Made by a program: the position numbers and the translations under genes. Below, one piece after another: positions 1-64,000 of a stretch of DNA of 64,000 bases. This stretch comes from a virus. The notes below the pieces were generated by a model. It made no database searches, was not told the DNA's origin, and saw only the letters and a list, made by a program, of their open reading frames with translations. The stretch spans positions 1 to 64,000 of IMG/VR virus record IMGVR_UViG_3300042305_001773. One strand, written 5' to 3'. The first letter of the stretch is position 1. Every line of letters begins with the position of its first letter.

Positions 1-371
1 ATCACGTAGGTACGCAGCTCGTCGACGTCCTTCACAGCGCGGGGCGACACGATCCGGTCAAACATGACGCGGTAGCGCGGGCCACGGATGTAGAAGTTAA
101 TCGGGAGCGTCGCAAACGGGAGCGACACAGCCGCCGGGGAATCGGGCTCCTTGTCCACCACCTTGACGGGCTTGTCAGTGTCAACCTGACGGTCAAGCTC
201 GTCGTTGGTGATGGTCAGCGGCGGCATAATCCGCCGGTAGAACCCGTCTTCACGCATCTTGGTGCGCGTGAAGTCATTAACCGCGTCGATGGCCTGCTTC
301 TGCATGCCGGGGGTATCGAGCTGCTCAAAAAGCGTTTCGTTGAGCAGTTGGATCTCTTGCTGAGTGGGCAT
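1..371 (-). CDS. probable major capsid protein, N-terminal 123 residues (cut by window edge)
   Basis: Reading the minus strand from the ATG at 371 gives an open frame of 123 codons running off the left edge. A GGAGG ribosome site sits about 10 bases upstream. The translation contains TNDELDRQVDTDKPV, EPDSPAAVSLPFATLPI and IRGPRYRVMFDRI. From memory these resemble HK97-fold capsid proteins of large phages, whose N-terminal arm precedes a strongly conserved beta-rich segment. It is the last visible member of the protease, scaffold-like and decoration-like series, which is the usual place for the capsid gene. A CTAAATAAG element lies about 20 bases upstream of the start, like the first box of the promoter motif described elsewhere, but no second box is visible. 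The family call is inference; the truncated length cannot be compared. Confidence 0.65.
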   Translation of the reverse strand, partial: MPTQQEIQLLNETLFEQLDTPGMQKQAIDAVNDFTRTKMREDGFYRRIMPPLTITNDELDRQVDTDKPVKVVDKEPDSPAAVSLPFATLPINFYIRGPRYRVMFDRIVSPRAVKDVDELRTYV

Positions 372-411
372 TTTGGGAACCTCCATGTTCCTTATTTAGT
401 TAGGGATTAGA

Positions 412-993
412 TCACGGATCGATTGTGGCCGCAGTACCGGCGGGCAGGTACACGCACCAGAAGGAAAGCGTGTCCACACCGTTGTGGTTCTTCGACGCGC
501 CACTCGAAACAACACCGCAAACCGGGTTTACGTACTGCACAGCGTTGGCCTTCGTCAGCACGCCCTCAACAGCAGCGCCGCCGCTGGTGGGAGCAGTCAG
601 AAGGTCACCCGGAGCATACGTTACCGCGCTACCGCCGGACGTCTTCACGTACTCGGTGGTGGCGATTTCATAACCACCGGTCGCAACAAGACCCGACAGC
701 TTGCCCGAAGGCGAAACCGCTTGGTGCATGAAGTTACCGGCCGCTGTGGTACCCGGATTGCTGACGTCAGCATCCGTCGAACCGTTCAGCAAGAAAATCG
801 CGACGCCCGTAGCGCTGACACCCGGAACGAACACGTCCTTGCCGCCCTCTTTCGAGAGATGCACGACGCGGCCGCGCGGAACGTCATAAGCGACTGTGCT
901 CAGCAGCTTGGCCGAGTAGTCGAGGGACGCCATATCGAACCAGCCCTTTTTAACGTCAAGGCCGTGTTCAAACATAAGATCAGGAGCAGGCAT
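412..993 (-). CDS. head decoration or stabilisation-like protein
   Basis: 193 aa, started at the ATG at 993 behind an ACGGAGGTC ribosome site. No membrane segment is visible. The chain is rich in Gly, Ser, Thr and Val with alternating beta-type stretches and few charged residues after residue 70, as expected of a compact beta-sandwich or beta-tulip. Position between a scaffold-like gene and the capsid gene is where tailed phages commonly keep a capsid decoration or stabilisation protein. That role is inferred from position and composition; no diagnostic motif was recognised. Confidence 0.5.
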   Translation of the reverse strand: MPAPDLMFEHGLDVKKGWFDMASLDYSAKLLSTVAYDVPRGRVVHLSKEGGKDVFVPGVSATGVAIFLLNGSTDADVSNPGTTAAGNFMHQAVSPSGKLSGLVATGGYEIATTEYVKTSGGSAVTYAPGDLLTAPTSGGAAVEGVLTKANAVQYVNPVCGVVSSGASKNHNGVDTLSFWCVYLPAGTAATIDP

Positions 994-1048
994 TGTTAGA
1001 CCTCCGTGTCTTTCTCAATTGGAAACGTGTTCCGTAAGGGGGACGAAC

Positions 1049-1474
1049 TCAGGTAGTGGGCGGGTTAAGACCAAGGCCCGTAAACAGCTTTACGTCGGAA
1101 GCCTTGAGGCGACCATCGCGGGCACCCACATACCCGCTCGTCAGGCTGGCTCCCGGGTCGTAGCTGGCGGCCTTTGTGGTCACCGGCGTACCCAGACGAG
1201 CCATTTCAGCTGCGTTTTTATGTGCAGCTAATTTGATAACAAGTTCCATCGTGCGCACCGGATCTTGAAGAGCGGCGGCAAGCGCCTCCTTCTGGTGGGC
1301 CTCGATCCGCTCGTTCTCCACGCACGCCTTGACGGCTTCGGGGATCAGGTGAGCCAGCTTCTCGCTGGTTTCAACCTGCGCCTTTTCGGCGGCGGCGGCT
1401 TTGGTCATCGCGGCATCGGAGTAACCGATGTAGTCGATGATTTTCTGTACGAGCGCGTTATTTTCGGTAGACAT
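1049..1474 (-). CDS. small helical virion-region protein, unknown
   Basis: 141 aa with an ACGGAGGTTTTA ribosome site before the ATG. The first 90 residues are Ala/Glu/Lys-rich and helical (TKAAAAEKAQVETSEKLAHL), followed by a Gly-rich tail ending in proline. It lies between the acidic scaffold-like protein and the decoration-like protein, so a head-assembly role is plausible. No family recognised. Confidence 0.6.
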   Translation of the reverse strand: MSTENNALVQKIIDYIGYSDAAMTKAAAAEKAQVETSEKLAHLIPEAVKACVENERIEAHQKEALAAALQDPVRTMELVIKLAAHKNAAEMARLGTPVTTKAASYDPGASLTSGYVGARDGRLKASDVKLFTGLGLNPPTT

Positions 1475-1490
1475 TAAAACCTCCGTGTGA

Positions 1491-2828
1491 TCAACGATTC
1501 ACGAGTTCGATGACGTGCTGCTTCATCATGTCCCGCAGCTGGCGCGAACGCTTTGTGCGAGCTTCTTTGACTTGGAACTTGCCAGCACGCTTAAAGTTTA
1601 CAACAGCACGACCGATGGCGTCTAAATCTTTAGCGGCCGCCATCTTCGGCTCTTCCATCGGCGGCATGGCGGCTTCAGGCGCAGCACCAGCTTCCGGCGG
1701 CATACCGCCTTCGGCGCCACCACCAGCACCGGACAGCGCCTGCAGTAAAGCTTCCGGCGGAATGCCCAGCTCTTCAAGCGCCATTGCCAGCTCTTGAACA
1801 GCTTCGTCTTCAGACGGCTCACCGGCAGCTTCGGGCGACGGTCCGCCTTCGGCACCCATCATGGCCTCAAGACCAGCGGGTGCGCCGCCAGCAGCAGCGT
1901 CATCAGCCGGAGCGTCGCTCATACCAGAAGCGGCGTCTTCAGGCGCAGAGTGATCCTCACCTTCGGTAGCTTCTTCTGTCGGATCAGCCGCGGCGGCCTT
2001 GGAGTTTACAAAGCCGATGAACAGGTCAGCCATCTCGTCAGCTTCGCGAATCGTGTTAGCGCACACGTCGCGAACAGACGCTTCAGCGGCTTCCTTGTCG
2101 AGACCAAGATGCGCGGCCAACTCGTAACCAGCTTTGAACGCGGCAGCCTTGTCGCTGCGAAGCGCGGCAAGATCAGAACCTTCGATCTTGCCATCGTTGT
2201 CGGTGTCGAGTTTGTGCTGGTCGCCCTTCAGCGCGCCGGTCGACTCGCTTTTTTCTTCAGACTTCTCTTCGGTCTTTTTCTTTAAAAAAGCCGGCATCTC
2301 AGCCGCCTTCTCATTGTTCAGCTTGCTGGCGCCGAAGTTGATGAGGTTAGCGAGAATGTCGTTACCGAGGGCGCCAGCGCGATCGCGGGCTTCCTTGAAC
2401 GTGACCGAGCTGTACTTCTCGCCGTCGTTAGCCTTGACCGGCGACGACGTGCCCGGGTCATCCTTATCGCCCTTGAAATCTTTTTCGTTGGAGGGGTCTT
2501 CGCCAGTGGCCTTGGCCGAGACGCCGATGTTCGTTTGAACTTCGTCTTGGCGGCCCTCTTGCGACATCTCCGGTGTGTTGTCTACAGCAAGAGCACCCTG
2601 CTGCTTCTTGACGTCAGCTTCATACTCGCTGGCGCGCGCACCGGTGCTGGCGTTTTGAACGCCGTTGTCAGCGCTAGTCGTCGGATGCGAAGAAGCACCT
2701 TGGTATCCACCCGGATCAGCGGGCACGGGACCGGCAGACTTCTCAGCCGCAGTCTTAACAGGGCTTTGCGCAATCTCGGCGGCGAGAGCGTTGAGTTGAT
2801 CGAACAGTGAACGTTGCATCCGTGCCAT
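1491..2828 (-). CDS. acidic scaffold-like protein with one EF-hand/dockerin-type calcium loop
   Basis: 445 aa, extremely rich in Ala, Glu, Asp, Gly and Pro, with low-complexity acidic stretches (residues 180-200 and 285-400) and a basic helical C-terminus. This composition and the position directly downstream of the prohead protease gene suit an internal scaffold or core protein cleaved during maturation. Residues 208-219 read DTDNDGKIEGSD, a canonical calcium-binding loop with Asp at positions 1, 3, 5 and 12, of the kind found in EF-hands and dockerins; only one copy is visible. Scaffold is inference; the calcium loop is seen directly. Confidence 0.5.
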   Translation of the reverse strand: MARMQRSLFDQLNALAAEIAQSPVKTAAEKSAGPVPADPGGYQGASSHPTTSADNGVQNASTGARASEYEADVKKQQGALAVDNTPEMSQEGRQDEVQTNIGVSAKATGEDPSNEKDFKGDKDDPGTSSPVKANDGEKYSSVTFKEARDRAGALGNDILANLINFGASKLNNEKAAEMPAFLKKKTEEKSEEKSESTGALKGDQHKLDTDNDGKIEGSDLAALRSDKAAAFKAGYELAAHLGLDKEAAEASVRDVCANTIREADEMADLFIGFVNSKAAAADPTEEATEGEDHSAPEDAASGMSDAPADDAAAGGAPAGLEAMMGAEGGPSPEAAGEPSEDEAVQELAMALEELGIPPEALLQALSGAGGGAEGGMPPEAGAAPEAAMPPMEEPKMAAAKDLDAIGRAVVNFKRAGKFQVKEARTKRSRQLRDMMKQHVIELVNR

Positions 2829-2871
2829 GACTTTCTCCTTTGGGGTCTAACCGTTTCCGATTAGCTTCCGT

Positions 2872-4329
2872 TCATGTGACATAATTTTGCAATACACAGT
2901 GGTTTGCTGTCAACCAATTGTTTCCGTATTTCTCGCAGATGGCGGCGTAAGCAGCGATCTTATACAACGCGTAATGTTGCGCAAGAGCTGTTTCTGCTTT
3001 TCCACTCGCTTGCTTGTCGGACGGAAACTCAATTGCCCGGGCGTTACGAAGCGCAGCTAAGTATGCACGTTTCTCAACGCTGACGGGTAATACGCTATGT
3101 GTGTGGGCTACCTTTTCAGCCCACACGCGCACGCTTTGCGGCGCCGCATCAGCTGGAAAGTATACATTGTTTTCAAGCGTCGTGACGATATCTACGTCGT
3201 TAGCGAGCTTTGAAAACACGTTAGGCAGCGCATACGCAACTGCACTAACAAGTGTGGCGTTAGCTGACTTAACTGTCAACGCTAAAAAATCTCGCAGCGG
3301 CAAGATTACGCCAGCGTCGGCCAGTCCGCGTAACACCTCAGACATTTTAACAGAAGGGGTGTTATTTGTATCAATAGCCGGCTGTACTTCGCCGGAGCTG
3401 GCGAGCGCGGTCTGGGCCCAGTTACCGTTGGCGCCTGCATCCTTCTCCGCCTGCGCGAGCTGTGTTAACGCCTCTAACTGTGTCTGGACCCGCGCGGCGG
3501 GGGTACGGCCGAGGTCAAACCCAAGCGGCGCTGTAATACCCAGTTGCTCGGCTAACTCGGCGCCGGAAACGCAGCTACTTGAAGCGGCTTTTTGCAGTTG
3601 ACCAGATACATAGGCAATACGGTCGGCCGGGCGAAACACGTGGCTGATATCAAAAAACGTCGGATTCGGGTTATCGGCGTGTAGTACGTGGCCGTCTTCC
3701 AGCACCCGCCCCATGTTGTGCTTTAATCCGCCGGCCTTGCAGTGACCGCCGTTTTCAACCGAGTCGCAATATTCAGCGCGGGTCTTCGCCGTGTTGCCGC
3801 AAGATGAACACTTGTCGAACGGGATCTTGCAGGCCATCGACACGGCGATCTCTTTGTCGTTGGCCAGCTTTTCTAGTTCTTTGTCCGCGATCAACCCGCC
3901 GTTCCTGTCCGCGGCTTCTTTGGAGCCGTTTAGCGCCACGACTAACTCAATGCGTTTCATAGGTTCGTGATAGGCGCTGGCCTTTACGATACCGAAACTC
4001 TTAGCGGGGTTTTTGTTGGCGTGATCACGATAAAAGCGGGAGAATTTCTCAAACGTCTGGTGGTAGTTCCGGCAGCAGTCGCGCGTAAAACCGTCGCCGT
4101 TACGATTCGGGCCGTAGTCTTCCGTAGCGCCAATCGCGATCATGTGGACCGGTACTTCGTCTTTGGCAAACTTGATGTTTTCAAGCTTGTGCGCAAACTC
4201 GGCGCCGGCGCGTTTGACGAGGTCCTGCTTGTCGGCGCCGATAATACCGCGGCTAGATACTTTGATCAGCGCGGCAACGGGCTCGCTAAAATCCTGAGCG
4301 TGCGGCTGAATAACCTTGATCATGCTCAT
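2872..4329 (-). CDS. prohead maturation protease with inserted zinc-ribbon-like motif
   Basis: 485 aa. Head proteases of the HK97/herpesvirus serine-protease clan cleave scaffold, capsid and internal proteins during maturation. The region 62-135 contains IAIGATEDYGPNRNGDGFT, then RDHANKNPAKSFG and ASAYHEPMKRIELVVALN, which from memory is the signature block of large-phage prohead proteases. The likely catalytic pair is His103 and Ser164 (EIAVSMAC). Straight after the serine comes CxxC (174/177), Cys188 and a second HC pair near 196, which looks like a small zinc-binding insertion. A long C-terminal region (residues 260-485) of unknown role follows. The gene lies immediately upstream of the scaffold-like gene in transcription order. 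Catalytic assignments are by motif only. Confidence 0.75.
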   Translation of the reverse strand: MSMIKVIQPHAQDFSEPVAALIKVSSRGIIGADKQDLVKRAGAEFAHKLENIKFAKDEVPVHMIAIGATEDYGPNRNGDGFTRDCCRNYHQTFEKFSRFYRDHANKNPAKSFGIVKASAYHEPMKRIELVVALNGSKEAADRNGGLIADKELEKLANDKEIAVSMACKIPFDKCSSCGNTAKTRAEYCDSVENGGHCKAGGLKHNMGRVLEDGHVLHADNPNPTFFDISHVFRPADRIAYVSGQLQKAASSSCVSGAELAEQLGITAPLGFDLGRTPAARVQTQLEALTQLAQAEKDAGANGNWAQTALASSGEVQPAIDTNNTPSVKMSEVLRGLADAGVILPLRDFLALTVKSANATLVSAVAYALPNVFSKLANDVDIVTTLENNVYFPADAAPQSVRVWAEKVAHTHSVLPVSVEKRAYLAALRNARAIEFPSDKQASGKAETALAQHYALYKIAAYAAICEKYGNNWLTANHCVLQNYVT

Positions 4330-4331
4330 GT

Positions 4332-5315
4332 TTACTCTCCCGCGGACGAGCCGCCTAAACTGTTAAGAAGTGCCGGTACGCCAAGGGCGCCAAGAACTGG
4401 CAGGCCGATGCCAGCCAGCCGTCCACCAACTCGCGGCATACGACGAAAAGCCTGCTGTAGCTGCGCCGCTGTGAGCTTTTTGCCGGCGCCGCCAACGCCA
4501 GACTTACCCTCAGCCGCGATTGCGGCTAACACGTTAGCGACGTCATCAGCGTTGCGACCCAACGAGCCCCCGAGGAAATTACCGCGGGCCGCGCGTGTTG
4601 CTGTGTTGACGCGGCCGGGTACGGAAGCGGGCGTTGTCATACCAGCTGTTTCTAGCGGTAAACTGACGTCTCGCGGCACGTGGGCCGCCCCACGCAAACG
4701 ACGAATGCTGTTCAAAATTGTTTTTGTAAGCGACGGATCGTTTGTCGCTTCAGGCAGCTTGCCGATGTGTTTTGTCAGATTGTTTGTAATGCGCGTGGGA
4801 CCACTGTTTGCGCGCAACTGCTCAATAGTCGGCTTCAACTGTTTGGCAGTAGCGTCGCCGGAGTCAAGGAAACGGTCGAGTTTGCCGTACGCGTCTAGCG
4901 AGTTAGCGGCTTGGTGGCCGCCGTAAGCGCCAGCACCGGCACCAGCGAGATTTAACAGTGCGCCGGCGGACGAACCGTCTTGATTCTTAGCGGCAGCGAT
5001 AGCCGGCGGCGGTTCCGCGCCCGTCAGCAGCATGTTTTTTGCGGCTGTCGCGCCGAGACCGCCAATACCGCCCATCAGCGCATAATCAAGTATGGCGCGT
5101 CGTTTCTTCTTACCCTGTAGCGCACCGACGACGCCGCCAGCGCCAGCACCGATTGCAGCGTTCTGCAGATACGGGTTACTGAGAATCTGCGACAGGTCGG
5201 CCTGTTTGCCAAGAGCCGCCGCTACACTGGCCACCTTTTCGACCGCGGGGTCGGGTGTGCGGGTAGCAATTGCGGAAAGACCGCGAGCGAGTTCGTGTGT
5301 TTCGGTTGTTTTCAT
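4332..5315 (-). CDS. glycine-zipper putative internal virion/membrane protein
   Basis: 327 aa. After a helical N-terminus (VEKVASVAAALGKQADLSQ) there is a Gly-rich hydrophobic stretch (AAIGAGAGGVVGAL), a basic turn (GKKKRR), and a second hydrophobic Gly-rich stretch (YALMGGIGGLGATAA), i.e. a helical hairpin typical of glycine zippers. The rest is Ala/Arg-rich. It sits two bases from the protease gene and three from the 459-aa gene. The same hairpin design recurs in several proteins in this window. Function unknown; an internal virion protein is inferred from neighbours. Confidence 0.6.
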   Translation of the reverse strand: MKTTETHELARGLSAIATRTPDPAVEKVASVAAALGKQADLSQILSNPYLQNAAIGAGAGGVVGALQGKKKRRAILDYALMGGIGGLGATAAKNMLLTGAEPPPAIAAAKNQDGSSAGALLNLAGAGAGAYGGHQAANSLDAYGKLDRFLDSGDATAKQLKPTIEQLRANSGPTRITNNLTKHIGKLPEATNDPSLTKTILNSIRRLRGAAHVPRDVSLPLETAGMTTPASVPGRVNTATRAARGNFLGGSLGRNADDVANVLAAIAAEGKSGVGGAGKKLTAAQLQQAFRRMPRVGGRLAGIGLPVLGALGVPALLNSLGGSSAGE

Positions 5316-5317
5316 AC

Positions 5318-6697
5318 TTACACCAAACCGCGCGTGTGTAATTGAGATTCGAGGTTATTTTTTAACGCCTCAGCGCGGATCTTCTCCATCTCGATCAGCT
5401 GTTTGACGTCAAAGTCGGCTAACTGTCCTGCTTCAAGTCGCTTCCGAAGCAGGGCCTGCATCGCCGCGCCAGAACCCGTGAAGTTCGGAGCGATCTCGGC
5501 GATTTGGTTGTAAGCCGAGGCGATCTCGTGCGGGTCATAACCGGAAATGACAGGATCGTTCAGGATCAGGTCGTTAAGGACGCCGCGCGATTTAATCTGC
5601 TGTAGTTTGTTTTCATGCTCAGCATCAGACATGCGCGTGAACGCTGTTTGTTTCTGACGCAGCGGATCGGTCGCTTTTGCTTCGTTGGCTTCTAGCTCGC
5701 CGGCCATCCCGGCCGGGCTCATAAGCTTACCGAGATGCCCCATCGTGCCGCTGTATGACGTCAGCGGTGGGGTTGAATCTTGTTTTTTTTTATCTTTAAC
5801 CGCAGCTACCTTGAGGGCGAGCGGGGCCGTCTTTGGGTCATGAAGAATCGAACCTGTGATCGGTTCCGGCGCGACTTTAGGTTCTGCAGCGGGCGGATTT
5901 AACGCAGCTAATTTACTGGCGGCGTTGTTATGTAGCTCAACCGCTTTGATCACATTTTCAACCAGTGTTACCACAGGGAGCGCACCAAAGAAGTTTTCGG
6001 CGGTGGCGGCTTGTTTTGTAAAGTGCGGATAAACAGCCGCAATTTTATTTAACGTAGAAACACCGAGGTCGCCGAGGCGCAGACCCACCTCACGGATCGC
6101 ATCCGGGAACGACATGTTGCCGGGTACGCGGAAATACTGCGCTAGCTCTTCCATCGCCGACGCGGCTTTGTGGTGCATCACCGTGGCGAGGCGACGAATC
6201 TCTTCAGCGTCGCGGCGCGCCGCTTGCTTTTCGCTGTAGGCTCGGCGGGCCGCCGAGTGGTCGTCGCGCGGCGGTGGTACGTATTGCGGCGCCGGAAGAA
6301 CGTTCTTTGCCGCGGCGGCCTTACTGAGACTGGCGTTACGCCGATTAATAAACCCCGTCGGCGATACCGCATACTCTGTCGAGATGATGCTGTTGTTTGT
6401 TAACTCAGCCGATGTTTTGACGTGCTTAGGATACAACGCGTCCATGACAACGTTTACATCAGCCAGTTGAAAGTCAGCCGCTTTCTCTAGTGTTGTTTCA
6501 CCCAGCTCGCGCTGCTTGTTGGTCCGACCGGTGTTATACGCGTGCACCATAAGATTAATGTGCCCGGCTGGAATACTGGCGTCACTCGCGCTTTTGATAA
6601 TCGCGTTGTTCGGGGTGGCGCCTTCGTTTACCAACGTGGCCGCACGCTCAATTGCGCTCAGCAATTTTTGCTCAGCTTCTTTACTTAATGCCCGCAT
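5318..6697 (-). CDS. virion-region protein of unknown function, 459 aa
   Basis: Started at the ATG at 6697 behind GGAGAAAACCA; it overlaps the end of the 315-aa gene by 17 bases, indicating translational coupling. The chain is Ala-rich and largely helical, with a Pro-rich linker near residues 140-150 (PAPQYVPPPRDD) and Lys-Ala motifs (EKAADF, EKQAA, TKQAATAENFF) that recur in neighbouring head-region proteins. No catalytic motif or membrane segment seen. Possible head or connector component by position. Confidence 0.6.
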   Translation of the reverse strand: MRALSKEAEQKLLSAIERAATLVNEGATPNNAIIKSASDASIPAGHINLMVHAYNTGRTNKQRELGETTLEKAADFQLADVNVVMDALYPKHVKTSAELTNNSIISTEYAVSPTGFINRRNASLSKAAAAKNVLPAPQYVPPPRDDHSAARRAYSEKQAARRDAEEIRRLATVMHHKAASAMEELAQYFRVPGNMSFPDAIREVGLRLGDLGVSTLNKIAAVYPHFTKQAATAENFFGALPVVTLVENVIKAVELHNNAASKLAALNPPAAEPKVAPEPITGSILHDPKTAPLALKVAAVKDKKKQDSTPPLTSYSGTMGHLGKLMSPAGMAGELEANEAKATDPLRQKQTAFTRMSDAEHENKLQQIKSRGVLNDLILNDPVISGYDPHEIASAYNQIAEIAPNFTGSGAAMQALLRKRLEAGQLADFDVKQLIEMEKIRAEALKNNLESQLHTRGLV

Positions 6698-7628
6698 TGG
6701 TTTTCTCCGGGTAATGCAGTTCTTGGATCAGACCTTGATTTTGTAAAGAACCGCCAGCCGCAATAATCATCATTTCATCGTTGCGTAATTCTGCAGCGCC
6801 GTCATCAAAGGGTAACATTTTTATAGCTGCGGAATCCAGTTTAGTCCCCACTTTGAACGGCAACGTAGCCAACATGGCGCCAATGTTTTCGACGATTGTG
6901 GCCTGCGATTTTGTGGCGTTGTCGCTGTTTTTCTCGATCTCTACATATTTTACAAAAGAATCGATCAGAGGTAACTGGGTGTGGCTGTTTACCGGCACTG
7001 TAAGACTTGCAATAGCGGCCTTGTACTTCATCGAGTGGATGGCAAAATCTTGGAAGAAAGCCGAAACACCGCCCGCTGAGTCCGGTTTGGGAATCTCTAG
7101 GCAGCGATTAATCGCGGCATCCAACACGTATTGCCCGCCCCGGAAACCAAGTAGCTTCCACAGTAGGTCGTAATGCCGCTCTTGAAGACCGCGCGTTACT
7201 GCGTCCGCCATCACAACGTTCACGACATAGTCTGTGTTTACAAGTTTATCACGCACGTCAAAGAACGTATTCGCGTATGCTTCGATCGTCTCGACCTCAG
7301 TGCCGAGCTTATGCGCAATCTCTTGATCAGATTCGCCGGCCAAAATACGCGCCTCGATGGCCCAGCGCGTCGGTTGCTTGTCGGCGGCCCAGAGCGAGTG
7401 CGCCCAGAACATCGCGCCGTCCCGCAGCATGGCGCCGTATGTAGCCGTCGGGTCGTTGTTTGCCTGCTCGAAATGGCGCTTGAGCCGTAAAGCGCGCCGG
7501 ATCCACACAAAGCCGTCAGCGCCATCCAGCGCGCGTGACGCCTTACGGCCGCCGCTGTCGATTTGGACAGCCCGCAGCCAGCGCCAGTTTGGCGGGCGCA
7601 ACGGGTTAGTACGGAACGCGTTTAACAT
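6681..7628 (-). CDS. virion-region protein with helix-turn-helix-like segment
   Basis: 315 aa; the ATG overlaps the preceding stop as TAATG. Residues about 93-125 (AILAGESDQEIAHKLGTEVETIEAYANTFFD, quoted in part) resemble a helix-turn-helix of the sort seen in sigma-like regulators and small terminase subunits. N-terminal part is basic and Trp-rich. Its place in the head block suggests a structural or packaging role, but no terminase or portal signature is visible. The DNA-binding reading is inference from one short segment. Confidence 0.5.
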   Translation of the reverse strand: MLNAFRTNPLRPPNWRWLRAVQIDSGGRKASRALDGADGFVWIRRALRLKRHFEQANNDPTATYGAMLRDGAMFWAHSLWAADKQPTRWAIEARILAGESDQEIAHKLGTEVETIEAYANTFFDVRDKLVNTDYVVNVVMADAVTRGLQERHYDLLWKLLGFRGGQYVLDAAINRCLEIPKPDSAGGVSAFFQDFAIHSMKYKAAIASLTVPVNSHTQLPLIDSFVKYVEIEKNSDNATKSQATIVENIGAMLATLPFKVGTKLDSAAIKMLPFDDGAAELRNDEMMIIAAGGSLQNQGLIQELHYPEKTNAGIK

Positions 7629-8011
7629 TAGCGCAACGTCGGCGTATCGACGGTAACGGAGAAGACCAGCGTCTTGGTAGCCGACGGCGTGATCTTGAGG
7701 TAAAGATATCTTTGCGGGTTCGAGGGTGAACCGTCGCGATTAAGATACGACACGTTTAAATCGTTTTTGAACGGCGTCGTTTGGTCAAACGACAACACTT
7801 TAAACGTGTCTGCGGGCAGGTCGCTGTTGGGCGCCTTGTCTTGTTTGCTGGAGTACAGCGCAGCCGTAAAGTTACCGGTCGAGCCGCCGGCTGCTTCCAC
7901 AAGGCTGTAACCTTTCAAAACACCGCGGTGCGGCATGGGTACTGCGACAGTAGTCGCTTCGCCGCTGTTGGCTGTAAACGTGACGCTACCGGACCATACT
8001 GTGCTGGGCAT
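7628..8011 (-). CDS. small beta-sandwich-like virion protein
   Basis: 127 aa, ATG behind AAAGGTGAAAT. The sequence alternates short polar and hydrophobic stretches (VWSGSVTFTANSG, RYLYLKITPSATKTLVFSVTV) with no Cys, no membrane helix and few Lys, consistent with an all-beta structural domain. It lies between the 793-aa and 315-aa genes. Could be a head-fibre, decoration or tail-interface protein; no family recognised. Confidence 0.55.
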   Translation of the reverse strand: MPSTVWSGSVTFTANSGEATTVAVPMPHRGVLKGYSLVEAAGGSTGNFTAALYSSKQDKAPNSDLPADTFKVLSFDQTTPFKNDLNVSYLNRDGSPSNPQRYLYLKITPSATKTLVFSVTVDTPTLR

Positions 8012-8020
8012 ATTTCACCT

Positions 8021-10402
8021 TTACGCGTTAGCGATAGCGCCAAGATCAATATCCTGCGCGGCTTCTTCGGGATACGGCTCGATGGTCTTCTGCTTCAGGA
8101 AGAGGATAACGTCGCCAAGCATTTCAAACGCGTTGCGCAGCGAGTCTTCCAGTTCCGGCATGTCGGCTTTGCCGTAACGTTCGGCAAACCGGTCACCGTG
8201 CCAGTAGAACATAAACAAAATGCGGCCTAACTTATCGAGGCCCTTGGTGAGTTCGCCCATGTAACGATCGACAAGCGAGTCGTCACGTACAGCGCGCAAC
8301 ATAGCTCCTACCATCGCCGTGTCGAACACCTCGCGCTGGCCGCTCTGGGCGGCGTCGATTACGGAGCGCACGTCCTTTTGATCGAGCAGCGTGTTCGGGT
8401 TGTAAACGCTGCGGTCGGTCTGGCTAGCGCTCATACCCGGCACCTGCATCGCGGTATCAATACCGAGTTGCGTGGGGACGTTGGTGCCCATAATGCTTTC
8501 GCCGCCCATCACCGGGCCCGGATCTGTCGGCGCAGATGGCGCGCCGTTGATCATCATCGGGCCGCCGTACGGGTCGGCGTACTTAACTCGGCACTCAAAC
8601 TTGCGCTTGGCGGCCGCCTGTTTCAGGATCTCGCGCGCAGCATCTTCGCGCAACCCGTGGTGTTCCACTAGCGTAACGAGCGCTTTGATCGGGCTCAGGT
8701 TGGCTTCTTTGTTAATCGTTACCGACGAGCCGTTGTGATAAACCGTCAGCGCGGCGGTCTTCTGCATAAGAGCCAGCTGCGCGTCAACGAGGTTACCGGG
8801 CATCAGGGCCGGCGGATCGCTCTCGCCACAGCCGCAGGCGCCTTGATCTTCGGCGTTTTCGGCGTCGTCCTCACCTTTGGTGACCTTGAGCAGCTTGAAA
8901 CCCTCTGGTACATAGATGTCGCCCATGCTCGCGCGGAGGCTGGCACCCTTTTTGCCGTTGAGGTGAATCCGCACGCCGTCACGCCACTTGTCGTAGTTCA
9001 GCGGATCGGTGTAGCAGCAGGCGCCGATAGAGCCCTTCGGCGGATACTTTGAGTGATCTTCGAGATGCGCTTCGTAAACAGTGCTGCCGTTGCTGTCGCC
9101 GTACTCTTTGATCACGCGGAACGGCGCAGTAGTATCGCCGCGCTTGCTGAGCGCAATGTAACGAGCATCCTTGCTGGGGACGCTGTTGGCTTCCGGCAGG
9201 CTGTCAAACCACTTGTCGAACTCTTCGCCTTCGATACGGGCGAGAGCAAAAACTTGGTCAGCACGAGTGTTTAACCAGTTACGCGCGCCATCAACACGCA
9301 CAACAGTGATGAAGTTTTCACGCTTAGCGGCGCCTTGCGGATGCACGGCAACGTAACAACGCTCGATGTTGCCCGGTTTGACCAGAATCTCGTACAGGCC
9401 GCTTTCGGTGGGGTTAAACAGCTTCTTCTCGACCTGAATGTGATACGGAACGGATACGTTGTCGCGGTCACGCTGGTCTTGGATGAGCACACCGTCGCGC
9501 AGCAGCTTTTCCTGATCTTCTTCGCTGTGGCCGACCGGAGCTTTGGTCTGAATCGTGACGTCGTACGTGATAACCGTTAGGCCCTTAACAGACGCCGGCT
9601 CCTTGGGCGCTTCGGACAGCACGCTGGCAATCTTGGTGCTGGCGGCAACTTCGCGGGCGGCGGCGTCAGCAATAGCTTGCTTCACGATATCTAAACCGTG
9701 AAATTCTTCGATTGCGGCGGCCATCTGCGGCGCGTGCTTGCAGGAGTTAATAAGCGCGCCGATCATTTCTCGCCCGGCCTGCTTCAGAAACGTCTTCAGG
9801 TTTAGCGCGTCGCCCATTTCTTTGAATGCCTGCGCTGTGTTTAACGTGGCACTCTTGGCGAGAGCAGGCATCGCAGCCGTCATCATCTCTTTGAGCGTTG
9901 GCTGGGCAGAGCCGAACTTAGCCGGGCTGCGCGAAAGCTGCGTGAAATCCGGCTGGCGCTGGCCGAGACCCGCTAGATTGCGTTGTACGCCGCTACCCAG
10001 AATGTTGGGTTTGCGGTTGATCAGATAGTTAATCCAGTTTTCCTTGAGCGGCACGAACATGTCCTGATTTTTGATATACAGGAGTTCGTGACCCTTGAGG
10101 TCGCCGTTCAGGAAGAATACCGGCGCATACAGCCAGTTCGAGCCCACCTTGAACGCAAACACGCCGACCGCCTTGGTGTTTTCTCGGTTGCGGTCGAGGA
10201 GCTGAAAGCCAATTTCGTGGTCAAGCAGCTTAGGCGCCGAATCGCGCAGATAGGCGTGCGCCAGATTGCTAAACGACTGCTCGAAAGAGGTGTCGTCGCC
10301 TTTGCCGCCTAAATCGGCGTATTTGGTCTGGGTGCGGTCATACGACTGCATCACCTTCAGCCAATGCTTAACAGACGACTCTTTCGCTTTTTTGTTATAC
10401 AC
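8021..10402 (-). CDS. large virion-region protein, 793 aa, unknown
   Basis: I place the start at the GTG at 10402, since GGAGG lies six bases upstream, in preference to in-frame starts further upstream. The N-terminal third (FAFKVGSNWLYAPVFFLNGDLKGHELLYI) looks like a compact alpha/beta domain. The middle has a Cys-rich patch (GACGCGES) and a hydroxyl-rich beta region, and the C-terminal 150 residues are helical (LDKLGRILFMFYWHGDRFAERYG). Immediately after the RNA polymerase gene and before head genes, it may be a portal or other large head component, but I see no portal-specific motif. Confidence 0.6.
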   Translation of the reverse strand: MYNKKAKESSVKHWLKVMQSYDRTQTKYADLGGKGDDTSFEQSFSNLAHAYLRDSAPKLLDHEIGFQLLDRNRENTKAVGVFAFKVGSNWLYAPVFFLNGDLKGHELLYIKNQDMFVPLKENWINYLINRKPNILGSGVQRNLAGLGQRQPDFTQLSRSPAKFGSAQPTLKEMMTAAMPALAKSATLNTAQAFKEMGDALNLKTFLKQAGREMIGALINSCKHAPQMAAAIEEFHGLDIVKQAIADAAAREVAASTKIASVLSEAPKEPASVKGLTVITYDVTIQTKAPVGHSEEDQEKLLRDGVLIQDQRDRDNVSVPYHIQVEKKLFNPTESGLYEILVKPGNIERCYVAVHPQGAAKRENFITVVRVDGARNWLNTRADQVFALARIEGEEFDKWFDSLPEANSVPSKDARYIALSKRGDTTAPFRVIKEYGDSNGSTVYEAHLEDHSKYPPKGSIGACCYTDPLNYDKWRDGVRIHLNGKKGASLRASMGDIYVPEGFKLLKVTKGEDDAENAEDQGACGCGESDPPALMPGNLVDAQLALMQKTAALTVYHNGSSVTINKEANLSPIKALVTLVEHHGLREDAAREILKQAAAKRKFECRVKYADPYGGPMMINGAPSAPTDPGPVMGGESIMGTNVPTQLGIDTAMQVPGMSASQTDRSVYNPNTLLDQKDVRSVIDAAQSGQREVFDTAMVGAMLRAVRDDSLVDRYMGELTKGLDKLGRILFMFYWHGDRFAERYGKADMPELEDSLRNAFEMLGDVILFLKQKTIEPYPEEAAQDIDLGAIANA

Positions 10403-10483
10403 GGCCAGCCTCCATGCTGCGCTCAAAATTAGACACAGCATTAATTTACTGCGTCGAAGTCCCTATATCCTACAAAAACAGGC

Positions 10484-12364
10484 TCACGGCTTCCACCCGC
10501 TTGTTGCGCCTGTTACACCGAATTGCTCGCCTTGGGCTAAAGCAGGCACATAACTGCTGCCCGCGGTATCGCTGCTTAAACCGCGCTGTACGCTGTTCAT
10601 AAGCCCCTTTTCTTGATACGAACCCAGCATGCGGGTCATCCAATCCGGGTCGTTTGAGATGTTTGCCATGCCGCGCACCATTTCGGGCTGGAACGGCGGC
10701 GGTTCTTTGTGGGCCTGAATTGTTTTTACGCCGTATTTGTTTAAGTTTGTCAGCACGTTTTTACCGATCTTTGTGCCAATTGAATAGTGCAGTACCGGCT
10801 TTTCGAGGTAATGCCCTGTTAAAGTGCTGGGCGCGGCCGATACACTTCCTTCGCGCGGCGTCCAATTACGCTCAATAGTCGAATACGGCACCACGTCATC
10901 TGGTACGTAATCACCGTACTCGTCGGTAAGGCGTACGTGATTTACAAGACCGCGCGCTAACAGCTCGATGTTGCGGCGATGGGCCGTAATACCGCTGTTA
11001 CCCATGACTTGCCGCATGGCCTGCACGAAGTAACGACGGCCTTCGCCTACGCCCTTGTGCCTGACAATTTCTGCCGGATTTGGCATACCCTCTGATATAA
11101 CGTCACCAGCTTCAAGCTCATCGCCCTTTTTGACCGAAAGATTTCTCTCTGTCGGAACATAGTGGTCCTGACCGTTAATCTGCACATAGTGGCCGCCCTG
11201 CGGAGCCGGACGAACTTCCTGTACCCGGCCGTCGAGCTGCGCGTGCACGGCGCCGTCTGGATATTTTTTCGGGACCTGTACAAGCGCGTTGAGCGCTTTA
11301 AAACCAGAAATCGCTCCTGCGCCGCCGACACCGCCAGAATGCTTCGAGCTGATCTGGCTTTGCGTGACTGGTTCCGACAGCGCTTGTGCTGCCGCGATAC
11401 CCACATAATCTCCAATAGGCGGTAAACGCCCTTTTTCCCTGTAACCGACGTCTTTCGCATAAACTCCACCGTCTCCCGGACCGCCGACAATCGGGCTGCG
11501 GACTAAGATATCTTTGGCGCCGCTTTCTTTCAGATCCCGCAGAATCTTTGGCGTCAGCATCGTATTGCGCTTGTACGGCCCGACGGCTCGCGCAAGAAAC
11601 GCGCCTTCGTTATCGGGATCGTCTACGTCGGTCGGGTAGCCGCGCTCTTCTGCCGCCATACGCCGTTCTTCGTCCGTGTCGTCATCATCGTCAGCTGTCA
11701 CAAGCAGGCGGTGCGTCATCTGCGCCAGTTGTTTACCGTAGAAACCGGCGTCAGCTGTAGCCGTCTTGAGGTCGATAACGCCTTTGCGTGTACCGAACGC
11801 GCCGGCGAAATACTCCACCGGGCGCAAACCTTGACTGTAGCCGCGCAGCACCGGAATTGGAATCGGGTCGCCGCGGTGGTCGAGATACTGCATGTCGGCG
11901 CCGAGGATTGAATTCAGCTGAAACTTATTACCGACACCCGACCCGGCAATCTGATGCGCTAAAGGGTTATCTTGGCCCTCAGCTTCCTTGTATACCTTGT
12001 CGAGCAGTTCTTGTTGCGCCGTCTGCGCCAATTCAAGCAGTTTGATATTGCGCTGTTTTTCGTCAAGCCGTTTGTCAGCAAAGATGTCGCGCATCTGACT
12101 CTGTACGCGCAGCTGAACATGCCGCGCGGCCAAAGTCGGCCGAATATCTTTTAACCCAAAAGACAGGCCGTTCGTTGTATATCCGGCGTCACGACCGATA
12201 TCGTGAAGTCGTTTCATAACTTCGCGATATTTTTCTGGGTGATTCTTCGCCAGATCGGTGGCGACGTTTGACATAGTTTTTTTGGTCAATACGCGATCGT
12301 AATCGCGCATCTCTGGCGGCAACGCTTCGTTAATCAGAAGTTGTCCGAGCGTTGTCTTCAGCAT
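10484..12364 (-). CDS. RNA polymerase beta-prime subunit, C-terminal part (bridge helix and trigger loop)
   Basis: 626 aa. It aligns by eye with bacterial beta-prime downstream of the catalytic loop. The start TTLGQLLINEALP matches TTVGRxLxxxLP. GSGVGNKFQL with the following residues 141-180 matches the F-loop. GAFGTRKGVIDLKTATADAG (189-208) matches the bridge helix, and GIAAAQALSEPVTQSQISSK (322-341) followed by His342 and SGG matches the trigger-loop block, retaining the His that contacts NTP. After a beta-rich insertion, the motif HRRNIELLARGLVNHV matches the C-terminal conserved region. It needs the 13344-17747 product to complete the enzyme. The split lies at about E. coli beta-prime residue 620, an estimate. 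No zinc-binding cysteines are visible. Confidence 0.9.
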   Translation of the reverse strand: MLKTTLGQLLINEALPPEMRDYDRVLTKKTMSNVATDLAKNHPEKYREVMKRLHDIGRDAGYTTNGLSFGLKDIRPTLAARHVQLRVQSQMRDIFADKRLDEKQRNIKLLELAQTAQQELLDKVYKEAEGQDNPLAHQIAGSGVGNKFQLNSILGADMQYLDHRGDPIPIPVLRGYSQGLRPVEYFAGAFGTRKGVIDLKTATADAGFYGKQLAQMTHRLLVTADDDDDTDEERRMAAEERGYPTDVDDPDNEGAFLARAVGPYKRNTMLTPKILRDLKESGAKDILVRSPIVGGPGDGGVYAKDVGYREKGRLPPIGDYVGIAAAQALSEPVTQSQISSKHSGGVGGAGAISGFKALNALVQVPKKYPDGAVHAQLDGRVQEVRPAPQGGHYVQINGQDHYVPTERNLSVKKGDELEAGDVISEGMPNPAEIVRHKGVGEGRRYFVQAMRQVMGNSGITAHRRNIELLARGLVNHVRLTDEYGDYVPDDVVPYSTIERNWTPREGSVSAAPSTLTGHYLEKPVLHYSIGTKIGKNVLTNLNKYGVKTIQAHKEPPPFQPEMVRGMANISNDPDWMTRMLGSYQEKGLMNSVQRGLSSDTAGSSYVPALAQGEQFGVTGATSGWKP

Positions 12365-12365
12365 G

Positions 12366-12605
12366 TCACGGCGTCCACATTATTTTTTGCATCGACTTCG
12401 GTTGAAACTCTGACACAACAACCGTTTTGTCGACACCCAGTGCGCGCAGCAGCGAGTGAAATTCTTTTTCGCCGACTGTTGAATAAACAATGGCTTCGTC
12501 AACCTGAATAGCGACAAACAGCGGATTGCCGAGATCGTCTTCGACAATCACGCTGTGTGCTTTTTTTTCAGTCGGCTGCAGACTGTGTTGCGTTTTAACC
12601 AGCAT
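12366..12605 (-). CDS. small protein encoded between the two halves of beta-prime
   Basis: 79 aa, ending one base before the ATG of the beta-prime C-terminal gene and overlapping the end of the 242-aa gene by 11 bases. It looks like a small alpha/beta protein (HSVIVEDDLGNPLFVAIQVDEAIVYSTVG) with no Cys. No homology recognised. Its tight coupling to the polymerase gene makes an accessory or assembly factor conceivable, but nothing in the sequence shows it. Confidence 0.6.
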   Translation of the reverse strand: MLVKTQHSLQPTEKKAHSVIVEDDLGNPLFVAIQVDEAIVYSTVGEKEFHSLLRALGVDKTVVVSEFQPKSMQKIMWTP

Positions 12606-13323
12606 TGTCCGCTATGCTCCGAATCATGGCGGCGATAGCGTTTGCTTTGATCTGCATTTGCGTCGGCGCATTCGGATTGGAGTAGCCGGGGCCAAAGGGG
12701 CGCCCTATCGAAGAAGCCGACTTTTCGGGGCGGTCCCACCACGCGGCTTTCGACGGGTCGCCTTCCGGCGGCGCGGCATTCGGCGGCATCGGTCCGCCCG
12801 GAGGCATCGGGCCGCCGGGTGGTTGCATGCCACCTTGCGCGTTCGGGTCCTGCGGCGGCGGGGCCATCGGGCCGCCCGGAAGAGCTGTTTCGGCCGGTGG
12901 GGCGCCCGTCGTACCCGGCGGTAGCACCAACGACTCTGGCGGTACCTGAACGCCCATCGCGTTCATGATGGCCGTAAGCTGCTGCTGCATGTTGTACAGC
13001 CGATAATCGAGCATTTGCATCATCTGCTCCGGCTTGAGCTTTTGCTGCGCGCCGGCAGGAGCTGCGCCCGGAGCGGCGGGTGCGGCGGGCGCTGCGGGAG
13101 GTGCAGCGGGAGGCGCCATTCCCATAGCCGCAGGATCCGCTGGCGGTGCGGCTGCTGCAGCAACAGCAGACGGATCGGCCGGCGGCACAGCCCCCATGGC
13201 GGCTGGGTCAACCGGCGGAGCACCACCAGCAGCAGCGGGATCCACCGCCGCTCCGGGCACTAATGCGGATTTCTCAAAACGCGCCTTCGCCAGCGCAATA
13301 AGCTCGGGGTTTACCGTAAACAT
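12595..13323 (-). CDS. Pro/Ala/Gly-rich low-complexity protein
   Basis: 242 aa with a TGGAGGTTGT ribosome site. Starts with a short helix (MFTVNPELIALAKARFEKSA), then about 70 residues of PAAAGGAPPVDPAA-type repeats, a helical methionine-rich segment (QMMQMLDYRLYNMQQQLTAI), a second Pro/Gly-rich stretch and a basic helical tail. The middle helix could mediate oligomerisation, with flexible linkers either side. It sits between the two RNA polymerase genes. Function unknown. Confidence 0.6.
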   Translation of the reverse strand: MFTVNPELIALAKARFEKSALVPGAAVDPAAAGGAPPVDPAAMGAVPPADPSAVAAAAAPPADPAAMGMAPPAAPPAAPAAPAAPGAAPAGAQQKLKPEQMMQMLDYRLYNMQQQLTAIMNAMGVQVPPESLVLPPGTTGAPPAETALPGGPMAPPPQDPNAQGGMQPPGGPMPPGGPMPPNAAPPEGDPSKAAWWDRPEKSASSIGRPFGPGYSNPNAPTQMQIKANAIAAMIRSIADNAG

Positions 13324-13343
13324 ACAACCTCCATGTTTAACAC

Positions 13344-16300
13344 TTACGTATTATCTTCCACAATATGCACCGGGGTGTCCACCTCTATTTCGCCGCGTCG
13401 GTATGCCTGTACGGCATCCTGCTTGCTACGAAACACGCGGGGTTTGGCTTTTTTACTGATCCGACTGGACGCCAAGTATAACCCAGTCTGGTAGTCTTTG
13501 TTCGGAACGTAGTGCGCGCGAAAGGTAGACGCAGCAAACAAATTTTTGCTCGGCAGCATCTTTTCAACGGCTTCTTTCGCGGCGTCTTCTGTACTTGGGA
13601 CGTGATACTGCATCGCGTCTCCGTCGAAGTCGGCGCCAAACCCCTTGGTGATCACGGGGTTTACTTCCATAACTTTGTTCTTCGTCAGCTTAGGGTAAAA
13701 CGCCATCATGCCGTAACGGTGTAAAACAGGCGCGCGATTAATAACAATCGGTCGCGACGACATCTGACGGTCAAGCTCGGCGAACGCTTCTTTATTCTTA
13801 TCTTCAACCGCCTGCATCGCCTGCATGCGCGGGAGGCCCCGACGGACGAGGCCGCGGACGACAAACGGTTTGTAAATGTCCCACGCTTTCTCTTCCGGTA
13901 GCGCAACCTCGTCCATATCCAGATCGGGGTTTGGTGTGATGACAGCGCGGCCGACGAGATCTACCGTCGAGCTAAGCAGTTTGCGCTGAACGGTGCCGTA
14001 CTTTGGCGAGTTACCGAACACGTGCCGCAGGAAACCTTTGACATTACGCTCGACGTTCTTGGGCTGCTGCGGCTCGCCTAACCCGGTAACAGCCTTCATT
14101 GAGTCGTACACACTTAGCCGCTCGTCGCCGTAATCAGTTAGCGCGCCAGATGCTTCTTTCAGCGTGTCGTTGGCGTCGAGCAGTTCTTTGTACAAATAGT
14201 TAGCATCAGCTACGAGCGGGAGCTTTTTACTTCCCATTGTGCTCACGGGACGGAAGAGCGGCGGCAAGACTGGTACTTTACTGATCATCCAGTCTTTAGG
14301 GTGCACGCCGGTTGTTTCAGCACTCTTCAAAAAACCCAGCCGGCGCACGGCAGCGTCGCGTAGCGTCTTGCGCCCGGACTTGATATCTAAACGAGCCTGC
14401 TCAATTGCCTTCGGTAAGTTAATTCTTTCGAGCGCGGCTTTGATCGCTGTCGGGCCGGTTTTATCGCCCAGCTGCTCTCGGCCGGCCAGCACACCGCGGA
14501 ACTGCTTCTCGGTCAGGCCAAGCACACGGCGAATCGGGTCTTCCATGACGGGGTTAGGCAGCGGCTCGTGCAACGTGATCTTGCTCCACCGATTACCGCC
14601 GTGACCGCCTGTTAATGTCTCGTCAAACAGCCCGCCTGCAATAGGCTTGAGCCGCCCTTTCCAGTCCACGGTCTCGGAACTCTTTAGCTCGCGCGCGCCT
14701 GCCAGCTCGTCGACGTCTTTGTCGGTCATCGCCATCAAGTTTGAGCGCGTACCCTTGCGCACAACGTTGATACCCGACGCCTTGAGTTGGGTGACAAACT
14801 TCTCGTAAACGTGCGGTACTTTAGGCAGCGGCGGCGTATATCCGGCCATGAACTGCGACCAGTATTCGGGGTTAGCTTGGCCGCGCACCATCTTGGCATC
14901 GCGAATAACCTTGCCGGCACCGTGTGACAGTAACGCGCCCAGATCCAACATGCCGATGCGCTTGGCGCCTTCGCTGCCACCTTTTGCTGGTGTACCTTCG
15001 GCGGTATACGCGCCCATCGACCGGCCTTGCGCCTTTGACTCGCTGGTGTGGTGCAACTTCATGAAGAACCGGTTGCCAGTGAGGACGCCGCCGATTTTAC
15101 GTCCAGTTTCTGGATCGATAACGTCTTCGGTATCTGACAGGCCGTGCGCTGCTAATTCTTTCTGCGCAAACTCAATCAGGTCGCGTTTGTTATCAAAGTC
15201 CTTGAGCTTGTACGGTTTGCCAGTCTTTGCCGCAACTTTACCCAGCGCAGCCTCGATAACTTGCGTCGGGTTAATGCGGCTGATCAGACCCAGCGGCGAG
15301 ACAAGAACTTCAAACGGGTTACCATCGCGATCCTTGGGCATCTGGTCGTCAGGTACGATCTCGGCAACGACGCCCTTATCACCGAAGCGCCCCGTGAGCT
15401 TATCGCCGACGTCCATGGGTGCTTGGTTCTTCACTACAACGCTCACACCCTTCTTGGTGTGCATAACGTCGGTCACGATACCGGGGGCATGATGCTCCCA
15501 CGTGATTGTCTCGTTGGTGAAGTTACCGGCACGCCCACGATGCACTTTGCCGTACACCGTGTCTTTCTTCTTTGCCACAAGCACAAGTGGATCACCAAAC
15601 TTAACCTCAGTGCCCTTTTTGATGGCGCCGTCGTCGTCAAAGTTGTCGAGATACTTTTTGTCGTACTCAGTCGGGAACAAACTCACGAACGCCTTCTTGC
15701 CAACGTGAGTGTTGTCGTCCCACTCGGCTTCGTGCTGATACATGTGCTCAGACGTCAGCCGCTTGGATGCAGATTCAGAAATAACTACCGCGTCTTCGTA
15801 GTTCTTGCCGCGAAACGGCAGATACGCCGTACGTAGATTAAGCCCTAGCGCGGCGCTGCCGTTTTGGTCAGTAAAGTTTGACCGCGCCAGCAGCTGTCCG
15901 GGTTCGACTGTGTCACCCGGTTTCACAAGCGGCGTCTGGTGTAAAAACGTTTTACGGTTGTACGGCATTTCGTTGTACAGATCGATCGTCTTCTTGTTAC
16001 CATCTTTGTCGCGCAGCACGATACCGTCAGGTGTCACGTCCACTACTTGTGCCCGCTCAGTAGCCCGTGTGGCGCCCAGCTTCTCGCCCATCTCGTCTTC
16101 GTGCGACACGCTTTCGTCGTCAGCCTTGGCAGACTGCAACAGCGGCGCCTCGGCGTTTACGAGCGGAAGCGCCTGCGTAAACATTCGGCTACCCATGATC
16201 ACGCGATGACCTTTGATCATGGATTTAATCGGCACCATGTTTGTGAGCGCCGAAAACGTCGTGTCCATGTTGGGCAGACTGAACTGCGCTTCTTTTTTCG

Positions 16301-17747
16301 GCACGTATTTCAGCTTGCCGTTTACGAGCGCGGCTACAACAGGCAGGTTGTTATCTTCTTCGCCCGGAAATACTAGCGGTGTGTCGGCCAGCTCTTGTGG
16401 TGTCTTGTACACCTTCTCGCCGGTTTTCATATCTATAACCGGCGTATACACCTTGCCGTCGGAGCCCTTCATGGCGCCGCGAGCAAACCGCATGTCGACA
16501 CCCACTTTTCCAGACTCGGGCGTGCGAAGGTAGTCGATAAACCCAAGGTGGCTGGGCTGCACAGAACGCGACTCAGCGGGCACGGCGTCGAGCGAACCGA
16601 TGCCGCCCTCACCCATGCGCGTTACACGGGTCTGGTGGTCAAAGATCTCAGCCGGGTTGATTTCTTCAAGACTCGACCCCAAACCGCTGCCAATAAGCGC
16701 AGCTGAGATTGCCTTGTCGAATACACCCGACGGAATGTGATCAATTGACTTCTTCGCCGTGGCTTTCCAGAGTAGCTTGTTAAGAGACTGCCGGTCTTTG
16801 GTAAACCGCTCGGCAATGAGGTCTTCCGGGCCGACGACGGACTGATACACCATGTTGTCTCGGTCGTCGCTCTCGGCCTCGCGGCGATTCACTGCGATTA
16901 ATTTCTTAGTGATCGCCAGAATCGTCTCCGGCGTCATGTTCTTGTATTCAGAACCCAGTGTGCGCCGGGTGACTTCCGGGTCGAGTTCGGTCTTGGCAAA
17001 CTCGGCCGCGATCGCCTGCGCTTTGGCAATGGCGTCTGCGCCCGCGACTGGTTTATTTACAAGCCGGGCGTAAATTTTATCCAGCGTACCCGCATCGCCC
17101 TTCTCCATGTTGACCGCGGTGATCTCGTTGCCCCATGCTTTGCGAATGTCCTGATCCGACACGCCCATAGATTTGAGCAGCGGCATGAGCGGGATCTGCG
17201 CCTGCCCGATGCTGATCTTAAACACGCCAGTCTTGGGGTCGAGGAAGTACCGGTGCGAGCGACCCTTACCCGGAAGCGTGTTTACATGCGCCTCGATTTC
17301 GCCGTTGTCTTTTTCGCGGGTAAACACGCCGGGACGCAACCGCATTTGGTGCGCAAGGGTGTACTCCACACCGCCGTTCACAAACGTGCCAGAGTCGGTG
17401 AGGTACGGCACGTGAGCGATCGTGGCGCGGCGCTGGCCTACAGGCTGGCCGGTTTTGTTATCTGTAAGCGTCCACGTACCTTGCAATCGCCGGGCGAGTG
17501 TCCCTCTAGAAAGGACAGCTTTCTTTTGATCTGCCCTCGTGAAACGTTCAGGTCCTGTGTACCCGACGTCTTGAAGCTGCAGCGTATACAGGTCGTTCTG
17601 CAGCGGCTTGAGACTCTGCGCGCTGTTCAGCGCCTGATTGAAAATGTTATCGCGCATCATGCCAACATCGCCGAATGTGCGCATTGTGGGCGCAACGGGC
17701 GCGGGCATCATCGACGACTTTAGCTCGGGCAGCTCGGGGGCTGGCAT
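13344..17747 (-). CDS. RNA polymerase beta subunit fused to N-terminal part of beta-prime
   Basis: 1467 aa. The beta part shows its main landmarks in order: GLNLRTAYLPFRGKNYEDAV followed by VISESA; VGDKLTGRFGDKGVVAEIVP; SPLGLISRINPTQVIEAALG; and FFMKLHHTSESKAQGRSMG. Beta-prime begins about residue 1030 with a clamp-like segment (GGLFDETLTGG) that lacks the usual zinc-finger cysteines. It continues through RPIVINRAPVLHRYGMMAF to GADFDGDAMQYHVP, where Asp1373, 1375 and 1377 are the metal-binding triad. The usual NADFDGD Asn is Gly here. The chain ends about 90 residues later; the rest of beta-prime is at 10484-12364. It is encoded among virion genes, so a packaged polymerase is possible (inference). 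No alpha- or omega-like gene was recognised. Confidence 0.93.
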   Translation of the reverse strand: MPAPELPELKSSMMPAPVAPTMRTFGDVGMMRDNIFNQALNSAQSLKPLQNDLYTLQLQDVGYTGPERFTRADQKKAVLSRGTLARRLQGTWTLTDNKTGQPVGQRRATIAHVPYLTDSGTFVNGGVEYTLAHQMRLRPGVFTREKDNGEIEAHVNTLPGKGRSHRYFLDPKTGVFKISIGQAQIPLMPLLKSMGVSDQDIRKAWGNEITAVNMEKGDAGTLDKIYARLVNKPVAGADAIAKAQAIAAEFAKTELDPEVTRRTLGSEYKNMTPETILAITKKLIAVNRREAESDDRDNMVYQSVVGPEDLIAERFTKDRQSLNKLLWKATAKKSIDHIPSGVFDKAISAALIGSGLGSSLEEINPAEIFDHQTRVTRMGEGGIGSLDAVPAESRSVQPSHLGFIDYLRTPESGKVGVDMRFARGAMKGSDGKVYTPVIDMKTGEKVYKTPQELADTPLVFPGEEDNNLPVVAALVNGKLKYVPKKEAQFSLPNMDTTFSALTNMVPIKSMIKGHRVIMGSRMFTQALPLVNAEAPLLQSAKADDESVSHEDEMGEKLGATRATERAQVVDVTPDGIVLRDKDGNKKTIDLYNEMPYNRKTFLHQTPLVKPGDTVEPGQLLARSNFTDQNGSAALGLNLRTAYLPFRGKNYEDAVVISESASKRLTSEHMYQHEAEWDDNTHVGKKAFVSLFPTEYDKKYLDNFDDDGAIKKGTEVKFGDPLVLVAKKKDTVYGKVHRGRAGNFTNETITWEHHAPGIVTDVMHTKKGVSVVVKNQAPMDVGDKLTGRFGDKGVVAEIVPDDQMPKDRDGNPFEVLVSPLGLISRINPTQVIEAALGKVAAKTGKPYKLKDFDNKRDLIEFAQKELAAHGLSDTEDVIDPETGRKIGGVLTGNRFFMKLHHTSESKAQGRSMGAYTAEGTPAKGGSEGAKRIGMLDLGALLSHGAGKVIRDAKMVRGQANPEYWSQFMAGYTPPLPKVPHVYEKFVTQLKASGINVVRKGTRSNLMAMTDKDVDELAGARELKSSETVDWKGRLKPIAGGLFDETLTGGHGGNRWSKITLHEPLPNPVMEDPIRRVLGLTEKQFRGVLAGREQLGDKTGPTAIKAALERINLPKAIEQARLDIKSGRKTLRDAAVRRLGFLKSAETTGVHPKDWMISKVPVLPPLFRPVSTMGSKKLPLVADANYLYKELLDANDTLKEASGALTDYGDERLSVYDSMKAVTGLGEPQQPKNVERNVKGFLRHVFGNSPKYGTVQRKLLSSTVDLVGRAVITPNPDLDMDEVALPEEKAWDIYKPFVVRGLVRRGLPRMQAMQAVEDKNKEAFAELDRQMSSRPIVINRAPVLHRYGMMAFYPKLTKNKVMEVNPVITKGFGADFDGDAMQYHVPSTEDAAKEAVEKMLPSKNLFAASTFRAHYVPNKDYQTGLYLASSRISKKAKPRVFRSKQDAVQAYRRGEIEVDTPVHIVEDNT

Positions 17748-17750
17748 GGA

Positions 17751-18611
17751 TCACCCCGCCTGCGATTGCTCAACTTGCTTCTTCAACGCGATGATTTCGT
17801 CGGGGTCTACGTATGTCGGCAAAATACCGGAAATACGGGCCTTCGACTTCGCGGCCTCTTCGACTGCCTTTGCGCGAGAACGCTCGCGAGCGCGGTCATA
17901 CATGAGTTTTGCTGCCAACCCGCCCAAACCGAGCCCAGCTCCGACGTACGCGCCGCCAACAGTAGCCGGCACACGCTTTGCAACGTCGTACGCGCCGGTA
18001 ATCCAATCGAGCAGCGCTGTTTTTTCTGCCGCCGCTTTTTCACTGGCGGTATCGTAAACACTGTCGAGCTGCTTGGCGCCGCCGCCGGTCAGCGCGTCGT
18101 AATATTCTTTTTCGGCTTCGGCAATGGCTGCTTGCTGGTCGCGGCGTTTCTTCCGTTTGTGCATCGCGTCGATCAGTTTGTAACCGCCGTACAGTCCCAG
18201 CGCGCCAGCGCCAACAGTCGCGCCGGTTCCAAACGACGACCGAATCACGTTAGGGTCGTACGAGTTTGGTTTCTTCGGGGCCGCGTCGGGTGTAAACGGG
18301 CGCAAAAAGCTCAAGACAGAATCGGGCAGCGCTTTACCAACGCCTTCCGCCACGGTGTCGTACATCCCGGCGGCTTTCGTTTCAGTAACCTTTGGCAGCT
18401 CTTCCTCGTCTTCTTCTTTGTACTTTGGCTGGTTTAACGCCTGAGACAGCCCGCGGGCCAGATAATAAAGACTAGCGGCGCCAGCACCAAGACCAAGCCC
18501 GCCAAGGCCAGTACGCATAATACGATCGCCCCAAAAACGCTGGTAGTCTTGGGCGGTAGGTTTGCCAACAGGGGCAGCGGGTGGGATGGCATTGTTTGCT
18601 AGTTTTTCCAT
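17751..18611 (-). CDS. glycine-zipper putative membrane/internal virion protein
   Basis: 286 aa, ending three bases before the polymerase ATG. There are three Gly/Ala-rich hydrophobic segments: near 32-55 (GLGGLGLGAGAASLYYLA), near 125-150 (GTGATVGAGALGLYGGY, followed by a KRKKRR basic cluster) and near 215-240. The C-terminus carries ARISGILPTYVDPDE; a similar RMAGIVPTYAP occurs in the 120-aa protein at 29935. Likely membrane-associated or membrane-inserting. Function unknown. Confidence 0.6.
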   Translation of the reverse strand: MEKLANNAIPPAAPVGKPTAQDYQRFWGDRIMRTGLGGLGLGAGAASLYYLARGLSQALNQPKYKEEDEEELPKVTETKAAGMYDTVAEGVGKALPDSVLSFLRPFTPDAAPKKPNSYDPNVIRSSFGTGATVGAGALGLYGGYKLIDAMHKRKKRRDQQAAIAEAEKEYYDALTGGGAKQLDSVYDTASEKAAAEKTALLDWITGAYDVAKRVPATVGGAYVGAGLGLGGLAAKLMYDRARERSRAKAVEEAAKSKARISGILPTYVDPDEIIALKKQVEQSQAG

Positions 18612-18623
18612 TGGTCACGCTCA

Positions 18624-18971
18624 CTAGTGTTTGGGCGGGATCATGCCATAAACCTGTGCCCACTCAAGCCAGACACGAAAATGCTTATGCTCGTCGTCCC
18701 AGTTGTCGGTTCTTTTTAATAGCCGATACCAGCCGTTGACTATCTTATCATTTATGTCATCAAATTCTGATTTTTGCGCCGGATCCCACAGTTCAAACAT
18801 GTGCGATTTAAAGTCATACTGGATATCAATGTTTTCCAGTTCATCTTGCTTTAAATCTGGCCGTTGACCGCTTCCCAGCACCGGAAACCCGTCGAGTGTT
18901 CCGGGCCAGTTTAACTGGGCGTTGTTGTGCTGCGGACCGCCAATTTCGCCGTGATATTTTCGCAGGCTCAC
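18624..18971 (-). CDS. small charged protein, unknown
   Basis: 115 aa starting at a GTG behind AAAGGTAATCT. Rich in Asp, Trp and aromatic residues (HKHFRVWLEWAQVYGMIPPKH at the end, quoted in two parts by length). No membrane segment, Cys or catalytic motif visible. Part of the dense gene run upstream of the polymerase genes. Confidence 0.55.
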   Translation of the reverse strand: MSLRKYHGEIGGPQHNNAQLNWPGTLDGFPVLGSGQRPDLKQDELENIDIQYDFKSHMFELWDPAQKSEFDDINDKIVNGWYRLLKRTDNWDDEHKHFRVWLEWAQVYGMIPPKH

Positions 18972-18974
18972 AGA

Positions 18975-19334
18975 TTACCTTTCTGGCCGGTAGAGACGTA
19001 ACTTCCTGTTTGTCTTGGCGCGGGCCGCGTACGCTTTGTAAGCAGCAGCCAATTCGCGGGCTTTCAGGTCTTCCTCGTCCACGTCGGGCTCCGTCATCTT
19101 GCCGGCAAGATGCCCGGCTAGGCCACCGCCAACCGTGGCTAGCATGAGCGGCGCGTACGCGACGTTACCGAGAGCCTGCCAAGAATCGGACATCGTTGGC
19201 AGCTGGAGCGCGGCGCCCTTTACAAAAGCCTCAGCCGCTTTGATGCGCGACTCCAGCGCAAGACCTGTCAATTGTTCTTCTGCGCAACGCTGAAGAAACC
19301 CCAGCTTGAACGCTTCTTTTTCCGTGACATCCAT
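18975..19334 (-). CDS. small Gly-rich protein with an FKLGFLQRC N-terminal motif
   Basis: 119 aa using the second in-frame ATG, at 19334, which has GGAGA upstream and overlaps the previous gene minimally. N-terminus EKEAFKLGFLQRCAEE is reminiscent of, but not identical to, the YEFGxxxG tag of the 34.5-38.3 kb proteins. A single Gly-rich hydrophobic segment (LMLATVGGGLAGHLAG) follows, then an acidic and a basic tail. Possibly a virion-associated membrane protein. Confidence 0.5.
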   Translation of the reverse strand: MDVTEKEAFKLGFLQRCAEEQLTGLALESRIKAAEAFVKGAALQLPTMSDSWQALGNVAYAPLMLATVGGGLAGHLAGKMTEPDVDEEDLKARELAAAYKAYAARAKTNRKLRLYRPER

Positions 19335-19335
19335 G

Positions 19336-19827
19336 TCAGAAATCTCCGGGCAAAATAAGTTTTTTGGTTGGCGCGCCGACGGCAAAGTCGGGTGTTACAT
19401 GCTTGCCGGTATCCTTACCAAGCGGTAACGCGCCCGGCAGCGCTGATGTAAAATTAGCGCCGCTGGCCAAAGATATCTTACTCTTTCTGCCCGGTCGGTG
19501 TCGCCTAAACCACTCGTCTACTACGGGGTCATTCCGGTCGCCCTGCTCTTTTGCTTCGTGCGTGACGGCAACCATGTTTTCAATCGCCTGCTGTAGCTCA
19601 GCCCTGTCGGCCGATAACCACGCGGCTTTTCCGGGGTTTTCCGCTGCCATGTGGCGCAGGCGCTTAGCCTCGTCACTAATGGCCTGCGCCCGCTGTAAAA
19701 ACTCTTTGCGGGTGAGCACAAAGAATTCGCCTGTCTGCTCGTCGTGCAGGCAGATGAAGCCGTTCTTTGCGTAAAACTTCAACCCCCGATACGAATAGCA
19801 TTTACCTGTTGAACCAGCGGCAGACAT
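19336..19827 (-). CDS. hypothetical protein, 163 aa
   Basis: N-terminal small beta-like domain (CYSYRGLKFYAKNGFICLHD), central helical region, then a basic linker (RRHRPGRKSK) and Gly/Pro-rich end. One base from the next gene downstream. No recognisable family. Confidence 0.55.
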   Translation of the reverse strand: MSAAGSTGKCYSYRGLKFYAKNGFICLHDEQTGEFFVLTRKEFLQRAQAISDEAKRLRHMAAENPGKAAWLSADRAELQQAIENMVAVTHEAKEQGDRNDPVVDEWFRRHRPGRKSKISLASGANFTSALPGALPLGKDTGKHVTPDFAVGAPTKKLILPGDF

Positions 19828-19835
19828 TCAACACC

Positions 19836-20195
19836 TTACTTACGTGGGAGCGGGCAGCCGTTTTCGTCGCAGTCGGTAGATTTTACTGGCGGCAGCGGAT
19901 GGGCCTGCAAACGCATCGACGGCTTGGGGCCGGTGTTTTTCATTTCGCCAGTCGCGGCGCCTGTCTTAGATTCACAGTCCGGGCAGTCAGTCCACGGGTG
20001 ATTACTGTCGCCCGTGGGAATCTTACCGGTACGATTACACCGCGCGCAATCTTTGGTGTCAATAAGAGGTTTTACTGCCGGCGTATCAGGAAGCAGAGCA
20101 GCGTAAGCAACCTCTGCAGCGACCACCCCGACAAAGTCTTTTTTGGGGGGTTCGACATGCGTCACCGGGGCTAGCGCTAAAAGCCATTCGAACAT
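19836..20195 (-). CDS. small zinc-finger protein (DnaJ-like CxxC pairs)
   Basis: 119 aa. Residues about 50-75 contain CARCNRTGKIPTG then TDCPDC, two CxxC pairs with the NRTGKI context seen in DnaJ/HSP40 zinc centres, and a further CDENGC near the C-terminus. A short hydrophobic N-terminus (MFEWLLALAPV) may anchor it. Zinc binding is inferred from the Cys spacing; partner unknown. Confidence 0.6.
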   Translation of the reverse strand: MFEWLLALAPVTHVEPPKKDFVGVVAAEVAYAALLPDTPAVKPLIDTKDCARCNRTGKIPTGDSNHPWTDCPDCESKTGAATGEMKNTGPKPSMRLQAHPLPPVKSTDCDENGCPLPRK

Positions 20196-20220
20196 GGGGT
20201 CACCTATTAAAGTTTACCAA

Positions 20221-21246
20221 TTAGATCCGACCGAGCGCGCCGTAACTGCGCAGCTTCTTCGGCGGCCAACCGTTCACGCCCGAAATCGCCACCATGTAGC
20301 GGTTTTTGATATCAGACCACTTAGCCCAGAATGCGCCGACAGGAATGTCTACTACAGTTCCAAAAATACGGCGACTTCCGGCATTCCACGCACCCCAGCT
20401 GTTTTGGACTAATATCAACGGCTCGCCATATAACTTTTTAATCTCGTCGCGATCGTCGACGCCGAGGTAAGCCATGGCGTGCGCCCAAGAGCCTTTACGC
20501 TTACTGACGCCGTTTAAATCGCGCTCTGATGAAAAACCTTCGCTCCCGCAGCTACTTACGCAGTAACCATTGGCAAGAAGATCTCGAAGCGCTTCAAACT
20601 CTTCGATCTCGGTGATCGTCTGTACAAGATGTGACTTTCCGATAGCGCGCCACGAGTCGGGCGGCGTACGCGAACCATATAGCCCGGCGTTGCGCGACGA
20701 GTATTGCGTAAAGTCGACATCAATCTCGTCATACTTTTTTCGGAGCCACAGGCCGCTGTCGTTAAGCAACACTTGCGCCGCGGCCGCACAGCTCCACCCG
20801 TCGCCGCCATGCCGGCGCCAATTGTAGATAGCTTCAGTCGAGAGCACGCCGTTGAGTCGCGCTGTGTCGCTGACGTCTGGCGCGCCCTCTAACCGGCCGC
20901 TATCGGGGTCAGGTACGCCGCTCGTGATCTCGCAGCACATCGTGCCGAGCGCAGCGTTTCGGCTCGACCAACTGACACAATCACCACGACCTTGTGCTCC
21001 ACCCGGCAGGCAATCCGGGTAGAGCTTCAAGATCTCCAGCACGGGAAGACTTAATTTTCCTTTGCCTGTTTCTTCCAGCGCATATGCCGAGCATGCCATG
21101 GCGCCGTCGGGGATACCACCAGCGGCTTTAATTTGATCGCGGAGCGCTTCAGCGGCCGTGGGATCGCCGTACGCGCCCACAAAGCCCTTTTCATACGCTG
21201 CCACAACGTCATAGACGTTTTCAAAAAACTGCTCGGTATCGGCCAT
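20221..21246 (-). CDS. papain-like (C1 family) cysteine peptidase
   Basis: 341 aa with a CCGGAGAGTAACC ribosome site. The catalytic layout of papain is complete: oxyanion-hole Gln85 and nucleophile Cys90 (AQGRGDCVSWSS), His256 (KGSWAHAMAYLGV) and Asn282 (LILVQNSWGAWN). The NSWG motif and the Q-x4-C spacing are diagnostic of the C1 family. No signal peptide or prodomain is obvious, unlike most secreted C1 enzymes. It lies among virion and small membrane proteins, so delivery with the particle or action on host proteins are both open (inference). Confidence 0.8.
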   Translation of the reverse strand: MADTEQFFENVYDVVAAYEKGFVGAYGDPTAAEALRDQIKAAGGIPDGAMACSAYALEETGKGKLSLPVLEILKLYPDCLPGGAQGRGDCVSWSSRNAALGTMCCEITSGVPDPDSGRLEGAPDVSDTARLNGVLSTEAIYNWRRHGGDGWSCAAAAQVLLNDSGLWLRKKYDEIDVDFTQYSSRNAGLYGSRTPPDSWRAIGKSHLVQTITEIEEFEALRDLLANGYCVSSCGSEGFSSERDLNGVSKRKGSWAHAMAYLGVDDRDEIKKLYGEPLILVQNSWGAWNAGSRRIFGTVVDIPVGAFWAKWSDIKNRYMVAISGVNGWPPKKLRSYGALGRI

Positions 21247-21266
21247 GGTTACTCTCCGGCTTTAAG

Positions 21267-21722
21267 TCACGCAGTCGGTTCTTCGCCCTTGGTTTCGGCA
21301 ACCAACGTCACACCCAACGAACCCGGCTGCGCAGGCGGGAGTGTGTCTTCCGCTACGAACGCCAGTACGGCCGGCTCCGAGCGATTACCCGCGTCGTCAA
21401 TATCAACAACACGCAACTCAACCGATGAACCCTGCTCGACCAGCACGTCACCAAGCTCTGTCACCGTCGGCTCGTACGCGCGGACCTCGCGGGCAACGTC
21501 GGCACCATTTACGTATACAGACAGCTCGCGCGTGACGACGTCCGCATCAACAACCGGCCCGACCGAAACACGATACGTCAGAATATCAGCCATGTTTGTA
21601 TTACTCCTGATTTGAACAACTCTTAACTTTGCGGGCGATAACGGCGCGGCTAAAAATTGCGCCATCACCACCAACAACCACACCACCAAGCACAGTAAAA
21701 CAGCGGCGAGGATAGCGCCCAT
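21267..21722 (-). CDS. membrane-anchored beta-sandwich protein (possible internal start)
   Basis: 151 aa. An N-terminal hydrophobic segment (AILAAVLLCLVVWLLVVMA) precedes a linker and a roughly 105-residue beta-rich domain with a VDIDDAGNRSEPAVL motif like fibronectin-III or Ig-type folds. A second ATG at codon 44 (position 21593) has CAGGAG about ten bases upstream, so a soluble 108-aa form may also be made. The first start overlaps the previous stop (TAACATG). Surface or virion-associated role unknown. Confidence 0.55.
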   Translation of the reverse strand: MGAILAAVLLCLVVWLLVVMAQFLAAPLSPAKLRVVQIRSNTNMADILTYRVSVGPVVDADVVTRELSVYVNGADVAREVRAYEPTVTELGDVLVEQGSSVELRVVDIDDAGNRSEPAVLAFVAEDTLPPAQPGSLGVTLVAETKGEEPTA

Positions 21723-21723
21723 G

Positions 21724-22176
21724 TTATTTGGCCGTCACGACTGAACTCGCGATAATATCGCACGCCTCTCCTAGTTTTTTAAGCGTTTCCGGGGTGCCGG
21801 GCATGACGTCATCAGTGCCGATGGCTGTTTTGAATACGCGCTCGATCGCGGCGTCGAGCCCCGGATACTTGTTGACCTGCTCAATCGCCAGATCAAGTGT
21901 GTGCCCGTGCACTTCTTCCCACTTTTCTGTCGTTGTGATGCGAGCAGGCGCTGTCGGGCGCTGCAACACCTTTTTTAACGACGTATAAACATCGTAGATA
22001 CGCGCGCGGTCGGCCGCGTCGCTGCCCGTGAGCAGCTTCACGATTTCCGCGTCAACCGGAGCCGACGCCACGACCGGACGTACGACCGGCGGTTTGACTA
22101 CGGGTAACTGCGGCCCATTCGGAAAAACGAGCGACAGGAACAGTAGTAGACCAGCCGCAAGCACAAGCTTTTTCAT
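21724..22176 (-). CDS. secreted or periplasmic small protein
   Basis: 150 aa. A signal-like N-terminus (MKKLVLAAGLLLFLSLVFP), a Pro/Val-rich linker (PVVKPPVVRPVV), then a mostly helical domain. Overlaps the upstream 94-aa gene by four bases. No family recognised. Confidence 0.6.
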   Translation of the reverse strand: MKKLVLAAGLLLFLSLVFPNGPQLPVVKPPVVRPVVASAPVDAEIVKLLTGSDAADRARIYDVYTSLKKVLQRPTAPARITTTEKWEEVHGHTLDLAIEQVNKYPGLDAAIERVFKTAIGTDDVMPGTPETLKKLGEACDIIASSVVTAK

Positions 22177-22457
22177 ACAACACCCTTCGACGGTTGTTCG
22201 TACTCCACAATAACACGAAGCAATGCGGTGCAGGCGTCAACACCTTCTTTGCATCCTTCGGCGGCCAGCTTGTCGCGCAGCTTAGTCACCGCCATGATGT
22301 CTTCAACAAGCGGGACCGCAATCGACGACTGCACGTTGGGTGTCGCGGCTACCAACGTGGGGCGCACCCACTTAAGCCGGGTGGCGATTTCTTTACGATA
22401 CGCCACAACTGCAAGCACAACAAACAGAGCAGCACTAAAAAGTTGAAACGATGTCAT
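22173..22457 (-). CDS. small single-pass membrane protein
   Basis: 94 aa with one N-terminal transmembrane helix (FQLFSAALFVVLAVVAY), then a soluble helical part containing two Cys (EGCKEGVDAC). Ribosome site CTGGAGGAGTT. Together with the next gene it forms an overlapping pair of membrane/secreted proteins. Function unknown. Confidence 0.6.
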   Translation of the reverse strand: MTSFQLFSAALFVVLAVVAYRKEIATRLKWVRPTLVAATPNVQSSIAVPLVEDIMAVTKLRDKLAAEGCKEGVDACTALLRVIVEYEQPSKGVV

Positions 22458-22492
22458 AACTCCTCCAGTATGAATTCACTTTTGCTATTTTA

Positions 22493-23320
22493 TCACGTTT
22501 GCGGCACAAGCACATACGGACGGCCGTTAATTACTAACGTGCCGTTTATCTGCAGACCGGCGTCTTTAGTGATGGGATATGCCGTGGTGCGCTTACCATA
22601 TAATTTGATGATTTCAGCCGTGTCGCCGTCTTGTGGCTTTGTTACGTTGGGGTCGTAGTACGGCGCCATCAGGTTACCGTTAGCCAGATGCGGTAAACCG
22701 AGCGCGTGACCAAGTTCGTGGCAAATAACCGCCACAGCCATGTTGAACGACCAGTCTTCGGCTTCGTCAAACATCTGGTCGAGCTGTACGTTTTCTGCGA
22801 CGCCACACGGCAGCTCGCTCCACGCCAGCGTGCCGCCTTTGTTATCTAAACCGCTTTTCTTGCCGGTCCCAGAACGAGCGTAGATATTAGCTTTTTTGTG
22901 CGTGTCAACGCGCACGGGATCAATCGCGCACACCTCAGCCCACTGCGAAAACGCAATGTCGTAAGCCTCGGCCACCTGCGCCGTTGTTAATCCCGGTAAA
23001 TGAATCTCGTGGTAGTACGAGATGTTGGGCATCGGCCATTTGCACGGATCGCCGCCGGGCGCTGTGATGTTGAAATCCGGCAACCCGCAGCGCCGCCGAT
23101 TGATACGATGCGCGGTCTTCGGGCCAACGGTACCTGTCGGATTCAGCCCGTTGAATTCCTGAAACGCCCGAATCGCTTTCTGCAGCTCAGCGCCTTTGAG
23201 CTTTTTAACCTGCGTAAGCGTCTTGTCGCCAAAATACCCCAGCGCATGAAGCCGCCGTAAAATTTCACTAATCGGCAGAACGTGCGGCTCGGGGGTGTGG
23301 TGTGTTGGCTTCCGTGCCAT
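22493..23320 (-). CDS. matrixin-type metallopeptidase with peptidoglycan-binding prodomain and cysteine switch
   Basis: 275 aa. Residues 18-75 form a PG-binding-1-like domain (LRRLHALGYFG, AIRAFQEFNGLNPTGTVG). Next comes RRRCGLPDF (75-83), matching the PRCGxPD cysteine switch that keeps matrix metalloproteinases latent. The catalytic domain has HELGHALGLPH (201-211) and a Met-turn (NLMAPYYDP). This is the whole domain order of secreted MMP zymogens, yet no signal peptide is visible. Known matrixins cleave extracellular proteins; in a phage it might act on host surface or virion proteins (inference). Confidence 0.85.
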   Translation of the reverse strand: MARKPTHHTPEPHVLPISEILRRLHALGYFGDKTLTQVKKLKGAELQKAIRAFQEFNGLNPTGTVGPKTAHRINRRRCGLPDFNITAPGGDPCKWPMPNISYYHEIHLPGLTTAQVAEAYDIAFSQWAEVCAIDPVRVDTHKKANIYARSGTGKKSGLDNKGGTLAWSELPCGVAENVQLDQMFDEAEDWSFNMAVAVICHELGHALGLPHLANGNLMAPYYDPNVTKPQDGDTAEIIKLYGKRTTAYPITKDAGLQINGTLVINGRPYVLVPQT

Positions 23321-23340
23321 AATGCGCTTCCTTGCAGAGG

Positions 23341-23745
23341 TTATTGCGCGGCAGCCAACTCCATAAGCCCTGTTGCCGCGGCGTCATCGATTGTATCACT
23401 CAGCGTATAGACGGCGCCAACAACTGGGTTATCCCGCTGATATTCGACACCTGTTTTTGCGCAGTGTTCACGCCACACGTTATTTAAACGCCGACGTAAA
23501 CGCATCAGCTTGCGCGGGGGCAGGGTACGCAGCTCACGCATGCTCTGCTGAATAGCGTCATCCGTGTTCTGCTCTTTGCAGTGAATGATTACCTGCACAA
23601 TGATCGAGATGATCATGATGATGGTAATCGGATCAAACTGATACGAGTTGTTACCCTGAGCGACAAGCTCGTCCGTGAGCTTGTCTCTCAGGGCTGCCAG
23701 CGCAGGCGACTCGTTCACGCGGCGCTGCAGTTCTTCTGTAGTCAT
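23341..23745 (-). CDS. small membrane protein
   Basis: 134 aa; one strongly hydrophobic segment near 42-56 (ITIIMIISIIVQVIIHC) flanked by soluble helices; basic region PRKLMRLRRRLNNV. Stop overlaps the downstream end of the neighbouring 123-aa gene region by one base. Together with the adjacent membrane proteins it could belong to a lysis or membrane module, but nothing is diagnostic. Confidence 0.55.
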   Translation of the reverse strand: MTTEELQRRVNESPALAALRDKLTDELVAQGNNSYQFDPITIIMIISIIVQVIIHCKEQNTDDAIQQSMRELRTLPPRKLMRLRRRLNNVWREHCAKTGVEYQRDNPVVGAVYTLSDTIDDAAATGLMELAAAQ

Positions 23746-24116
23746 CAGTTGGCCGTCCGTTCGGCGCGCATCTTCTCGACGGCAACCGCTTCCATGTAGC
23801 GATACCGCGCGTCAATCATCTGGGCGCGGATCTCGGTCCGGCCGGCGATGTACTTCCAAATCAGCGCGCTGTTGAGCACGACAATCTGCGTAGCGCCGAT
23901 AATTGCGGTAATCGCCTTGGTCAGCGTCTCGGCTTGCGATTGATCCACCCAGCCAATGAGCACAGCTACCGCCACCAGATTCGTCAGCGCACCGACAGCC
24001 ATCGTCCAAAACTCGGGCGTCAACCAGTTACCGGAGTCAACGTTGGCGTCATCGGCGGCAGCGTTTAAAACACGAAGCTCTTCGCGAACAGTCTCAACAC
24101 TTTTTTTGGTAGCCAT
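23745..24116 (-). CDS. two-helix membrane protein, holin-like
   Basis: 123 aa from the ATG at 24116 (CTAGGAGAAGTT upstream). After WLTPEFWTMAV there are two hydrophobic helices (GALTNLVAVAVLIGWV and AIIGATQIVVLNSALIWKYI) separated by a short polar turn, then a charged helical tail. This size and layout fit small phage holins, and some holin families share the TPEFW-like start (from memory). An alternative is a generic virion membrane protein. Confidence 0.5.
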   Translation of the reverse strand: MATKKSVETVREELRVLNAAADDANVDSGNWLTPEFWTMAVGALTNLVAVAVLIGWVDQSQAETLTKAITAIIGATQIVVLNSALIWKYIAGRTEIRAQMIDARYRYMEAVAVEKMRAERTAN

Positions 24117-24179
24117 AACTTCTCCTAGAAAAAAGACGTGGTCGTATTGTACCGAACCCAAAATAACATGCAACACAAG

Positions 24180-25220
24180 TTACCGGCCGAATAAACTAGG
24201 TACAATTGCGTGCATCATTCCGCCCCACAGGCCCATATCCTGTAATTTCGCCTGCCCGGCTGGTGTTAAGCCGGCCATGGCCGAAAGCGCTTTCCCGGCA
24301 ACCGTCGCCGTGGCCAGCCCGACACCGGCGGAGGCAATGCCGTTAATAACGTCTACGGGGCGGATAATGGGCGACCGCATATTTGTACTGATCCCGCTCA
24401 TCAGCCCGGTAGTGGCCGCAGCAAACTGCGGCGGCGTATGGTTTTGAAACCCGCGATACATGCCCATGTTTACGTCCTGCCACGCCGCGCTATTGAACTG
24501 CGGCACTGACACCGTCGGCGCAAACATCGGCTCGTTTGAAAACGCGCCCGTCTGCCCGCCAAGCGGTGAAAAAGATTTTTTCATCATCTCTTCTTCGTAC
24601 GGGTACGTGACGGGTGTTTTGTTATTTGTAAGCAATCCGCGCAACATGCTTGTGCGCAGCGCTTTGGCGTTGGCGTACGAGTTGAGCCCGGCCAACCCTA
24701 CGCCGCTCAACGCGCCCATCAACCCCAGCGTGCGGCGCAATTTCCCGCGCTCCAGATAGCGCTCCGGGAAAAATTGTTCAGCGAGGGTGCCGGCGCCGTA
24801 ACCCAACCCACCCGCCAGTAAACCAGTCATCAACCCGTTAGATAGCGGCGTCGGACCCCCGAGCAGCTTATTGCCGGTGTTCCAGACCGTAGATAAGCCC
24901 GGAATCATTGACCCGACTTTAATAATGATTTCTTCTGCCGGATCTGGCTGCGCCGGGCCGTACGTCACAACAGCAGAACTATAACCAGCGTCGCGCATCG
25001 AAGAGATGTAGTTCTCTGCCGCCTGTTTCGTCGTGCACTCGGGCGCGTACAGCGTCACAAGCCCGACATCTGGTTCCCACGTAGCAACCGTGGTGGCCAA
25101 AAGCCCGGTATTTAGTGCAGATCGTTCGTGCGCTGCTTTCAACTGCAAGGCGACCGGCAAGAGCGTTACAACGCGCTCTGGTACAGCCTGCCACTCGTAA
25201 ATCGTTGGCGTCACGTTCAT
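24180..25220 (-). CDS. glycine-zipper membrane/virion protein, 346 aa
   Basis: N-terminal soluble part of about 100 residues. It is followed by a hydrophobic Gly-rich segment (NGLMTGLLAGGLGYGAGTLA), a basic stretch (RYLERGKLRRTLG) and a second Gly-rich helix (LMGALSGVGLAGL). This repeats the zipper-basic turn-zipper design of the 4332 and 17751 proteins. A Met/Pro/Asn-rich region and another Ala/Gly helix follow. Function unknown. Confidence 0.6.
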   Translation of the reverse strand: MNVTPTIYEWQAVPERVVTLLPVALQLKAAHERSALNTGLLATTVATWEPDVGLVTLYAPECTTKQAAENYISSMRDAGYSSAVVTYGPAQPDPAEEIIIKVGSMIPGLSTVWNTGNKLLGGPTPLSNGLMTGLLAGGLGYGAGTLAEQFFPERYLERGKLRRTLGLMGALSGVGLAGLNSYANAKALRTSMLRGLLTNNKTPVTYPYEEEMMKKSFSPLGGQTGAFSNEPMFAPTVSVPQFNSAAWQDVNMGMYRGFQNHTPPQFAAATTGLMSGISTNMRSPIIRPVDVINGIASAGVGLATATVAGKALSAMAGLTPAGQAKLQDMGLWGGMMHAIVPSLFGR

Positions 25221-25224
25221 TGCG

Positions 25225-25494
25225 TCAGCTTAAACCCATTAAAAACCGCACAAACACAAAAATCCACGCAAGCAAGCCGCTAATAGCAAAAAAAACCACA
25301 ACCGCGCTCAGGCTGACAACACGCCCGAGCTGCTGAATCGGAATTTCGCGCAACAACCGCCACGCTTTGAGGTAATCAATCGCGCCCGGTTGTTTAGGTG
25401 GCTCCGGCGTAGGTTCGGGGTTCGGTTCCGGCGTTACCGGATCTTTTTTACGCCCAAGGAGGTCACGTAATTTATCAAACAGCGCGTTAGCCAT
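25225..25494 (-). CDS. small tail-anchored-type membrane protein
   Basis: 89 aa from the ATG at 25494 with GGAG upstream; it overlaps the 3-prime end of the 612-aa gene by eight bases. Basic N-terminus (FDKLRDLLGRKKD), a Pro/Glu repeat linker (TPEPNPEPTPEPP), then a C-terminal transmembrane helix (VVFFAISGLLAWIFVFV). Spanin-like or anchoring roles possible, not demonstrable. Confidence 0.55.
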   Translation of the reverse strand: MANALFDKLRDLLGRKKDPVTPEPNPEPTPEPPKQPGAIDYLKAWRLLREIPIQQLGRVVSLSAVVVFFAISGLLAWIFVFVRFLMGLS

Positions 25495-27325
25495 TCTTTT
25501 TACTCCAGCTTTGAATGGTGTCAAAGACGTCGTTGCCGTACAGCTGCGTCGCTTTGTCCAGCATGTTCATCTGCGGCAGTGTTCCAGTCGCGGCAGCCTG
25601 CGCCATTTGATATCTGTACTGCGGATCGAGCATCGAGCGATACAGGTGCGACTTCTGACGCGCGGCCAGAATGAAATCGCCGCGCTGCTTGGCCTTAAGC
25701 AGGTGATCGGTCACGTTTGCAAAGACCGGTTTGTTGTGGTCGTAGACAAACGGCGTCCGCAAATCGAGCAGGTTGCGGAACTGCTGCGCATATACGCTGC
25801 CTGTTGCTGCTTTCACGTGCGAACCTACGACTCCGGCCGGCGCATGAAACCGAAACTTCGTCGGTGTGTGCGTGATACCCTTGTATTTCGGCTTTGGATC
25901 GTCCACGTGCCAGTCTTGCGGTGATTGCGCAATTAATCGCCGCAAGATCTCGTGCTTTCGGTCATATTCGCGGCGATCAGAGTGCGTTTTCGCCGCACGT
26001 AACTCGTCCAGCGTGTTTGGTTTCTTTGTGCTGGGCTCTTCTTCTGCGCCCTTCTCTATTTCTTTGACTTTTTCGTAGTACAGGGGGTCTTCTTGCAGAT
26101 GATCCTTGGCAATTTCTTTGGCGACTTGATCGTTTCTTGTGTGCTCGTGCTCATGTTTAGCTCCTTCGGCTAAAGCTGGGGCAGAAAAATCCCGATCGGG
26201 TAAATTATCGGCTTCACCGCCCGGTAACAGGTCTTTTTGTCCCGAGCGGGAAAGTTCGGTGGCGGCTGTCTTAGCGACCACGGGCGCAAGCAGCTTTTTG
26301 ATGTCGGGGCCGATGTAGTCGTCGCCTTCGGGCAGGCCGGGCGCCAACGTGATGTAAGGATCGGAGCCGACTGTCGCTTTAAACACTCCCGGCTTGAGTT
26401 TGTGTTTTGCCAGCTCTAAGTAATGCTCATGCGTTTTTGACGGGTCGTTGCCCAGTGCGCGAAACGCGGTCGGTTTTACTTTGACGCCAAGTTCTTCGAA
26501 CAACTCGCGCGCCGCGGCTTGCTCCGGCGTCTCTCCTGTTTCCACGCCACCGCCGATAAAACGCCGTTTTCCGAGATTGTCGGGCCATTTTGGATTAGTA
26601 AGCGTTTCAAGCAAGTACTTATTTTCGTACGGTAACACAACGCGCACGCGAGGTTGTGGTGCGTCGGCAGCGGCTTTTAGCTCCCCCCTACTGATGGGGT
26701 TACTAAACCTATGCTCTTCCGTCGTTTCGGCAGGGGTTTCGTAACCCTTGGACTTACCGTTGTCGAGCAACACGCCTTTGCGGCGGGCGGCGACGGTAAT
26801 GTGGAACGGATGGTCGTCGTTGGGAAGTGCGGATAGGCCGTAACTCTTGCGCAGCGCCGAAAGCGCCGGACTGCTGACTTGCACGGCCCAGACTTTGCTT
26901 ACGCCATCTACGTTTTTGACGTCGATTTCTTTCAGGCCGCCCAGCGTGTAGCCGAACATGTGGCCGCGCTCATTGATCTTGTCAGCACCGATAGATGCTA
27001 CCTCATCCGCCGTCATCACCGATATATGCGCATTTACGAGATCGCCCTTAACGTTTGGAACGTTAAACACGCCCGCTGTCGGTAATTCAGCGCCGGGCTC
27101 GGTCAGGGCGTCGAACACACCGCGGACGAGCGCGTTCGGTACAGATAACAAAAGCCAGCCAGATTTGGCGAGATAGAGACGGCCGGCGAGCGGATAACTC
27201 GTGGCGGCCTGCTTGTTGCCGCTGCGATAGAGCCAGCCGAGCGCGTTACCGGCAATATAGGCAGGATGCTCGCGAAAGTAATGCGGTTCCCAAGCGAGCG
27301 GGTCGAGTGCTGAGAGGCTATCCAT
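25487..27325 (-). CDS. 2H-phosphoesterase-like domain fused to Nudix hydrolase
   Basis: 612 aa. Residues 60-185 carry two H-x-[ST]-x motifs, His100-Ile-Ser102 and His175-Ile-Thr177, spaced as in 2H phosphoesterases, which open cyclic or 2-prime,3-prime phosphodiesters. Residues 225-345 are a Nudix domain with a perfect Nudix box, G-x5-E-x7-REL-x-EE-x-GV, starting near residue 259; Nudix enzymes hydrolyse nucleoside diphosphate-X compounds such as ADP-ribose. The C-terminal 200 residues are helical and unknown. Joining the two suggests sequential processing of a cyclic nucleotide or ADP-ribose derivative, perhaps to disarm a host signal (inference). Directly downstream of the tRNA-Asn gene. 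Confidence 0.8.
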   Translation of the reverse strand: MDSLSALDPLAWEPHYFREHPAYIAGNALGWLYRSGNKQAATSYPLAGRLYLAKSGWLLLSVPNALVRGVFDALTEPGAELPTAGVFNVPNVKGDLVNAHISVMTADEVASIGADKINERGHMFGYTLGGLKEIDVKNVDGVSKVWAVQVSSPALSALRKSYGLSALPNDDHPFHITVAARRKGVLLDNGKSKGYETPAETTEEHRFSNPISRGELKAAADAPQPRVRVVLPYENKYLLETLTNPKWPDNLGKRRFIGGGVETGETPEQAAARELFEELGVKVKPTAFRALGNDPSKTHEHYLELAKHKLKPGVFKATVGSDPYITLAPGLPEGDDYIGPDIKKLLAPVVAKTAATELSRSGQKDLLPGGEADNLPDRDFSAPALAEGAKHEHEHTRNDQVAKEIAKDHLQEDPLYYEKVKEIEKGAEEEPSTKKPNTLDELRAAKTHSDRREYDRKHEILRRLIAQSPQDWHVDDPKPKYKGITHTPTKFRFHAPAGVVGSHVKAATGSVYAQQFRNLLDLRTPFVYDHNKPVFANVTDHLLKAKQRGDFILAARQKSHLYRSMLDPQYRYQMAQAAATGTLPQMNMLDKATQLYGNDVFDTIQSWSKKNG

Positions 27326-27340
27326 AGCGCGCTTTCAAAC

Positions 27341-27411
27341 TGCCTGAGTAGGACTCGAACCTACAACCCCAGCATTAACAGTGCCGTGCACTACCATTGT
27401 GCTATCAGGCA
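27341..27411 (-). tRNA. tRNA-Asn (GUU)
   Basis: Complete cloverleaf of 71 nt on the minus strand: acceptor TGCCTGA/TCAGGCA, D stem GCAC/GTGC, anticodon stem CGGCA/TGCTG with loop CTGTTAA (anticodon GTT), T arm GTAGG-TTCGAGT-CCTAC. CCA is not encoded. Isolated from the main tRNA cluster at 60-62 kb. Confidence 0.93.
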
Positions 27412-27418
27412 ATGCGTG

Positions 27419-27568
27419 TCACGGGGTCGCGCTAATACTTGGTGTCGTCATACCCCTGACAGCGTGATGTGAAACTGCCGCGTAGGCCGACACTAGCAGC
27501 AAGAGGCAAAACACAGCGGAAGCGCCCCAAGCGGCTACGCTCAATTGTTTACGGACGGTCATTGTCAT
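27419..27568 (-). CDS. very small membrane protein
   Basis: 49 aa from the ATG at 27568 (GGAG seven bases upstream), overlapping the end of the 118-aa gene by 20 bases. One transmembrane helix (SAVFCLLLLVSAYAAV). Could be a lysis accessory given the holin-like neighbour; function unknown. Confidence 0.45.
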   Translation of the reverse strand: MTMTVRKQLSVAAWGASAVFCLLLLVSAYAAVSHHAVRGMTTPSISATP

Positions 27569-27905
27569 GCTCGTGCTCCAGTTCGCGGTCACGTTCGTGC
27601 ACAATGGTTACTTTAATTCCGGCTCCAGCTAACAAAGAGATAGCAAGATCAGTTAAAGTGGACCCGCCCATGCCCGCCAGCACGCAAATGCCGATCAGGC
27701 CGTAGACGTTTTCGGATTTCCGATAGTTTTGATACCAAATCAGAGCGATAGCCAAGCCGAGAAATCCGGCGTTTAGCATCGCGCTGACTATCGCTAGTTT
27801 AGACAGTTTCTTGGCAAACCGCAAAAGGGTTGCCAACCCGGCAAACGCAGCTGCGCCAAACGCGCTCAAAAGCACCGACAACGAATGTAATGTTTCGTCG
27901 CCCAT
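27549..27905 (-). CDS. three-helix membrane protein, possible holin
   Basis: 118 aa. Three hydrophobic segments (LSAFGAAAFAGLATLL, ALIWYQ-flanked AMLNAGFLGLAIAL, and LIGICVLAGMGGSTL), the last followed by a KVTI strand and a highly charged C-terminus (ERDRELEHEHDNDRP). The GxGG-STL-LA pattern with a short charged tail recalls holin superfamily III (LydA-like) from memory. Neighbouring tiny membrane protein overlaps it, as often with holin partners. Confidence 0.5.
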   Translation of the reverse strand: MGDETLHSLSVLLSAFGAAAFAGLATLLRFAKKLSKLAIVSAMLNAGFLGLAIALIWYQNYRKSENVYGLIGICVLAGMGGSTLTDLAISLLAGAGIKVTIVHERDRELEHEHDNDRP

Positions 27906-27980
27906 GGTTTTAACCGCCTGTAATTGTTAGTGTTGTAAATTGTGTCAAAAGCCCCTGCGATCCCCTGTCCGCAGGACCTA

Positions 27981-28193
27981 TCACGGCCGAAGCCGCGATT
28001 CTGCAGCAACTTTCAAGGACATAATTTCGTCCCGTGTGGCATTTGCTGCTCCTCCGCCCGTGAGCCCGACAAAATCTGACCACGGAACCTGTAACCCCCG
28101 CGGCATCCCTGCCTTAGAAGCTACGCCTAACCAGCCGACCACCACGGCTAACTTTTGACACAACTCTAGTTTAACATGTTTTATCCGGCACAA
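27981..28193 (-). CDS. doubtful small open frame (70 codons)
   Basis: The 336 bases between 27906 and 28241 hold no convincing gene. This minus-strand frame has no clear ribosome site, lies partly inside a 13-bp inverted repeat, and its product (VVVGWLGVASKAGMPRG) shows no recognisable feature. Listed so the stretch is not left undescribed; it may be non-coding. Confidence 0.2.
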   Translation of the reverse strand: MCRIKHVKLELCQKLAVVVGWLGVASKAGMPRGLQVPWSDFVGLTGGGAANATRDEIMSLKVAAESRLRP

Positions 28194-28211
28194 GATAATG
28201 CCGGATAAAAC
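28178..28211. repeat. perfect 13-bp inverted repeat with 8-nt loop
   Basis: GTTTTATCCGGCA and its exact complement TGCCGGATAAAAC flank CAAGATAA. The T-run is on the 5-prime side of the stem in both orientations, so it is not a standard intrinsic terminator. It lies just downstream (minus strand) of the 150-aa gene. An operator, processing site or decayed terminator are possible. Confidence 0.6.
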
Positions 28212-28241
28212 TGCAGCGACAAATTGTCAAAGAGCGCGCTG

Positions 28242-28694
28242 CTAAATGTACCGTGCCGGAGAATTGCTGCACAGACCAGCTGGTTCAAACTGGTCGAGCC
28301 AGCCCGGGGCGTTTTCAGGAAGAAACGCAATCGCTCGCGGCGGCAATTCTCTTGGCGCCGGAGTCCAAATAAATTGCGCGCTAGTCAGCGTCGGCGTTTC
28401 GCTGTCGAAGAACGCGTGCGCGCCAACATTGCACAAAGCGTCGAGTGTGTCGCCGTCAAAGCACCGCGACCAGACGCGCTGCTTGGAGAAAAACCCGGGC
28501 GGGGCAATGTTAAACCCGCCGTCAAAAGGCAGCAGAAAACTACCCTGATGAAACACGACGTTTACGCACACATGCCAACCAGCGTTTAACGTCGCGGTAA
28601 CGTACGCCAGCCGATTTTCTTTTTCGGGCTGTGCGCCATGAATGTTGCCGAGATTGGCAATTAAAATACCATCAAACCGCGTGTTGCGCGCCAT
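28242..28694 (-). CDS. glycerophosphodiesterase-like TIM-barrel family protein, divergent
   Basis: 150 aa. The layout NLGNIHG, then a central strand-helix, then VWSRCFDGDTLDAL, CNVGAHAFF, TLTSAQFIW and PPRAIAFLPE follows a short GDPD/PI-PLC-like family that I recall from bacteria and phages (IW..A.NLEAL, AHxFxHQxDxxTLTS, GYIW, xxMPE). Residues where that family has metal ligands (ExDVW and GHD) read VCVNVVF and LPFD here, so the active site may be lost. Function uncertain. Confidence 0.4.
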   Translation of the reverse strand: MARNTRFDGILIANLGNIHGAQPEKENRLAYVTATLNAGWHVCVNVVFHQGSFLLPFDGGFNIAPPGFFSKQRVWSRCFDGDTLDALCNVGAHAFFDSETPTLTSAQFIWTPAPRELPPRAIAFLPENAPGWLDQFEPAGLCSNSPARYI

Positions 28695-28781
28695 ACCGAC
28701 TTCCTTGACTTGTTAACAATTGCCACGTGTTTGTATGTGGCGTATCGTACCCGTGACCACGATCAGTGTCCACGAGTTGCG

Positions 28782-29816
28782 TCAAAGAATCTTGGCGGCG
28801 ATCAGGCAGCCCCGCGCGACAGCGTGCAGCGGATCTTTGGCGTGGCGAACTTCTTTCACCGGCAGCGGAAAACCATTCTCCGCAAGTTTCTTAGTGAACA
28901 TCTCCACGAAACCTTTGGCACGCGTTGTTCCGCCGGCTAGAGATATCAAAATCGGCTCTTTGAACTTGGGCAGCGCCTTGTGGTCACGGAGCGCAGAGGC
29001 GAGCTGCTTTGTCGTGTAATCGATTAAACGCTCGTAGTACACGCTCACGGCAGCAAGGATCGCGTTGTCTCCGCCGCCCTCACCAATCACAAACGTGCCG
29101 TGCTCTTTCTCCGCCTGAACTACCGAGTCCGGCTCGTTAGTTGCCACCGCGGTCATGCGGTCGATCCAGTCACCTGACTTGGTCGTCGAGAACAGCACCG
29201 TGGGCTCGCCGTTGAGCATCACGCACACGTTCACCATACCGGCGCCCCACGACAGGCCGATGCCGGTATAGTCGTCGTGCTCTAGCTCCGAGTAGCACAG
29301 CGCTTCGGCTTCGTTGATAGCCCGGGCGGCGTATCCCTGCTCAGCCAGCACCGTGCGCACCACGTCTTCGTGATACGCCACGTCGAAGTCGTCGTCTTCT
29401 TGGTCGACGGGCTGTGCCGGCACACAGAAGATCAGCTTTTCGTGGGGTGTGCTAGCCGTGCCGACCACTTCCTTGAGGATAAACGCCAGCACGCGCTTGG
29501 CTTCCTTTTCCTTGGGGCTGACGACACCACGGTACATGGGACGCTTGGCCGAGTCATTGCGCTCGACAGCTTTCTCGATGGCGTCTTGGCCGAGAATGAT
29601 AAAACTCCCGTCGGCGTCCTTTACGAAGACTTTGCCCTGCAGCCCCTTTTCGATCATCTTCGTGGCCACGGGCGTCGTCGGCTTGATGACGTAGAACGCA
29701 TCGCGAAAGTCTTTGTACTGCACGTTGCCGACCGTGTGCGGATCGGTCGTGGAGTTTGCGGTGGCGTCTTGGGCCAGCACGATAAACGATGTTCCGACGT
29801 CTAAACCTTTAGCCAT
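28782..29816 (-). CDS. actin-like ATPase (ParM/MreB/Alp superfamily)
   Basis: 344 aa. Shows the actin-fold ATP-binding signatures: phosphate-1 loop near the start (GLDVGTSFIVLA), a second phosphate loop (GIGLSWGAGMVNVCVM) and the adenosine motif (LISLAGGTTRAKGF). Length matches bacterial actins. Actin-like proteins of phages and plasmids form filaments that position DNA or replication sites. No partner adaptor or centromere-like repeat array was identified beside it; a tiny basic protein is encoded immediately upstream. Assignment to the superfamily is firm, the subfamily is not. Confidence 0.8.
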   Translation of the reverse strand: MAKGLDVGTSFIVLAQDATANSTTDPHTVGNVQYKDFRDAFYVIKPTTPVATKMIEKGLQGKVFVKDADGSFIILGQDAIEKAVERNDSAKRPMYRGVVSPKEKEAKRVLAFILKEVVGTASTPHEKLIFCVPAQPVDQEDDDFDVAYHEDVVRTVLAEQGYAARAINEAEALCYSELEHDDYTGIGLSWGAGMVNVCVMLNGEPTVLFSTTKSGDWIDRMTAVATNEPDSVVQAEKEHGTFVIGEGGGDNAILAAVSVYYERLIDYTTKQLASALRDHKALPKFKEPILISLAGGTTRAKGFVEMFTKKLAENGFPLPVKEVRHAKDPLHAVARGCLIAAKIL

Positions 29817-29818
29817 GA

Positions 29819-29935
29819 TTACTTACCTTTTCGTTTAAGATTCTTCTCTAACTTTTTGATGTACTTCTCTTGCTCGTGCAATTTTTTACACTGCTGTTTG
29901 ACCTTCTTTTTCGTCCACTTGTCCCAGAAGCCCAT
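29819..29935 (-). CDS. 38-aa basic helical protein upstream of the actin-like gene
   Basis: ATG at 29935 overlaps the stop of the 120-aa gene as GTGATGG, and the stop is two bases before the ATG of the actin-like gene. The product (GFWDKWTKKKVKQQCKKLHE then QEKYIKKLEKNLKRKGK) is a highly basic amphipathic helix. Its exact fit between two genes supports expression. It might bind DNA or the actin-like protein; that is only a guess. Confidence 0.6.
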   Translation of the reverse strand: MGFWDKWTKKKVKQQCKKLHEQEKYIKKLEKNLKRKGK

Positions 29936-30297
29936 CACTTTCCCTTTAGCTGCGCAAGCTTCGACACGGACGAACTAATATCATCCTGTGTCTGCGTTGT
30001 TTTGCCAAGTTCGAGTTGTTGCGTTTTTTGCAACGTCTCGGTGTTAATTGCGCCCACGTATTTACCAGTGTCGATTTCAATCTTACCTTTGCCGGACGCA
30101 CTTTCTTTCATGGCCGCGCGCAGAGTATTTGTCGCGGGAAGTACAGATGTTGTCGGCGCGTATGTCGGCACAATACCGGCCATGCGTGCCACGAGCCAGT
30201 CCAGCCGGCCGATTGCGTAACCCAGCGCCACGCTTCCGGCGACAATTAACGCGACAACAGAGTAAGGCAGAATTAACATGTTTCCGGCTTGCGCCAT
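29935..30297 (-). CDS. single-pass membrane protein with GIVPTYAP motif
   Basis: 120 aa, or 114 aa from the second ATG at 30279, which overlaps the endonuclease stop. One transmembrane helix (YSVVALIVAGSVALGYAIG), then ARMAGIVPTYAPTT, similar to ARISGILPTYVDP in the 17751 protein, and a Gln/Thr-rich soluble tail. Ribosome sites are weak for both starts. Function unknown. Confidence 0.55.
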   Translation of the reverse strand: MAQAGNMLILPYSVVALIVAGSVALGYAIGRLDWLVARMAGIVPTYAPTTSVLPATNTLRAAMKESASGKGKIEIDTGKYVGAINTETLQKTQQLELGKTTQTQDDISSSVSKLAQLKGK

Positions 30298-30977
30298 CCC
30301 CGGTGTGATTTGATGCGCCCGGCGTTCACACTGCGCATATGACAGTCACTGAGTCCGTTATGGCGACAAAAGTCTTTCAGATTGTGAATGATAACGACGT
30401 CGCCGTCTGGGTTGAGAAAGTTGTAGGTCTTGGCGTACTTTTCGCGAATCACGTTGCGCCCGCGCTCACGCAACTCTTCCATGCGCTGTTCGGGAATGCC
30501 GTGCACACCCGTTTTCATTTCGACTGATTTGGTGCCGCCAATGCTCGCCCATTTTTGCCGGGTTTCTGCGTCCATGCCCGCAAACCCAGACCCGTTGTCG
30601 TGCGAGCGCTGAGTGGCTAGTTTGCGCTGCGCGGGCGTGAGCAGAAATCGCCCGGCCGCGTTGCGATTTAAACAGACCTCTGGGCCCAAATGATCGGTGT
30701 CGGCGTGCGCTGTTTTAATCAGTTCTGTTTCTGCTTTTGATAACTCCACCGCGGCTTTTTTCGACTCCCGACGATATTGCGCCTGTAGCACAACTTTCAC
30801 GGCGTCTGCCTGATATTCGGCGTGCTCGGGATCGTTGTAGTGCGCAAACGTAACCGGCGACCCAAAGTAATAATGGTCATCTTCGGGGCTGCGGTCGGTA
30901 ATGCGCGAGCCGTAATAGAACTTGTACCCCAGCGACGGGTACAGGATTACGTACAAATAGTACCAGCGTTTACGCAT
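30273..30977 (-). CDS. GIY-YIG-like homing endonuclease with NUMOD-type C-terminus
   Basis: 234 aa. N-terminus YYLYVILYPSLGYKFYYGSR followed by YYFGSP fits the degenerate GIY-YIG block of phage homing endonucleases (Seg-like). The middle, RNAAGRFLLTPAQRKLATQR, and the end, LKDFCRHNGLSDCHMRSVNA with GRIKSHRGWRKPE, match NUMOD helix-turn-helix modules used for target binding. Such genes are mobile and usually insert between host genes. Its ATG stands two bases after a strong hairpin whose loop contains the GGA ribosome-site core. Confidence 0.7.
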   Translation of the reverse strand: MRKRWYYLYVILYPSLGYKFYYGSRITDRSPEDDHYYFGSPVTFAHYNDPEHAEYQADAVKVVLQAQYRRESKKAAVELSKAETELIKTAHADTDHLGPEVCLNRNAAGRFLLTPAQRKLATQRSHDNGSGFAGMDAETRQKWASIGGTKSVEMKTGVHGIPEQRMEELRERGRNVIREKYAKTYNFLNPDGDVVIIHNLKDFCRHNGLSDCHMRSVNAGRIKSHRGWRKPETC

Positions 30978-30978
30978 A

Positions 30979-31024
30979 CACTGAATCCGTTCAGTGCTGG
31001 TTTTCAGCCAAATCCGTTTGGCTG
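30979..31024 (-). promoter_or_regulatory. two tandem hairpins with identical loops before the endonuclease gene
   Basis: 30979-30996 is a perfect 7-bp stem and 31005-31024 a perfect 8-bp stem, both with loop CGGA on the coding (minus) strand (UCCG on plus). The proximal hairpin ends two bases before the ATG at 30977, so the only Shine-Dalgarno-like bases lie in its loop. Hairpins that hide ribosome sites are known upstream of T4 homing endonuclease genes; this could be a similar control. Confidence 0.6.
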
Positions 31025-31051
31025 CCGATAACTTACATCACCGGACTGCGG

Positions 31052-31264
31052 CTATTGTAACAATTTACGGACAATAAACGGAATTGTTGTATAGGTAAAC
31101 ACGCCGGCAAATAACCACAAAATAGAAAACACCGCGCGCCGAATACGCATATTTGTGTGCCAATAGCGCGCGCGAATCTCGTCAGGATCGTGGAGCTGCA
31201 TGCACCGCGCGTTATGCTCAATACGCTCTTCAACCGTTCGAAATACGGGCGGCTCCCAAGGCAT
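31052..31264 (-). CDS. small membrane protein, 70 aa
   Basis: Begins three bases after the deaminase stop. Soluble helical N-terminus (TVEERIEHNARCMQLHDPDE) then a hydrophobic segment (VFSILWLFAGVFTYTTIPFI). A longer overlapping frame covers the same bases but conflicts with the deaminase gene and is rejected. Confidence 0.6.
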   Translation of the reverse strand: MPWEPPVFRTVEERIEHNARCMQLHDPDEIRARYWHTNMRIRRAVFSILWLFAGVFTYTTIPFIVRKLLQ

Positions 31265-31267
31265 AAC

Positions 31268-31756
31268 TCACACTTCAATCTGCTGACCATCGCGCAACAC
31301 AAAGACGCCCAGCTTTTCTTCCAGCCGGCGATACACCACGCCCGCTTCGCGCAACATCTCGTCGCCGCGGTCGCAGCTCTCTTGCCACGGGCCGTGTGCG
31401 GGTGGATGCGCGAGCCCAATAACTTCGGTGATTCCGGCGCAGATAATCGCCCGCGCACAGTCGGCACAGGCAAACCACGGGCAGTACAGCGTGGCATGCT
31501 TCGTCGGCATACCCATCTTGGCGGCGCGATAAATAACGCTGCGCTCGGCATGCTCGATGTACGAATACTTGAGCGGGCGCTGGAGTCGGTCGGTGTTTTT
31601 GATGACGTCCAGCGGTAGGCGATTGGCCTCGGAGACAATTTCGCCGCGTGGCGTGACCAGCACAGCGCCGTTTTGCGTGTGAATGTCGTCCGATTGTGTC
31701 GTCGCGACGTGGCATGCAATGCGCAGATAAAACAGTGGATTAACGACGTTTGACAT
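31268..31756 (-). CDS. dCMP/cytidine deaminase-family zinc deaminase
   Basis: 162 aa from the ATG at 31756. Zinc site is complete: HAERSVIYRAA (His and catalytic Glu) and CPWFACADCAR (the PCxxC-type pair). The surrounding TQNGAVLVTPRGEIVSEANRLP fits the dCMP deaminase/ComEB group, which makes dUMP for thymidylate synthesis; single-chain nucleotide versus other substrate cannot be decided. No strong ribosome site; the 5-prime side is a 240-base run of strong hairpins that may form a leader. Confidence 0.75.
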   Translation of the reverse strand: MSNVVNPLFYLRIACHVATTQSDDIHTQNGAVLVTPRGEIVSEANRLPLDVIKNTDRLQRPLKYSYIEHAERSVIYRAAKMGMPTKHATLYCPWFACADCARAIICAGITEVIGLAHPPAHGPWQESCDRGDEMLREAGVVYRRLEEKLGVFVLRDGQQIEV

Positions 31757-31771
31757 AGATATAAAAACGCG

Positions 31772-32010
31772 GGCTGGATACTGGCAGCAGAACCGCTCGT
31801 GTTCTGCTTGTGCTCGTGTGACGTTGGGGCGAAGGAGGCGCTTGGAAACGTTTGAAACCCAGCAACCAGTATCCGGCACCACGGCTAACCAAGTGTGGTG
31901 CGAACACCGGGAGGACGACCGGTGTTCTGCGGCGTCACGTCCGGGATGGCGCAGAACGGACGGGAGTGATCCGTTCGCAGCGCATTCCGACCACCATGCC
32001 GCAACTCTCC
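31772..32010 (-). ncRNA. highly structured leader or non-coding RNA candidate
   Basis: No gene occupies 31757-32017. A helix of 12 bp (31773-31784 with 31866-31877, one G-U) encloses an 8-bp hairpin (31786-31793/31801-31808). Then follow hairpins of 7 bp (31876-31882/31895-31901, alternative pairing), a perfect 9 bp (31902-31910/31919-31927) and a perfect 7 bp (31954-31960/31970-31976). The density of perfect stems is far above the surroundings. On the minus strand it would form the leader of the deaminase gene or a separate RNA. No known riboswitch core recognised. Confidence 0.5.
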
Positions 32011-32017
32011 CGCATGT

Positions 32018-32560
32018 TCAGCTCCGTGAGTCCATGTTGTTTAACTTCCGTGCTTGCCGCAGATCGACGTCGGCCAGAATGCGCTGGATGTGCCGAGCGT
32101 CTTCGTAGCTATCCTGCAACTGATCTTCGTAGAACACTTCGAGATACGCTGCGGCGACTTTGTCGTCGAGCGACTTGAGTTGTTCAAGCCGTTTGGCGTA
32201 GGTCACAACCACTTGGCGTTCCAGCGTGTGCGCCTCAATTAAGATATCTTCGACGCGCGTGTACGTCTGGAACGGATGGCCGCCGGCACAAGGCTGAACG
32301 AAGTTAAACCCGTACAAGCAGTCCAGAAACTGCTGCACGTGATTTAGCTCGCCTTTGGCTGCTTCTGTGAGGAATTCTTTGTACTCTTCAGCGTGCAGGC
32401 CAGTGACAGCGCTGGCGTGATACAGATAGAACTGCAGATGCGTCCACTCGTTCTGCAGGTCTTCATTAATTAGTGTGACGAACTGGCCAATTGTGTATAC
32501 GCCCGGCTCGCCTTCGGGTCCGGGTTCGCCACTGTGGTTCGTTACTCCTGCGTCGGACAT
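32018..32560 (-). CDS. ferritin-like diiron protein
   Basis: 180 aa. Four-helix pattern with INEDLQNEWTHLQFYLYHAS, EAAKGELNHVQQFLDCLYG (Glu...ExxH), IEAHTLERQVVVTYAKRL and LEVFYEDQLQDSYEDARH, matching bacterioferritin/ferritin-like diiron sites where Glu and His alternate on helices. A Gly/Pro-rich N-terminal extension is unusual. Ferritin-like proteins store or oxidise iron; which subtype is unclear. Confidence 0.65.
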   Translation of the reverse strand: MSDAGVTNHSGEPGPEGEPGVYTIGQFVTLINEDLQNEWTHLQFYLYHASAVTGLHAEEYKEFLTEAAKGELNHVQQFLDCLYGFNFVQPCAGGHPFQTYTRVEDILIEAHTLERQVVVTYAKRLEQLKSLDDKVAAAYLEVFYEDQLQDSYEDARHIQRILADVDLRQARKLNNMDSRS

Positions 32561-33084
32561 AGCAACTGCTCCTTCAGGTAAGCCGCAAGGCGTTGGGCCT
32601 GCGGTGTTTCTTCACGAATGATTTGTTCGTAACAGACTGCGCCGTACTGCCGAAAGATCTGCACGTTATTGACGAACCAGCCCATATGGTAACCAGCACG
32701 CATAAAGTTGACCAGATGATTTGTGGCCTCTTCGTCATACACATAGTTCTGACAGCCGAACTTGTGCGCCCAGTACTCTTTGGGTTGGCAGTTAATGTGC
32801 CCGTGTCCGCCCTGCCCCGGAAGTGCCGCGCTAAAGATAATCGTGGGCGCCGTCTGCACTAACTTCTGCACAAACAGGTCCGCGAGTTCCGGGTTAATAT
32901 GCTCAGCAACTTCAAGGCATAGGCAGATATCATAACCCCGGCACATGTCGAACTGCGGGTCAAACACGCTGAACTTATCGTGCGGACAGGCTGGATCAGG
33001 GTCGACGCCGTCTACGATGAAACCAGCGGCGCGGAGTGCGTCGACGTAAATACCGGGACCGCAGCCGACATCAATAATTTCCAT
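32542..33084 (-). CDS. SAM-dependent methyltransferase
   Basis: 180 aa from the ATG at 33084, which has GGAG 11 bases upstream and overlaps the nuclease gene. Class I fold: motif I IIDVGCGPGIYVDAL, acidic end of strand 2 VDGVDPDP, and motif IV-like CLCLEVAEHI, as in UbiE/methyltransf-11-type small-molecule or sugar methyltransferases. Target unknown. Overlaps the ferritin-like gene by 19 bases. Confidence 0.75.
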   Translation of the reverse strand: MEIIDVGCGPGIYVDALRAAGFIVDGVDPDPACPHDKFSVFDPQFDMCRGYDICLCLEVAEHINPELADLFVQKLVQTAPTIIFSAALPGQGGHGHINCQPKEYWAHKFGCQNYVYDEEATNHLVNFMRAGYHMGWFVNNVQIFRQYGAVCYEQIIREETPQAQRLAAYLKEQLLCPTQE

Positions 33085-33685
33085 GCGTGTACGTCTCCGG
33101 CAGCTGATGTAATCCGGGCAGATCAACAGGCGGCCGGATCACCTTAGACACCGGCACGTTCCAGCAGTCCCACTTGTACTTCCAGCCGTTGTGGCTCGTG
33201 GGGTCGACCTCGCCTTTGCGCCCGAACGTGGCGATATCAAAGAACGCTTTTTTAGGCATGAATCCCAGCAACCACGCGCGCTCGCAGTCTTTGTGAATGC
33301 GCGCAAAACAGTACCAGTCACAGAGCTGCCGGACATTCGCGTCGCAGACCGTGCAGTTGTAGAAGTCCCGCGGAACCTCGTCATAGTTCTGCAGCTTCGT
33401 TTTGACGTCAATACGCCCCAAGAGCGTGTCGCGCAGATCCCAGTGATATACATCGTCGCCAGTCGAGCGTTCCCACTGTTGCGCATAGAAGTCATGCACA
33501 ACTTCCTCGCCCAAGAGTCCCGTAAACACGCCGTAGCCAGCGCGAATCGAGTCGTTTAAATGCGCGCGGCCGTATTTTTTCAGCAGCCGCGCCTCCATCT
33601 CGTCCACCCGCGCCAGTGCCCGCTCTAGCTGCTCGGATGTAATAAACACTTCAATAACATGCTGCGTTAATACAGCAGAAGTCAT
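33071..33685 (-). CDS. putative PD-(D/E)XK nuclease
   Basis: 204 aa from the ATG at 33685 behind AAAGGACGCGT. Contains YHWDLRDTLLGRIDVKTKLQ: an Asp followed by a beta strand ending in D-V-K, the core of PD-(D/E)XK endonucleases, preceded by a helix with EEVVHDFY. Several Cys (CTVCDANVRQLCDWYC) may add a structural zinc. Could be a restriction-like or recombination nuclease. Confidence 0.55.
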   Translation of the reverse strand: MTSAVLTQHVIEVFITSEQLERALARVDEMEARLLKKYGRAHLNDSIRAGYGVFTGLLGEEVVHDFYAQQWERSTGDDVYHWDLRDTLLGRIDVKTKLQNYDEVPRDFYNCTVCDANVRQLCDWYCFARIHKDCERAWLLGFMPKKAFFDIATFGRKGEVDPTSHNGWKYKWDCWNVPVSKVIRPPVDLPGLHQLPETYTHGNY

Positions 33686-33749
33686 ACGCGTCCTTTCACT
33701 TCGGGGTGGGCGAAGTGTAGCGCGTATATTCACCGCGTGCAATACGCCG

Positions 33750-34457
33750 CTACAGCTTTTTAAGCATGGCAGCGACAAGCGGATGACGCACGACGTCACT
33801 GTGGGCAAACTGCACAACATCAATGCCCGCGATGCCCTTGAGTTTCGTCACCACTTCATTCATCGGCGGCGGTGAGATTGGTAAGTCCGTCTGCTGCGGA
33901 TCACCGGTCACGATAATCTTCGAGTTCTGCCCGAAGCGCGACAGAAACAGCTTGAACTGCGTATACGTGGCGTTTTGGGCCTCGTCAAATACGCAGATTG
34001 AATCATTGAATGTCCGGCCGCGTAGATAACATAACGGCGCGAGCACCACCGCCCGATTTACAAACTCACGCTTGGGGCCGAACTTGCCGAGTAGCGTGTC
34101 CATGGCGTCGTACAGCGGTTGCATGTACGGATTGACCTTCTCACCAAACGAGCCCGGAAGATAGCCGAGCTTTTCGCCGGCGTCCACGATTGGCCGGGTG
34201 AGCACGATTGAGGTGGCACGTCTGGCCAGCACCTCATTGATAGCAAAAGCCATCGCCAGAAACGTCTTGCCAGAACCAGCCGAGCCGAGCAAGAACGTGA
34301 TGTCGTTTTCGTTTAATGTTTTCCACGCGCGGCGCTGTGTTTCCGTGCGCCATTCAATATCACACGGCGTCAGCGCAGCTTTAACTTTTTCTTGCTGGTC
34401 TTGGCGTTTCTTCTCTTTTTTCTCGGCGCGGCGGGTAGGCCGTGATTTGGGCGCCAT
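33750..34457 (-). CDS. PhoH-like ATPase
   Basis: 235 aa. Lys/Arg-rich N-terminus, then Walker A GSAGSGKTFLA, TRPIVDAGEKLGYLPG, Walker B ICVFDEAQNAT and VTGDPQQTDLP, all hallmarks of PhoH. PhoH proteins are ATPases with proposed RNA helicase/ribonuclease-linked roles and are common in large phages. Length matches phage forms. Surrounded by nuclease and methyltransferase genes. Confidence 0.88.
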   Translation of the reverse strand: MAPKSRPTRRAEKKEKKRQDQQEKVKAALTPCDIEWRTETQRRAWKTLNENDITFLLGSAGSGKTFLAMAFAINEVLARRATSIVLTRPIVDAGEKLGYLPGSFGEKVNPYMQPLYDAMDTLLGKFGPKREFVNRAVVLAPLCYLRGRTFNDSICVFDEAQNATYTQFKLFLSRFGQNSKIIVTGDPQQTDLPISPPPMNEVVTKLKGIAGIDVVQFAHSDVVRHPLVAAMLKKL

Positions 34458-34516
34458 AGAGTAGTGCCTTCCTTGGTGTAGTGCGTGTAGAACTGCGGCG
34501 TGAAGACTCCTCTAGA

Positions 34517-36781
34517 TTACAGGTCGGCGAGATCGCTCACGCGGCCGGACTGAAGCGGTTCAACACCGCCGGCCGGAGCTTGATTCGGCTGCGGCGATTG
34601 CGGGCCGTAGTAGAACGGGTTTCGTACGTTGGGCACGTATGACCGCGCTGTTTGAGCGGCATTCGTCACGCCACGACGGACGTCATTGGCTGTATTTACT
34701 ACAGTGTTTCGCGCCGTGCCGTAGGCTGTACCGACCGCGTCGCCCATCGCAGATCCGGCGTCGTGAACGCCTTGGCCGATAGCGCGCGGAACAGCCATCG
34801 CGGCTTGTCCGGCCTGCTGTAAACCAGCGCCGGCGCGGTTGGCCATGTCCGAACCAAACTGCTGCGCAGAGCTAACATAAGGATCCACGGCCGGCGCTGT
34901 GGCACGATATGCGCCGTAGGTAGCTCCAGCCGCAATCGGCATGGCCACGGCTGTGCGAGCGGCGTTCATGGCTGTGCTGCCCGGAACCTGTGTGCCGGCC
35001 CAGCGCGCGACGTTTCCAGCGCCGCGAGCGACTTGCCCAGCGCCGTACATACCAGCGCCAGTCGCCGCACGAATACCGCCGCCGACAGCGTTACCCACAC
35101 CGCCGCGCATCATTTGTTGTGCGCCGCCGGTCGCCATCTGAGCGCCGCGATTTACAGCCGCATTACCAAGTTCGCCGGCCGCCGCGCCGGTAGCGCGACT
35201 TACTGTGCGAGCGCCGCCAGCAACGGCACGACCGCCGCCACGAGCCATCGCGCCGAGCCCTTTGGCGCCAGCGCCGATTAAACCACTCACGAGCCCAGCA
35301 GCTTCTTTTTCGCCGTGCGGCTGTTGCGCGTTCGCTGCGTCTGTCGGTACGGGGTTGGGCGCCGAGCGTTGCTTGTCGTCGATGATCTTGTTACTGCCGC
35401 GCGCACTCGGTGTGCAGCTCATCTCGGTCTTGCCGCGAGGCGCACTGGAGACAGCTTTCTTTTCTTTCTTGTCTTTCTTGTCTTTCTTTTTCTTGCTGCC
35501 GCCCGGTCGGCACGAATCGTTGCTGTACGGCTTCTTGCCCGGCACCGGTTCATAACCAGTCCAGCACCGGCCCGCTGCTTTACCGAACTCCAGCGCCGAG
35601 CCCTGCTTCATACCGTTCGTGCTCGCATTCTGCAGCTGCGGCATAAGCTGTTCAATGATATTTCTATTGTGGGTCAAAAAGTCATACATCTGCCGCCCCT
35701 GTCCGCTGCTCATGTTAGGATCGCGCCCCATGAGCATTGTCGTGCCAAACTCAGGGCTCAACTGGCTCAGCGCGTTGATCTGATCCATCGGGTTCCCGCC
35801 ACCACCGCCAAGCATGCTGTACAACCCGTTGGCGCCCTGACCGACCATGCGCCGGGGCCCGTCACCAAACATGCCGGCACCCGCGGCGCCAAGACCAGCG
35901 GCGCCGAGACCCAGTGCGCCCATACCGGCACCCAAACCAGTGTTGCCGCGCCCGCCCATGAACGCACCAGCTAGCGCCAGCGGAACACCGGCGCCGATAG
36001 CGTAGCGGGCTTCGATCGGCAGGCTGTTCCACATGCCCATCAAGCCGCCGTTGTTGGGATTTGCTTCAGCGTGCTGCGCCATAGACATCTGCGTATTCAT
36101 CTGCTGCGCATCGACGTTTTCCGGCGTCGGTTCGCTGCCAATGCCCATGGCTTTTCCGGCGTAGTGCATGCCAGCAGCACCGGTACCAGCACCCACAGCG
36201 AGATTTAGCGGATTGCGCGCATTCGTCATCGCCGACGAACCGCCGCCCATCCACTCGGGCAGATTCTTCGCCGCAGCCTGTGTCCGGCCGATTGTCTGAT
36301 CGCCGAAACGCTGGCCGGCAGCACGCGGATCTAACCCGCGCACGCCCTGCACCATGTCGTCAGCCTTGTTAAGCCCGCGACGCATGACATTCATTGTGCC
36401 GCGGCCGAGCCCGCCGACAGCGTCTACAGCTTGGCCTGCGAGTCGGCCGGGTGCGCCGTGATACAAAGAAGCGGCCTGACCTTGCGCAGCGCGGGCAGCA
36501 GCATCGAGCCGGCTGGGCCCTGTCGGTTTTGCCGTGAGCGGCACTGCTTTGTAACGATCCTTGAGCGGAATAGTCAGCGGATCAACAACGTTTTGTTGCA
36601 TGCCGCGCTGATAGCCGCGCGTGGCGCTCGTGCCGCGATTGACGAGCTGTTTTCCGCCGCGCACCGCATCATCGGCAAGACCTTTTACGGCTTTAGTACC
36701 CGCGCCAAGCAAGCCGCTGAGTAATTTATTGGCTTCTTTTTCGTGGCCGCCGATGTGCTGACCAAACTCATATGCGTTCAT
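34517..36781 (-). CDS. large Gly/Ala/Arg-rich tagged protein with internal duplication
   Basis: 754 aa starting MNAYEFGQHIGGHEKEANKL, the tag shared with the next two genes. The sequence after the tag (EKEANKLLSGLLGAGTKAVK) reappears near residue 490 (EKEAAGLVSGLIGAGAKGLG), so the protein is an internal duplication. Between the copies are long glycine-zipper stretches and a segment RCWTGYEPVPGKKPYSNDSC followed by a Lys/Asp run (KKKKDKKDKKEKK). From memory similar CWxGYxxVPGxKPYSxxSC segments occur in other viral proteins. Probably a virion protein; possible membrane- or DNA-associated role. Confidence 0.6.
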   Translation of the reverse strand: MNAYEFGQHIGGHEKEANKLLSGLLGAGTKAVKGLADDAVRGGKQLVNRGTSATRGYQRGMQQNVVDPLTIPLKDRYKAVPLTAKPTGPSRLDAAARAAQGQAASLYHGAPGRLAGQAVDAVGGLGRGTMNVMRRGLNKADDMVQGVRGLDPRAAGQRFGDQTIGRTQAAAKNLPEWMGGGSSAMTNARNPLNLAVGAGTGAAGMHYAGKAMGIGSEPTPENVDAQQMNTQMSMAQHAEANPNNGGLMGMWNSLPIEARYAIGAGVPLALAGAFMGGRGNTGLGAGMGALGLGAAGLGAAGAGMFGDGPRRMVGQGANGLYSMLGGGGGNPMDQINALSQLSPEFGTTMLMGRDPNMSSGQGRQMYDFLTHNRNIIEQLMPQLQNASTNGMKQGSALEFGKAAGRCWTGYEPVPGKKPYSNDSCRPGGSKKKKDKKDKKEKKAVSSAPRGKTEMSCTPSARGSNKIIDDKQRSAPNPVPTDAANAQQPHGEKEAAGLVSGLIGAGAKGLGAMARGGGRAVAGGARTVSRATGAAAGELGNAAVNRGAQMATGGAQQMMRGGVGNAVGGGIRAATGAGMYGAGQVARGAGNVARWAGTQVPGSTAMNAARTAVAMPIAAGATYGAYRATAPAVDPYVSSAQQFGSDMANRAGAGLQQAGQAAMAVPRAIGQGVHDAGSAMGDAVGTAYGTARNTVVNTANDVRRGVTNAAQTARSYVPNVRNPFYYGPQSPQPNQAPAGGVEPLQSGRVSDLADL

Positions 36782-36929
36782 GAGTGTTCTCTTCCTGTTT
36801 TGTTATTTGTGTCGGCGCTGGGTAATCACACCGGCCGCCTTCGCAACATGTTTCCAGAATAATGCGGCAAAACGGACAAACTAGCTTGCCGCGAATCTCA
36901 ATTCCCGGGCTTTCGCACTGCGGGCACAT
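36768..36929 (-). CDS. 53-aa zinc-ribbon protein
   Basis: ATG overlaps the previous stop as TAATG and the stop overlaps the start region of the 754-aa gene. Product has CPQC, ten residues later CPFC, then CCEGGRC, i.e. at least one full zinc-ribbon set. The tight couplings at both ends argue that it is translated. Role unknown. Confidence 0.6.
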   Translation of the reverse strand: MCPQCESPGIEIRGKLVCPFCRIILETCCEGGRCDYPAPTQITKQEENTHERI

Positions 36930-37561
36930 TACCACTCAAACTCCACTGGCTTGCGCGTCTTGTAGCTGAAGTCGACATCGAGCGGCGACTGAAACCGTAC
37001 GTTGGGAAGCGGCAGCTTGGGGGCTACCGCCGCTGTACCGCCAAGTAACCCAGCAGCTGCAAGTGTCGGTACGCCAAGCGGCGCGTCGCCTACCGCGCGC
37101 ACGCCCTTGCCAACAGCCTGCAGCCCTTCGCCGGCCAAGTTCACGGCATGACCAGCGCCGCGCACAGCCGACCCGCCGAGTCGCATGCCGTGGCCAAGCA
37201 CGCCGCGAATGTCTCGCGTGGTGCGTGTGCTGCCGCTGCCAATATTGTTAATCATGCTCTTGCCGGTCGTCTGCATGCCGCGGCCGGTACCCAACAGCAG
37301 GCCGCCAAGTCCAGTCGAGTTCCCAAGGCTGGTGCCGTCTTTAGGGCTAAATGTGGGCCGCGCCTTGGAGCCAATGATCTCGCCAGCGCCCTGCAAACCG
37401 CGCCCGAAACCCTTGACGATATGCTGCGAGCCGCGATTGATCGTCTGCGCGCCGCGACCAATACCAGACGCCGCGTTGGCAAGCCGCGCGACAATCTTTT
37501 CAAAGCCGGCGCCCTGCTTTTCTAGCTGGCCGACGTTGTATCCAAACTCATACGCGTTCAT
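36929..37561 (-). CDS. YEFG-tagged Gly-rich protein, 210 aa
   Basis: Starts MNAYEFGYNVGQLEKQGAGF, nearly the same first eight residues as the 754-aa protein. The rest is Gly/Arg/Ala-rich with amphipathic repeats (GRGAQTINRGSQHIVKGFGR) and ends with an aromatic-rich tail (FSYKTRKPVEFEW). No known domain. Paralogue of the adjacent tagged proteins; virion location is inference. Confidence 0.6.
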   Translation of the reverse strand: MNAYEFGYNVGQLEKQGAGFEKIVARLANAASGIGRGAQTINRGSQHIVKGFGRGLQGAGEIIGSKARPTFSPKDGTSLGNSTGLGGLLLGTGRGMQTTGKSMINNIGSGSTRTTRDIRGVLGHGMRLGGSAVRGAGHAVNLAGEGLQAVGKGVRAVGDAPLGVPTLAAAGLLGGTAAVAPKLPLPNVRFQSPLDVDFSYKTRKPVEFEW

Positions 37562-37581
37562 ACTTCCTGCTCCTTTTGATA

Positions 37582-38268
37582 TTAAAAGCTGGCCAGCGGG
37601 GTGTTGGCCTGTCCGCCGCCGTAGATGCCGGGGCCGCTAGGCTGGAACTGTTGTGCCGGCTGCCCGCCGCCAATGCCCATCGCGCTCATGCCCAAACTTC
37701 CGGCTGCGCCGGCAATCGGCAGAGCAATCGGGGCAGACTGCAGCGGATTTTTAATTCCGGCGTTATACATTTTGCCCATCATGCCCGGGTTTTGAACTGT
37801 CGGCATTACCTTCTGAATACCACCGCTGAGCGCGCGATTGGCGTTCGTGACCGCGGTGGTGCCCTTGGTCAAAAACTGCTGCGAACCGCGGGTAAGCGCT
37901 TTGCCTGTGTTCGTAAAACCGGCGCGGGCTAGCTGCTTACCGCCGCCAGCAATCGCGCGGCCGACGCCCTTGGCAGCAAAACCCCATCCGGGAATGAAAC
38001 TCAGCGCGCCGCTCAAGCCAGACATACCTGCGTCCATAAGTCGGCCGTTATACAGATGGCGCGATACGTCATTAATCGCTGTGGGTACGCCCGTAAACGG
38101 ATTCGAATACAGCGCCGTGTCAGCAACCAACCCGCGCTGCGTCGGGTCGCCTAGCGGGTTGATTTGACCCATTGCTGACCCCGTACCAAGTACTGCATCG
38201 CCAAGGGCGTTCTGCGCACGCTTCTCTGTCGCCAGCCCGACGCGATATCCAAACTCATACGGCTGCAT
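37582..38268 (-). CDS. YEFG-tagged Gly-rich protein, 228 aa
   Basis: Start chosen at the ATG at 38268, which has GGAGTTTTAAT upstream and puts the tag MQPYEFGYRVGLATEKRAQN at the very N-terminus as in its paralogues. Body is Gly/Ala/Met-rich (GKALTRGSQQFLTKGTTAVT) with a hydrophobic central part (SGALSFIPGWGFAAKGVG). Unknown function. Confidence 0.6.
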   Translation of the reverse strand: MQPYEFGYRVGLATEKRAQNALGDAVLGTGSAMGQINPLGDPTQRGLVADTALYSNPFTGVPTAINDVSRHLYNGRLMDAGMSGLSGALSFIPGWGFAAKGVGRAIAGGGKQLARAGFTNTGKALTRGSQQFLTKGTTAVTNANRALSGGIQKVMPTVQNPGMMGKMYNAGIKNPLQSAPIALPIAGAAGSLGMSAMGIGGGQPAQQFQPSGPGIYGGGQANTPLASF

Positions 38269-38298
38269 ATTAAAACTCCGCGCCAACGCGATGACGGA

Positions 38299-38835
38299 TT
38301 ATTTGTTTGAGCATTCCCGACTGCACCGAAATACCAGCGAATAGCGTGTATCCGCGACTGGGAGTATTTCATGGTTCCAATTGTAGCGAATTTCGTCGCG
38401 CAGTTGTACAAGACTTCGGGGCGGCAGTTCTACGGAAAACGCACGCTTCTGTAACGTAAATACCATCGTGGCCGGCGTAAGTAAGCTTAATACTGTGATT
38501 ACCGCGCCGCCTTCCGGTAAATCCACGTGCGGTTTGATCACCTGTTTTTCCAAATATTGATTCAGCGTAATGGAGTCCGGGCGCTGTTCTACAAGGTTCT
38601 GCGCCACAAGCCTGTCCAGCACAAACTGAAAATGTTCTGGAATCGTGTCCGACAAAATATCATTGGGATACGGAACTGGCGAACCCCAACGCTGAATCAC
38701 ATTTCGTGTACGGACGTGTCGGCGTGTGTGCCCTGTTGGAATACCGGCCTCGATGTGCGCGAGTAATACCTGCTCCTCAGCCGGAGACAAAAACTCGTTT
38801 ATTAGCGTGAGCGTGCTGACGTCGGATGGAAGCAT
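38299..38835 (-). CDS. AlkB-like 2-oxoglutarate/Fe(II) dioxygenase
   Basis: 178 aa. LNQYLEKQVIKPHVDLPEGG gives the HxD iron motif in the usual NxYxxxxxIxxHxD context; a second His (IRYNWNHEILPV) and the RYSLVFR arginine motif complete the 2OG/iron site. Such enzymes demethylate alkylated nucleic acid bases or hydroxylate proteins; phages often carry them. Substrate not determinable. Confidence 0.75.
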   Translation of the reverse strand: MLPSDVSTLTLINEFLSPAEEQVLLAHIEAGIPTGHTRRHVRTRNVIQRWGSPVPYPNDILSDTIPEHFQFVLDRLVAQNLVEQRPDSITLNQYLEKQVIKPHVDLPEGGAVITVLSLLTPATMVFTLQKRAFSVELPPRSLVQLRDEIRYNWNHEILPVADTRYSLVFRCSRECSNK

Positions 38836-38850
38836 GGCTGGCGCTGACGT

Positions 38851-39225
38851 TTATTTGTTTGGCTTGACCGGGCAGCGACGATTGTTAAGCATTTCTCGGC
38901 GAAACGCTGCCGCCGTTTTGCGTACGTTCTTGTTGTAGCAATGATAGTTAAAAAAGTGCCCAAACATAAAGTGACACGGCGACTCACACAACGTCATGAG
39001 ATTGCTTTCAGTCAATTCCAACTCCGGCGCAACACTCACCGGAAAAACATGGTGCACGGCAAGGTTTTTTGTCCGCCCGCAAACTTCACACGCCGGATGT
39101 TTTTTTAAATGTTCGGCTCTGACTCGCCGCCACTCGCCTGCTCGCTGCCGCAGATCGAGGATGTATTTGGGGCGCAACCAGAGCGGCAGGCCGCGGTAGA
39201 AATAGCCGAAAAGTTTTGCAAACAT
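38851..39225 (-). CDS. HNH endonuclease
   Basis: 124 aa. CEVCGRTKNLAVHHVFPVSV, then NLMTLCESPCHFMFGH: two CxxC-type zinc pairs around the HH...N...H catalytic frame of HNH nucleases. Phage HNH proteins act in packaging or as homing nucleases; no adjacent intron was detected. Its first 40 codons overlap the 80-aa gene upstream. Confidence 0.75.
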   Translation of the reverse strand: MFAKLFGYFYRGLPLWLRPKYILDLRQRAGEWRRVRAEHLKKHPACEVCGRTKNLAVHHVFPVSVAPELELTESNLMTLCESPCHFMFGHFFNYHCYNKNVRKTAAAFRREMLNNRRCPVKPNK

Positions 39226-39347
39226 GGCCGGACTTTCGTGCTGCCGCGAACATACGGCGGATCATAGGGGCAGTTTTTACATTTTTTGCCGCAGCACATA
39301 CGCTGCGCCAGAAGGATGTCGCGAGACAAGGGCTGATACTTACTCAC
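39105..39347 (-). CDS. small CCGxxCxNCPY-motif protein overlapping the HNH gene
   Basis: 80 aa from a GTG at 39347. N-terminal half YQPLSRDILLAQRMCCGKKC and NCPYDPP matches the CCGxGCxNCPY family (DUF5522/oxidoreductase-like, from memory), whose members normally end shortly after that motif. Here the frame runs on for about 40 Ser/Cys-rich codons inside the HNH gene, suggesting a lost stop or a past deletion joining the two genes. Confidence 0.5.
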   Translation of the reverse strand: MSKYQPLSRDILLAQRMCCGKKCKNCPYDPPYVRGSTKVRPCLQNFSAISTAACRSGCAPNTSSICGSEQASGGESEPNI

Positions 39348-39603
39348 ACTCGTTGTACTTCACGACAAGATACGTCCCGAGAAATGCGCCCAACGCCAAC
39401 GGAACCACATAGAGCGGATTCTTGGAGTACGAGATCACGCCGTATGCGCCGAGGCTATACAAAAAAGAACTCACCACGGCGGCATTGATTGGTTGCCGCT
39501 TGCTGACGCAGATCACGTACATGGCATACAAGATATCAATGACCACATAGGTCACGAAGATTACGCCGGCCGTGCCCCAGTGAAAGTCTTGCCACATGTT
39601 CAC
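39340..39603 (-). CDS. small membrane protein, 87 aa
   Basis: Three hydrophobic helices (GVIFVTYVVIDILYAMYVI, VVSSFLYSLGAYGVI, VVPLALGAFLGTYLVV). Stop overlaps the GTG of the next gene. Resembles small phage inner-membrane proteins of unknown function. Confidence 0.6.
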   Translation of the reverse strand: MNMWQDFHWGTAGVIFVTYVVIDILYAMYVICVSKRQPINAAVVSSFLYSLGAYGVISYSKNPLYVVPLALGAFLGTYLVVKYNECE

Positions 39604-39604
39604 C

Positions 39605-39958
39605 TCACTTCACTGTTGCGGCGTGAGTGAACTTCTTCTCGTAGTGGGAGTAAATTTCCGCAAACGCAACGCCCCACGCAGCGTCATGGGCTAACTTATT
39701 AAACGCTTCGTCCGTCGTGGCTTCGTCAAGCCGATGGTTCCACGCCCGCGCATGTGCCCACTCGTGGATCAAGACGTCCATGGCGCGGGATTCATCCAGA
39801 CTCTTGTCGATCTGGATGTGGAACTTCTTGCCCTGTTTCCAGCAGCGGCCCTCTAATTTAGATAGCTTTACCCGGCGTACGCTCACGGGAAAAGCCGCGG
39901 GACACTCGTTTTTGAGCATCCGCAGGAGGGCTTGATAATATTTAAAACGAGCCGCCAT
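39605..39958 (-). CDS. HExxH zinc metallopeptidase-like protein (SprT-like)
   Basis: 117 aa. Contains MDVLIHEWAHARAWNH, an HEWAH zinc motif in a helix preceded by a compact beta part (KLEGRCWKQGKKFHIQIDKS), as in SprT-like/WSS1-type minimal proteases. A downstream Asp/Glu/His third ligand is not certain. Possible DNA-protein crosslink or general protease role; inference only. Confidence 0.6.
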   Translation of the reverse strand: MAARFKYYQALLRMLKNECPAAFPVSVRRVKLSKLEGRCWKQGKKFHIQIDKSLDESRAMDVLIHEWAHARAWNHRLDEATTDEAFNKLAHDAAWGVAFAEIYSHYEKKFTHAATVK

Positions 39959-40033
39959 GCTCTATCCTCCTGAAGGGCGTCCTTGCCACAACGGAGTGAT
40001 TATACTTGAGCCGGCGGAGTTTGGCGGCAGCGA

Positions 40034-41218
40034 TTATTTCGCGTTATTTTGCAGCTGCGCTAACACAGCCGCGGCGCTTTCTTTAACTTCCTCGTCACCC
40101 GAGTCTTCCGACTTTTCCTCGGACTTTTCTTCTTTTTCGTCGCTCTCGGGCTTTTTCTTTTTCTTACCGATACTGGAGCCGATGTTACTGCCCAGATGCG
40201 CGCCGGCACCCAGACCAGCAGCGCCGCCGGCTAACAGGCCAATACCGGCACCCGGACCGCCGCCCAGCGCGCCGCCAGCGAGAGCGCCCATGATGCCACC
40301 GCCAGCGCCGCCAGCCAGCCCACCAATACCACCGCCCGCGACACCCCCCAACGTAGAAAGCAGCGACGATTGTTTTTGCGCGCCACGAAGCCGCATGGGC
40401 TCGGGTGTGCCGCTCAAAAATCGCAGCGCCGGGGCCATCATCTGTTCAAACGACGACGAGCCGTCGCGGTCGAGACCGGTGAAAACGGTTGGTCCAAGTT
40501 TTGGTTTTTGCAGCGGCGTTTTATTTACAGGCGCGGCGGGTGTTGCCTTTGGTTTGTTAAGCGATCGGTAGGCTTCGCTCGCGGCCAGCGCCCCGCTGGC
40601 CCCAATAGTGCCGCCAATAGCCGGATAAAACACGTCATCACTGGCTAACGTTTTTGCCGCAGTGCCCAATCCTTTGCGGATGCTATTTAAAACTGACGAG
40701 GCGGCCCCGGCTTCTTTATTTTCCCACGACGGCTTGCCAATGGCAGCGCTGGCGCCGGCATAGCCCAGCCCGGCACCACCGACCGCGCCTGTCGTACCGC
40801 CGCGCACAATCGCGTTGCGCAGATACGCGTCGGTGTACGGCGACAGCGAGCCCGGGCTGCGAATCGGGACCTTCTTGCCGCCGCGTGACATCGTCCGACC
40901 ACCGCGCTGTACAAACCGCTTGAGCGCGTCGGCTAATTGCGCTGCGCTCGGGCCAAAGAGTGTTTTGCCGATACGAGGACTTGCCGCCGCGAGCGCAAGA
41001 GCCCCCAGCGCTCCGCCTACACCACCGCCAATCATGCCAGCACCTGTGCCAGTGCCTTTGACAGCCCCACGGCCCAGTCCTTCCATGCGGTGTCCAGACG
41101 GCGACGTGACTGCGCCCAGACCAGCGCCCACACCCGCTGTGATCGGCAGCGTCACGAACGCCTGCTTGCCGACCTGTTTCCCAACCTGCATGCCAAATTG
41201 TTCGGGCGTAACACTCAT
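40034..41218 (-). CDS. QFG-tagged glycine-zipper protein, 394 aa
   Basis: I use the ATG at 41218 because it places SVTPEQFGMQVGKQVGKQAF at the N-terminus, parallel to the YEFG-tagged proteins, and has AGGTG upstream. A start at 41344 would add 42 residues. Long Gly/Ala zipper runs near the N-terminus and again before the C-terminus (GGAGGGIMGALAGGALGG), then a Lys-run and an acidic Glu/Ser tail (EKEEKSEEKSED). Likely membrane-active or virion protein. Confidence 0.55.
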   Translation of the reverse strand: MSVTPEQFGMQVGKQVGKQAFVTLPITAGVGAGLGAVTSPSGHRMEGLGRGAVKGTGTGAGMIGGGVGGALGALALAAASPRIGKTLFGPSAAQLADALKRFVQRGGRTMSRGGKKVPIRSPGSLSPYTDAYLRNAIVRGGTTGAVGGAGLGYAGASAAIGKPSWENKEAGAASSVLNSIRKGLGTAAKTLASDDVFYPAIGGTIGASGALAASEAYRSLNKPKATPAAPVNKTPLQKPKLGPTVFTGLDRDGSSSFEQMMAPALRFLSGTPEPMRLRGAQKQSSLLSTLGGVAGGGIGGLAGGAGGGIMGALAGGALGGGPGAGIGLLAGGAAGLGAGAHLGSNIGSSIGKKKKKPESDEKEEKSEEKSEDSGDEEVKESAAAVLAQLQNNAK

Positions 41219-41321
41219 GCGAGCACCTGTGGCTTGAATATGGTTTTGAAGTTTGCGCGTAGTCACGTGCTGCATGATCTTTTCAAACAGCTTGCGCCGC
41301 GACAGCGCCAACTCCGTTAGT

Positions 41322-43511
41322 TTACTTACTGGAATCGGCGGCATCGTCGTCGTCCAGAATGCTTTTGCTGGCTTGGGGTTTGGCGTCTGGATATTTTAAC
41401 AGCCGCCGCTTCTTCTTTGAAAGCGGGCGTTTGGGCGGCGTTAATTTGAGCGTTTGAAACACAGCGCTCGCCTTTTCTTGCACTTCTTTGTCTTCTGTTA
41501 ACTCTCCTCGCCGCCGCTTGAGATACTTCTTTAATTCCTGCTCCTGATAGGCTTGGAGCATAGTTTTTACTTTGTCAGACCGGGTGCGCGCAACTAACTT
41601 CGCGGGGTCAATCGCCCAGTGCTGCAGCGCCCAGCCTCGTCTTGGCGTAGGATTAGTCATAAACGGCCCGCCATGACGCGCTTTGAAGCTCGCCCAGCGC
41701 TTGATCTGGCGCGCATCTTCGTCGGGAAGCCTGCGGCCCGAATTGTAGTTCTGGTACCACTCCAGCCAGCCCTTCGGGTCATGTTCTGTCACCCATTCCG
41801 GCTTCCATTCGCCTAAACTCGCGAGCCGTGGGCCCTCTTTTTCGTATAACGACTTGTACACACCCATGCGATGCAGCTGGCCGGGCGTGAAGTCAGGCTG
41901 AAACTCAGGAAGATCCGCGCTCTGCTTCTCCTGCTCTCTTTGCTTGCGGTATTTATCGCCCTCGTCTTGCAGGATCTTGCGGAAGATCTCGTTGAGCTGT
42001 TCTTTCTCGGCGGTAAGGTGTTCAAGTACTTCGTCACCTGTGCGCTCGCGCTTGTACCCCATGAGCTTGCCGATGAAGCTCGGGTCTTGGCTGGCACTTA
42101 GATATCTTTGCACTTGGACGTTCTTGAGTTCTTCAGGGAGATCTCGATGCGAGTCAAAGCGCAGACCACGACCACGAGCTTGCTGGCTGCGCGACTCATG
42201 CCAGTGCGGATCTAAAAGCTGAATGAGACTGGTGCCCTTGGTAGACAAACCCTCGGCGCCAGCAGGGCCAATTAAGAGCGCCCGGAGCTTGCCTTGGTTG
42301 TATGCGTCCACAGCGGCTTGGCGCGCCTTTGAGCTAACGCCGCCATGGAAAAACGCATGCGGGATCTTGGCTTTCTCTAGACCAGCTGCGTAGGGCGCCA
42401 AGCCAGAGTCAATGAAGTTGGAATAGATAATCGCCTTCTTGCGCTTGTCTTCACCCAGTGTCTTCTGCAGGTTCTGAAACGCGGCTTGTAATTTGGCGCT
42501 CTGCTGAAACGCCTTGGCCGGATCTTTGTCGGCGCGGAACGGCTGCGTGGATAAGCTCACTTGGCGCAGGCCCGTGAGAAAGCTATTTAACTTGGCCAGC
42601 TCGTCGCGGGACAACGGAAACTCTTGATCCAGCTTCCACAAAAACCCCGGCGGAATCTTCGTGCGAATAGCTTTTTGAATCTTGTCCTGCGCGTTGGACA
42701 ACGGTACGCGCACGACCTCTTCTTTAACATTTACACCTTCGGGCGTTTTGCTGGGCTGGTAATCTACTTTGCCTGCAAGCAACTGCCGCAGTTCTTTTTC
42801 GTTCTTGACGACTGGCTTGACGCCGGGCTTCACGCCACGCAGCCAACCAAACAAACCCGGCCGCACGGTTTTGTAGTCGATATACCGCTTCTCGAATTCT
42901 TCCGGCGTAATCTCTTTGTTATGGAGCATCGAGAGCAGATTGGCGAGATCCGTAGGCGAATTCGTGATCGGCGAACCAGTAAGTAACATTAAACGCTTCG
43001 CCTGCGCGGCGGCTTCAGCAGCTCCGGCCGAACTCGCGCTCCCCGGATTACGGAGCCTGTGCGCCTCGTCCATGATCAGCGTGCTGGGCGGCTTTTGAAA
43101 CTTCTTGCCCAGCGCCAGCCCCGTGTAGCTCATGATCTCGGGGTTAGAGTTCTGCGTGAACTTCTTGATTTCTTTGTCGAAATTACCCCTGAGACTAGCC
43201 GGGACTACCACGCCATACTCTTCGCCGTCTTGCTTCTTCGCTTCTTCAGCGGCGGCCAGTGAAGACAGCGATTTACCAGAACCTAAGCCGTGATAGACCA
43301 GTAAGCGCGGATCAGTGGTAGAAATACGGTCGGCGATTCTCTGCTGATGTTCCTGCAGCTGGATCTCGGGAAGAAGTTCAGCTTGTTTTTCGCTGCCGTT
43401 TTGGCGCTCGGAATTCCCGGCTGCCAAATTGGCCACTTTGTGCCATACGCTATCGGGCAGTGCGGATGGCTTGGGAGTGCTGCCGAGAATGCTATTTATT
43501 TCTGCGCTCAT
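41322..43511 (-). CDS. SNF2/superfamily 2 helicase-like ATPase
   Basis: 729 aa from the ATG at 43511, two bases after the preceding stop. Motif I VYHGLGSGKSLSSLAAA, motif II TLIMDEAHRLRNP, motif III LMLLTGSPITNSP, and C-terminal motifs AIIYSNF, AEGLSTKGTSLIQLLDPHW and QQARGRGLRFDSH. This is the Snf2/VETF-like arrangement used to translocate on DNA or remodel protein-DNA complexes. A Trp-rich extension (DPKGWLEWYQNYNSGRRLPD, then RQIKRW) and basic tail follow. In poxviruses related ATPases work with viral RNA polymerase; a similar role here would be inference. Confidence 0.85.
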   Translation of the reverse strand: MSAEINSILGSTPKPSALPDSVWHKVANLAAGNSERQNGSEKQAELLPEIQLQEHQQRIADRISTTDPRLLVYHGLGSGKSLSSLAAAEEAKKQDGEEYGVVVPASLRGNFDKEIKKFTQNSNPEIMSYTGLALGKKFQKPPSTLIMDEAHRLRNPGSASSAGAAEAAAQAKRLMLLTGSPITNSPTDLANLLSMLHNKEITPEEFEKRYIDYKTVRPGLFGWLRGVKPGVKPVVKNEKELRQLLAGKVDYQPSKTPEGVNVKEEVVRVPLSNAQDKIQKAIRTKIPPGFLWKLDQEFPLSRDELAKLNSFLTGLRQVSLSTQPFRADKDPAKAFQQSAKLQAAFQNLQKTLGEDKRKKAIIYSNFIDSGLAPYAAGLEKAKIPHAFFHGGVSSKARQAAVDAYNQGKLRALLIGPAGAEGLSTKGTSLIQLLDPHWHESRSQQARGRGLRFDSHRDLPEELKNVQVQRYLSASQDPSFIGKLMGYKRERTGDEVLEHLTAEKEQLNEIFRKILQDEGDKYRKQREQEKQSADLPEFQPDFTPGQLHRMGVYKSLYEKEGPRLASLGEWKPEWVTEHDPKGWLEWYQNYNSGRRLPDEDARQIKRWASFKARHGGPFMTNPTPRRGWALQHWAIDPAKLVARTRSDKVKTMLQAYQEQELKKYLKRRRGELTEDKEVQEKASAVFQTLKLTPPKRPLSKKKRRLLKYPDAKPQASKSILDDDDAADSSK

Positions 43512-43513
43512 GC

Positions 43514-43759
43514 TCAGTTCACCATGAGATTGCGCGCAGTTTGATACATCGCCCACAGCCCCAAGCCGGCGGACACCAAGCCCAGATATTTAAACGACGT
43601 GTACACCGTGACAAAGAAGTAAATGCCGAGCCAACACGCCAACGCACCCGTCACAACTGCGGCGATTATCCATTTTTTCACCGCAAACAATGCGGCGATT
43701 GGCCCGCACAGCAGCACGGCGCACACGATGAAAAAGACCAGTAACGCCAGACTTTCCAT
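43514..43759 (-). CDS. small three-helix membrane protein
   Basis: 81 aa, almost entirely hydrophobic: LALLVFFIVCAVLLCGPIAA, IIAAVVTGALACWLGIYFFV and YLGLVSAGLGLWAMY. Directly between the secreted protease and the helicase. Unknown function. Confidence 0.6.
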   Translation of the reverse strand: MESLALLVFFIVCAVLLCGPIAALFAVKKWIIAAVVTGALACWLGIYFFVTVYTSFKYLGLVSAGLGLWAMYQTARNLMVN

Positions 43760-43766
43760 GTCGTGC

Positions 43767-44615
43767 CTATTCCGCAGGAGTGCTGTTTACGCTGGCTTTC
43801 GGCTCTGGCCCTAATGTAGCCTGACCGACCAGCGCGTGCTCGTGTTGTCGGATCTGCAATTCTACCCAATCCCGGTACATACTCACACGCGTAAATGCGC
43901 TGTCGTCGCCATAGGTCCCGTCTGGTTTTCCGTCGGCGTGCGCCAAAAAAGAGTTAATCCCGGCCAGTTCGTTGCCGATAAACATGCCGCCCCCTGAATC
44001 TCCGGGCGCAATCATGAACTCCAGCGGAAACCGCCCATCTCGCCGTGGTGAGCAGGCCACCACCGAGAGAAACGCTGACGAAAGTTTGTTTTGCCCCGCG
44101 CGCCGTTTGTTGTCGGACGTGGTAGCGCCTGTAGTAAAATTCCCCGTTGAACCCCAGCCCGCAATGGTGACCGACTTCCCGTTTTCATCTGCTTTGCTGT
44201 ACAGCGGCACGTAAAAGTCCAGTTTGAAATCTTCTTCCACGTAGCACAGCGCGATGTCGTGCAGGCCCACTTTGTCTTCGTTGTAATCTTTGTGCCGAAC
44301 TTTGTATGCCACCGGGTGTTTCTTCTCGCCAACGTAAATCACATCGTGTTTTGATTCGTTAATAACATGCGCCGCGGTCAATGCCCAATGCGGTCGAATA
44401 ATCACCGCCGACGCTAGTTGCTCGTGGGTTTTCTCGCACTTCTTGCAGTCCACAATGTTCGTGATGCGGACGACAAAGGGAAACTGCTTGCCAAATTCGA
44501 CGTACTTGGCGTCCGGCGTGTTGGGGTCGATCGTGCCAGCCATCGCTACCCGAGAGGCAGCGATCAGAATAATCACGTAGCGTAGCAGGCGGGCGAATAG
44601 TTCTTGCGCGTTCAT
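43767..44615 (-). CDS. secreted trypsin-like serine protease
   Basis: 282 aa. Signal peptide ending about residue 26 (YVIILIAASRVAMA). Complete catalytic triad in chymotrypsin order: His83 (ALTAAHVIN), Asp120 (LHDIALCYV) and Ser207 (APGDSGGGMFIG). Two Cys pairs could form disulfides, consistent with export. No propeptide cleavage site of the trypsinogen type is obvious. Phage-borne S1 proteases are uncommon; it could modify the host envelope or defend against surface factors (inference). Confidence 0.85.
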   Translation of the reverse strand: MNAQELFARLLRYVIILIAASRVAMAGTIDPNTPDAKYVEFGKQFPFVVRITNIVDCKKCEKTHEQLASAVIIRPHWALTAAHVINESKHDVIYVGEKKHPVAYKVRHKDYNEDKVGLHDIALCYVEEDFKLDFYVPLYSKADENGKSVTIAGWGSTGNFTTGATTSDNKRRAGQNKLSSAFLSVVACSPRRDGRFPLEFMIAPGDSGGGMFIGNELAGINSFLAHADGKPDGTYGDDSAFTRVSMYRDWVELQIRQHEHALVGQATLGPEPKASVNSTPAE

Positions 44616-44653
44616 GGCAAGCCCCCAGTCTTTGATATGTAAGTGTTGCTATC

Positions 44654-46669
44654 TCATGCTTGTGGTTGTTGTGGTTTCAAGAGTGTCATGGCCTTGGCAA
44701 ACATGTGCGGATCGAGCTTGGGCCGCGGCGGAAGCTTGGGCGAGCGCCACAGGCTCTGATTAAACCCAGTCAAACCGTAACCAGCGGCGCCCATCAGGCC
44801 CATGGCGCCAATCCCGGCGCCCACGCGGCCTCGGAAGCCCTTGGCGAGGTCTTTCATCGCTTGGCCTTTGTGCGTGACTAGCACCGGCTCGAAGATATCG
44901 CTGAGCGCCACGCGATTGGGCAGCCACGCATTGGGATCGCCTTTGAATTTGCCGCCAATCAGGCGTTCATACAAGCTCGCTGGGCCGCCGCCGCAATGTG
45001 TACCATAGCAGTTGGTGCGGCCAAACATGCGGCGGAATGTATTTAATCCAGCAACTTCGCCCACCGCGGTCTGACCAGCAGCGACGCCAGCGTAGGGATC
45101 AACACCCATACGCTTGGCGGCCTGTAAAAACTCTGCCTCGTTGTTAATCTTGGCGCGATACGGCTCTTTGACGCGCATCCATAACGTCGGCTTGTGTCCG
45201 ACTGGCTCTTTCTTGCCGCGATAGTATCCACGCGGATTCTGGCTGGAACCCTCAGTCACCGTGTGCTTGTACACCGTGTCGGCGCCGTGCGGGACCAGTC
45301 TTTGCGGGCGCTCTTCTAATTGGCGCTCCACGGTTTTGATCCAGCCGTCGTCATGTAACCCGGTGTTGTCGCGAAAGCCGTCCAGCCAGTCACGCACAGC
45401 ATCGCGCGCGCCGCCCAGACCCTTTTGCCACCAGCCCTTGATGGCGTCTTTGGGTAAGTCAGCGCCGTGCGCAGCGATGTAATCAGCCGGCGTGCGCCCA
45501 GCATTCGTGGCGCTCATGCCGCCGTGAAGCAAGCTCGGCACGAACGTCTCAAACTGCTTGGGTTTAAATAGCTTTGACTTGGGGAGCGCAGCAGGATTAC
45601 CACCGGCGGCTTCTAAGAGCGCTTCCACCGTGCGCTTCTGCGTCGGCGTCTGTGGGCCGCGTGCTTCCATGCTGCGCGCCAGATTATCCCACCGCTCTGG
45701 AGCTGTACGCCTGAGATCCTGTGCGATCTGCTTGAACTTGGGATTCTTCGCAGCCATCTCATCGAAGCGCTTCGCCAGTGCTTCTTGACGGTCTGCGCTG
45801 CCTGTTAACTGTGTTAATTCACGCTCAAAGTTCTGCGCTTTTGTATCTGGCCCGTCAAAGAAGCCGCCTTCAAACGTCGGCGACCATGTCTCGCGTAAGC
45901 CACCACGCGGGCCAGTTTTTAACTCGCCGGTCTGTGTCTTACTGGCATCTTCTGAGACCCGTGCAAGAAAACGCTTGAAGCCTTTGACAGCTTTTGTCTT
46001 GGCGCCGACAGCTTTGTTTACTTCGGCGAGATCAGGGCGCGGGACTTTTGGCGGCGTGGCAGATTTCCCAGCACTGACCGCTGCGTCATAGGCGTCCCAC
46101 GCTTTCTGTCGGGCTTGGAGCTGCGCTAACTGTTTTGTTCGGCCCCGCAAGCGTTCCTTTGCGTTGCCGTAGGACTCTGTGCCCTGCATGTTCTCTTTGG
46201 CATCAGCAGCGACAGACTTGCGCCACGCTTCCGGGTCACGCATCTGGGGAGAATACAGCTCGCCGCGGTCGTTGATTAAGTAGGGCAGTGGCGCGCCTAA
46301 CTCACCCTTGGGTACGCCCGTGACGCTCCAATGTGGACGCACGTAGGGCCCGGCGACTTGGCCGTGGGCGCCCGGGCCGCCAGATGCTGCATGCGACCCA
46401 CGCACCAGCGTGTTCGTAAATAAATCGCCGCCGCCCTGTAAGCCAGACAGGCCAAAGTCGCCCGGCTGGACTTCTTTCATGACCTTTTTGAGGTCCACGA
46501 GGCCGTTGGCGAGCGTAGCATCTGGGGCTGATTCGAGAATCTTGCGGTACTGCGGGTACTCGCGAAAGATGTATTCCAGCAGGCTCACGCCGGGCGGAAG
46601 GGCGGCGATACCGGCGCCAACGGGGCGGTAGTCAAACGGCGCTTTGGAGGAAGACTCTTGTGCGGGCAT
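44654..46669 (-). CDS. large protein with Cys/His C-terminal domain and glycine-zipper tail
   Basis: 671 aa. Long helical, Lys/Ala-rich first 400 residues, then a compact C-terminal part with FGRTNCYGTHCGGGPASLYE and LPNRVALSDIFEPVLVTH. Together these recall permuted NlpC/P60-like folds where a Cys precedes a helix and a later His completes the site. A Gly-rich hydrophobic segment (GRVGAGIGAMGLMGAAGYG) ends the chain. The enzymatic reading is tentative. A 19-bp tandem repeat lies about 100 bases upstream. Confidence 0.5.
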   Translation of the reverse strand: MPAQESSSKAPFDYRPVGAGIAALPPGVSLLEYIFREYPQYRKILESAPDATLANGLVDLKKVMKEVQPGDFGLSGLQGGGDLFTNTLVRGSHAASGGPGAHGQVAGPYVRPHWSVTGVPKGELGAPLPYLINDRGELYSPQMRDPEAWRKSVAADAKENMQGTESYGNAKERLRGRTKQLAQLQARQKAWDAYDAAVSAGKSATPPKVPRPDLAEVNKAVGAKTKAVKGFKRFLARVSEDASKTQTGELKTGPRGGLRETWSPTFEGGFFDGPDTKAQNFERELTQLTGSADRQEALAKRFDEMAAKNPKFKQIAQDLRRTAPERWDNLARSMEARGPQTPTQKRTVEALLEAAGGNPAALPKSKLFKPKQFETFVPSLLHGGMSATNAGRTPADYIAAHGADLPKDAIKGWWQKGLGGARDAVRDWLDGFRDNTGLHDDGWIKTVERQLEERPQRLVPHGADTVYKHTVTEGSSQNPRGYYRGKKEPVGHKPTLWMRVKEPYRAKINNEAEFLQAAKRMGVDPYAGVAAGQTAVGEVAGLNTFRRMFGRTNCYGTHCGGGPASLYERLIGGKFKGDPNAWLPNRVALSDIFEPVLVTHKGQAMKDLAKGFRGRVGAGIGAMGLMGAAGYGLTGFNQSLWRSPKLPPRPKLDPHMFAKAMTLLKPQQPQA

Positions 46670-46764
46670 AGTGCGGCCGTCGCGTTGCTAACAATATTCC
46701 GCCATTCTACTGCGCTTTATTCTATTACAAAAGCTGCGTTGGGCTGAAAACTCATTACGGCGCT

Positions 46765-46802
46765 GTAAAAACAGTTACCAGAGGTAAAAACAGTTACCAG
46801 AG
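46765..46802. repeat. tandem 19-bp direct repeat, operator-like
   Basis: Two exact adjacent copies of GTAAAAACAGTTACCAGAG, each containing the partial dyad GTAA-N5-TTAC on the plus strand. They lie between a terminator and the start region of the 671-aa gene, where a repressor or activator site would be expected. Confidence 0.6.
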
Positions 46803-46811
46803 CGCTGATAG

Positions 46812-46855
46812 CTAAAAAAACGCTTAGCAGCCGGGAGTGGTTAGCTCCCGGCTGC
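46812..46855 (-). terminator. intrinsic terminator of the 204-aa gene
   Basis: Perfect 11-bp stem GCAGCCGGGAG/CTCCCGGCTGC (46827-46837 and 46845-46855) with a 7-nt loop, followed on the minus strand by TAAGCG and seven T. Ends in the TTTTAGCTATCAG sequence shared by other terminators in this region. Confidence 0.9.
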
Positions 46856-46870
46856 GTCTGCGTTCTTCGC

Positions 46871-47485
46871 TCACACTTCGGCGTCGTCGGGAAACAGGTC
46901 GTGTTCCGACCGTTCCCAATCGTTGTCGAAGCAGTTATCCTCGATCAGCTGCTCGAACTCGGCCTCGGCATCGTCTTCGTCTGCGGCGCCGTACAACTCT
47001 TCTTCGAGTTCACGGCGGGCGCGGGCGAAGCGAGCCTTGACCTTTTCCAGACCCTCGGCGTCGGTTTCCTGCACACCGTTGTTGGGGTACAGGCCGCCGT
47101 ACTGGGCCGCGCGGTCTTCGATCCGCCGGAGGTAGACCACAGCGGCACGGTAACTGGTGAACGTTGCGTCCCAGTCGCCATAGCCGTCGTAGTTCGTGCC
47201 TTCGGAGATGTAGAAGAAACCAGCGCGGTCCTCGACGTCGAGCGCAGCTTCGTAGCTGCTGGCCTCGCCATCGGACTTGGCGAGGCAGTCATCGCAGTAG
47301 TAGACGGGCTCCCATCCGAAGGAGTCCGTTTCACCTTTTACGATGACAGTCGCGTCGTTTGTGCACAGGCAGTTGTAGCCCTCGCACTTTTCGGTGGCGA
47401 CGACGAAAGTACCACCGGGGCCGGCTCCGAACTGCAAGGTTTTGCCATTGTCAGCGGGGATGCGGGCCTTAATCGTCAGTGCCAT
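46871..47485 (-). CDS. acidic zinc-finger protein, 204 aa
   Basis: Begins behind CTCCAAAGGAGATAACC. Cys cluster CEGYNCLC, then YYCDDC about 25 residues later, suggests one zinc site. C-terminal 60 residues are strongly acidic (ADEDDAEAEFEQLIED). It is a stand-alone unit: promoter motif at 47566-47598 and terminator at 46812-46855. Unknown function; acidic small proteins of this kind are often host-takeover or DNA-mimic factors, which is only a possibility. Confidence 0.65.
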   Translation of the reverse strand: MALTIKARIPADNGKTLQFGAGPGGTFVVATEKCEGYNCLCTNDATVIVKGETDSFGWEPVYYCDDCLAKSDGEASSYEAALDVEDRAGFFYISEGTNYDGYGDWDATFTSYRAAVVYLRRIEDRAAQYGGLYPNNGVQETDAEGLEKVKARFARARRELEEELYGAADEDDAEAEFEQLIEDNCFDNDWERSEHDLFPDDAEV

Positions 47486-47565
47486 GGTTATCTCCTTTGG
47501 AGGTTATGGCGATGAAACGGCTGGAGACACAACACGTGGCTTACCAGCAAAGAGCTAGGCTCCTT

Positions 47566-47598
47566 ACTAGATATACCCGGTTTTGGCCGTTTATTTAG
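47566..47598 (-). promoter_or_regulatory. bipartite phage promoter motif (copy A)
   Basis: Box 1 CTAAATAAAC at 47598-47589, 13-nt spacer, box 2 TATATCTAGT at 47575-47566 on the minus strand, 81 bases upstream of the 204-aa gene's ATG. Same boxes and same 13-nt spacing occur at five other places. Confidence 0.75.
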
Positions 47599-47601
47599 AT
47601 A

Positions 47602-50199
47602 TCAGCGCCCGGGCTTGCCGGCCGGCTGTTGTCTGGCCGCGGCGTCAGCTTTAAAGCCGCCCAGTGTCTTCTTGCCATAGTGCGCGAGCAGAGGCGCAGA
47701 AGACGCCAGCATGTACGTGGGCAGGCCAATGAACGCCGACCGGCCGCCCTTGAGCTTCATCTGGCGCATGAGCTTGGCGCCCCGACGAGACGCATCAAAC
47801 TCAGACGCTAACATCGGCATAGAACCGACTGTGCCCGCAATCGCCGAGTTCCGAGAGTTGTCCTCGTTGTTTGAAAGCAGCGCGCCGGCCGTACCTAATC
47901 CAAGCGCGGGCCGGCCGATTTGATTACCGCGCATGAGCCACTTGCCGCCCATGTGGTGTCCCAGCTCGTGCGCCAAAACACCCGGATTTTTCATTCGCCA
48001 GATGTGCCCAATCGTGGGTTTTGATATCCCGATTCCCGGATTCGCTGGTGTATAAAACGCTGGAGAATTACGCACAATATCAGCAGCTGACCGGCGCATT
48101 CTGTACTTGATGTTATTCATGAGATCGCCAATCCAGTTGCCCGTTGTTTTAGGCGCTATTTTCGGGTCAATCTTGCTGGCGACGGTCAAATTATCTACGA
48201 CATCTACGCCCTGACTCTTCGCGTAGTCACTGATTTGCTGCCACGCTCTGTTCCTTTCCATCGTTACCGGGGTGTCAAACAATTCAGGGCGCGCCACACG
48301 GTTCATGTACGCAGTTAATGGCAAGCCAATCGCAGCATTTGTCGCGGGCATGCCACCGAGATACCAGCCCATCGAGTGCCCTAGACCGGGCTTAGCGGGT
48401 TCTTTTTTTTTAACTTCGGCTGCGCTTTTTTTACCAAAGCGCGCGGCAAAATCTGCGGGCGAGACCGGGCGCAATTGAAACGGCGCGGCGGGTGTAGCGG
48501 GTGCTGGGGTTGCTGCGGGCGGGGCTGGTGGTGCAGTAACCGGAGCTGCCGGGCGCTGAACAACCGGCGCAGGTTTAGCCTGCGGCGCAACAACCGGGGC
48601 CTGACGAACTGCTTGAACTGGCGCTGGTTTCGGCTGGGTTACGGCGGGGGCAGCAGGGCGTGGCGTCGGGGCTTGTGACGGCAAGCTCGTCGCGGCACCG
48701 CGTTGACTCATGTAAACGTCGCGCATTTTTTGATAAGTTTGCATTTTTTGCCATTCCGGCACGCCGTTGTTTACGTTTACCACATTCTTCATGTAGTTAG
48801 TGAGGTCTGCGGACGTGGGTCTGGCGGGCATCTTGAACGCTGTCTGCGCGGCGGCGGCCACCGGCTTTTTCGCAACCCCGCTGACCGCTTTACCGGCCAT
48901 GCGACCAATTGAGCCGAGTAAACCGGCCAGCTTCTCGCCGCCGACAGAATTAGCCGTCCCAAACGCTGCGTTACCTGTAATATCACCCGTCGAAGACAAC
49001 GCGCCGTATGAATTAATGGGATTGGCGTTGGGAGACGATCCGCCGCCAACAGGGGGTAGTTGGCCAGACGGGGCCGGGGAGCCCATGTTTGCTGGCTGGG
49101 CGGCGGGAGCCTGTGGTTGGGCCTGTGGCGCCTGTGCCTGCATGCCCATAGGCAGCGGCGTACCCATCGCAGGCATGGCGTAACGTTTAATTCCGGCGTT
49201 TGCAGGCATGCGGGCAGCCTCTCGGGCCTCAATTTCAGCCCTTTCATTCTCTATCGCCTGCATAATGGGCTGCGACAAAACCGCTGAGATCTTCGCTAAC
49301 AAGGGATTTATTACGTTATTTGGCTTTGTTTCCGAGTTACACCTTTCGCCCTTGGTTTTGACGACCTTGGGTGGATTTTCGCCTGCAACTGTTGGCTTAT
49401 CACTGGCCGGCTGCTCGATATAGACCTCTTTAGTATCCGCTTGCTTGGATAATTTCCTGTAAATATCGAGGGCTACAGAGTTTACAGCCGATTGTTTATA
49501 AGTTGTCATATTGGGTTTATTTGCAAAGGCTGCGTTAATGGGGGATTGGCTTGCGGTACCGGTGACATGGGGCAAAAACCCGACAACTCCACCAACACCA
49601 AGGTTCATGACACCGTTTGCGACCCCGATACCCTTCTCTAATGTCTCGGTGGGGAGTTCGCCGTACTGTGTGACATAGCGCTGGGTCTGATTCTGAAGCT
49701 GCTGGACGTCATTGAAGGCTTTAGTGGCCTTGTTGACGGTACTTTTATTAACGCCAGCGATTGTTTTAGGTAGTTTCGCGTTTACGAGCTTATCGGAGAG
49801 TTCTAATTGGCGCGCAGACAGAACAGCGGCGTTTGGGAGGCGCTTGAGTAGCCTGTACGAGCGCATGGGGTTAAAGAACAGCACGCTTTCCCTTGCCGCG
49901 TTGTTAAATAACTGCTGCAACATCGGCGAGCCAACCCGTTTTGATAGCATTCCGGCAGCTGCAAGGCCGGCGGTTGTGCCCAGAGTGCTTAATCCGGCGG
50001 CAGCGGCAGTGTCTCGGGCTGCGGCACCGGGAGAAAAGTCGGCTTTTTTGCTATCTGTATCTGACTCGGGCTCTTTTTTACTGTCAGACGCGTACATGGG
50101 GAGTTTCTTTTTGGTCGGATACTCATGCGCCCAGCGTTTAGCGATCTCTGGATGCTCGGCCCACAGAAACCTACGCTGTTTTTCAGACTTAAACGGCAT
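47602..50199 (-). CDS. large virion-type protein with C-terminal HExxH zinc peptidase domain
   Basis: 865 aa from the ATG at 50199; the start MPFKSEKQRRFLWAEHPEIA is a widespread phage N-terminal motif (MPFKSKxQxRxxxAxxPEIAKxW). The middle is Pro/Ala/Gln-rich linker. Residues about 730-830 contain NPGVLAHELGHHMGGKWL and, 70 residues later, MLASEFDASRRGAKLM: an HExGHH zinc motif plus the ExDASRRA third-ligand helix of Zn_peptidase_2-type neutral peptidases. Hydrophobic Gly-rich stretches flank the site. Membrane-linked or virion protease is plausible. Confidence 0.65.
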   Translation of the reverse strand: MPFKSEKQRRFLWAEHPEIAKRWAHEYPTKKKLPMYASDSKKEPESDTDSKKADFSPGAAARDTAAAAGLSTLGTTAGLAAAGMLSKRVGSPMLQQLFNNAARESVLFFNPMRSYRLLKRLPNAAVLSARQLELSDKLVNAKLPKTIAGVNKSTVNKATKAFNDVQQLQNQTQRYVTQYGELPTETLEKGIGVANGVMNLGVGGVVGFLPHVTGTASQSPINAAFANKPNMTTYKQSAVNSVALDIYRKLSKQADTKEVYIEQPASDKPTVAGENPPKVVKTKGERCNSETKPNNVINPLLAKISAVLSQPIMQAIENERAEIEAREAARMPANAGIKRYAMPAMGTPLPMGMQAQAPQAQPQAPAAQPANMGSPAPSGQLPPVGGGSSPNANPINSYGALSSTGDITGNAAFGTANSVGGEKLAGLLGSIGRMAGKAVSGVAKKPVAAAAQTAFKMPARPTSADLTNYMKNVVNVNNGVPEWQKMQTYQKMRDVYMSQRGAATSLPSQAPTPRPAAPAVTQPKPAPVQAVRQAPVVAPQAKPAPVVQRPAAPVTAPPAPPAATPAPATPAAPFQLRPVSPADFAARFGKKSAAEVKKKEPAKPGLGHSMGWYLGGMPATNAAIGLPLTAYMNRVARPELFDTPVTMERNRAWQQISDYAKSQGVDVVDNLTVASKIDPKIAPKTTGNWIGDLMNNIKYRMRRSAADIVRNSPAFYTPANPGIGISKPTIGHIWRMKNPGVLAHELGHHMGGKWLMRGNQIGRPALGLGTAGALLSNNEDNSRNSAIAGTVGSMPMLASEFDASRRGAKLMRQMKLKGGRSAFIGLPTYMLASSAPLLAHYGKKTLGGFKADAAARQQPAGKPGR

Positions 50200-50416
50200 G
50201 GCGTAGCTCAAACGATAGTGAACTCAGAGGAATTCCCGGATAGTTGGAGTTCGAACTAGTCGGAAAAACCTACGAGTTGGGCGGCGCGGCTGTTCCCAAG
50301 CTGAATACGCCCCATTTTGGCATACAAGGGCTGAGAAGAAAAGGGCGCTCGACGCGTCTGATACACTAGAGGGTGGCTTGGGGAATGCAATCAGGCGTTT
50401 CGACAAGGAGGTCGCC
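50200..50416. other. divergent intergenic region
   Basis: 216 bases between the 865-aa minus-strand gene and the plus-strand thioredoxin-like gene. No gene seen. On the plus strand TGATACACT at about 50359 resembles an extended -10 element and AAGGAGG sits at 50405; no good -35 and no copy of the bipartite motif. Confidence 0.4.
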
Positions 50417-50746
50417 ATGAAAGTTCTAAGAATTATGTTATTTAGCCTGCTGTGCGTGCTGAATACGGGACTAGCCTGCGCCGATACCGTGTTAATGTTC
50501 TCCGCAGAATGGTGCAAATACTGCCAGATCGCCAAAAGGGATCTCTTGGAGAACAAAGACGAGGTGGCAGAGTGGAATGTTGAGGTGGTCGATGCTGATG
50601 CGAGCCGAGAAATGGTGCAGCAGTATGGCGTGAAAACGCTCCCGACGTTTATCTATCTAAATGACGCCGGGGAAGAAGTCGACCGGGTGGCTGGCTATAA
50701 GGGCTACAACCGGCTGAAGCGCTGGGTCGAGCGAAATAAGCGCTGA
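50417..50746 (+). CDS. secreted thioredoxin-like protein
   Basis: 109 aa from the ATG at 50417 (AAGGAGG six bases upstream). Signal peptide MKVLRIMLFSLLCVLNTGLA, then the thioredoxin fold with active site FSAEWCKYCQIAK (CxxC as CKYC), the cis-proline motif VKTLPTFIYL and a C-terminal helix. The CKYC dipeptide and export suggest periplasmic disulfide exchange rather than cytosolic ribonucleotide reduction. The only plus-strand gene in the window; its stop is four bases from a hairpin shared with the convergent 218-aa gene. Confidence 0.85.
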   Translation: MKVLRIMLFSLLCVLNTGLACADTVLMFSAEWCKYCQIAKRDLLENKDEVAEWNVEVVDADASREMVQQYGVKTLPTFIYLNDAGEEVDRVAGYKGYNRLKRWVERNKR

Positions 50747-50749
50747 TAT

Positions 50750-50798
50750 CTAAAGAAAGCGCTCGCAGCCCCGGGGCTTAGGCGGCACCCGGGGCTGC
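50750..50798 (-). terminator. intrinsic terminator between convergent genes
   Basis: Perfect 11-bp stem GCAGCCCCGGG/CCCGGGGCTGC (50765-50775, 50788-50798). On the minus strand it is followed by GCGCTTTCTTTAG; on plus there is no T-run, so it mainly serves the 218-aa gene. Confidence 0.8.
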
Positions 50799-50844
50799 AA
50801 TACGCTTCCGCGCAGCAGTTAAGTTATTAACTACTGCGCACACA

Positions 50845-51501
50845 TCAGGTCGTCGCCGTGGCGAGGGCGGTGGCGGCCTTCACGGCCCGCCGGCCCTTGC
50901 TGTTCTTGATCGCCGTGGCGCGGGCCTTGGCGATCTCCTCTTTGTCCACACCCGCTGTGAAGAGGGTGTAGCAGGTCTCGGCGAGGACGCCGGCGGTGAC
51001 CGCGCAGGTGAGCACGCTCACCAGCTTGGCCGTGCCGACCGTCGCGCCAGCAGCGACCGCGAGGCCGCCGATGGTCGAGCCGACGATCACACCGCCGGTC
51101 ACGGCAACGCCGATGGCCGCGGCGCCGCACAGGATCTTGATGGCGTAGGTGTTCACCTTCAGCCAGTCCACGCTCTTCGTCGAGACGAGGTTGCGGACAT
51201 AGGCCAACGCCAACTTGGCATCCCCGGCGGCGCGCTTCATCTGGGTACCGATCCACGAGACGACCGAAGCCGCCCATTCGTAGATGGTGCTGAAGATGCG
51301 CCCCATGAACTCCCAGACCGACCGCCCGACCGCCAGCAGCGAGTCGAGCAGATTGTCGAGGGAGGAACCGAGACCCTTGCCGGCCGTCTCGCAGAAGCCC
51401 GGCTCGCGCCGCGGTGCTCGGGTGATCTTGCCAGTCTTGGACTTGGCTTTCACACCAGCGTGACCACCGACAGCGGGAGCAGCAGAAACTTGAACCGTCA
51501 T
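50845..51501 (-). CDS. Ala/Gly-rich membrane protein, 218 aa
   Basis: Own promoter motif (51595-51627) and terminator (50750-50798). Basic N-terminus (VKAKSKTGKITRAPRRE), amphipathic helices with Trp (GRSVWEFMGRIF, WAASVVSWIG), then a long hydrophobic glycine-zipper (GVAVTGGVIVGSTIGGLAVA) and a basic tail. The gene is visibly more GC-rich than the flanking genes. Pore-forming or membrane-targeting protein possible; unknown. Confidence 0.6.
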   Translation of the reverse strand: MTVQVSAAPAVGGHAGVKAKSKTGKITRAPRREPGFCETAGKGLGSSLDNLLDSLLAVGRSVWEFMGRIFSTIYEWAASVVSWIGTQMKRAAGDAKLALAYVRNLVSTKSVDWLKVNTYAIKILCGAAAIGVAVTGGVIVGSTIGGLAVAAGATVGTAKLVSVLTCAVTAGVLAETCYTLFTAGVDKEEIAKARATAIKNSKGRRAVKAATALATATT

Positions 51502-51594
51502 CGCAACCTCTTCTTTCTATGGAGAGGAGTAAAGCTACACCTTACCCGGGTAACATGCGGGAGTATCGACAACACGCCGATACCAGAGAGGGTC

Positions 51595-51627
51595 ACTAGA
51601 TATACCCGGTTTTTCGGGTTTATTTAG
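51595..51627 (-). promoter_or_regulatory. bipartite phage promoter motif (copy B)
   Basis: CTAAATAAAC (51627-51618), 13 nt, TATATCTAGT (51604-51595) on minus. The spacer forms ACCCG-AAAAA-CGGGT-type dyad. 94 bases upstream of the 218-aa start and just after the stop of the 169-aa gene. Confidence 0.75.
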
Positions 51628-51630
51628 TTA

Positions 51631-52140
51631 TCAGCCGTCCACGGTCTCCAGCGCGGGGGTGTTCTTGCTTCCCACGCGCATGTAGACCGCTTCCACCTGC
51701 AGTTCCGCTGCAGCCCGGACGTCGGCGACTTCCCTGCGGAGGTCACTGACGTTCTGCTGGATGGCAACCAGCATCTTGGCGATGTCCGACAGGCTCAGCT
51801 GATTGTTATCAGCCGGCGCTTGCGGATTGATCACCGAGAGCGTGTCCACCACCGACTCCAGCGCAGTCGTCACGGTCTCCGTCATCTCGGCGCGGGCGCG
51901 CTGTTCCCACGTCGCGATCATCTGCTTGGTCTCGGCCGCGTGAATGAACACGGCGCCGATACCCGCCTCGCTCGCCCGGCGAATCAGCTTGTACGCCGAC
52001 AGCTTGCCTCTTCGCTGCGCCGTCGACAGGTACTGCAGAATCGTCGACCGCTTGGGGTAATCCGCCGGGACCGCGTCGGCCAGCCGGATATACCCTGCGG
52101 GGACAGCATCAACACTCGTCACGATCTGTGCGCCATTCAT
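51631..52140 (-). CDS. probable DNA-binding regulator-like protein, 169 aa
   Basis: Start at the ATG at 52140 behind AAGGAGAACGAGCGC. N-terminal part YIRLADAVPADYPKRSTILQ followed by YLSTAQRRGKLSAYKLIRR reads like a small winged-helix/excisionase-type DNA-binding domain. Then a helical region and a coiled coil (IAKMLVAIQQNVSDLRREVA). A partial promoter-like CTAAATCAGC lies upstream at about 52205-52214. Regulator is inference. Confidence 0.45.
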   Translation of the reverse strand: MNGAQIVTSVDAVPAGYIRLADAVPADYPKRSTILQYLSTAQRRGKLSAYKLIRRASEAGIGAVFIHAAETKQMIATWEQRARAEMTETVTTALESVVDTLSVINPQAPADNNQLSLSDIAKMLVAIQQNVSDLRREVADVRAAAELQVEAVYMRVGSKNTPALETVDG

Positions 52141-52219
52141 GCGCTCGTTCTCCTTAACAGAAAGATCCAGACCACACCCTGAAAACACATCAGGGCGTTC
52201 CCGGCGGCTGATTTAGATA

Positions 52220-53362
52220 TCAACCTAGAGACCGGGTCTTTAGCACCAGCTTTTCCTGCGCGGGCCATAACAGCATCTGCTGCATGGTGTCCGTGCTGGT
52301 GACATCCTTGAGCAGCTTGAGGGCTGCCTGCGGATTCGCCTGTATTACCTCGGGAGCTGGCTTCTCTTCTTTGCACGCCCGAGATAAGTCTTCATACCGC
52401 GTATACGTATCCCACACCCAATCCTCGCCGTTCTCGGGGTTGTGTTTTTTCAGCTCCCCGGTCACGTAATGATTGGTTTGCACAAGGCCGTGTTTCCTTG
52501 TGCGAATGTAGGTATGTTCCCCGGTATGTGTTACGACCGCGTGTTCTTTACTCTCGGTACCGACCACGTGCGCGAAGAATGGCACCATGGTTTGCTGCGT
52601 ACGGAGATGAAAGACAAGCTTCTCGTAACTTGGCATCTTGTCGCAGACTGCTCGGACCCGGTGTAACGCAGGCCACGCTTGGAGCAGGTCTTTAACAGAT
52701 GCCGCGGTGTTTGTCACGTAGGCAAACGCCGAAGTTAACGAACGCCACCAGCTCGTGTCTGTGTCGTCTTCGTCTTCTTCTTCGACGAGCGACTTCACAA
52801 TCGGAGCTTGGTTGACCACCAGCCCCCACTGGTCTGACATCGCGCTGACGACGCCCACCATGCCCGCTACGCCCACCGAAGTGTAGCTTTTGCGGCCACG
52901 ATGAAAGCGAATCAGCTTGGTGTGCTTCCCAGTGGAGGGAGGCGTCACCCAGTCCATGTTGCGCACAATGACTGGGCTAGAATTCACATCGAAGCTGGCG
53001 GAACTGCAGCCACAACCATACATCTCTGCGAGAGACGTAAAGTCGTAGATTAAGTTTCCCAGCAGGAGCTTGCCGACAGGAACTTCGGCGTGCCGCGCAA
53101 TGCACTGAAGTTCCTGCGGATACTCAAGGTCTGTACCCGTAAGGATCCAGCCCCCGAGTCGTCCGCCGCCGCTTGTCACGCTCTTTACGACACTTTTCAT
53201 GGTGTCAGAAAGGTGTGGCAGGATTTCCTCGTCGACATGGGTTTCCACGTCTTCAAGGATGGCCTGAATCGCGTCGCCGTTCTGACGCGCGAATCCAGCC
53301 CAGCGTTCGTCTGGAGGAGCATCCAGATCGATGTCGTGAATCTTCCCGGTGTAAAGTTTCAT
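52220..53362 (-). CDS. acid ceramidase/NAAA-like N-terminal-nucleophile amidohydrolase
   Basis: 380 aa; the ATG at 53362 overlaps the preceding stop as ATGA. Residues 7-21 (KIHDIDLDAPPDERW) match the N-terminal signature of acid ceramidase and NAAA (xIDLDLPPexRW). The nucleophile region MYGCGCSSASFDVNSSP then VIVRNMDW matches CTSIVAxDxxGxxxxxRNLDW with Cys119 as the probable catalytic residue after autocleavage and Arg134/Asp137 conserved. These enzymes hydrolyse N-acyl amides (ceramide, N-acylethanolamines; bacterial relatives act on bile salts, penicillin V and acyl-homoserine lactones). No signal peptide. Substrate unknown. Confidence 0.75.
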   Translation of the reverse strand: MKLYTGKIHDIDLDAPPDERWAGFARQNGDAIQAILEDVETHVDEEILPHLSDTMKSVVKSVTSGGGRLGGWILTGTDLEYPQELQCIARHAEVPVGKLLLGNLIYDFTSLAEMYGCGCSSASFDVNSSPVIVRNMDWVTPPSTGKHTKLIRFHRGRKSYTSVGVAGMVGVVSAMSDQWGLVVNQAPIVKSLVEEEDEDDTDTSWWRSLTSAFAYVTNTAASVKDLLQAWPALHRVRAVCDKMPSYEKLVFHLRTQQTMVPFFAHVVGTESKEHAVVTHTGEHTYIRTRKHGLVQTNHYVTGELKKHNPENGEDWVWDTYTRYEDLSRACKEEKPAPEVIQANPQAALKLLKDVTSTDTMQQMLLWPAQEKLVLKTRSLG

Positions 53363-53757
53363 GACTCGGCCTGCTCTTTCTTGGGCTTGGGCGACAGACC
53401 GAAGTCGTCGTCTTGGCCCGGAAAGGGGACAGGGATGTCGAGCTTGGCACAGCACTGCGCGACCAGATTTTCCAGCCGCTCGATGTACGCCAAGTGCAAC
53501 GCAGCCCGAGCGTCCACGATTTTTTGGAAGCGTTCTTCCAGCAGCCGTCGTGCGACCATCAGCTCTTCCGCTGACACGAGACTCAGCCGCAACCGATTAG
53601 TCGCTTCTTCGGCTTGCTCGATCCGCTCGAAGGCTTTGTTCAGCGTGACGGTTAGAAAACCGACCACTCTGCCCAACTCTTCGACCCTGTCCTCTGCCGG
53701 CTTCGACGGGTCTTCCGGCAACCACTTGTTGATGTCCGTCTCAAATGTCTGGCTCAT
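53359..53757 (-). CDS. coiled-coil partner protein upstream of the ceramidase-like gene
   Basis: 132 aa behind AAGGAGAATGACCG; overlaps the next gene by four bases (ATGA), so the two are translationally coupled. Mostly one long heptad-like helix (VEELGRVVGFLTVTLNKAFE through LENLVAQCCAKL) with an acidic/Lys tail. First gene after promoter copy C. Could chaperone or localise the hydrolase. Confidence 0.6.
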   Translation of the reverse strand: MSQTFETDINKWLPEDPSKPAEDRVEELGRVVGFLTVTLNKAFERIEQAEEATNRLRLSLVSAEELMVARRLLEERFQKIVDARAALHLAYIERLENLVAQCCAKLDIPVPFPGQDDDFGLSPKPKKEQAES

Positions 53758-53826
53758 CGGTCATTCTCCTTGGCCGCGCAAAGCGGCGAAAAGACACAGA
53801 ACACCCCGACACACTACCGGGGTACC

Positions 53827-53859
53827 AGTAAATATGACGCGAATTACGCGTTTATTTAG
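53827..53859 (-). promoter_or_regulatory. bipartite phage promoter motif (copy C)
   Basis: CTAAATAAAC (53859-53850), 13 nt, CATATTTACT (53836-53827). The spacer here is a different dyad, ACGCG-AATTA-CGCGT, so the dyad is kept while its bases change. Lies directly downstream of terminator 53872-53915 and 70 bases before the coiled-coil gene. Confidence 0.75.
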
Positions 53860-53871
53860 CTGCCGCTGATA

Positions 53872-53915
53872 GCTAAAAAAAGCGCCCGCAAGCGGCGGTC
53901 AAACCTGCGGGCGCT
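53872..53915 (-). terminator. intrinsic terminator fused to promoter copy C
   Basis: Perfect 10-bp stem AGCGCCCGCA/TGCGGGCGCT (53881-53890, 53906-53915) then, on minus, seven T and AGCTATCAG. Ends transcription of the 74-aa gene; the next promoter begins 12 bases later. Confidence 0.9.
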
Positions 53916-53919
53916 CTGC

Positions 53920-54144
53920 CTACTGGGCCGAGAGGGTAGTCCACTCGCCGCTGTAGGTCTCTTCCAGCGGATTGATGATCCGCGGCTTGGCTGCGTGGGA
54001 GACAGGCTTGGCGACAGAACGAGGCGCCGTGAGCGGAGCCGTCATTCTGTGCTGCATGTCGCGCCACGCCGGCGAGGGTTGGAGCTTGTCAGAGATCCAG
54101 CCGATCGCCGCAAGACCGCCAAAGATCATGAGGGCCGTGGTCAT
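53920..54144 (-). CDS. small membrane protein, 74 aa
   Basis: ATG at 54144 with AGGAAAGGAAATAGCC upstream. N-terminal hydrophobic helix (TALMIFGGLAAIGWI) and a basic soluble tail. Single-gene unit between promoter copy D and its own terminator. Confidence 0.6.
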   Translation of the reverse strand: MTTALMIFGGLAAIGWISDKLQPSPAWRDMQHRMTAPLTAPRSVAKPVSHAAKPRIINPLEETYSGEWTTLSAQ

Positions 54145-54208
54145 GGCTATTTCCTTTCCTATTAAGCACGACGGGCAAAGCGTAATTTTTGGCTTACGCC
54201 TATCCGTC

Positions 54209-54241
54209 ACTTAATATGACCGGAAATAGCATGTTATTTAG
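54209..54241 (-). promoter_or_regulatory. bipartite phage promoter motif (copy D)
   Basis: CTAAATAACA (54241-54232), 13 nt, CATATTAAGT (54218-54209). Box 1 overlaps the last codons and stop of the 31-aa gene. 65 bases before the 74-aa gene's ATG. Confidence 0.7.
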
Positions 54242-54329
54242 TGCGCATCCAGATGATGATATCTAAACCCGTATCTTCTTCTTCGTCGTCGTATTCGGTG
54301 GTCAGGATGTTGGGGCCGGCGTAATTCAT
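54234..54329 (-). CDS. 31-aa acidic peptide gene
   Basis: ATG at 54329 follows a near-perfect ribosome site (CAGGAGGTACAG). Product NYAGPNILTTEYDDEEEDTG then LDIIIWMRTK: an acidic stretch followed by a short hydrophobic end. The strong ribosome site is the main evidence for translation. Confidence 0.55.
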   Translation of the reverse strand: MNYAGPNILTTEYDDEEEDTGLDIIIWMRTK

Positions 54330-54434
54330 CTGTACCTCCTGACGACATAAACGCAGAACGTGGCGCAATTATACGATTTTGATAACACGTCCCCTATTCT
54401 GTAAGAAAAAGCGATCAAATTTCTTACAACTAAT

Positions 54435-54521
54435 TGACGTAACATATTGATACATAAGGACTTAGAGTATCTAAGCTTTTCTTGGTTGTTCTAAGTCCTT
54501 ATTTGACAGGTAGTTACGTCT
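54435..54521. repeat. nested inverted repeats upstream of the 31-aa gene
   Basis: Inner perfect 13-bp repeat ATAAGGACTTAGA (54454-54466) with 54490-54502; outer GACGTAAC (54436-54443) with GTTACGTC (54513-54520). On minus it starts right after a terminator and precedes a TATAAT at about 54370. Could be an operator, a long hairpin or a binding site for a dimeric regulator. Confidence 0.6.
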
Positions 54522-54609
54522 AATAGCTAAAAAAAGGAGCGGCTGGCTTGTGCCGTGCGCGCTCCTGAGAACCGCTCATTACTGAACGGCTCTTGTTTGG
54601 AGGGCGCAT
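54520..54609 (-). CDS. 29-aa peptide gene reading into a terminator
   Basis: ATG at 54609 behind a perfect AAGGAGGTG ribosome site. The frame (RPPNKSRSVMSGSQERARHK then PAAPFFSY) continues through the terminator stem and ends at a TAG just after the T-run. Translation into the stem would be expected to block terminator folding, so it may act as a leader peptide. Coding status uncertain. Confidence 0.4.
   Translation of the reverse strand: MRPPNKSRSVMSGSQERARHKPAAPFFSY
54528..54566 (-). terminator. intrinsic terminator
   Basis: AGGAGC/GCTCCT stem (54535-54540, 54561-54566) with inner GC-rich pairing, followed on minus by seven T and AGCTATTAG. Lies inside the 29-codon frame. Confidence 0.75.
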
Positions 54610-54635
54610 GGCCCACCTCCTTTCTGCTGAAAGGT

Positions 54636-54718
54636 AAAAAACCTCGCCGGGAATTGCACCCGGCCTGCCACAAGCTTTTAAGGCTCGCTGTCGCGCACCG
54701 AACGTGGGCGACTGGCAG
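54636..54718 (-). ncRNA. three-way-junction RNA plus intrinsic terminator (riboswitch-like leader)
   Basis: On minus: P1 54713-54718 with 54665-54670, P2 54690-54694 with 54708-54712, P3 54671-54675 with 54683-54687. P1 abuts both P2 and P3, and only two bases join P2 and P3. P3 needs a G-U pair that exists only in the minus-strand RNA. It is followed by a 6-bp stem GCCGGG/CCCGGC (54646-54664) and six T, then a strong ribosome site for the 29-codon frame. No known riboswitch recognised; also weakly tRNA-like. Confidence 0.45.
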
Positions 54719-54764
54719 TGTCTCTAGTGAGATTCAGCCGCGTGGCCACGCAGCTTGACTAGCT

Positions 54765-54992
54765 CTAGACGGACTCGAACTCGGCGTCGATGACAGTGCA
54801 GTGCTCGAACTCGTCATCGTTGAGAATCGCGCGCTCGGCCGGAATGCACTCGCACACTCCGATCTCGCGGTGGCAGTGACAGCAGCGCTCTGTGTCGGTG
54901 TCGGGCACCGGCATTGCAAGCGCCACCATCCAATCCCGGTAGTCGTCCACGTTGACTTTGACCTTCGGGTTATTGCGCAACTGAGCCATCAT
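54765..54992 (-). CDS. small Cys/His-rich protein, 75 aa
   Basis: ATG at 54992 behind AAGGAGGACGAG. Contains CCHCHREIGVCEC, a likely zinc site, with acidic flanks. First gene after promoter copy E, with a 170-base leader. Unknown function. Confidence 0.6.
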   Translation of the reverse strand: MMAQLRNNPKVKVNVDDYRDWMVALAMPVPDTDTERCCHCHREIGVCECIPAERAILNDDEFEHCTVIDAEFESV

Positions 54993-55161
54993 CTCGTCCT
55001 CCTTGAGGAGATAAAACGCCACCGTTCTCGTTGGTGGCCTACGCTTGCAGGTCGTCTGCAAGACCGCCCTGTTAGACCCGAACAGGAGACAGGTAGGGAT
55101 TGCTTAGCGAGTACGTAAAGCACGTGGCTATACCACGGCCGCGGCACCGCTATAGGTCCCT

Positions 55162-55194
55162 ACTAGATATGCCCGCTTTTTTGGGTTTATTTAG
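55162..55194 (-). promoter_or_regulatory. bipartite phage promoter motif (copy E)
   Basis: CTAAATAAAC (55194-55185), 13 nt, CATATCTAGT (55171-55162) on minus. Lies 14 bases downstream of terminator 55208-55244. Confidence 0.75.
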
Positions 55195-55207
55195 CTGGGC
55201 CGGGATA

Positions 55208-55244
55208 GCTAAAAAAAAGCCGGCAGGGGAGCGCACCCCTGCCG
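55208..55244 (-). terminator. intrinsic terminator of the structured RNA
   Basis: Perfect 9-bp stem CGGCAGGGG/CCCCTGCCG (55221-55229, 55236-55244), 6-nt loop, then on minus GC and eight T, AGCTATC. It is the first terminator after the 55312-55652 RNA, with no gene between. Confidence 0.9.
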
Positions 55245-55311
55245 ACTCTTGGCGAATTAACGAGTCGCCACCCGTGCCGAAGCGACCAACCGGTCGCCAA
55301 AAGAATCGTTA

Positions 55312-55652
55312 GCACATGTCATGCCTGTAAGGACAGGTATCACTACCCGCCTACGGTCTGCAGCCGTTTGTTAGGTCACAGACAAACAGGTGGTGTACGG
55401 CCACTTGTTTTTGTTATTTAAAACTAGTCTGGCAGGTCTTTCACCTGCACCGCTCGCTCCCCTAGCCATAATGTTAGCGTAGTCGAACGGAGTCGCTTGT
55501 AGTAGCCACGAGGCCCGGGCGGGGCTGCCCGCTACTACGTAATCTACCCTAACGGTTCCTGCAAAACATTTCACCGCGCCTGCTCGTTACAAACGCGTAC
55601 GTGCACCTAGAGATAGGTTCATACACACGCTTCTTACAGGCATGACATGTGC
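55312..55652 (-). ncRNA. large structured non-coding RNA candidate (341 nt)
   Basis: Ends are joined by a perfect 20-bp helix, 55312-55331 with 55633-55652, extendable by three more pairs past one mismatch that is G-U on minus. Inside are GTAGTAGC/GCTACTAC (8 bp), GCAGGT/ACCTGC (6 bp), a 9-bp stem at 55385-55393/55401-55409, and short hairpins including a GUGA tetraloop on minus. No credible gene is present. A terminator follows 68 bases downstream on minus. Not recognisable as tmRNA, RNase P, 6S or a group I intron; similar in spirit to large phage RNAs such as GOLLD or ROOL, but no identity is claimed. Confidence 0.6.
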
Positions 55653-55681
55653 CAACGTCTGGATTCTAGCATCCATGTTGG

Positions 55682-55966
55682 CTACGTCAACGTGTCAATA
55701 TAGTGCTGTAGGGCACAGGCATGACGCGTGACGATATCCTCGGCTTCGCTTCCGGGGCACTTCTGATCCAGCTCTTGGACCAGACTGACAACTGAACGCC
55801 GAATGTTTAACAACGCCCGGCGCAGTTGTTTCACTTCCACCTCGGTGTCAGTTTTGTATCTATTCCCTTCCTTCGTCGTCACCATCGGTTCTAGCGCCTC
55901 CTTCTTGTGTACAACCTCGTCCCACCACTGATTGTTCCACTTCACTGCTGCCGGTCTCGCTGGCAT
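55682..55966 (-). CDS. small helical protein, 94 aa (start uncertain)
   Basis: ATG at 55966 has AAGGAAACCA upstream, but this overlaps the next gene by 107 bases; an alternative ATG at 55885 (67 aa) reduces overlap to 26 bases. Helical, with KQLRRALLNIRRSVVSLVQE. Last gene before the structured RNA. Confidence 0.5.
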   Translation of the reverse strand: MPARPAAVKWNNQWWDEVVHKKEALEPMVTTKEGNRYKTDTEVEVKQLRRALLNIRRSVVSLVQELDQKCPGSEAEDIVTRHACALQHYIDTLT

Positions 55967-56135
55967 TGGTTTCCTTTTTTAACTCTTCAAACGTTAGCTC
56001 TGTGACACGATCGACAAGATCGTTCGCAAGCCCGTCAACCCTGCGGCGAAGATAGTTGATCTTTGATTCCATCTCCGCTAGCTCGTCTCTGGTTTTAATC
56101 AGACTTCTGACCAAGTCAAGCATGTAGCTGCTCAT
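55860..56135 (-). CDS. small coiled-coil protein, 91 aa
   Basis: ATG behind AAGGAGCCGAC, overlapping the previous stop region by four bases. Residues 5-52 form a heptad-like coiled coil (LVRSLIKTRDELAEMESKIN); the Gly/Glu-rich end overlaps the next gene. Unknown function. Confidence 0.55.
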   Translation of the reverse strand: MSSYMLDLVRSLIKTRDELAEMESKINYLRRRVDGLANDLVDRVTELTFEELKKETNASETGSSEVEQSVVGRGCTQEGGARTDGDDEGRE

Positions 56136-56428
56136 GTCGGCTCCTTCAGGTCGTCGAGCGTTGTCTTCAAACCAAAACCACGATCGGTCAGATATCGCCC
56201 GACCAGATCGCCGACATCCATGACGCTCAGGTTTTCATACACCCGCTGCGACTCCGTCGGGCTGTATGCGCCAAAGCACGTCACCTTCAGCATGATGGGT
56301 GATCCATTGTCAGTCACTTCGATATCCTCGATGTGCCCCAGCTGGTCGCCCACCATGCCGTCTTCCAGCGCGTGATTGCAGGCGTCACGCAGCGCCTCCA
56401 CGAACCAACGAACTGTGTGCTTGCTCAC
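56132..56428 (-). CDS. hypothetical protein, 98 aa (GTG start)
   Basis: Start at the GTG at 56428, which overlaps the preceding stop as GTGA with GAGG upstream; a longer in-frame extension would cover the whole preceding gene and is rejected. Sequence KHTVRWFVEALRDACNHALE and VTDNGSPIMLKVTCFGA is a compact alpha/beta protein. Unknown. Confidence 0.6.
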   Translation of the reverse strand: MSKHTVRWFVEALRDACNHALEDGMVGDQLGHIEDIEVTDNGSPIMLKVTCFGAYSPTESQRVYENLSVMDVGDLVGRYLTDRGFGLKTTLDDLKEPT

Positions 56429-56712
56429 AGCGCCGCCTCTTTGGGTTTGGGATTCGCCTCGTTCTCCAGCTGCTGCCGGATCTGGTACATCCGGTCGATC
56501 AGCAACTCGGCCACGCCGCCGTGAGTTGAACACATTTGCAGGAAGTCCATCACCTCGGGCATGAGCGCCGTGAACGCCAGCACCGCCTCGTTGACCGTGG
56601 CGTGGTTGTGGAACTCCAGCAAGGTATTGCCGGTCTTGGGGTCTTCCACCCAGCCGCGTAGATGGGCCGGCGTGGCCTGACTTCCGAGCGGTTTGAGCCG
56701 AATATTGAGCAT
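56425..56712 (-). CDS. hypothetical protein, 95 aa
   Basis: ATG behind AGAGGAATAATT. Starts with a beta region (MLNIRLKPLGSQATPAHLRG) then helices. Overlaps the next gene by four bases. No family recognised. Confidence 0.6.
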   Translation of the reverse strand: MLNIRLKPLGSQATPAHLRGWVEDPKTGNTLLEFHNHATVNEAVLAFTALMPEVMDFLQMCSTHGGVAELLIDRMYQIRQQLENEANPKPKEAAL

Positions 56713-56730
56713 AATTATTCCTCTTTAAAA

Positions 56731-57390
56731 TCACCCGATCGGTCCAATTGCCTGCTGCACGCGAGCAGGCAACACGACGTACTTCAGCATATTGATAGCT
56801 TTGTAGTCGTAACCTTCGACCTTCGGTTCTTCGTAGTTCAGCAGCCACAAAAACGGCTGATGAAACCAGTTGGCCAGAAAATGCCCGTGCTCGCGCAACT
56901 GCTTGAGATGCGTGAGTAGTCCTTCCCGGCCGTCGTAATATCCGGCCCACACCATCGTGCCGTCGGCCATCTCTTCGTATTCGCCAGATGACGTGTACTG
57001 ATACGCGCCATCCAGACTGGTCGGCACCCAGTTGTAATACACCTGAATTTTGTTAACAACAAATCTGTGGTTCATCTCAAACGATTCAGACGTTAACAAT
57101 AAGCCGGCTGGGTGCCACCAAATTTCGAACACATCTTCCGCGTAGTTGTGCGTCTCGTGGTATACCTTGTCAAACCCGTTGCGCTCAAACAGCTGCTGCG
57201 CGCCGGCGTAGCTCATGCTGAAGTGCGTGTCGCCCAACACAGAAAGCGCGTCTTCTTTTTCCTGCGCCAGCTGCTGCATCATGACAATGCCCAGCTTCGT
57301 GGCGTCATCACCGGGGCCGACGATCTTTTCTGCCTCGTCAAGCGTATCGCGCTTCAGCAGCTCCAGCGCATGTGTTTCCAATGCGTTCAA
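56731..57390 (-). CDS. hypothetical protein, 219 aa
   Basis: Helical N-terminus followed by an alternating aromatic-rich region (EIWWHPAGLLLTSESFEMN, YYNWVPTSLDG) suggesting a beta-rich domain. No catalytic motif or membrane helix. Part of the operon-like run 59.1-55.7 kb. Confidence 0.6.
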   Translation of the reverse strand: MNALETHALELLKRDTLDEAEKIVGPGDDATKLGIVMMQQLAQEKEDALSVLGDTHFSMSYAGAQQLFERNGFDKVYHETHNYAEDVFEIWWHPAGLLLTSESFEMNHRFVVNKIQVYYNWVPTSLDGAYQYTSSGEYEEMADGTMVWAGYYDGREGLLTHLKQLREHGHFLANWFHQPFLWLLNYEEPKVEGYDYKAINMLKYVVLPARVQQAIGPIG

Positions 57391-57393
57391 TTT

Positions 57394-57612
57394 CTACTCC
57401 TTTGTGAAAAGAAACGTATCGTTCACCAATTCAATCTTTGACGGCATGTTTGTATTGTTAACAAGCCGTACACTTGGGTCGTCCACCATCTGACCGTTGA
57501 TCTTGCACCGACCCGTCACAATCTCGCGCCGAATCAACGACTCCGGCATGTCTGTCTTTGTCGCCAGCCAGTCCACGAGCGACACCCCGACAATCGGCTC
57601 TGCTTCGCTCAT
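57394..57612 (-). CDS. S4-like RNA-binding domain protein, 72 aa
   Basis: ATG at 57612 overlaps the preceding stop (TAATG). SLVDWLATKTDMPESLIRRE followed by IVTGRCKINGQMVDDPSVRL matches the S4 fold (LDxxLA....SRSxAxxLIxxGxVxVNGxxVxxPSxxV). S4 domains bind structured RNA such as rRNA or tRNA; here the whole protein is one S4 domain. Confidence 0.65.
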   Translation of the reverse strand: MSEAEPIVGVSLVDWLATKTDMPESLIRREIVTGRCKINGQMVDDPSVRLVNNTNMPSKIELVNDTFLFTKE

Positions 57613-58226
57613 TAGTCCCACAACCCCTGATAGTACTTACCGAACAGAGTCGTCCCGCGGCGGATACGCTCCTCGTGGGCTTTCAAACCTTCGATATCGA
57701 CCTTCAAATTGCTGTAGTGCTTTTCAAAGTTATCAATATCGGCCAGCTCCTCGCGGCCAGTGTAAAACGGGTCGTCGTGGTCTGGGTCATTGAGCTGTTC
57801 AAACGCCCAGATCATTTCGCCTAAAATCCAGTTCCACCGCGCCTCGTGGTTAGCGTCGGTGGGGTCGTAGCGCTGCTCTTTCGCTGTACGAGGCGTGGCA
57901 GCTGTTGACCGAAGCTCTTCAGGCACATCGTCGTCGTCCGTAAACGGGCTGCCATGCTGGGTATCCCGCAGCTGCTTGAGCAGCGGCAGGATAATTGGCG
58001 CCAGCGTGGCATCGACACTCCACGTGTCGTAGTAGTGGAGTTTTATGACTTTCTTCTGCTCGCGGAACCGACCATGAAACCACTCGCAGAACGGGCCGAA
58101 CCACGTTTTGTTCAAGCGTTCGCCGAGCTTGTCGCAGCGGTCTTCCGAAAAGCCGACGTACTGCAGCAAGTTTGCCAGCTGATATGGACCCCACCATTTC
58201 TTGGGCGGGCCGATGTAAACTTTCAC
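57612..58226 (-). CDS. conserved large-phage protein of unknown function, 204 aa
   Basis: Starts MKVYIGPPKKWWGPYQLANL and contains VIKLHYYDTWSVDATLAPII, HGSPFTDDDDVPEELRSTAA and ARWNWILGEMIWAFEQLNDP. From memory this pattern recurs in many large phages without a known role. Trp- and Asp-rich with no membrane segment. Overlaps the zinc-protein gene by four bases. Confidence 0.65.
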   Translation of the reverse strand: MKVYIGPPKKWWGPYQLANLLQYVGFSEDRCDKLGERLNKTWFGPFCEWFHGRFREQKKVIKLHYYDTWSVDATLAPIILPLLKQLRDTQHGSPFTDDDDVPEELRSTAATPRTAKEQRYDPTDANHEARWNWILGEMIWAFEQLNDPDHDDPFYTGREELADIDNFEKHYSNLKVDIEGLKAHEERIRRGTTLFGKYYQGLWD

Positions 58227-58525
58227 GATGCACTCCTTGCGGGTTTACTAAATCTTGGAAACGCGTGCTTACAGTCCGGGCACATCCAGTACGAAACACC
58301 GTCGTAGTGATCTGGATGGTCGTAGGGCAACTCGACGCCAATGATGCGCGAGAATTTGTGCGGCGGCGGATAGCACTCTTGAATGTACGCCCGCAACTCG
58401 TCGTCACTCTTGTCCTTGCACCAGTCCTGCGGGCGCAACACGTCAAAGATATCTCCGGCGCACCAGTTAGCGCCGCACTCGGGACACCGACCGTGGTGAT
58501 CAAGTTTTAGAGGTTCAACTGACAT
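58223..58525 (-). CDS. zinc-ribbon protein, 100 aa
   Basis: Two CxxC pairs, CPECGANWC near residue 14 and YWMCPDCKHAF near residue 80, separated by a helical Pro-rich region; together they would hold one zinc. Unknown role, coupled to neighbours by short overlaps. Confidence 0.6.
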   Translation of the reverse strand: MSVEPLKLDHHGRCPECGANWCAGDIFDVLRPQDWCKDKSDDELRAYIQECYPPPHKFSRIIGVELPYDHPDHYDGVSYWMCPDCKHAFPRFSKPARSAS

Positions 58526-58784
58526 TTGCAGCTCCTTCTTCTTTGGGAAGCACTACGTAGTTATCGACTCCCGGCAGCAGCATCAGCCGTCTGCCGTTAT
58601 CCCACGCGACACCAATCTGATGCCACTCTTTTGGCCCGTCCATATTGACAAGCGTTATCGTGCCCTCCAATCCCGCAGACATGCCCTCTTCTTCAGGCAT
58701 CCACGTCGAGTTGGCATTAATCATTTTGCTTAGCAGTCTTATCCGCCGGCCTACTAACGGATGATCTTGTCCGTCCAGAATCAT
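58515..58784 (-). CDS. small SH3-like beta-barrel protein, 89 aa
   Basis: ATG at 58784 behind GAGGAGCGCGTC. LVGRRIRLLSKM, GMSAGLEGTITLVNMDG and IGVAWDNGRRLMLLPGVDNY resemble DUF4314-type small barrels common in phages and plasmids. Function unknown. Confidence 0.6.
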   Translation of the reverse strand: MILDGQDHPLVGRRIRLLSKMINANSTWMPEEEGMSAGLEGTITLVNMDGPKEWHQIGVAWDNGRRLMLLPGVDNYVVLPKEEGAANVS

Positions 58785-58794
58785 GACGCGCTCC

Positions 58795-59097
58795 TCACTC
58801 GGTTTCGCCAAAATCACACAGATCTTCCAGCGGCACGCGCGCGCCGTACCCGGTTTCTTTTGTCAGATCCTCAGTGATACCCACGTCGCCAAAGCGCGAA
58901 ACCATCACAATTTTGACGCGGGTACCGGCTGGGCACATGACCTTATCAAACTGCGGTTCGTTGCCAACCCACCTCTGTTTGTAGTTCCACATCTCCACGG
59001 GTTTGCGGAGCGTGGCAAACTTGTACTGCCACGTGTCGGGCTTGTGCGGCACCCAACCCTGATCCATCGCGTGTCCTTCCAGCGTTTCAGCAGGCAT
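58795..59097 (-). CDS. hypothetical protein, 100 aa
   Basis: ATG at 59097 behind AAGGAGGGCGCA. Beta-rich with VEMWNYKQRWVGNEPQFDKV and PAGTRVKIVMVSRFGDVGIT. First gene after the RNA cluster terminator; no family recognised. Confidence 0.6.
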   Translation of the reverse strand: MPAETLEGHAMDQGWVPHKPDTWQYKFATLRKPVEMWNYKQRWVGNEPQFDKVMCPAGTRVKIVMVSRFGDVGITEDLTKETGYGARVPLEDLCDFGETE

Positions 59098-59123
59098 TGC
59101 GCCCTCCTTGGTTACAGCCAATA

Positions 59124-59163
59124 GAAAAAAAGAAACCGGGCTGGGCCATTTACGCCCCGGCCC
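59124..59163 (-). terminator. intrinsic terminator downstream of the tmRNA region
   Basis: GC-rich bulged hairpin (59138-59163) followed on minus by GGTTTC and seven T. Separates the tmRNA/RNA cluster from the protein operon beginning at 59097. Confidence 0.65.
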
Positions 59164-59466
59164 ATTATCTAAGCCCAGCTGCAGCTGTTCTTAGTACTCC
59201 CCCACGTCGGCAGCACGCCACGAGATTCCCCGCAGCGGTATCCGAAGGCAAGGAGTCACCCGGTTAAACAACGTTGTGCTCAGGTATGCTAGCTGGCACG
59301 GGATATCGGTCTTGGGGCTCGGGCATACCATACCACCCTAGTTTCCTAATCCGCTACGTTGTGTGTTCTAAATGCCGATGCTGGGCACTACTCCAGCAGT
59401 TTTAATCGCGTGCTCGGCATTCACACACACGACGATAAAGGGCAACGCTAGCTAGTCGTGCCCTCA
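59164..59466 (-). ncRNA. 303-nt non-coding stretch with strong hairpins, 3-prime of tmRNA
   Basis: No gene seen. Directly after the tmRNA is AGGGCA/TGCCCT (59439-59444/59459-59464). Then a long nested stem: GTGTGT/ACACAC (59361-59366/59423-59428), AATGCCGA/TCGGCATT (59371-59378/59414-59421) and TGCTGG/CCAGCA (59379-59384/59393-59398). May be a tmRNA processing tail or another small RNA. Confidence 0.4.
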
Positions 59467-59807
59467 TGGAGGCGGCGGGAATCGAACCCGCGTCCAGAAT
59501 GGTTTCCACGTAAACGTCTACATCGTTAGCGCGTTGTTCTCACACTACGCGCAAAGCCAGCCGATTATCGGCGTCAGGTGGGCTACCACCATCTTTGGCT
59601 GTCTCTCCAGCCTGTCCGCCGTCTTCCCGGCTTCCAGCGTGATGGGCGATAACGTCACGCGCGTTACCCGGTCACTGCTCAGGCAGCGAGAGCGGGGACA
59701 CTGTTGAAAGTGCCAATTAACATGTAATCGATTTTTATGCTGGCCCTTCGATCAACCAGCCGATGCAATCTACGCTTCTCTCCATCTGTCGATACCAGTA
59801 CGCCCCC
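59467..59807 (-). ncRNA. ssrA: tmRNA
   Basis: 341 nt. The tRNA-like ends pair GGGGGCG (59807-59801) with CGCCTCC plus A73 (59474-59467), and the T arm is GCGGG-TTCGATT-CCCGC. The 5-prime part continues TACTGGTATCGACAGATGG, typical of tmRNA. A short frame ends in Ala-Leu-Ala-Ala-stop: reading from a GGC resume codon at 59714 to TGA at 59679 gives tag GTFNSVPALAA. C-terminal ALAA is the usual protease signal. CCA is not encoded. tmRNA rescues stalled ribosomes with SmpB; no smpB gene seen here. The resume codon is inferred. Confidence 0.9.
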
Positions 59808-59810
59808 TTA

Positions 59811-59911
59811 AGTTGTTGGCTGTATTCCCATTGTGAGCTTACGGCGGGTAGACCCGCCTTCATTTACCGCTGGCTCTTTTGTACGTAATTTATCCAGCAG
59901 CACCAACAACT
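59811..59911 (-). ncRNA. structured RNA candidate beside the tmRNA
   Basis: A perfect 9-bp helix AGTTGTTGG/CCAACAACT (59811-59819 with 59903-59911) closes about 83 nt that contain a perfect 6-bp hairpin GGCGGG/CCCGCC and GAGC/GCTC pairing around it. It ends four bases from the tmRNA 5-prime end. From 59912 to 60031 I see nothing definite. Confidence 0.45.
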
Positions 59912-60031
59912 AAATCGAAAAAGCCTCGCCGCAGGGCTGTGGTCATATCGAGTATGTTGTACCCTCCCACAATTTAAGGTAGTTAACTTTCCCCTGCATT
60001 TCGCAGCGCTGTACACACGCTGCCGAGACAA

Positions 60032-60105
60032 TAACCCGGGTGGGAGTCGAACCCACAACAAGTAGATCCTAAGTCTACCGCCTCTGCCAGTTGGGCTACC
60101 GAGTT
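60032..60105 (-). tRNA. tRNA-Leu (UAG), short variable arm
   Basis: Acceptor AACTCGG/CCGGGTT with A73, anticodon stem GTAGA/TCTAC and loop CTTAGGA (anticodon TAG), T arm GTGGG-TTCGACT-CCCAC. The variable loop is only about five bases, whereas cellular tRNA-Leu has a long arm. Confidence 0.88.
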
Positions 60106-60109
60106 ATAT

Positions 60110-60182
60110 TGACCCCACGGGGATTCGAACCCCGGTAAACGGAACGAAAATCCGTTGTCCTAGGCCACTAGACGATGGGGCC
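60110..60182 (-). tRNA. tRNA-Glu (UUC)
   Basis: Acceptor GGCCCCA/TGGGGTC, anticodon loop TTTTCGT in stem ACGGA/TCCGT (anticodon TTC), T arm CGGGG-TTCGAAT-CCCCG. Four bases from the preceding tRNA-Leu. Confidence 0.92.
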
Positions 60183-60190
60183 GCGTGCGC

Positions 60191-60331
60191 CTAAGTATTG
60201 TCCGCGCACTCTTTCTTTTCAAGCAGCCGCTCTGTTTTCCAGAACAGACGCTTTCCGAACTTCTTCATGTGCTTGTTCCAGCCCATAATTTTTGGGCGCA
60301 CATGCAGCAGTCCGCGCTTTTTTGTGGTCAT
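60191..60331 (-). CDS. 46-aa basic protein gene within the tRNA cluster
   Basis: ATG at 60331 behind AAAGGAACAGC. Product TTKKRGLLHVRPKIMGWNKH then MKKFGKRLFWKTERLLEKKE is very basic with aromatic residues, like small nucleic-acid or ribosome-binding proteins. Fits exactly between tRNA genes. Confidence 0.55.
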   Translation of the reverse strand: MTTKKRGLLHVRPKIMGWNKHMKKFGKRLFWKTERLLEKKECADNT

Positions 60332-60357
60332 GCTGTTCCTTTGATAACAAAACCCAG

Positions 60358-60428
60358 TAGCCCGCCGAGGAGTCGAACCCCGCGTTGCGAGTTAATAAGA
60401 CTCGCTTGCCAACCGGTTTCCGCGGGCC
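60358..60428 (-). tRNA. tRNA-like gene, anticodon uncertain (UAU if 7-nt loop)
   Basis: Acceptor GGCCCGC/GCGGGCT with A73 and T arm CGGGG-TTCGACT-CCTCG are sound. The anticodon stem CGAGT/ACTCG gives loop CTTATTA (TAT, Ile) but base 37 would be U instead of the purine expected, and positions 8-9 are GG rather than UA. The D arm is irregular. Possibly a decayed or specialised tRNA. Confidence 0.6.
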
Positions 60429-60433
60429 GCGTG

Positions 60434-60474
60434 GGTGGGGCGCCAGAGGCTTGGGCTACCTCCAGCGCCCCACC
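60434..60474. repeat. 10-bp GC-rich hairpin abutting the tRNA-like gene
   Basis: GGTGGGGCGC/GCGCCCCACC (60434-60443, 60465-60474) with an inner GAGG/CCTC. It lies five bases from the 5-prime end of the tRNA-like gene and just after the 120-aa gene; no T-run follows, so a processing signal is as likely as a terminator. Confidence 0.6.
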
Positions 60475-60491
60475 GTCAGCGAGTCTAACGC

Positions 60492-60854
60492 TTACCGGTA
60501 GCGCTTGCACGCATACCAGCGGCCATCCCTGCCACGCGCGACCCCTTGGTCAACGACCGCTCTGCCGCTATTGCTGTAGCAGCAGTTTCCCAGCGCCTGC
60601 TCGGGTGTTGAGCCCATGCCGACGCCCTCCATTCCAGAGTTTCCCCCGTAATGTCCCATGCGGCCATTGCTGGCCTGCAGCTCGGCTACGCCCTGCGCCG
60701 AACCGGTGTGCCCGGCATAAGACGTAGCGTACGAGTAGGACTTTGCAGGAGCCTGAACCTGAGACGGTGTGTAGGAACGACGGTGTCGCGGGGCAGCATG
60801 CGCAACGCTGACCAGCGAAAGAACGACGGCTACACACATGAGAAAACGGAACAT
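60492..60854 (-). CDS. secreted small protein with C-terminal GRWYACKRYR domain
   Basis: 120 aa; ATG at 60854 behind GGAGGATCGTT. Signal peptide FRFLMCVAVVLSLVSVAHA, a Ser/Tyr-rich linker, then MEGVGMGSTPEQALGNCCYS and VARGRDGRWYACKRYR. That pattern (GMGxTPEQALxNCC...GRxGWYAC) is one I recall in small exported proteins of phages and bacteria; function unknown. Confidence 0.65.
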   Translation of the reverse strand: MFRFLMCVAVVLSLVSVAHAAPRHRRSYTPSQVQAPAKSYSYATSYAGHTGSAQGVAELQASNGRMGHYGGNSGMEGVGMGSTPEQALGNCCYSNSGRAVVDQGVARGRDGRWYACKRYR

Positions 60855-60921
60855 AACGATCCTCCGTGACCCCGCTGCGGGTGTGCGCAGCGTGAAAAGA
60901 AACAGGCCCCACACCGGGCAG

Positions 60922-60995
60922 TAGGCGCAAAGGGACTCGAACCCCTAACCCCCTGCGTGTAAAGCAGGTGCTCTGACCAATTGAGCTATGCGCCT
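60922..60995 (-). tRNA. tRNA-Val (UAC)
   Basis: Acceptor AGGCGCA/TGCGCCT with A73, D arm GCTC-AATTGGTCA-GAGC, anticodon stem CCTGC/GCAGG with loop TTTACAC (anticodon TAC), T arm AGGGG-TTCGAGT-CCCTT. Confidence 0.93.
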
Positions 60996-61001
60996 ACAGG
61001 T

Positions 61002-61382
61002 CTAGCTGTACTTGCCACGCCATTTGTCAAAGCGCAGCATGTACCAGTTCCACCGGTCACGAACGCGCCGACCCTGTCGTCGGAGGCCACGGCAAAACCG
61101 CAGCCACGGCGTGTTCAAGCCGTTTTCGGTGAGGTACTTTCGGTACGACCATTGAACAGCCTCGTCTGATCCGGCATCAGTTATCGCCAGATCACACGCG
61201 TCGCAACGCAGGCACGGCACAGCATACACCGGTACCTGATGTATCTTACCGTCAATGCGCATGTCGTACACGTCTTTGAACGTATACGCTCTCATGGTCT
61301 CGCCGCACTGGTAACAGCAAACCGGCCTGTATACACAGGTGGACTGCTTTAACAAGTTGGGCGACAGAATGTTTTGATCCAC
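61002..61382 (-). CDS. YgiT/MqsA-like zinc-finger protein, 126 aa
   Basis: Start at the GTG at 61382, six bases after AAAGGAG. CCYQCGETM and, 40 residues later, VPCLRCDACDLAI make two CxxC pairs as in YgiT-type antitoxin N-termini, followed by a basic helical tail (RRQGRRVRDRWNWYMLRFDK). No toxin partner nearby. Function unknown. Confidence 0.55.
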   Translation of the reverse strand: MDQNILSPNLLKQSTCVYRPVCCYQCGETMRAYTFKDVYDMRIDGKIHQVPVYAVPCLRCDACDLAITDAGSDEAVQWSYRKYLTENGLNTPWLRFCRGLRRQGRRVRDRWNWYMLRFDKWRGKYS

Positions 61383-61404
61383 TGACAACTCCTTTCTATC
61401 AGAT

Positions 61405-61477
61405 TAGGATCGGTGGGACTCGAACCCACACTGGGAGGATTTTAAGTCCTCTGCCTCTGCCATTGGGCTACGATCCC
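61405..61477 (-). tRNA. tRNA-Leu (UAA), short variable arm
   Basis: Acceptor GGGATCG/CGATCCT with A73, anticodon stem GAGGA/TCCTC with loop CTTAAAA (an anticodon of TAA), T arm GTGGG-TTCGAGT-CCCAC. Variable loop about five bases, like the other Leu gene here. Confidence 0.9.
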
Positions 61478-61487
61478 CCGCCGCTGT

Positions 61488-61775
61488 TCACACCAGCGTG
61501 GTTTCTTCGGGCGCCGGGTACTGCTCAGGATGAGCGATGTGCCGGAACAACGCACGCCCAGTGTCGCTGTGCGTGCCGAACATATCCCGGCGGTGCATCG
61601 TCTGCTCAACCATCTCGAACGCCTGCCGCAGGTGCAGGTATTGCGAGTAGGTTAACGGCATCCCGTTATCCAGCAGCGGCTCCAGCGCGTCGCGCAGTTT
61701 GCGCAGCTCGACGGGCAGGCGGTCGTTGTAATAGCTCGCCGTTCGTTCAAATTCATCGCGTTCGTGTGTCACCAT
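61488..61775 (-). CDS. hypothetical helical protein, 95 aa
   Basis: ATG at 61775 with GAGGT upstream, overlapping the end of the 77-aa gene by 23 bases. Helical (VTHERDEFERTASYYNDRLP, LRQAFEMVEQTMHRRD). No family recognised. Confidence 0.55.
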   Translation of the reverse strand: MVTHERDEFERTASYYNDRLPVELRKLRDALEPLLDNGMPLTYSQYLHLRQAFEMVEQTMHRRDMFGTHSDTGRALFRHIAHPEQYPAPEETTLV

Positions 61776-61986
61776 TCCAGACGTACCTCTTGTCGCCAAT
61801 CTGGCACCACCACCGCTGCCCGTCGTTCCAGTAGACGGGAGTCACAGACGGCGATGGGGGTTGCAGCGTTGTCGGCGCGGGATGCGCCTTCTGATACTCT
61901 TCATAGCTCTGCCACGCGATTCCCGCAAGCATCAGCAACGCCGTCACCAAACCAATCACATTGCCCTTGATTTCAATACCCTTCAT
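61753..61986 (-). CDS. small membrane-anchored protein, 77 aa
   Basis: ATG at 61986 behind AAGGAGGTTTTGAA. Transmembrane helix NVIGLVTALLMLAGIAW, Pro-rich linker (APTTLQPPSPSVTP), then a small WNDGQRWWCQIGDKRYVWNG beta unit. Likely exposed outside the membrane. Unknown. Confidence 0.6.
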   Translation of the reverse strand: MKGIEIKGNVIGLVTALLMLAGIAWQSYEEYQKAHPAPTTLQPPSPSVTPVYWNDGQRWWCQIGDKRYVWNGDTRTR

Positions 61987-62031
61987 TTCAAAACCTCCTT
62001 GTTTGGAAATGACCTTCAAACAACAAAACAT

Positions 62032-62102
62032 TGGGACCGCTGGGAATCGAACCCAGACCGAGGGATTAAAAGTCCCCTGCTCGACCTTCGAGCTACGGTC
62101 CC
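62032..62102 (-). tRNA. tRNA-Lys (UUU)
   Basis: Acceptor GGGACCG/CGGTCCC with A73, D arm GCTC-GAAGGTC-GAGC, anticodon stem GGGGA/TCCCT with loop CTTTTAA (anticodon TTT), T arm CTGGG-TTCGATT-CCCAG. Confidence 0.92.
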
Positions 62103-62108
62103 CCGCGT

Positions 62109-62693
62109 TTAACGCACGCGTGCGTTCGTGAGTCGGCACGACCCGTCCGCGCAGTCACGGCCTTCCGATTGCGCCTGCAAAGCTTCACGCGTCACTTCTT
62201 GCGGCATGCTACCCATTTCGTGGATGCGCCACTTACCGCGGACCTTGTGCATGATCAGTTTGAACTCGCACAACTCCCACGGCGGCAGCATAGCGCTCCG
62301 CTCCCGAAACTCCGAGTACGGCAGTTCTTCGCCGTCTTTGCCGGCCATTGTTTCTTGGACGACATTGACGACCACAACCTGACCGCGATCATCAGCCTCG
62401 ACGAAATCGACGCGCACGACGCGCATGTAGCAGTCGACTTCGTCAAAGAACTGCTTCAGCTCGTCGGTGAACTGTTCCTGATTCGGAAAGTTCGGAGTCA
62501 TCGTACCAATCACACCCTCAACACTTTCCATGTTGCTGGCGTGAAAGTTCTCCTGCACGACGGTCTCGATCAACTGCATTTCTTTGCGGCCGCGGGCGTT
62601 CAGCTCGCCACCGAAAGAGATGCCTGACCACATCATGAAAACCGCGAACGTCAACAAAACCACAGAACCCATGAGCTTGAACAACTTAATCAT
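62109..62693 (-). CDS. exported or membrane-anchored protein, NTF2-like
   Basis: 194 aa. Hydrophobic N-terminus (GSVVLLTFAVFMMWSGISF) as signal anchor. The rest alternates helices and strands ending in a curved sheet (QVVVVNVVQET, LCEFKLIMHKVRGKWRIHEM), the pattern of NTF2/SnoaL-like folds where KVRGKWRIxxM is typical. Function unknown. Confidence 0.5.
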   Translation of the reverse strand: MIKLFKLMGSVVLLTFAVFMMWSGISFGGELNARGRKEMQLIETVVQENFHASNMESVEGVIGTMTPNFPNQEQFTDELKQFFDEVDCYMRVVRVDFVEADDRGQVVVVNVVQETMAGKDGEELPYSEFRERSAMLPPWELCEFKLIMHKVRGKWRIHEMGSMPQEVTREALQAQSEGRDCADGSCRLTNARVR

Positions 62694-62874
62694 CTCGCTG
62701 ACTCCTTGTTAAGCACATCTCAGCAAAACCGCCTAAAGCGGCCCAACCAAGAAATGCACCTGTTAGGTCTACTGCGTCTCCCATTTGGAAGGACCGCGCC
62801 GCAAATAGCCCAAGTACGGCGCCGGCCACAGTACACGTAACAATCAAGATCTCACGCATAATCGGGTATGGCAT
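62686..62874 (-). CDS. small membrane protein, 62 aa
   Basis: ATG behind AGGAGGATGCC. Two hydrophobic helices (ILIVTCTVAGAVLGLFAA, LTGAFLGWAALGGFAEM). First gene after promoter copy F; an 8-bp hairpin (CCCGCAAA/TTTGCGGG) sits in its leader near 62911-62935. Confidence 0.6.
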   Translation of the reverse strand: MPYPIMREILIVTCTVAGAVLGLFAARSFQMGDAVDLTGAFLGWAALGGFAEMCLTRSQRDD

Positions 62875-62938
62875 GGCATCCTCCTCGCATAGCCCGAATG
62901 TGTGTGCTCAATCCCGCAAACACGTATTTGCGGGGCAC

Positions 62939-62971
62939 AAAGAATATGCCTTGATATTGCCAGATATTTAG
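62939..62971 (-). promoter_or_regulatory. bipartite phage promoter motif (copy F, divergent)
   Basis: CTAAATATCT (62971-62962), 13 nt, CATATTCTTT (62948-62939) on minus. Spacing is the same 13 nt though both boxes are less conserved. Just downstream of the glycosyltransferase stop and upstream of the tRNA/small-gene cluster. Confidence 0.55.
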
Positions 62972-62975
62972 GCAA

Positions 62976-64000
62976 TCAGGCGGGGGCGCAAACAGGCCCG
63001 TCACAGCGTTTTTGCTCAACCCAATTGGGCGGCAACGTATACCAGCCTTTGTCGTAAAGCTGGTAGATCTTTTGAAACGCTTCGTCATACATAGCGCCGC
63101 ATGCTTCAAGACTGTAGGTGCTGCGGGCGGCTTTTGCAATTGCAGCGCGGTCAAGGTCGCGTACTTTGGTGAGGGCCTGCATCCAGTCAGCCAACGTCTT
63201 GCAGCGAAATCCGTTGACGCCGTTTTGTACCGTTTCAGTGAACGCGCCGTAATCTGTTGCGATGAGCGGCGTACCGCACAGCAGACCCTCGACACCAGAG
63301 CCGCCAAACGGCTCAATAAAGTTAGTGGGCATGAGCGAGCAAATAGCGTTGCGCATAAAATCACTGCGCTCGCGACCAGCCAGCGGACCCTTGTACACGA
63401 TGTTCGGGTGCGCCCAACGTGTGTGATCGCCCTGCCCGCACAGCACGATCTTGGCGCTGCGATCTATGTTGGGTAAAAACTTGGCAATTTCATATAGCGT
63501 GTCGAGCCCTTTGCAAGCGTCAATACGACCGAGAAACGCGTAATACGAGCCGGGCTTGAAGCTGGGCTGCCAGTCTTCGATATCAAAATAGTTCGGGATC
63601 ACGAACTCGTAGTGCGCACCTTGCCGCCCATCTTTACCGGCGTGATAGTGCCGCCACGCGTAGCTCTCAAATATCTTAATCGTGCCGTCAACCAGTGTGG
63701 GGTAGCCAATGCCAGTTTCAACGTGAGTGTTGTCAGGGAAGTCTTGCAGCAGCCGTGAGTGCGCGTGGCCGAACGGGTGGCAGATGATGTCGCGCGGTTT
63801 GACCCGTTGCTTCATCGCCGGAACAAGGCGTTCTTCAAACAACCGATGATGCGGCGCGCCGACTGTGGCGTTGTCTCCATGAAACGCTTTCTTGTCACGA
63901 TTGCCCAGCATGTTTTCAAATTCGTCATGCGTGAGCATTTCTACTTTCTCGTCAGCCAGACTTTCACTGCCGGCGTTCGCGTACTCAATGACGCGATACC
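62976..64000 (-). CDS. glycosyltransferase family 4-like protein (5-prime end outside window)
   Basis: The frame is open from the right edge (YRVIEYANAGSESLADEKVE) through to the stop at 62976, giving 340 visible residues. Rossmann C-domain features: YYAFLGRIDACKGLDTLYEI, KIVLCGQGDH, NIVYKGPLAGRERSDFMRNA and IEPFGGSGVEGLLCGTPLIA, the last being the EPFG...EAxxxGxP nucleotide-sugar motif of GT4 enzymes. It probably glycosylates DNA, virion or host surface; not decidable. True N-terminus not seen. Confidence 0.8.
   Translation of the reverse strand, partial: YRVIEYANAGSESLADEKVEMLTHDEFENMLGNRDKKAFHGDNATVGAPHHRLFEERLVPAMKQRVKPRDIICHPFGHAHSRLLQDFPDNTHVETGIGYPTLVDGTIKIFESYAWRHYHAGKDGRQGAHYEFVIPNYFDIEDWQPSFKPGSYYAFLGRIDACKGLDTLYEIAKFLPNIDRSAKIVLCGQGDHTRWAHPNIVYKGPLAGRERSDFMRNAICSLMPTNFIEPFGGSGVEGLLCGTPLIATDYGAFTETVQNGVNGFRCKTLADWMQALTKVRDLDRAAIAKAARSTYSLEACGAMYDEAFQKIYQLYDKGWYTLPPNWVEQKRCDGPVCAPA

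Follow-up and report, generated by a model that had tools for sequence, protein, structure and literature searches.

A phage-encoded bacterial-type RNA polymerase with beta fused to half of beta' and the other half of beta' as a separate protein

A 205-kb phage (IMG/VR record IMGVR_UViG_3300042305_001773) encodes, like a large family of related phages, its own bacterial-type RNA polymerase (RNAP) in an arrangement of which we found no description: one complete large subunit, beta, is joined to the first half of beta', the second half of beta' is a separate protein, and a phage-encoded sigma factor goes with them. In one cultured relative, Salmonella phage Arash, the orthologs of all three were found in purified virus particles. 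The RNAP genes lie in the first 64,000 nucleotides of the circular record, the stretch that was analyzed here and is termed the window; the complete genome is designated G000.

Chain 1 (13344-17747, minus strand, 1467 aa) is a complete beta (residues ~1-1005) that runs directly into the N-terminal half of beta' (residues ~1010-1467, corresponding to E. coli beta' ~20 to ~568). Chain 2 (10484-12364, minus strand, 626 aa) is the remainder of beta' (E. coli ~569 to the end), and no sequence is lost at the cut. A search with polymerase domain profiles, which had been proposed as a check, identified RNA_pol_Rpb2_6 (1.9e-50) and Rpb1_2 (2.2e-24) in chain 1 and Rpb1_5 (5e-24) in chain 2. In a sequence search of the PDB, chain 1 matched bacterial beta (5e-68) and, from residue ~1070, beta' up to residue ~560, while chain 2 matched beta' from ~575/660 onward. 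Two small open reading frames on the minus strand separate the chains: one of 79 aa (12366-12605), without a Pfam hit and found in 47 of 108 related loci, and one of 242 aa (12595-13323), Pro/Ala-rich, without a family hit and found in 45 of 108. The dN/dS ratio is about 0.04-0.06 for both chains, so both are selected protein-coding genes. The architecture reported in the original prediction is thus confirmed.

The catalytic residues are conserved. In the beta barrel of chain 1, the motif KLTGRFGDK (15375-15401, minus strand) carries the two catalytic lysines (K783 and K791, equivalent to E. coli K1065 and K1073), and the equivalents of beta R678, E813, D814 and R1106 are also present, as are the beta C-terminus and the flap; several rifampicin-pocket residues are inferred to be changed. 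The catalytic loop GADFDGD of the beta' barrel (residues 1371-1377; 13617-13637, minus strand) contains the three metal-binding aspartates (D460/462/464), and beta' R425 is likewise conserved. Chain 2 contains the bridge helix region (11717-11815, minus strand; EYFAGAFGTRKGVIDLKTATADAGF...) and the trigger loop region (11270-11386, minus strand), with equivalents of Gln Q929 and His H936. In contrast, the Asn458 and Arg933 equivalents are lost in the clade of the window. The replacement of the Asn of NADFDGD by Gly, which had been pointed out in the original prediction, is not a defining feature: among relatives the position is G (54), N (17) or A (13), and the site is therefore tolerated. The absence of the zinc-finger cysteines, also pointed out there, was confirmed. 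The N-terminal zinc-binding domain (E. coli ~67-103) is cleanly missing at 14589-14600 (minus strand; ...LTGGHGG//NRWSKITL...) and is deleted in all fused phages aligned, whereas the second zinc site is kept in Arash, Vibrio phage D69 and two further fused phages of the alignment (L174 and L151), and lost in the window and in a third (L131).

The possibility that the two genes would be joined in close relatives, which had been named in advance as grounds for regarding the split as a sequencing artefact, was examined and is contradicted. Every informative relative, comprising about 80 IMG/VR contigs at 39-97% identity and an Arash-like clade, keeps beta fused to the head of beta' and chain 2 separate. 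At least twelve Arash-like contigs also cut off the catalytic barrel as a third piece.

The remainder of the genome was searched for further subunits, as had been suggested. No alpha or omega was detected (no PF01000 or PF01192 match in the whole genome), and there is a single RNAP set, with one PF00562 match in G000 and in each of 26 relatives. A sigma70-family protein is encoded at G000:183566-184420. It is homologous to Arash Gp10 (1.9e-18) and matches Sigma70_r3 above cut-off; Sigma70_r3 was found in 25 of 25 members of the family, and the family profile hits primary sigma factors (SigA) from region 2.2 to region 4 at 2.7e-20, although the end of region 2 is degenerate in the protein of this phage. 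The sigma was found in 24 of 25 related genomes. A k-mer enrichment analysis upstream of crude gene calls gave no convincing promoter motif.

The chains lie beside homologs of virion proteins. An 806-aa protein (8021-10441, minus strand) is a homolog of Arash virion protein Gp218, and a 485-aa protein (2872-4329, minus strand) of Gp222. The N-terminal part of the major capsid protein gene is located at 1-386 (minus strand) and continues at the other end of the circular record. A 744-aa SNF2/RapA-like helicase (41322-43556, minus strand) is a homolog of Arash virion protein Gp217, whose gene is adjacent to that of the beta' C-terminal half in Arash. In the published virion mass spectrometry of Arash (PMC10585845), the orthologs of both chains, sigma and the helicase are present at structural-protein levels: unique peptides per 100 aa are 8.4 for chain 1, 6.6 for chain 2, 10.3 for sigma and 8.1 for the helicase, against 9.8 for the capsid and 5.5 for the portal, while 14 of 15 replication/metabolic enzymes are below 3.

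The closest known systems are the RNAP genes of Arash (OQ632216; Gp206, Gp216 and sigma Gp10) and of Vibrio phages D69, D148 and D181, which have the same fused and split architecture and form one clade with 100/100 support. Identity is about 33% in chain 1 and 25% in chain 2. The Arash authors labelled the chains 'beta' and 'beta'' and, in the sections consulted, do not mention the fusion. Vibrio phage D181 initially resembled a case of split beta, but its gene carries a group I intron.

Multisubunit RNAPs are already known from phages. In the phiKZ/AR9 type (PMC7598289), the core likewise lacks alpha and omega, one version is packaged in virions, and beta' is cut just after the catalytic barrel; the cut found here (E. 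coli ~551-568) lies close to that one and to that of cyanobacteria. The statement in the original prediction that these phages divide their subunits differently therefore requires correction with regard to beta', since what differs is the intact beta and its fusion to beta'. In phiKZ/AR9, beta is itself split and not fused, two RNAP sets exist and no sigma homolog is recognisable, while the present phage has a whole, fused beta, one set and a sigma recognisable from sequence. The mReC RNAPs (Weinheimer and Aylward 2020, PMC7481178) are bacterial-like beta/beta' enzymes of large tailed phages, outside the bacterial clade, which were selected on beta and beta' of at least 800 aa with NADxDGD, and the text describes no such fusion. 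Chain 2 (626 aa) and the GADFDGD motif do not fulfil that criterion, although 17 relatives do have NADFDGD; whether some members of this clade were counted as mReC was not checked, and mReC sequences were not included in a tree. As for the mReC hallmarks of a PF03237 TerL and a PF07068 capsid protein, the TerL here is PF05876 and the partial capsid protein has no Pfam hit, which leaves the comparison undecided. Other phage-encoded multisubunit RNAPs, those of Cobetia phage Carin-5, Yersinia phage YerA41, Rhizobium phage RHph_TM30 and Vibrio phages Va2 and 1.031.O, show no fusion at these loci, beside replication genes, and keep the N-terminal zinc domain in those aligned; YerA41 also splits beta', but further downstream (E. 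coli ~636). In the natural beta-beta' fusions of Helicobacter and Wolbachia the beta C-terminus is likewise joined to the beta' N-terminus, but the whole of beta' is included and alpha and omega are present, whereas here beta' is cut in every informative relative and its zinc domain is deleted. A genome scan with chain 2 for a cellular genome with the fused enzyme yielded only an ordinary Patescibacteria RNAP with separate beta and beta', and a Foldseek comparison against viral structures recognised no fused protein, returning mostly giant-virus RNAP subunits and phage fragments.

Taken together, we consider it likely that this is a two-chain, DNA-dependent, bacterial-type RNAP of a tailed phage, which is packaged in the virion, free of alpha and dependent on sigma. 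That chain 1 carries both double-psi barrels and the three metal-binding aspartates, that chain 2 carries the bridge helix, trigger loop and beta' C-terminus, and that a conserved sigma70-family protein is encoded elsewhere in the genome, is established by sequence, and the occurrence of the orthologs in virions is established for Arash by the published data; the remainder of this view is inference. In this view, joining the beta C-terminus to the beta' head would replace the scaffolding that alpha2 (and omega) give to cellular RNAP, such that assembly would require only the docking of chain 2; the enzyme would be packaged with its sigma, enter the cell with the DNA and start early transcription without host RNAP, and, as the only RNAP set in the genome, it may also serve later in infection. 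The interpretation put forward in the original prediction, a beta/half-beta' fusion with a split beta' that may be packaged, is supported, although no activity has been measured, packaging is shown for Arash (about 33% identical) and not for this phage, and host alpha could still take part. Structure prediction, which had been proposed as a test of whether the chains form a two-barrel active site, gave only mediocre models of the single chains (chain 1 fragment, pLDDT 70 and pTM 0.53; chain 2, pLDDT 62 and pTM 0.52), and the complex was not modelled, so that neither the two-barrel arrangement nor the docking is demonstrated. A more far-reaching reading, about as likely as not, is that of a third class of phage multisubunit RNAP: an alpha-, omega- and zinc-domain-free enzyme in which the covalent junction does the job of the alpha scaffold, packaged together with its own sigma70-family factor and SNF2 helicase as a ready-made holoenzyme, and descended from a lineage that branches outside the bacterial RNAPs sampled.

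Of the alternatives, the one that survives best, although unlikely, is that an RNAP of this architecture is made after infection for middle/late transcription and is merely carried over in Arash preparations. The Arash authors themselves note that abundant enzymes may simply persist in the preparation, and late genes must also be transcribed by a phage with only one RNAP set, but the peptide densities given above match capsid and portal proteins and exceed almost all replication enzymes, and the genes lie beside homologs of virion proteins. Somewhat less likely still is a hybrid enzyme, in which the phage replaces only beta and beta' and the chains associate with host alpha2 and omega, and perhaps host sigma. 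No alpha or omega gene is detected in G000, and the beta C-terminus and flap are retained; however, a conserved phage sigma accompanies the core, and phiKZ/AR9 cores work without alpha and omega (PMC7598289). A degenerate, non-catalytic relic kept as a structural or inner-head protein is improbable: the very high abundance in Arash virions and the loss of the Asn458 and Arg933 equivalents and zinc sites in the window's clade would suit it, but the metal-binding Asp, catalytic Lys/Arg and trigger-loop His are conserved over a wide range of divergence, dN/dS is about 0.05, and a sigma factor is co-conserved. Finally, an assembly or frameshift artefact, or re-joining by an intron or split intein, can be dismissed, since the end and start points are the same in about 80 contigs and in cultured phages, other genes lie between the chains, no intein halves occur at the ends of chain 1 or chain 2, the inteins and group I introns that do sit in these genes in some relatives are at positions other than the chain 1/chain 2 cut, and no intron was found in the gap of a three-piece relative (L167).

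The enzyme would represent another way to build a multisubunit RNAP, with both catalytic barrels on one chain, the mobile elements on another, and no alpha, omega or N-terminal zinc domain, yet with a sigma factor, which makes the roles of alpha and the zinc domain in assembly directly testable. Cultured relatives exist from which the enzyme can be purified, namely Arash and Vibrio phages D69, D148 and D181, and a published virion proteome already contains what looks like a packaged holoenzyme that was not recognised as such. The variable cuts, with beta' in two or three pieces, together with the inteins and group I introns, also bear on how split RNAP genes arise.

The analyzed region forms part of a virus record of 205,044 bp (designated G000), whose two ends overlap by 131 bp (128 identical) inside the major capsid gene, so that the record is most likely a closed circle. 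On the minus strand, positions 13344-17747 encode a chain of 1467 aa (chain 1) and positions 10484-12364 a chain of 626 aa (chain 2), with two small ORFs between them. Pfam and PDB sequence searches identified chain 1 as bacterial beta followed by the N-terminal half of beta', and chain 2 as the C-terminal half of beta'. Two PHROG families labelled as of unknown function, phrog_24349 and phrog_25354, match the beta and beta' parts of these chains. Elsewhere on the same strand, the region carries a phage-encoded tmRNA (59464-59807; tag GTFNSVPALAA) beside a cluster of tRNAs, a trypsin-like serine protease (43767-44615; PF00089, 2e-20), which seems unusual for a phage, and a 612-aa protein with NUDIX, 2H phosphoesterase and DUF5661 domains (25487-27325).

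In alignments with beta subunits from E. coli, S. aureus and other species, chain 1 covers beta to its very C-terminus (..SGINVVRKG), although three stretches of 12 or more residues are missing relative to S. aureus. Within about 10-20 residues the chain enters beta' at E. coli residue ~20, and the N-terminal zinc-binding domain (E. coli ~67-103) is cleanly absent. Chain 1 ends at E. coli ~568 and chain 2 begins with the next residues, so the cut removes nothing; it lies between the catalytic loop and the bridge helix, and in this the original prediction held. The catalytic residues of both barrels and the trigger-loop His are conserved. In contrast, the Asn of NADFDGD varies (G, N, A, S, T), and the Arg next to the trigger-loop Met position is lost in the fused phages aligned. 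The second zinc site is kept in the phages Arash and D69 and in the related contigs L174 and L151, and is lost in the window and in contig L131, so it was probably lost inside this sub-clade.

Joined genes in close relatives had been named in advance as the observation that would reduce the split to an artefact. A scan of IMG/VR with chain 1 gave 49 loci, while an alignment-based scan gave 144 relatives, of which the best 80 (39-97% identity) were inspected. Wherever the contig is long enough, beta is fused to the N-terminal half of beta' and the rest of beta' is a separate downstream gene; one contig (L139) has broken frames in both chains. The same holds for the cultured phages Arash and Vibrio D69, and for Vibrio phage D181 apart from a group I intron. 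Among 27 Arash-like contigs, at least twelve carry a cut inside chain 1 after the beta' head, giving beta plus the beta' head (~1130 aa) and, where the contig reaches, a separate catalytic barrel chain of ~380 aa and chain 2; this three-piece RNAP was observed among the Arash-like IMG/VR contigs L166-L179 and L181. No intron was found in the one such gap tested, and the beta/beta'-head junction is not broken in any of them. In five relatives (L120, L123, L140, L144 and L137), chain 2 carries a long Pro/Ala/Gln-rich C-terminal extension (up to ~690 aa) of unknown role. The dN/dS ratio is ~0.05 for both chains, and the arrangement is not an artefact.

Selfish elements are common in these genes. 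Inteins occur in highly conserved RNAP stretches, in chain 1 of contig L106 (RTPE^C...GN^S) and at the trigger loop of chain 2 of contig L079 (AAQAL^C...SN^S), with similar inserts in L134, L135, L138, L145, L147 and L143; the one at the trigger loop has Hint and LAGLIDADG domains, whereas the others are inferred from insert size and position only. Group I introns were detected in the beta part of chain 1 in Vibrio phage D181 (L053:9455-9735) and in contig L165 (L165:10536-10817); in D181 the intron is accompanied by a homing endonuclease, and the exons are annotated as separate hypothetical proteins.

A search for further subunits, which had been proposed as a check on the polymerase, showed that the genome has one RNAP set and no alpha or omega match; 26 related records also have one set each. 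A single sigma-like gene (G000:183566-184420) is homologous to Arash Gp10. Its family is present in 24 of 25 related genomes, every member scanned matches Sigma70 region 3, and its profile aligns with primary sigma factors from region 2.2 through region 4 at 2.7e-20. Arash itself encodes two sigma-like proteins, Gp10 (L062:11892-12596) and Gp196 (L051:5462-6499). In addition, a SNF2/RapA-like helicase (41322-43556, minus strand) is homologous to Arash Gp217, which is encoded next to chain 2 in Arash.

The suggestion that the polymerase may be packaged was compared with the published Arash proteome (PMC10585845), in which Gp206 (chain 1) is the most detected protein (3516 spectra, 128 unique peptides), and Gp216 (chain 2), the sigma Gp10 and the helicase Gp217 are also well covered. 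The authors of that study note that carry-over is possible, and for the phage analyzed here packaging is an inference from orthology. Normalized by length, the four Arash proteins have 6.6-10.3 unique peptides per 100 aa, similar to the capsid (9.8) and portal (5.5), while 14 of 15 phage enzymes have fewer than 3 (p = 8e-4; the protein sets compared were of our own choosing, and RNA ligase Gp143 is the exception). Of the two Arash sigma-like proteins, only Gp10 is listed in the proteome; Gp196 is not in the table.

Structure prediction, another of the proposed checks, was applied to the chains singly. The AlphaFold2 model of chain 1 residues 268-1467 had a pLDDT of 70 and a pTM of 0.53, with most core blocks near 80-92, and that of chain 2 alone had a pLDDT of 62 and a pTM of 0.52. 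The models do not settle the arrangement of the two barrels or the docking of the chains, but they support the folds: Foldseek found bacterial beta with the chain 1 model (3e-44) and beta' with the chain 2 model (5e-17).

In a beta' tree, all of the fused phages fell in one clade (100/100), apart from five bacteria (100/99) and from five other phage RNAPs that group only weakly (74/58). The tree is unrooted and includes few bacteria and no archaea or mReC sequences, and nothing further can be read from it; it is consistent with one origin of the fused type and shows no recent capture from the sampled bacteria.

The original interpretation, of a phage polymerase with an unusual fused and split architecture, is supported, with a correction regarding the split. 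The phiKZ/AR9 enzymes also lack alpha and omega and also cut beta' after the barrel, as do cyanobacteria (PMC7598289), so the cut is not new. The mReC paper (PMC7481178) selected on NADxDGD and length and does not mention such a fusion in the text searched, although overlap with this clade cannot be excluded. In comparison with the phiKZ/AR9 enzymes, what differs in the polymerase described here is the intact beta fused to a cut beta', the missing zinc domain, the single RNAP set and the accompanying sigma.

Follow-up and report, generated by a model that had tools for sequence, protein, structure and literature searches.

Evidence that a 205-kb phage genome encodes a structured noncoding RNA outside the described families

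We analyzed a 64,000-nt stretch of DNA (the window), which makes up the initial 64 kb of a 205-kb IMG/VR record from a virus of bacteria known only from metagenomes, and found that its minus strand almost certainly carries a structured noncoding RNA gene belonging to no described family. The structured domain occupies positions 55307-55657 and is closed by a 25-bp helix. Our best overall explanation, to which we assign a probability of roughly 0.6, is a trans-acting structural RNA gene, expressed as one unit, that would work as a scaffold or decoy and might form a dimer.

The preliminary description of this locus had reported a 341-nt stretch (55312-55652) with its ends joined by 20 uninterrupted pairs. 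The two arms (55312-55331 and 55633-55652) are indeed perfectly complementary over 20 bp, and among perfect inverted repeats spanning up to 700 nt they form the longest in the window, ahead of one of 14 bp. The maximum in 40 first-order Markov simulations of the window was 15 bp. On the minus strand, this closing helix (P1) grows to 25 bp with one G-U pair, the 5' arm 55657-55633 pairing with the 3' arm 55331-55307. On the plus strand, an A-C mismatch at the G-U position stops the extension; the preliminary description had likewise placed the G-U extension on the minus strand only. Compared with shuffled sequences, the folding energy of the 341 nt has a z-score of -6.2, and the two strands are alike in this respect (-6.2 and -6.3). 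Both strands thus fold far better than shuffles, and energy alone cannot fix the strand. For the whole predicted transcript (55656-55210), the z-score is -8.35.

Related contigs were located through the RNA polymerase gene (49 contigs, 71-97% identical over the best segment), and homologs of the RNA were searched for in whole related records and then in viral contigs with conserved patterns. Near homologs, here called type A, were found at loci L057, L058, L059, L060, L061, L087 (identical to L088), and L095, with about 79-95% identity to the window. A distant homolog of 403 nt (type B; L063 in contig G039) has only about 50% identity, and a covariance model of the eight near homologs (R1) detects it with 114 bits and an E-value of 9e-32. 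The proven fold is limited to nine distinct sequences (the window and eight others), all from one phage clade. No match to the RNA was found in annotated phages and plasmids. Two pattern scans that covered 84,980 bacterial and archaeal species, each represented by one genome, also gave no match. Several other candidates were rejected. An exact 17-mer of the helix had 4 matches in viral contigs, about the number expected by chance. A match of model R2 in a 185-kb virus contig (G053, locus L160; E 2.8e-5) was judged on reading to be an atypical tRNA-Pro-like gene; it lies at L160 1501-1594 within a tRNA array, has an atypical T loop (UGAAAGC), and is not called by ARAGORN. Salmonella phage Arash, a cultured relative (RNA polymerase 33% identity), gave no covariance model match, and its only two long closing helices both lie within annotated coding genes.

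The main support for the fold comes from compensatory evolution. In the alignment of the nine distinct sequences (A3), whose consensus structure has 119 pairs, 96.3% of pairing cells hold. Changes on both sides were observed at 36 of the 119 pairs, compared to a mean of 15.5 in shuffled alignments, none of which reached 36 in 500 trials, and 3-9 in slid controls. Double-compensated cells numbered 72, compared to 19.9 in shuffles. P1 is 99.5% paired across the alignment, with double changes at 12 of its 24 pairs; for example, one arm reads AUGUCAUGCCUGUAAG in the window and AAGAAACGCUCGUGAG in L058, and the other arm changes to match. The internal stems proposed in the preliminary description are likewise real and covary in the homologs, and the covariance check it had suggested came out in favor of the structure. 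Moreover, G-U cells (141) far outnumber A-C cells (6), indicating that the RNA is the minus strand. No conserved reading frame crosses the region, in which stops are scattered and close homologs differ by indels of 1-2 nt, in line with its earlier description as gene-free. Conserved core segments occur alongside fast-changing, variable peripheral stems, an arrangement typical of RNAs with tertiary structure.

Several individual elements stand out within the domain (all on the minus strand). Hairpin P13 (55432-55448) has the form GCAGG-UGAAAGA-CCUGC, with a 7-nt loop of T-loop type (UGAAA) that is nearly invariant in types A and B. Given as GCAGG-UGAAAGN-CCUGC, it has the T-loop form, and the loop resembles that of the tRNA T arm. 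The alignment also supports helix P11 with a conserved loop (55450-55490) and hairpin P17 (55332-55351). The latter ends in a GUGA tetraloop in the near homologs, in keeping with the GNRA loops suggested previously, but the distant homolog has GUAG, and the suggestion holds for type A only. Hairpin P16 (55386-55408) is changed on both sides at 7 of its 8 pairs, and its loop CCGUACA, which is partly palindromic (GUAC), is identical in the eight near homologs. When the unpaired columns were searched for pseudoknots, the only candidates were 4-bp pairings between the P11 and P16 loops, and no pseudoknot is claimed.

Signals for transcription flank the domain on the same strand. A sigma70-like promoter (TTGACG-16-TAGAAT, 10 of 12 matches) with an extended -10 element (TGC before the -10 box) is located at 55663-55690. 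Only three sites of this quality exist on both strands of the 64 kb, and only this one has TG before the -10 box. The predicted start, 55656, lies 7 nt past the -10 box and is the first base of the conserved helix. Both promoter boxes and their 6-nt distance to the helix are kept in L057, L058, L059, L060, L087, and L095, that is, in 7 of 9 sequences with the window; L061 has a related version 9 nt away, and the promoter of L063 is unclear. Downstream of the domain, a 3' tail (55251-55306) composed of a conserved hairpin, GGCGACCGGUUGGUCGC, followed by UUCGGCACG, is kept in type A. Next comes an intrinsic terminator (55207-55250), found in every type A homolog, which consists of a 15-pair stem (55250-55215) and a run of T. 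The preliminary description had placed a minus-strand terminator 68 bases downstream, and this stem begins about 62 nt past the helix. There is no ORF between the RNA domain and the terminator. The strand is thus fixed by the promoter, the terminator, and the G-U pairs, and the earlier proposal of a minus-strand structured RNA is upheld by these signals together with compensatory evolution. A single minus-strand transcription unit of about 445 nt is predicted; transcription is inferred, as no transcript has been seen.

In the window and the homologs, the -10 box also lies within an inverted repeat whose halves change together between homologs, with versions such as GGAT-GCTAGA-ATCC, CGGGT-GTTACAAT-ACCCG, and GGGA-CGCTAGAA-TCCC. 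This repeat could be an operator, a DNA hairpin promoter, or an RNA hairpin of a read-through transcript.

A probable longer form of the RNA was found in other relatives. In contig G037, gene order anchored on 57612-58226, together with a search for long closing helices, led to a 454-nt intergenic RNA in the equivalent place, whose ends are joined by about 21 bp (17 and 4 bp separated by a mismatch). A sequence-independent closing-helix scan of about 190 kb of each of G006, G019, G040, and G043 revealed another 454-nt RNA in G019, closed by 25 bp, whose sequence recurs in three further contigs. Local alignment of the G037 and G019 RNAs scores 687, against an unrelated-level background of about 130 in the same script. 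Their consensus has 123 pairs, of which 40 carry changes on both sides and 1 is broken. Judged on these comparisons, they are clearly homologs of each other (type C). They share with types A and B the size class, the closing helix, the position (for G037), and a core block, CCAAG ... GCUAG-RGGAG ... CGGUGC. With model R1, G037 can be aligned in register over positions 113-280 of the model, but only at 8.7 bits (the best in a 2-kb control stretch is 5.5), and G019 is not detected. A link between the 350-nt and 454-nt types by sequence alone was not significant: the best local scores were 177 and 153, compared to shuffle means of 130 and 122 and shuffle maxima of 178 and 196. Kinship of type C with types A and B is therefore probable but not proven.

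The RNA is not present throughout the clade. No copy was found by covariance model or helix scan in the near-complete relatives G006, G040, and G043. In G025, the gene order, the tail, and the terminator persist and the RNA body is gone, which we read from the sequence as a natural deletion. The RNA is thus dispensable, given that those searches found it in none of these three relatives and that G025 has lost its body. Only a hairpin derived from the closing helix, about 20 bp long with a single mismatch, is left, at L062 1461-1512 in G025.

Other features of the neighborhood were also recorded. The homologs and G025 keep the gene just upstream (55682-55966), whose small protein product has a WNNQWW motif; in L063, this gene is separated from the RNA by a small S4-domain gene. 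A stand-alone S4-domain protein (57394-57621, minus strand) is conserved near the RNA, and the Pfam S4 domain is above the cut-off in L061 and L063. This protein was rejected as an obligate partner, since it occurs in phages that lack the RNA and was not detected in those carrying the 454-nt type. The phage tmRNA (59464-59807, minus strand; tag GTFNSVPALAA) is the only tmRNA called by ARAGORN and Rfam, and five tRNAs lie at 60031-62102 (minus strand). In addition, a tmRNA-like sequence was recognized by eye in an intergenic gap of the related region of G006 (L152, about 5988-6340). An intergenic element, TAGCTAT..GCTAAATA..GGCATAT plus an A/T-rich stretch, recurs in this phage clade (about 55155-55206 and 62930-62975 on the minus strand, and also in L150, L151, L153, and L154) and is a candidate promoter for the multisubunit RNA polymerase that the phage itself encodes. 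The protein encoded at 52220-53455 (minus strand) matches the Pfam acyl-CoA:6-APA acyltransferase and N-acylethanolamine amidase beta-subunit families.

The RNA was then compared with known families. Using gathering thresholds, cmscan of the window against Rfam returned only tRNAs and the tmRNA. Permissive scans of the region (E up to 10), three homolog loci (E up to 5), and the 454-nt relative gave nothing credible, which agrees with the earlier impression that no known class could be recognized. GOLLD is a large ornate noncoding RNA of phages and prophages that is often found near tRNAs and has no known function, and ROOL is a large, structured RNA carried by phages, often near tRNA islands, that has no known protein partner and forms RNA-only cages (PMC12286853). 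The present RNA is similar to GOLLD in being a large structured phage RNA with tRNAs nearby, but GOLLD is often longer than 800 nt and the present RNA is about 350 nt, without a match to the GOLLD Rfam model. Similarly, the solved form of ROOL has 659 nt, whereas the present RNA has a 25-bp closing helix and no Rfam match. The preliminary description had left open a relative of GOLLD or ROOL or a new class. Since neither model matches, a new class fits better; the RNA resembles these families loosely in kind, is a member of neither, and constitutes a new family.

Likenesses to RNAs of translation and RNA processing also have to be weighed. With tmRNA and RNase P RNA, the present RNA shares a similar size, a closing helix, and a T-loop-type hairpin, and bacterial Y RNA (YrlA) has paired ends and a tRNA-like T-arm hairpin. 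The RNA might accordingly be a divergent functional analog of one of these three, acting on phage tRNAs or ribosomes, and the tmRNA and five tRNAs on the same strand 4-6.5 kb away, the P13 loop, and the S4 RNA-binding protein encoded nearby would all suit such a role. We nevertheless consider it improbable. None of the Rfam models of RNase P RNA, tmRNA, and Y RNA matched at E-values up to 10, ARAGORN found no tag frame in the present RNA, and a catalytic core of the RNase P type is missing. Moreover, the phage already has an ordinary tmRNA (4 kb away), its genome contains no Ro60/TROVE protein, and the T-loop is not kept in the type of about 454 nt. Equally hard to favor is a counter-defense RNA, that is, a folded decoy titrating a host defense nuclease or sensor. 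The host-type promoter suggests early expression, and the fast-changing peripheral stems and the loss in sister phages fit an accessory role, but strong sequence conservation of the core is unexpected for a simple double-stranded decoy, and no defense-related neighbor was recognized. A self-splicing intron, a riboswitch or other cis element, or a long antiterminator leader is very unlikely. The RNA is structured and lies within an operon-like run of minus-strand genes, but it has its own promoter, and its terminator follows without an intervening ORF. Furthermore, the neighboring genes are complete in relatives with none interrupted, no group I or group II core model matched, and a constant 24-25 bp closing helix is not an intron feature. 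Finally, a DNA-level feature (a mobile-element inverted repeat or replication hairpin) or a translated region can scarcely be entertained, since a perfect inverted repeat is by itself symmetric on both DNA strands but the internal covariation and the excess of G-U over A-C show that selection acts on the minus-strand RNA, and neither a conserved frame nor a nearby transposase was recognized.

Our preferred reading is that of a dedicated noncoding RNA gene of a tailed phage, whose minus-strand unit would probably be transcribed by the host RNA polymerase from the sigma70-type promoter; the promoter and terminator are seen as sequence, and their use is inferred. The 350-nt domain has a multi-branched fold clamped by P1, in which, as the covariation indicates, length and pairing are kept and sequence is not. 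Because P1 is a near-constant, almost perfectly paired helix of 24-25 bp with drifting sequence, it may protect the ends or serve as an RNase III processing stem. Most likely, we infer, it is a stable structural RNA that works in trans within infected cells. Whether it is a scaffold or decoy holding a host or phage protein or RNA is tentative, with the chances somewhat below even; the sequence identifies no partner. Dimer kissing through the P16 loop is a weak, untested inference. Each type has a partial palindrome in this loop (GUAC, UGAUCA, UGCAUGCA, and GGCC), which hints at loop-loop dimers; the pattern was spotted only in retrospect and could be due to chance, the palindrome being 4 nt in type A.

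In bacteria and phages, few large structured noncoding RNAs are known. Three whose structures have been solved proved to be unexpected homo-oligomers (PMC12286853). In a bolder and rather doubtful reading, the RNA would be a large phage RNA machine of a new class, split into three or more diverged subtypes (about 350, 400, and 454 nt), which has no dedicated protein, combines an intricate tertiary fold with loop-loop dimerization, and controls host or phage macromolecules in infection. The evidence for the fold is unusually clean for a handful of genomes. The RNA is small enough for chemical probing or cryo-EM, its ends are predicted, and G025 offers a natural deletion relative. Scanning related phages for long closing helices, which does not require sequence similarity, could reveal more such RNAs.
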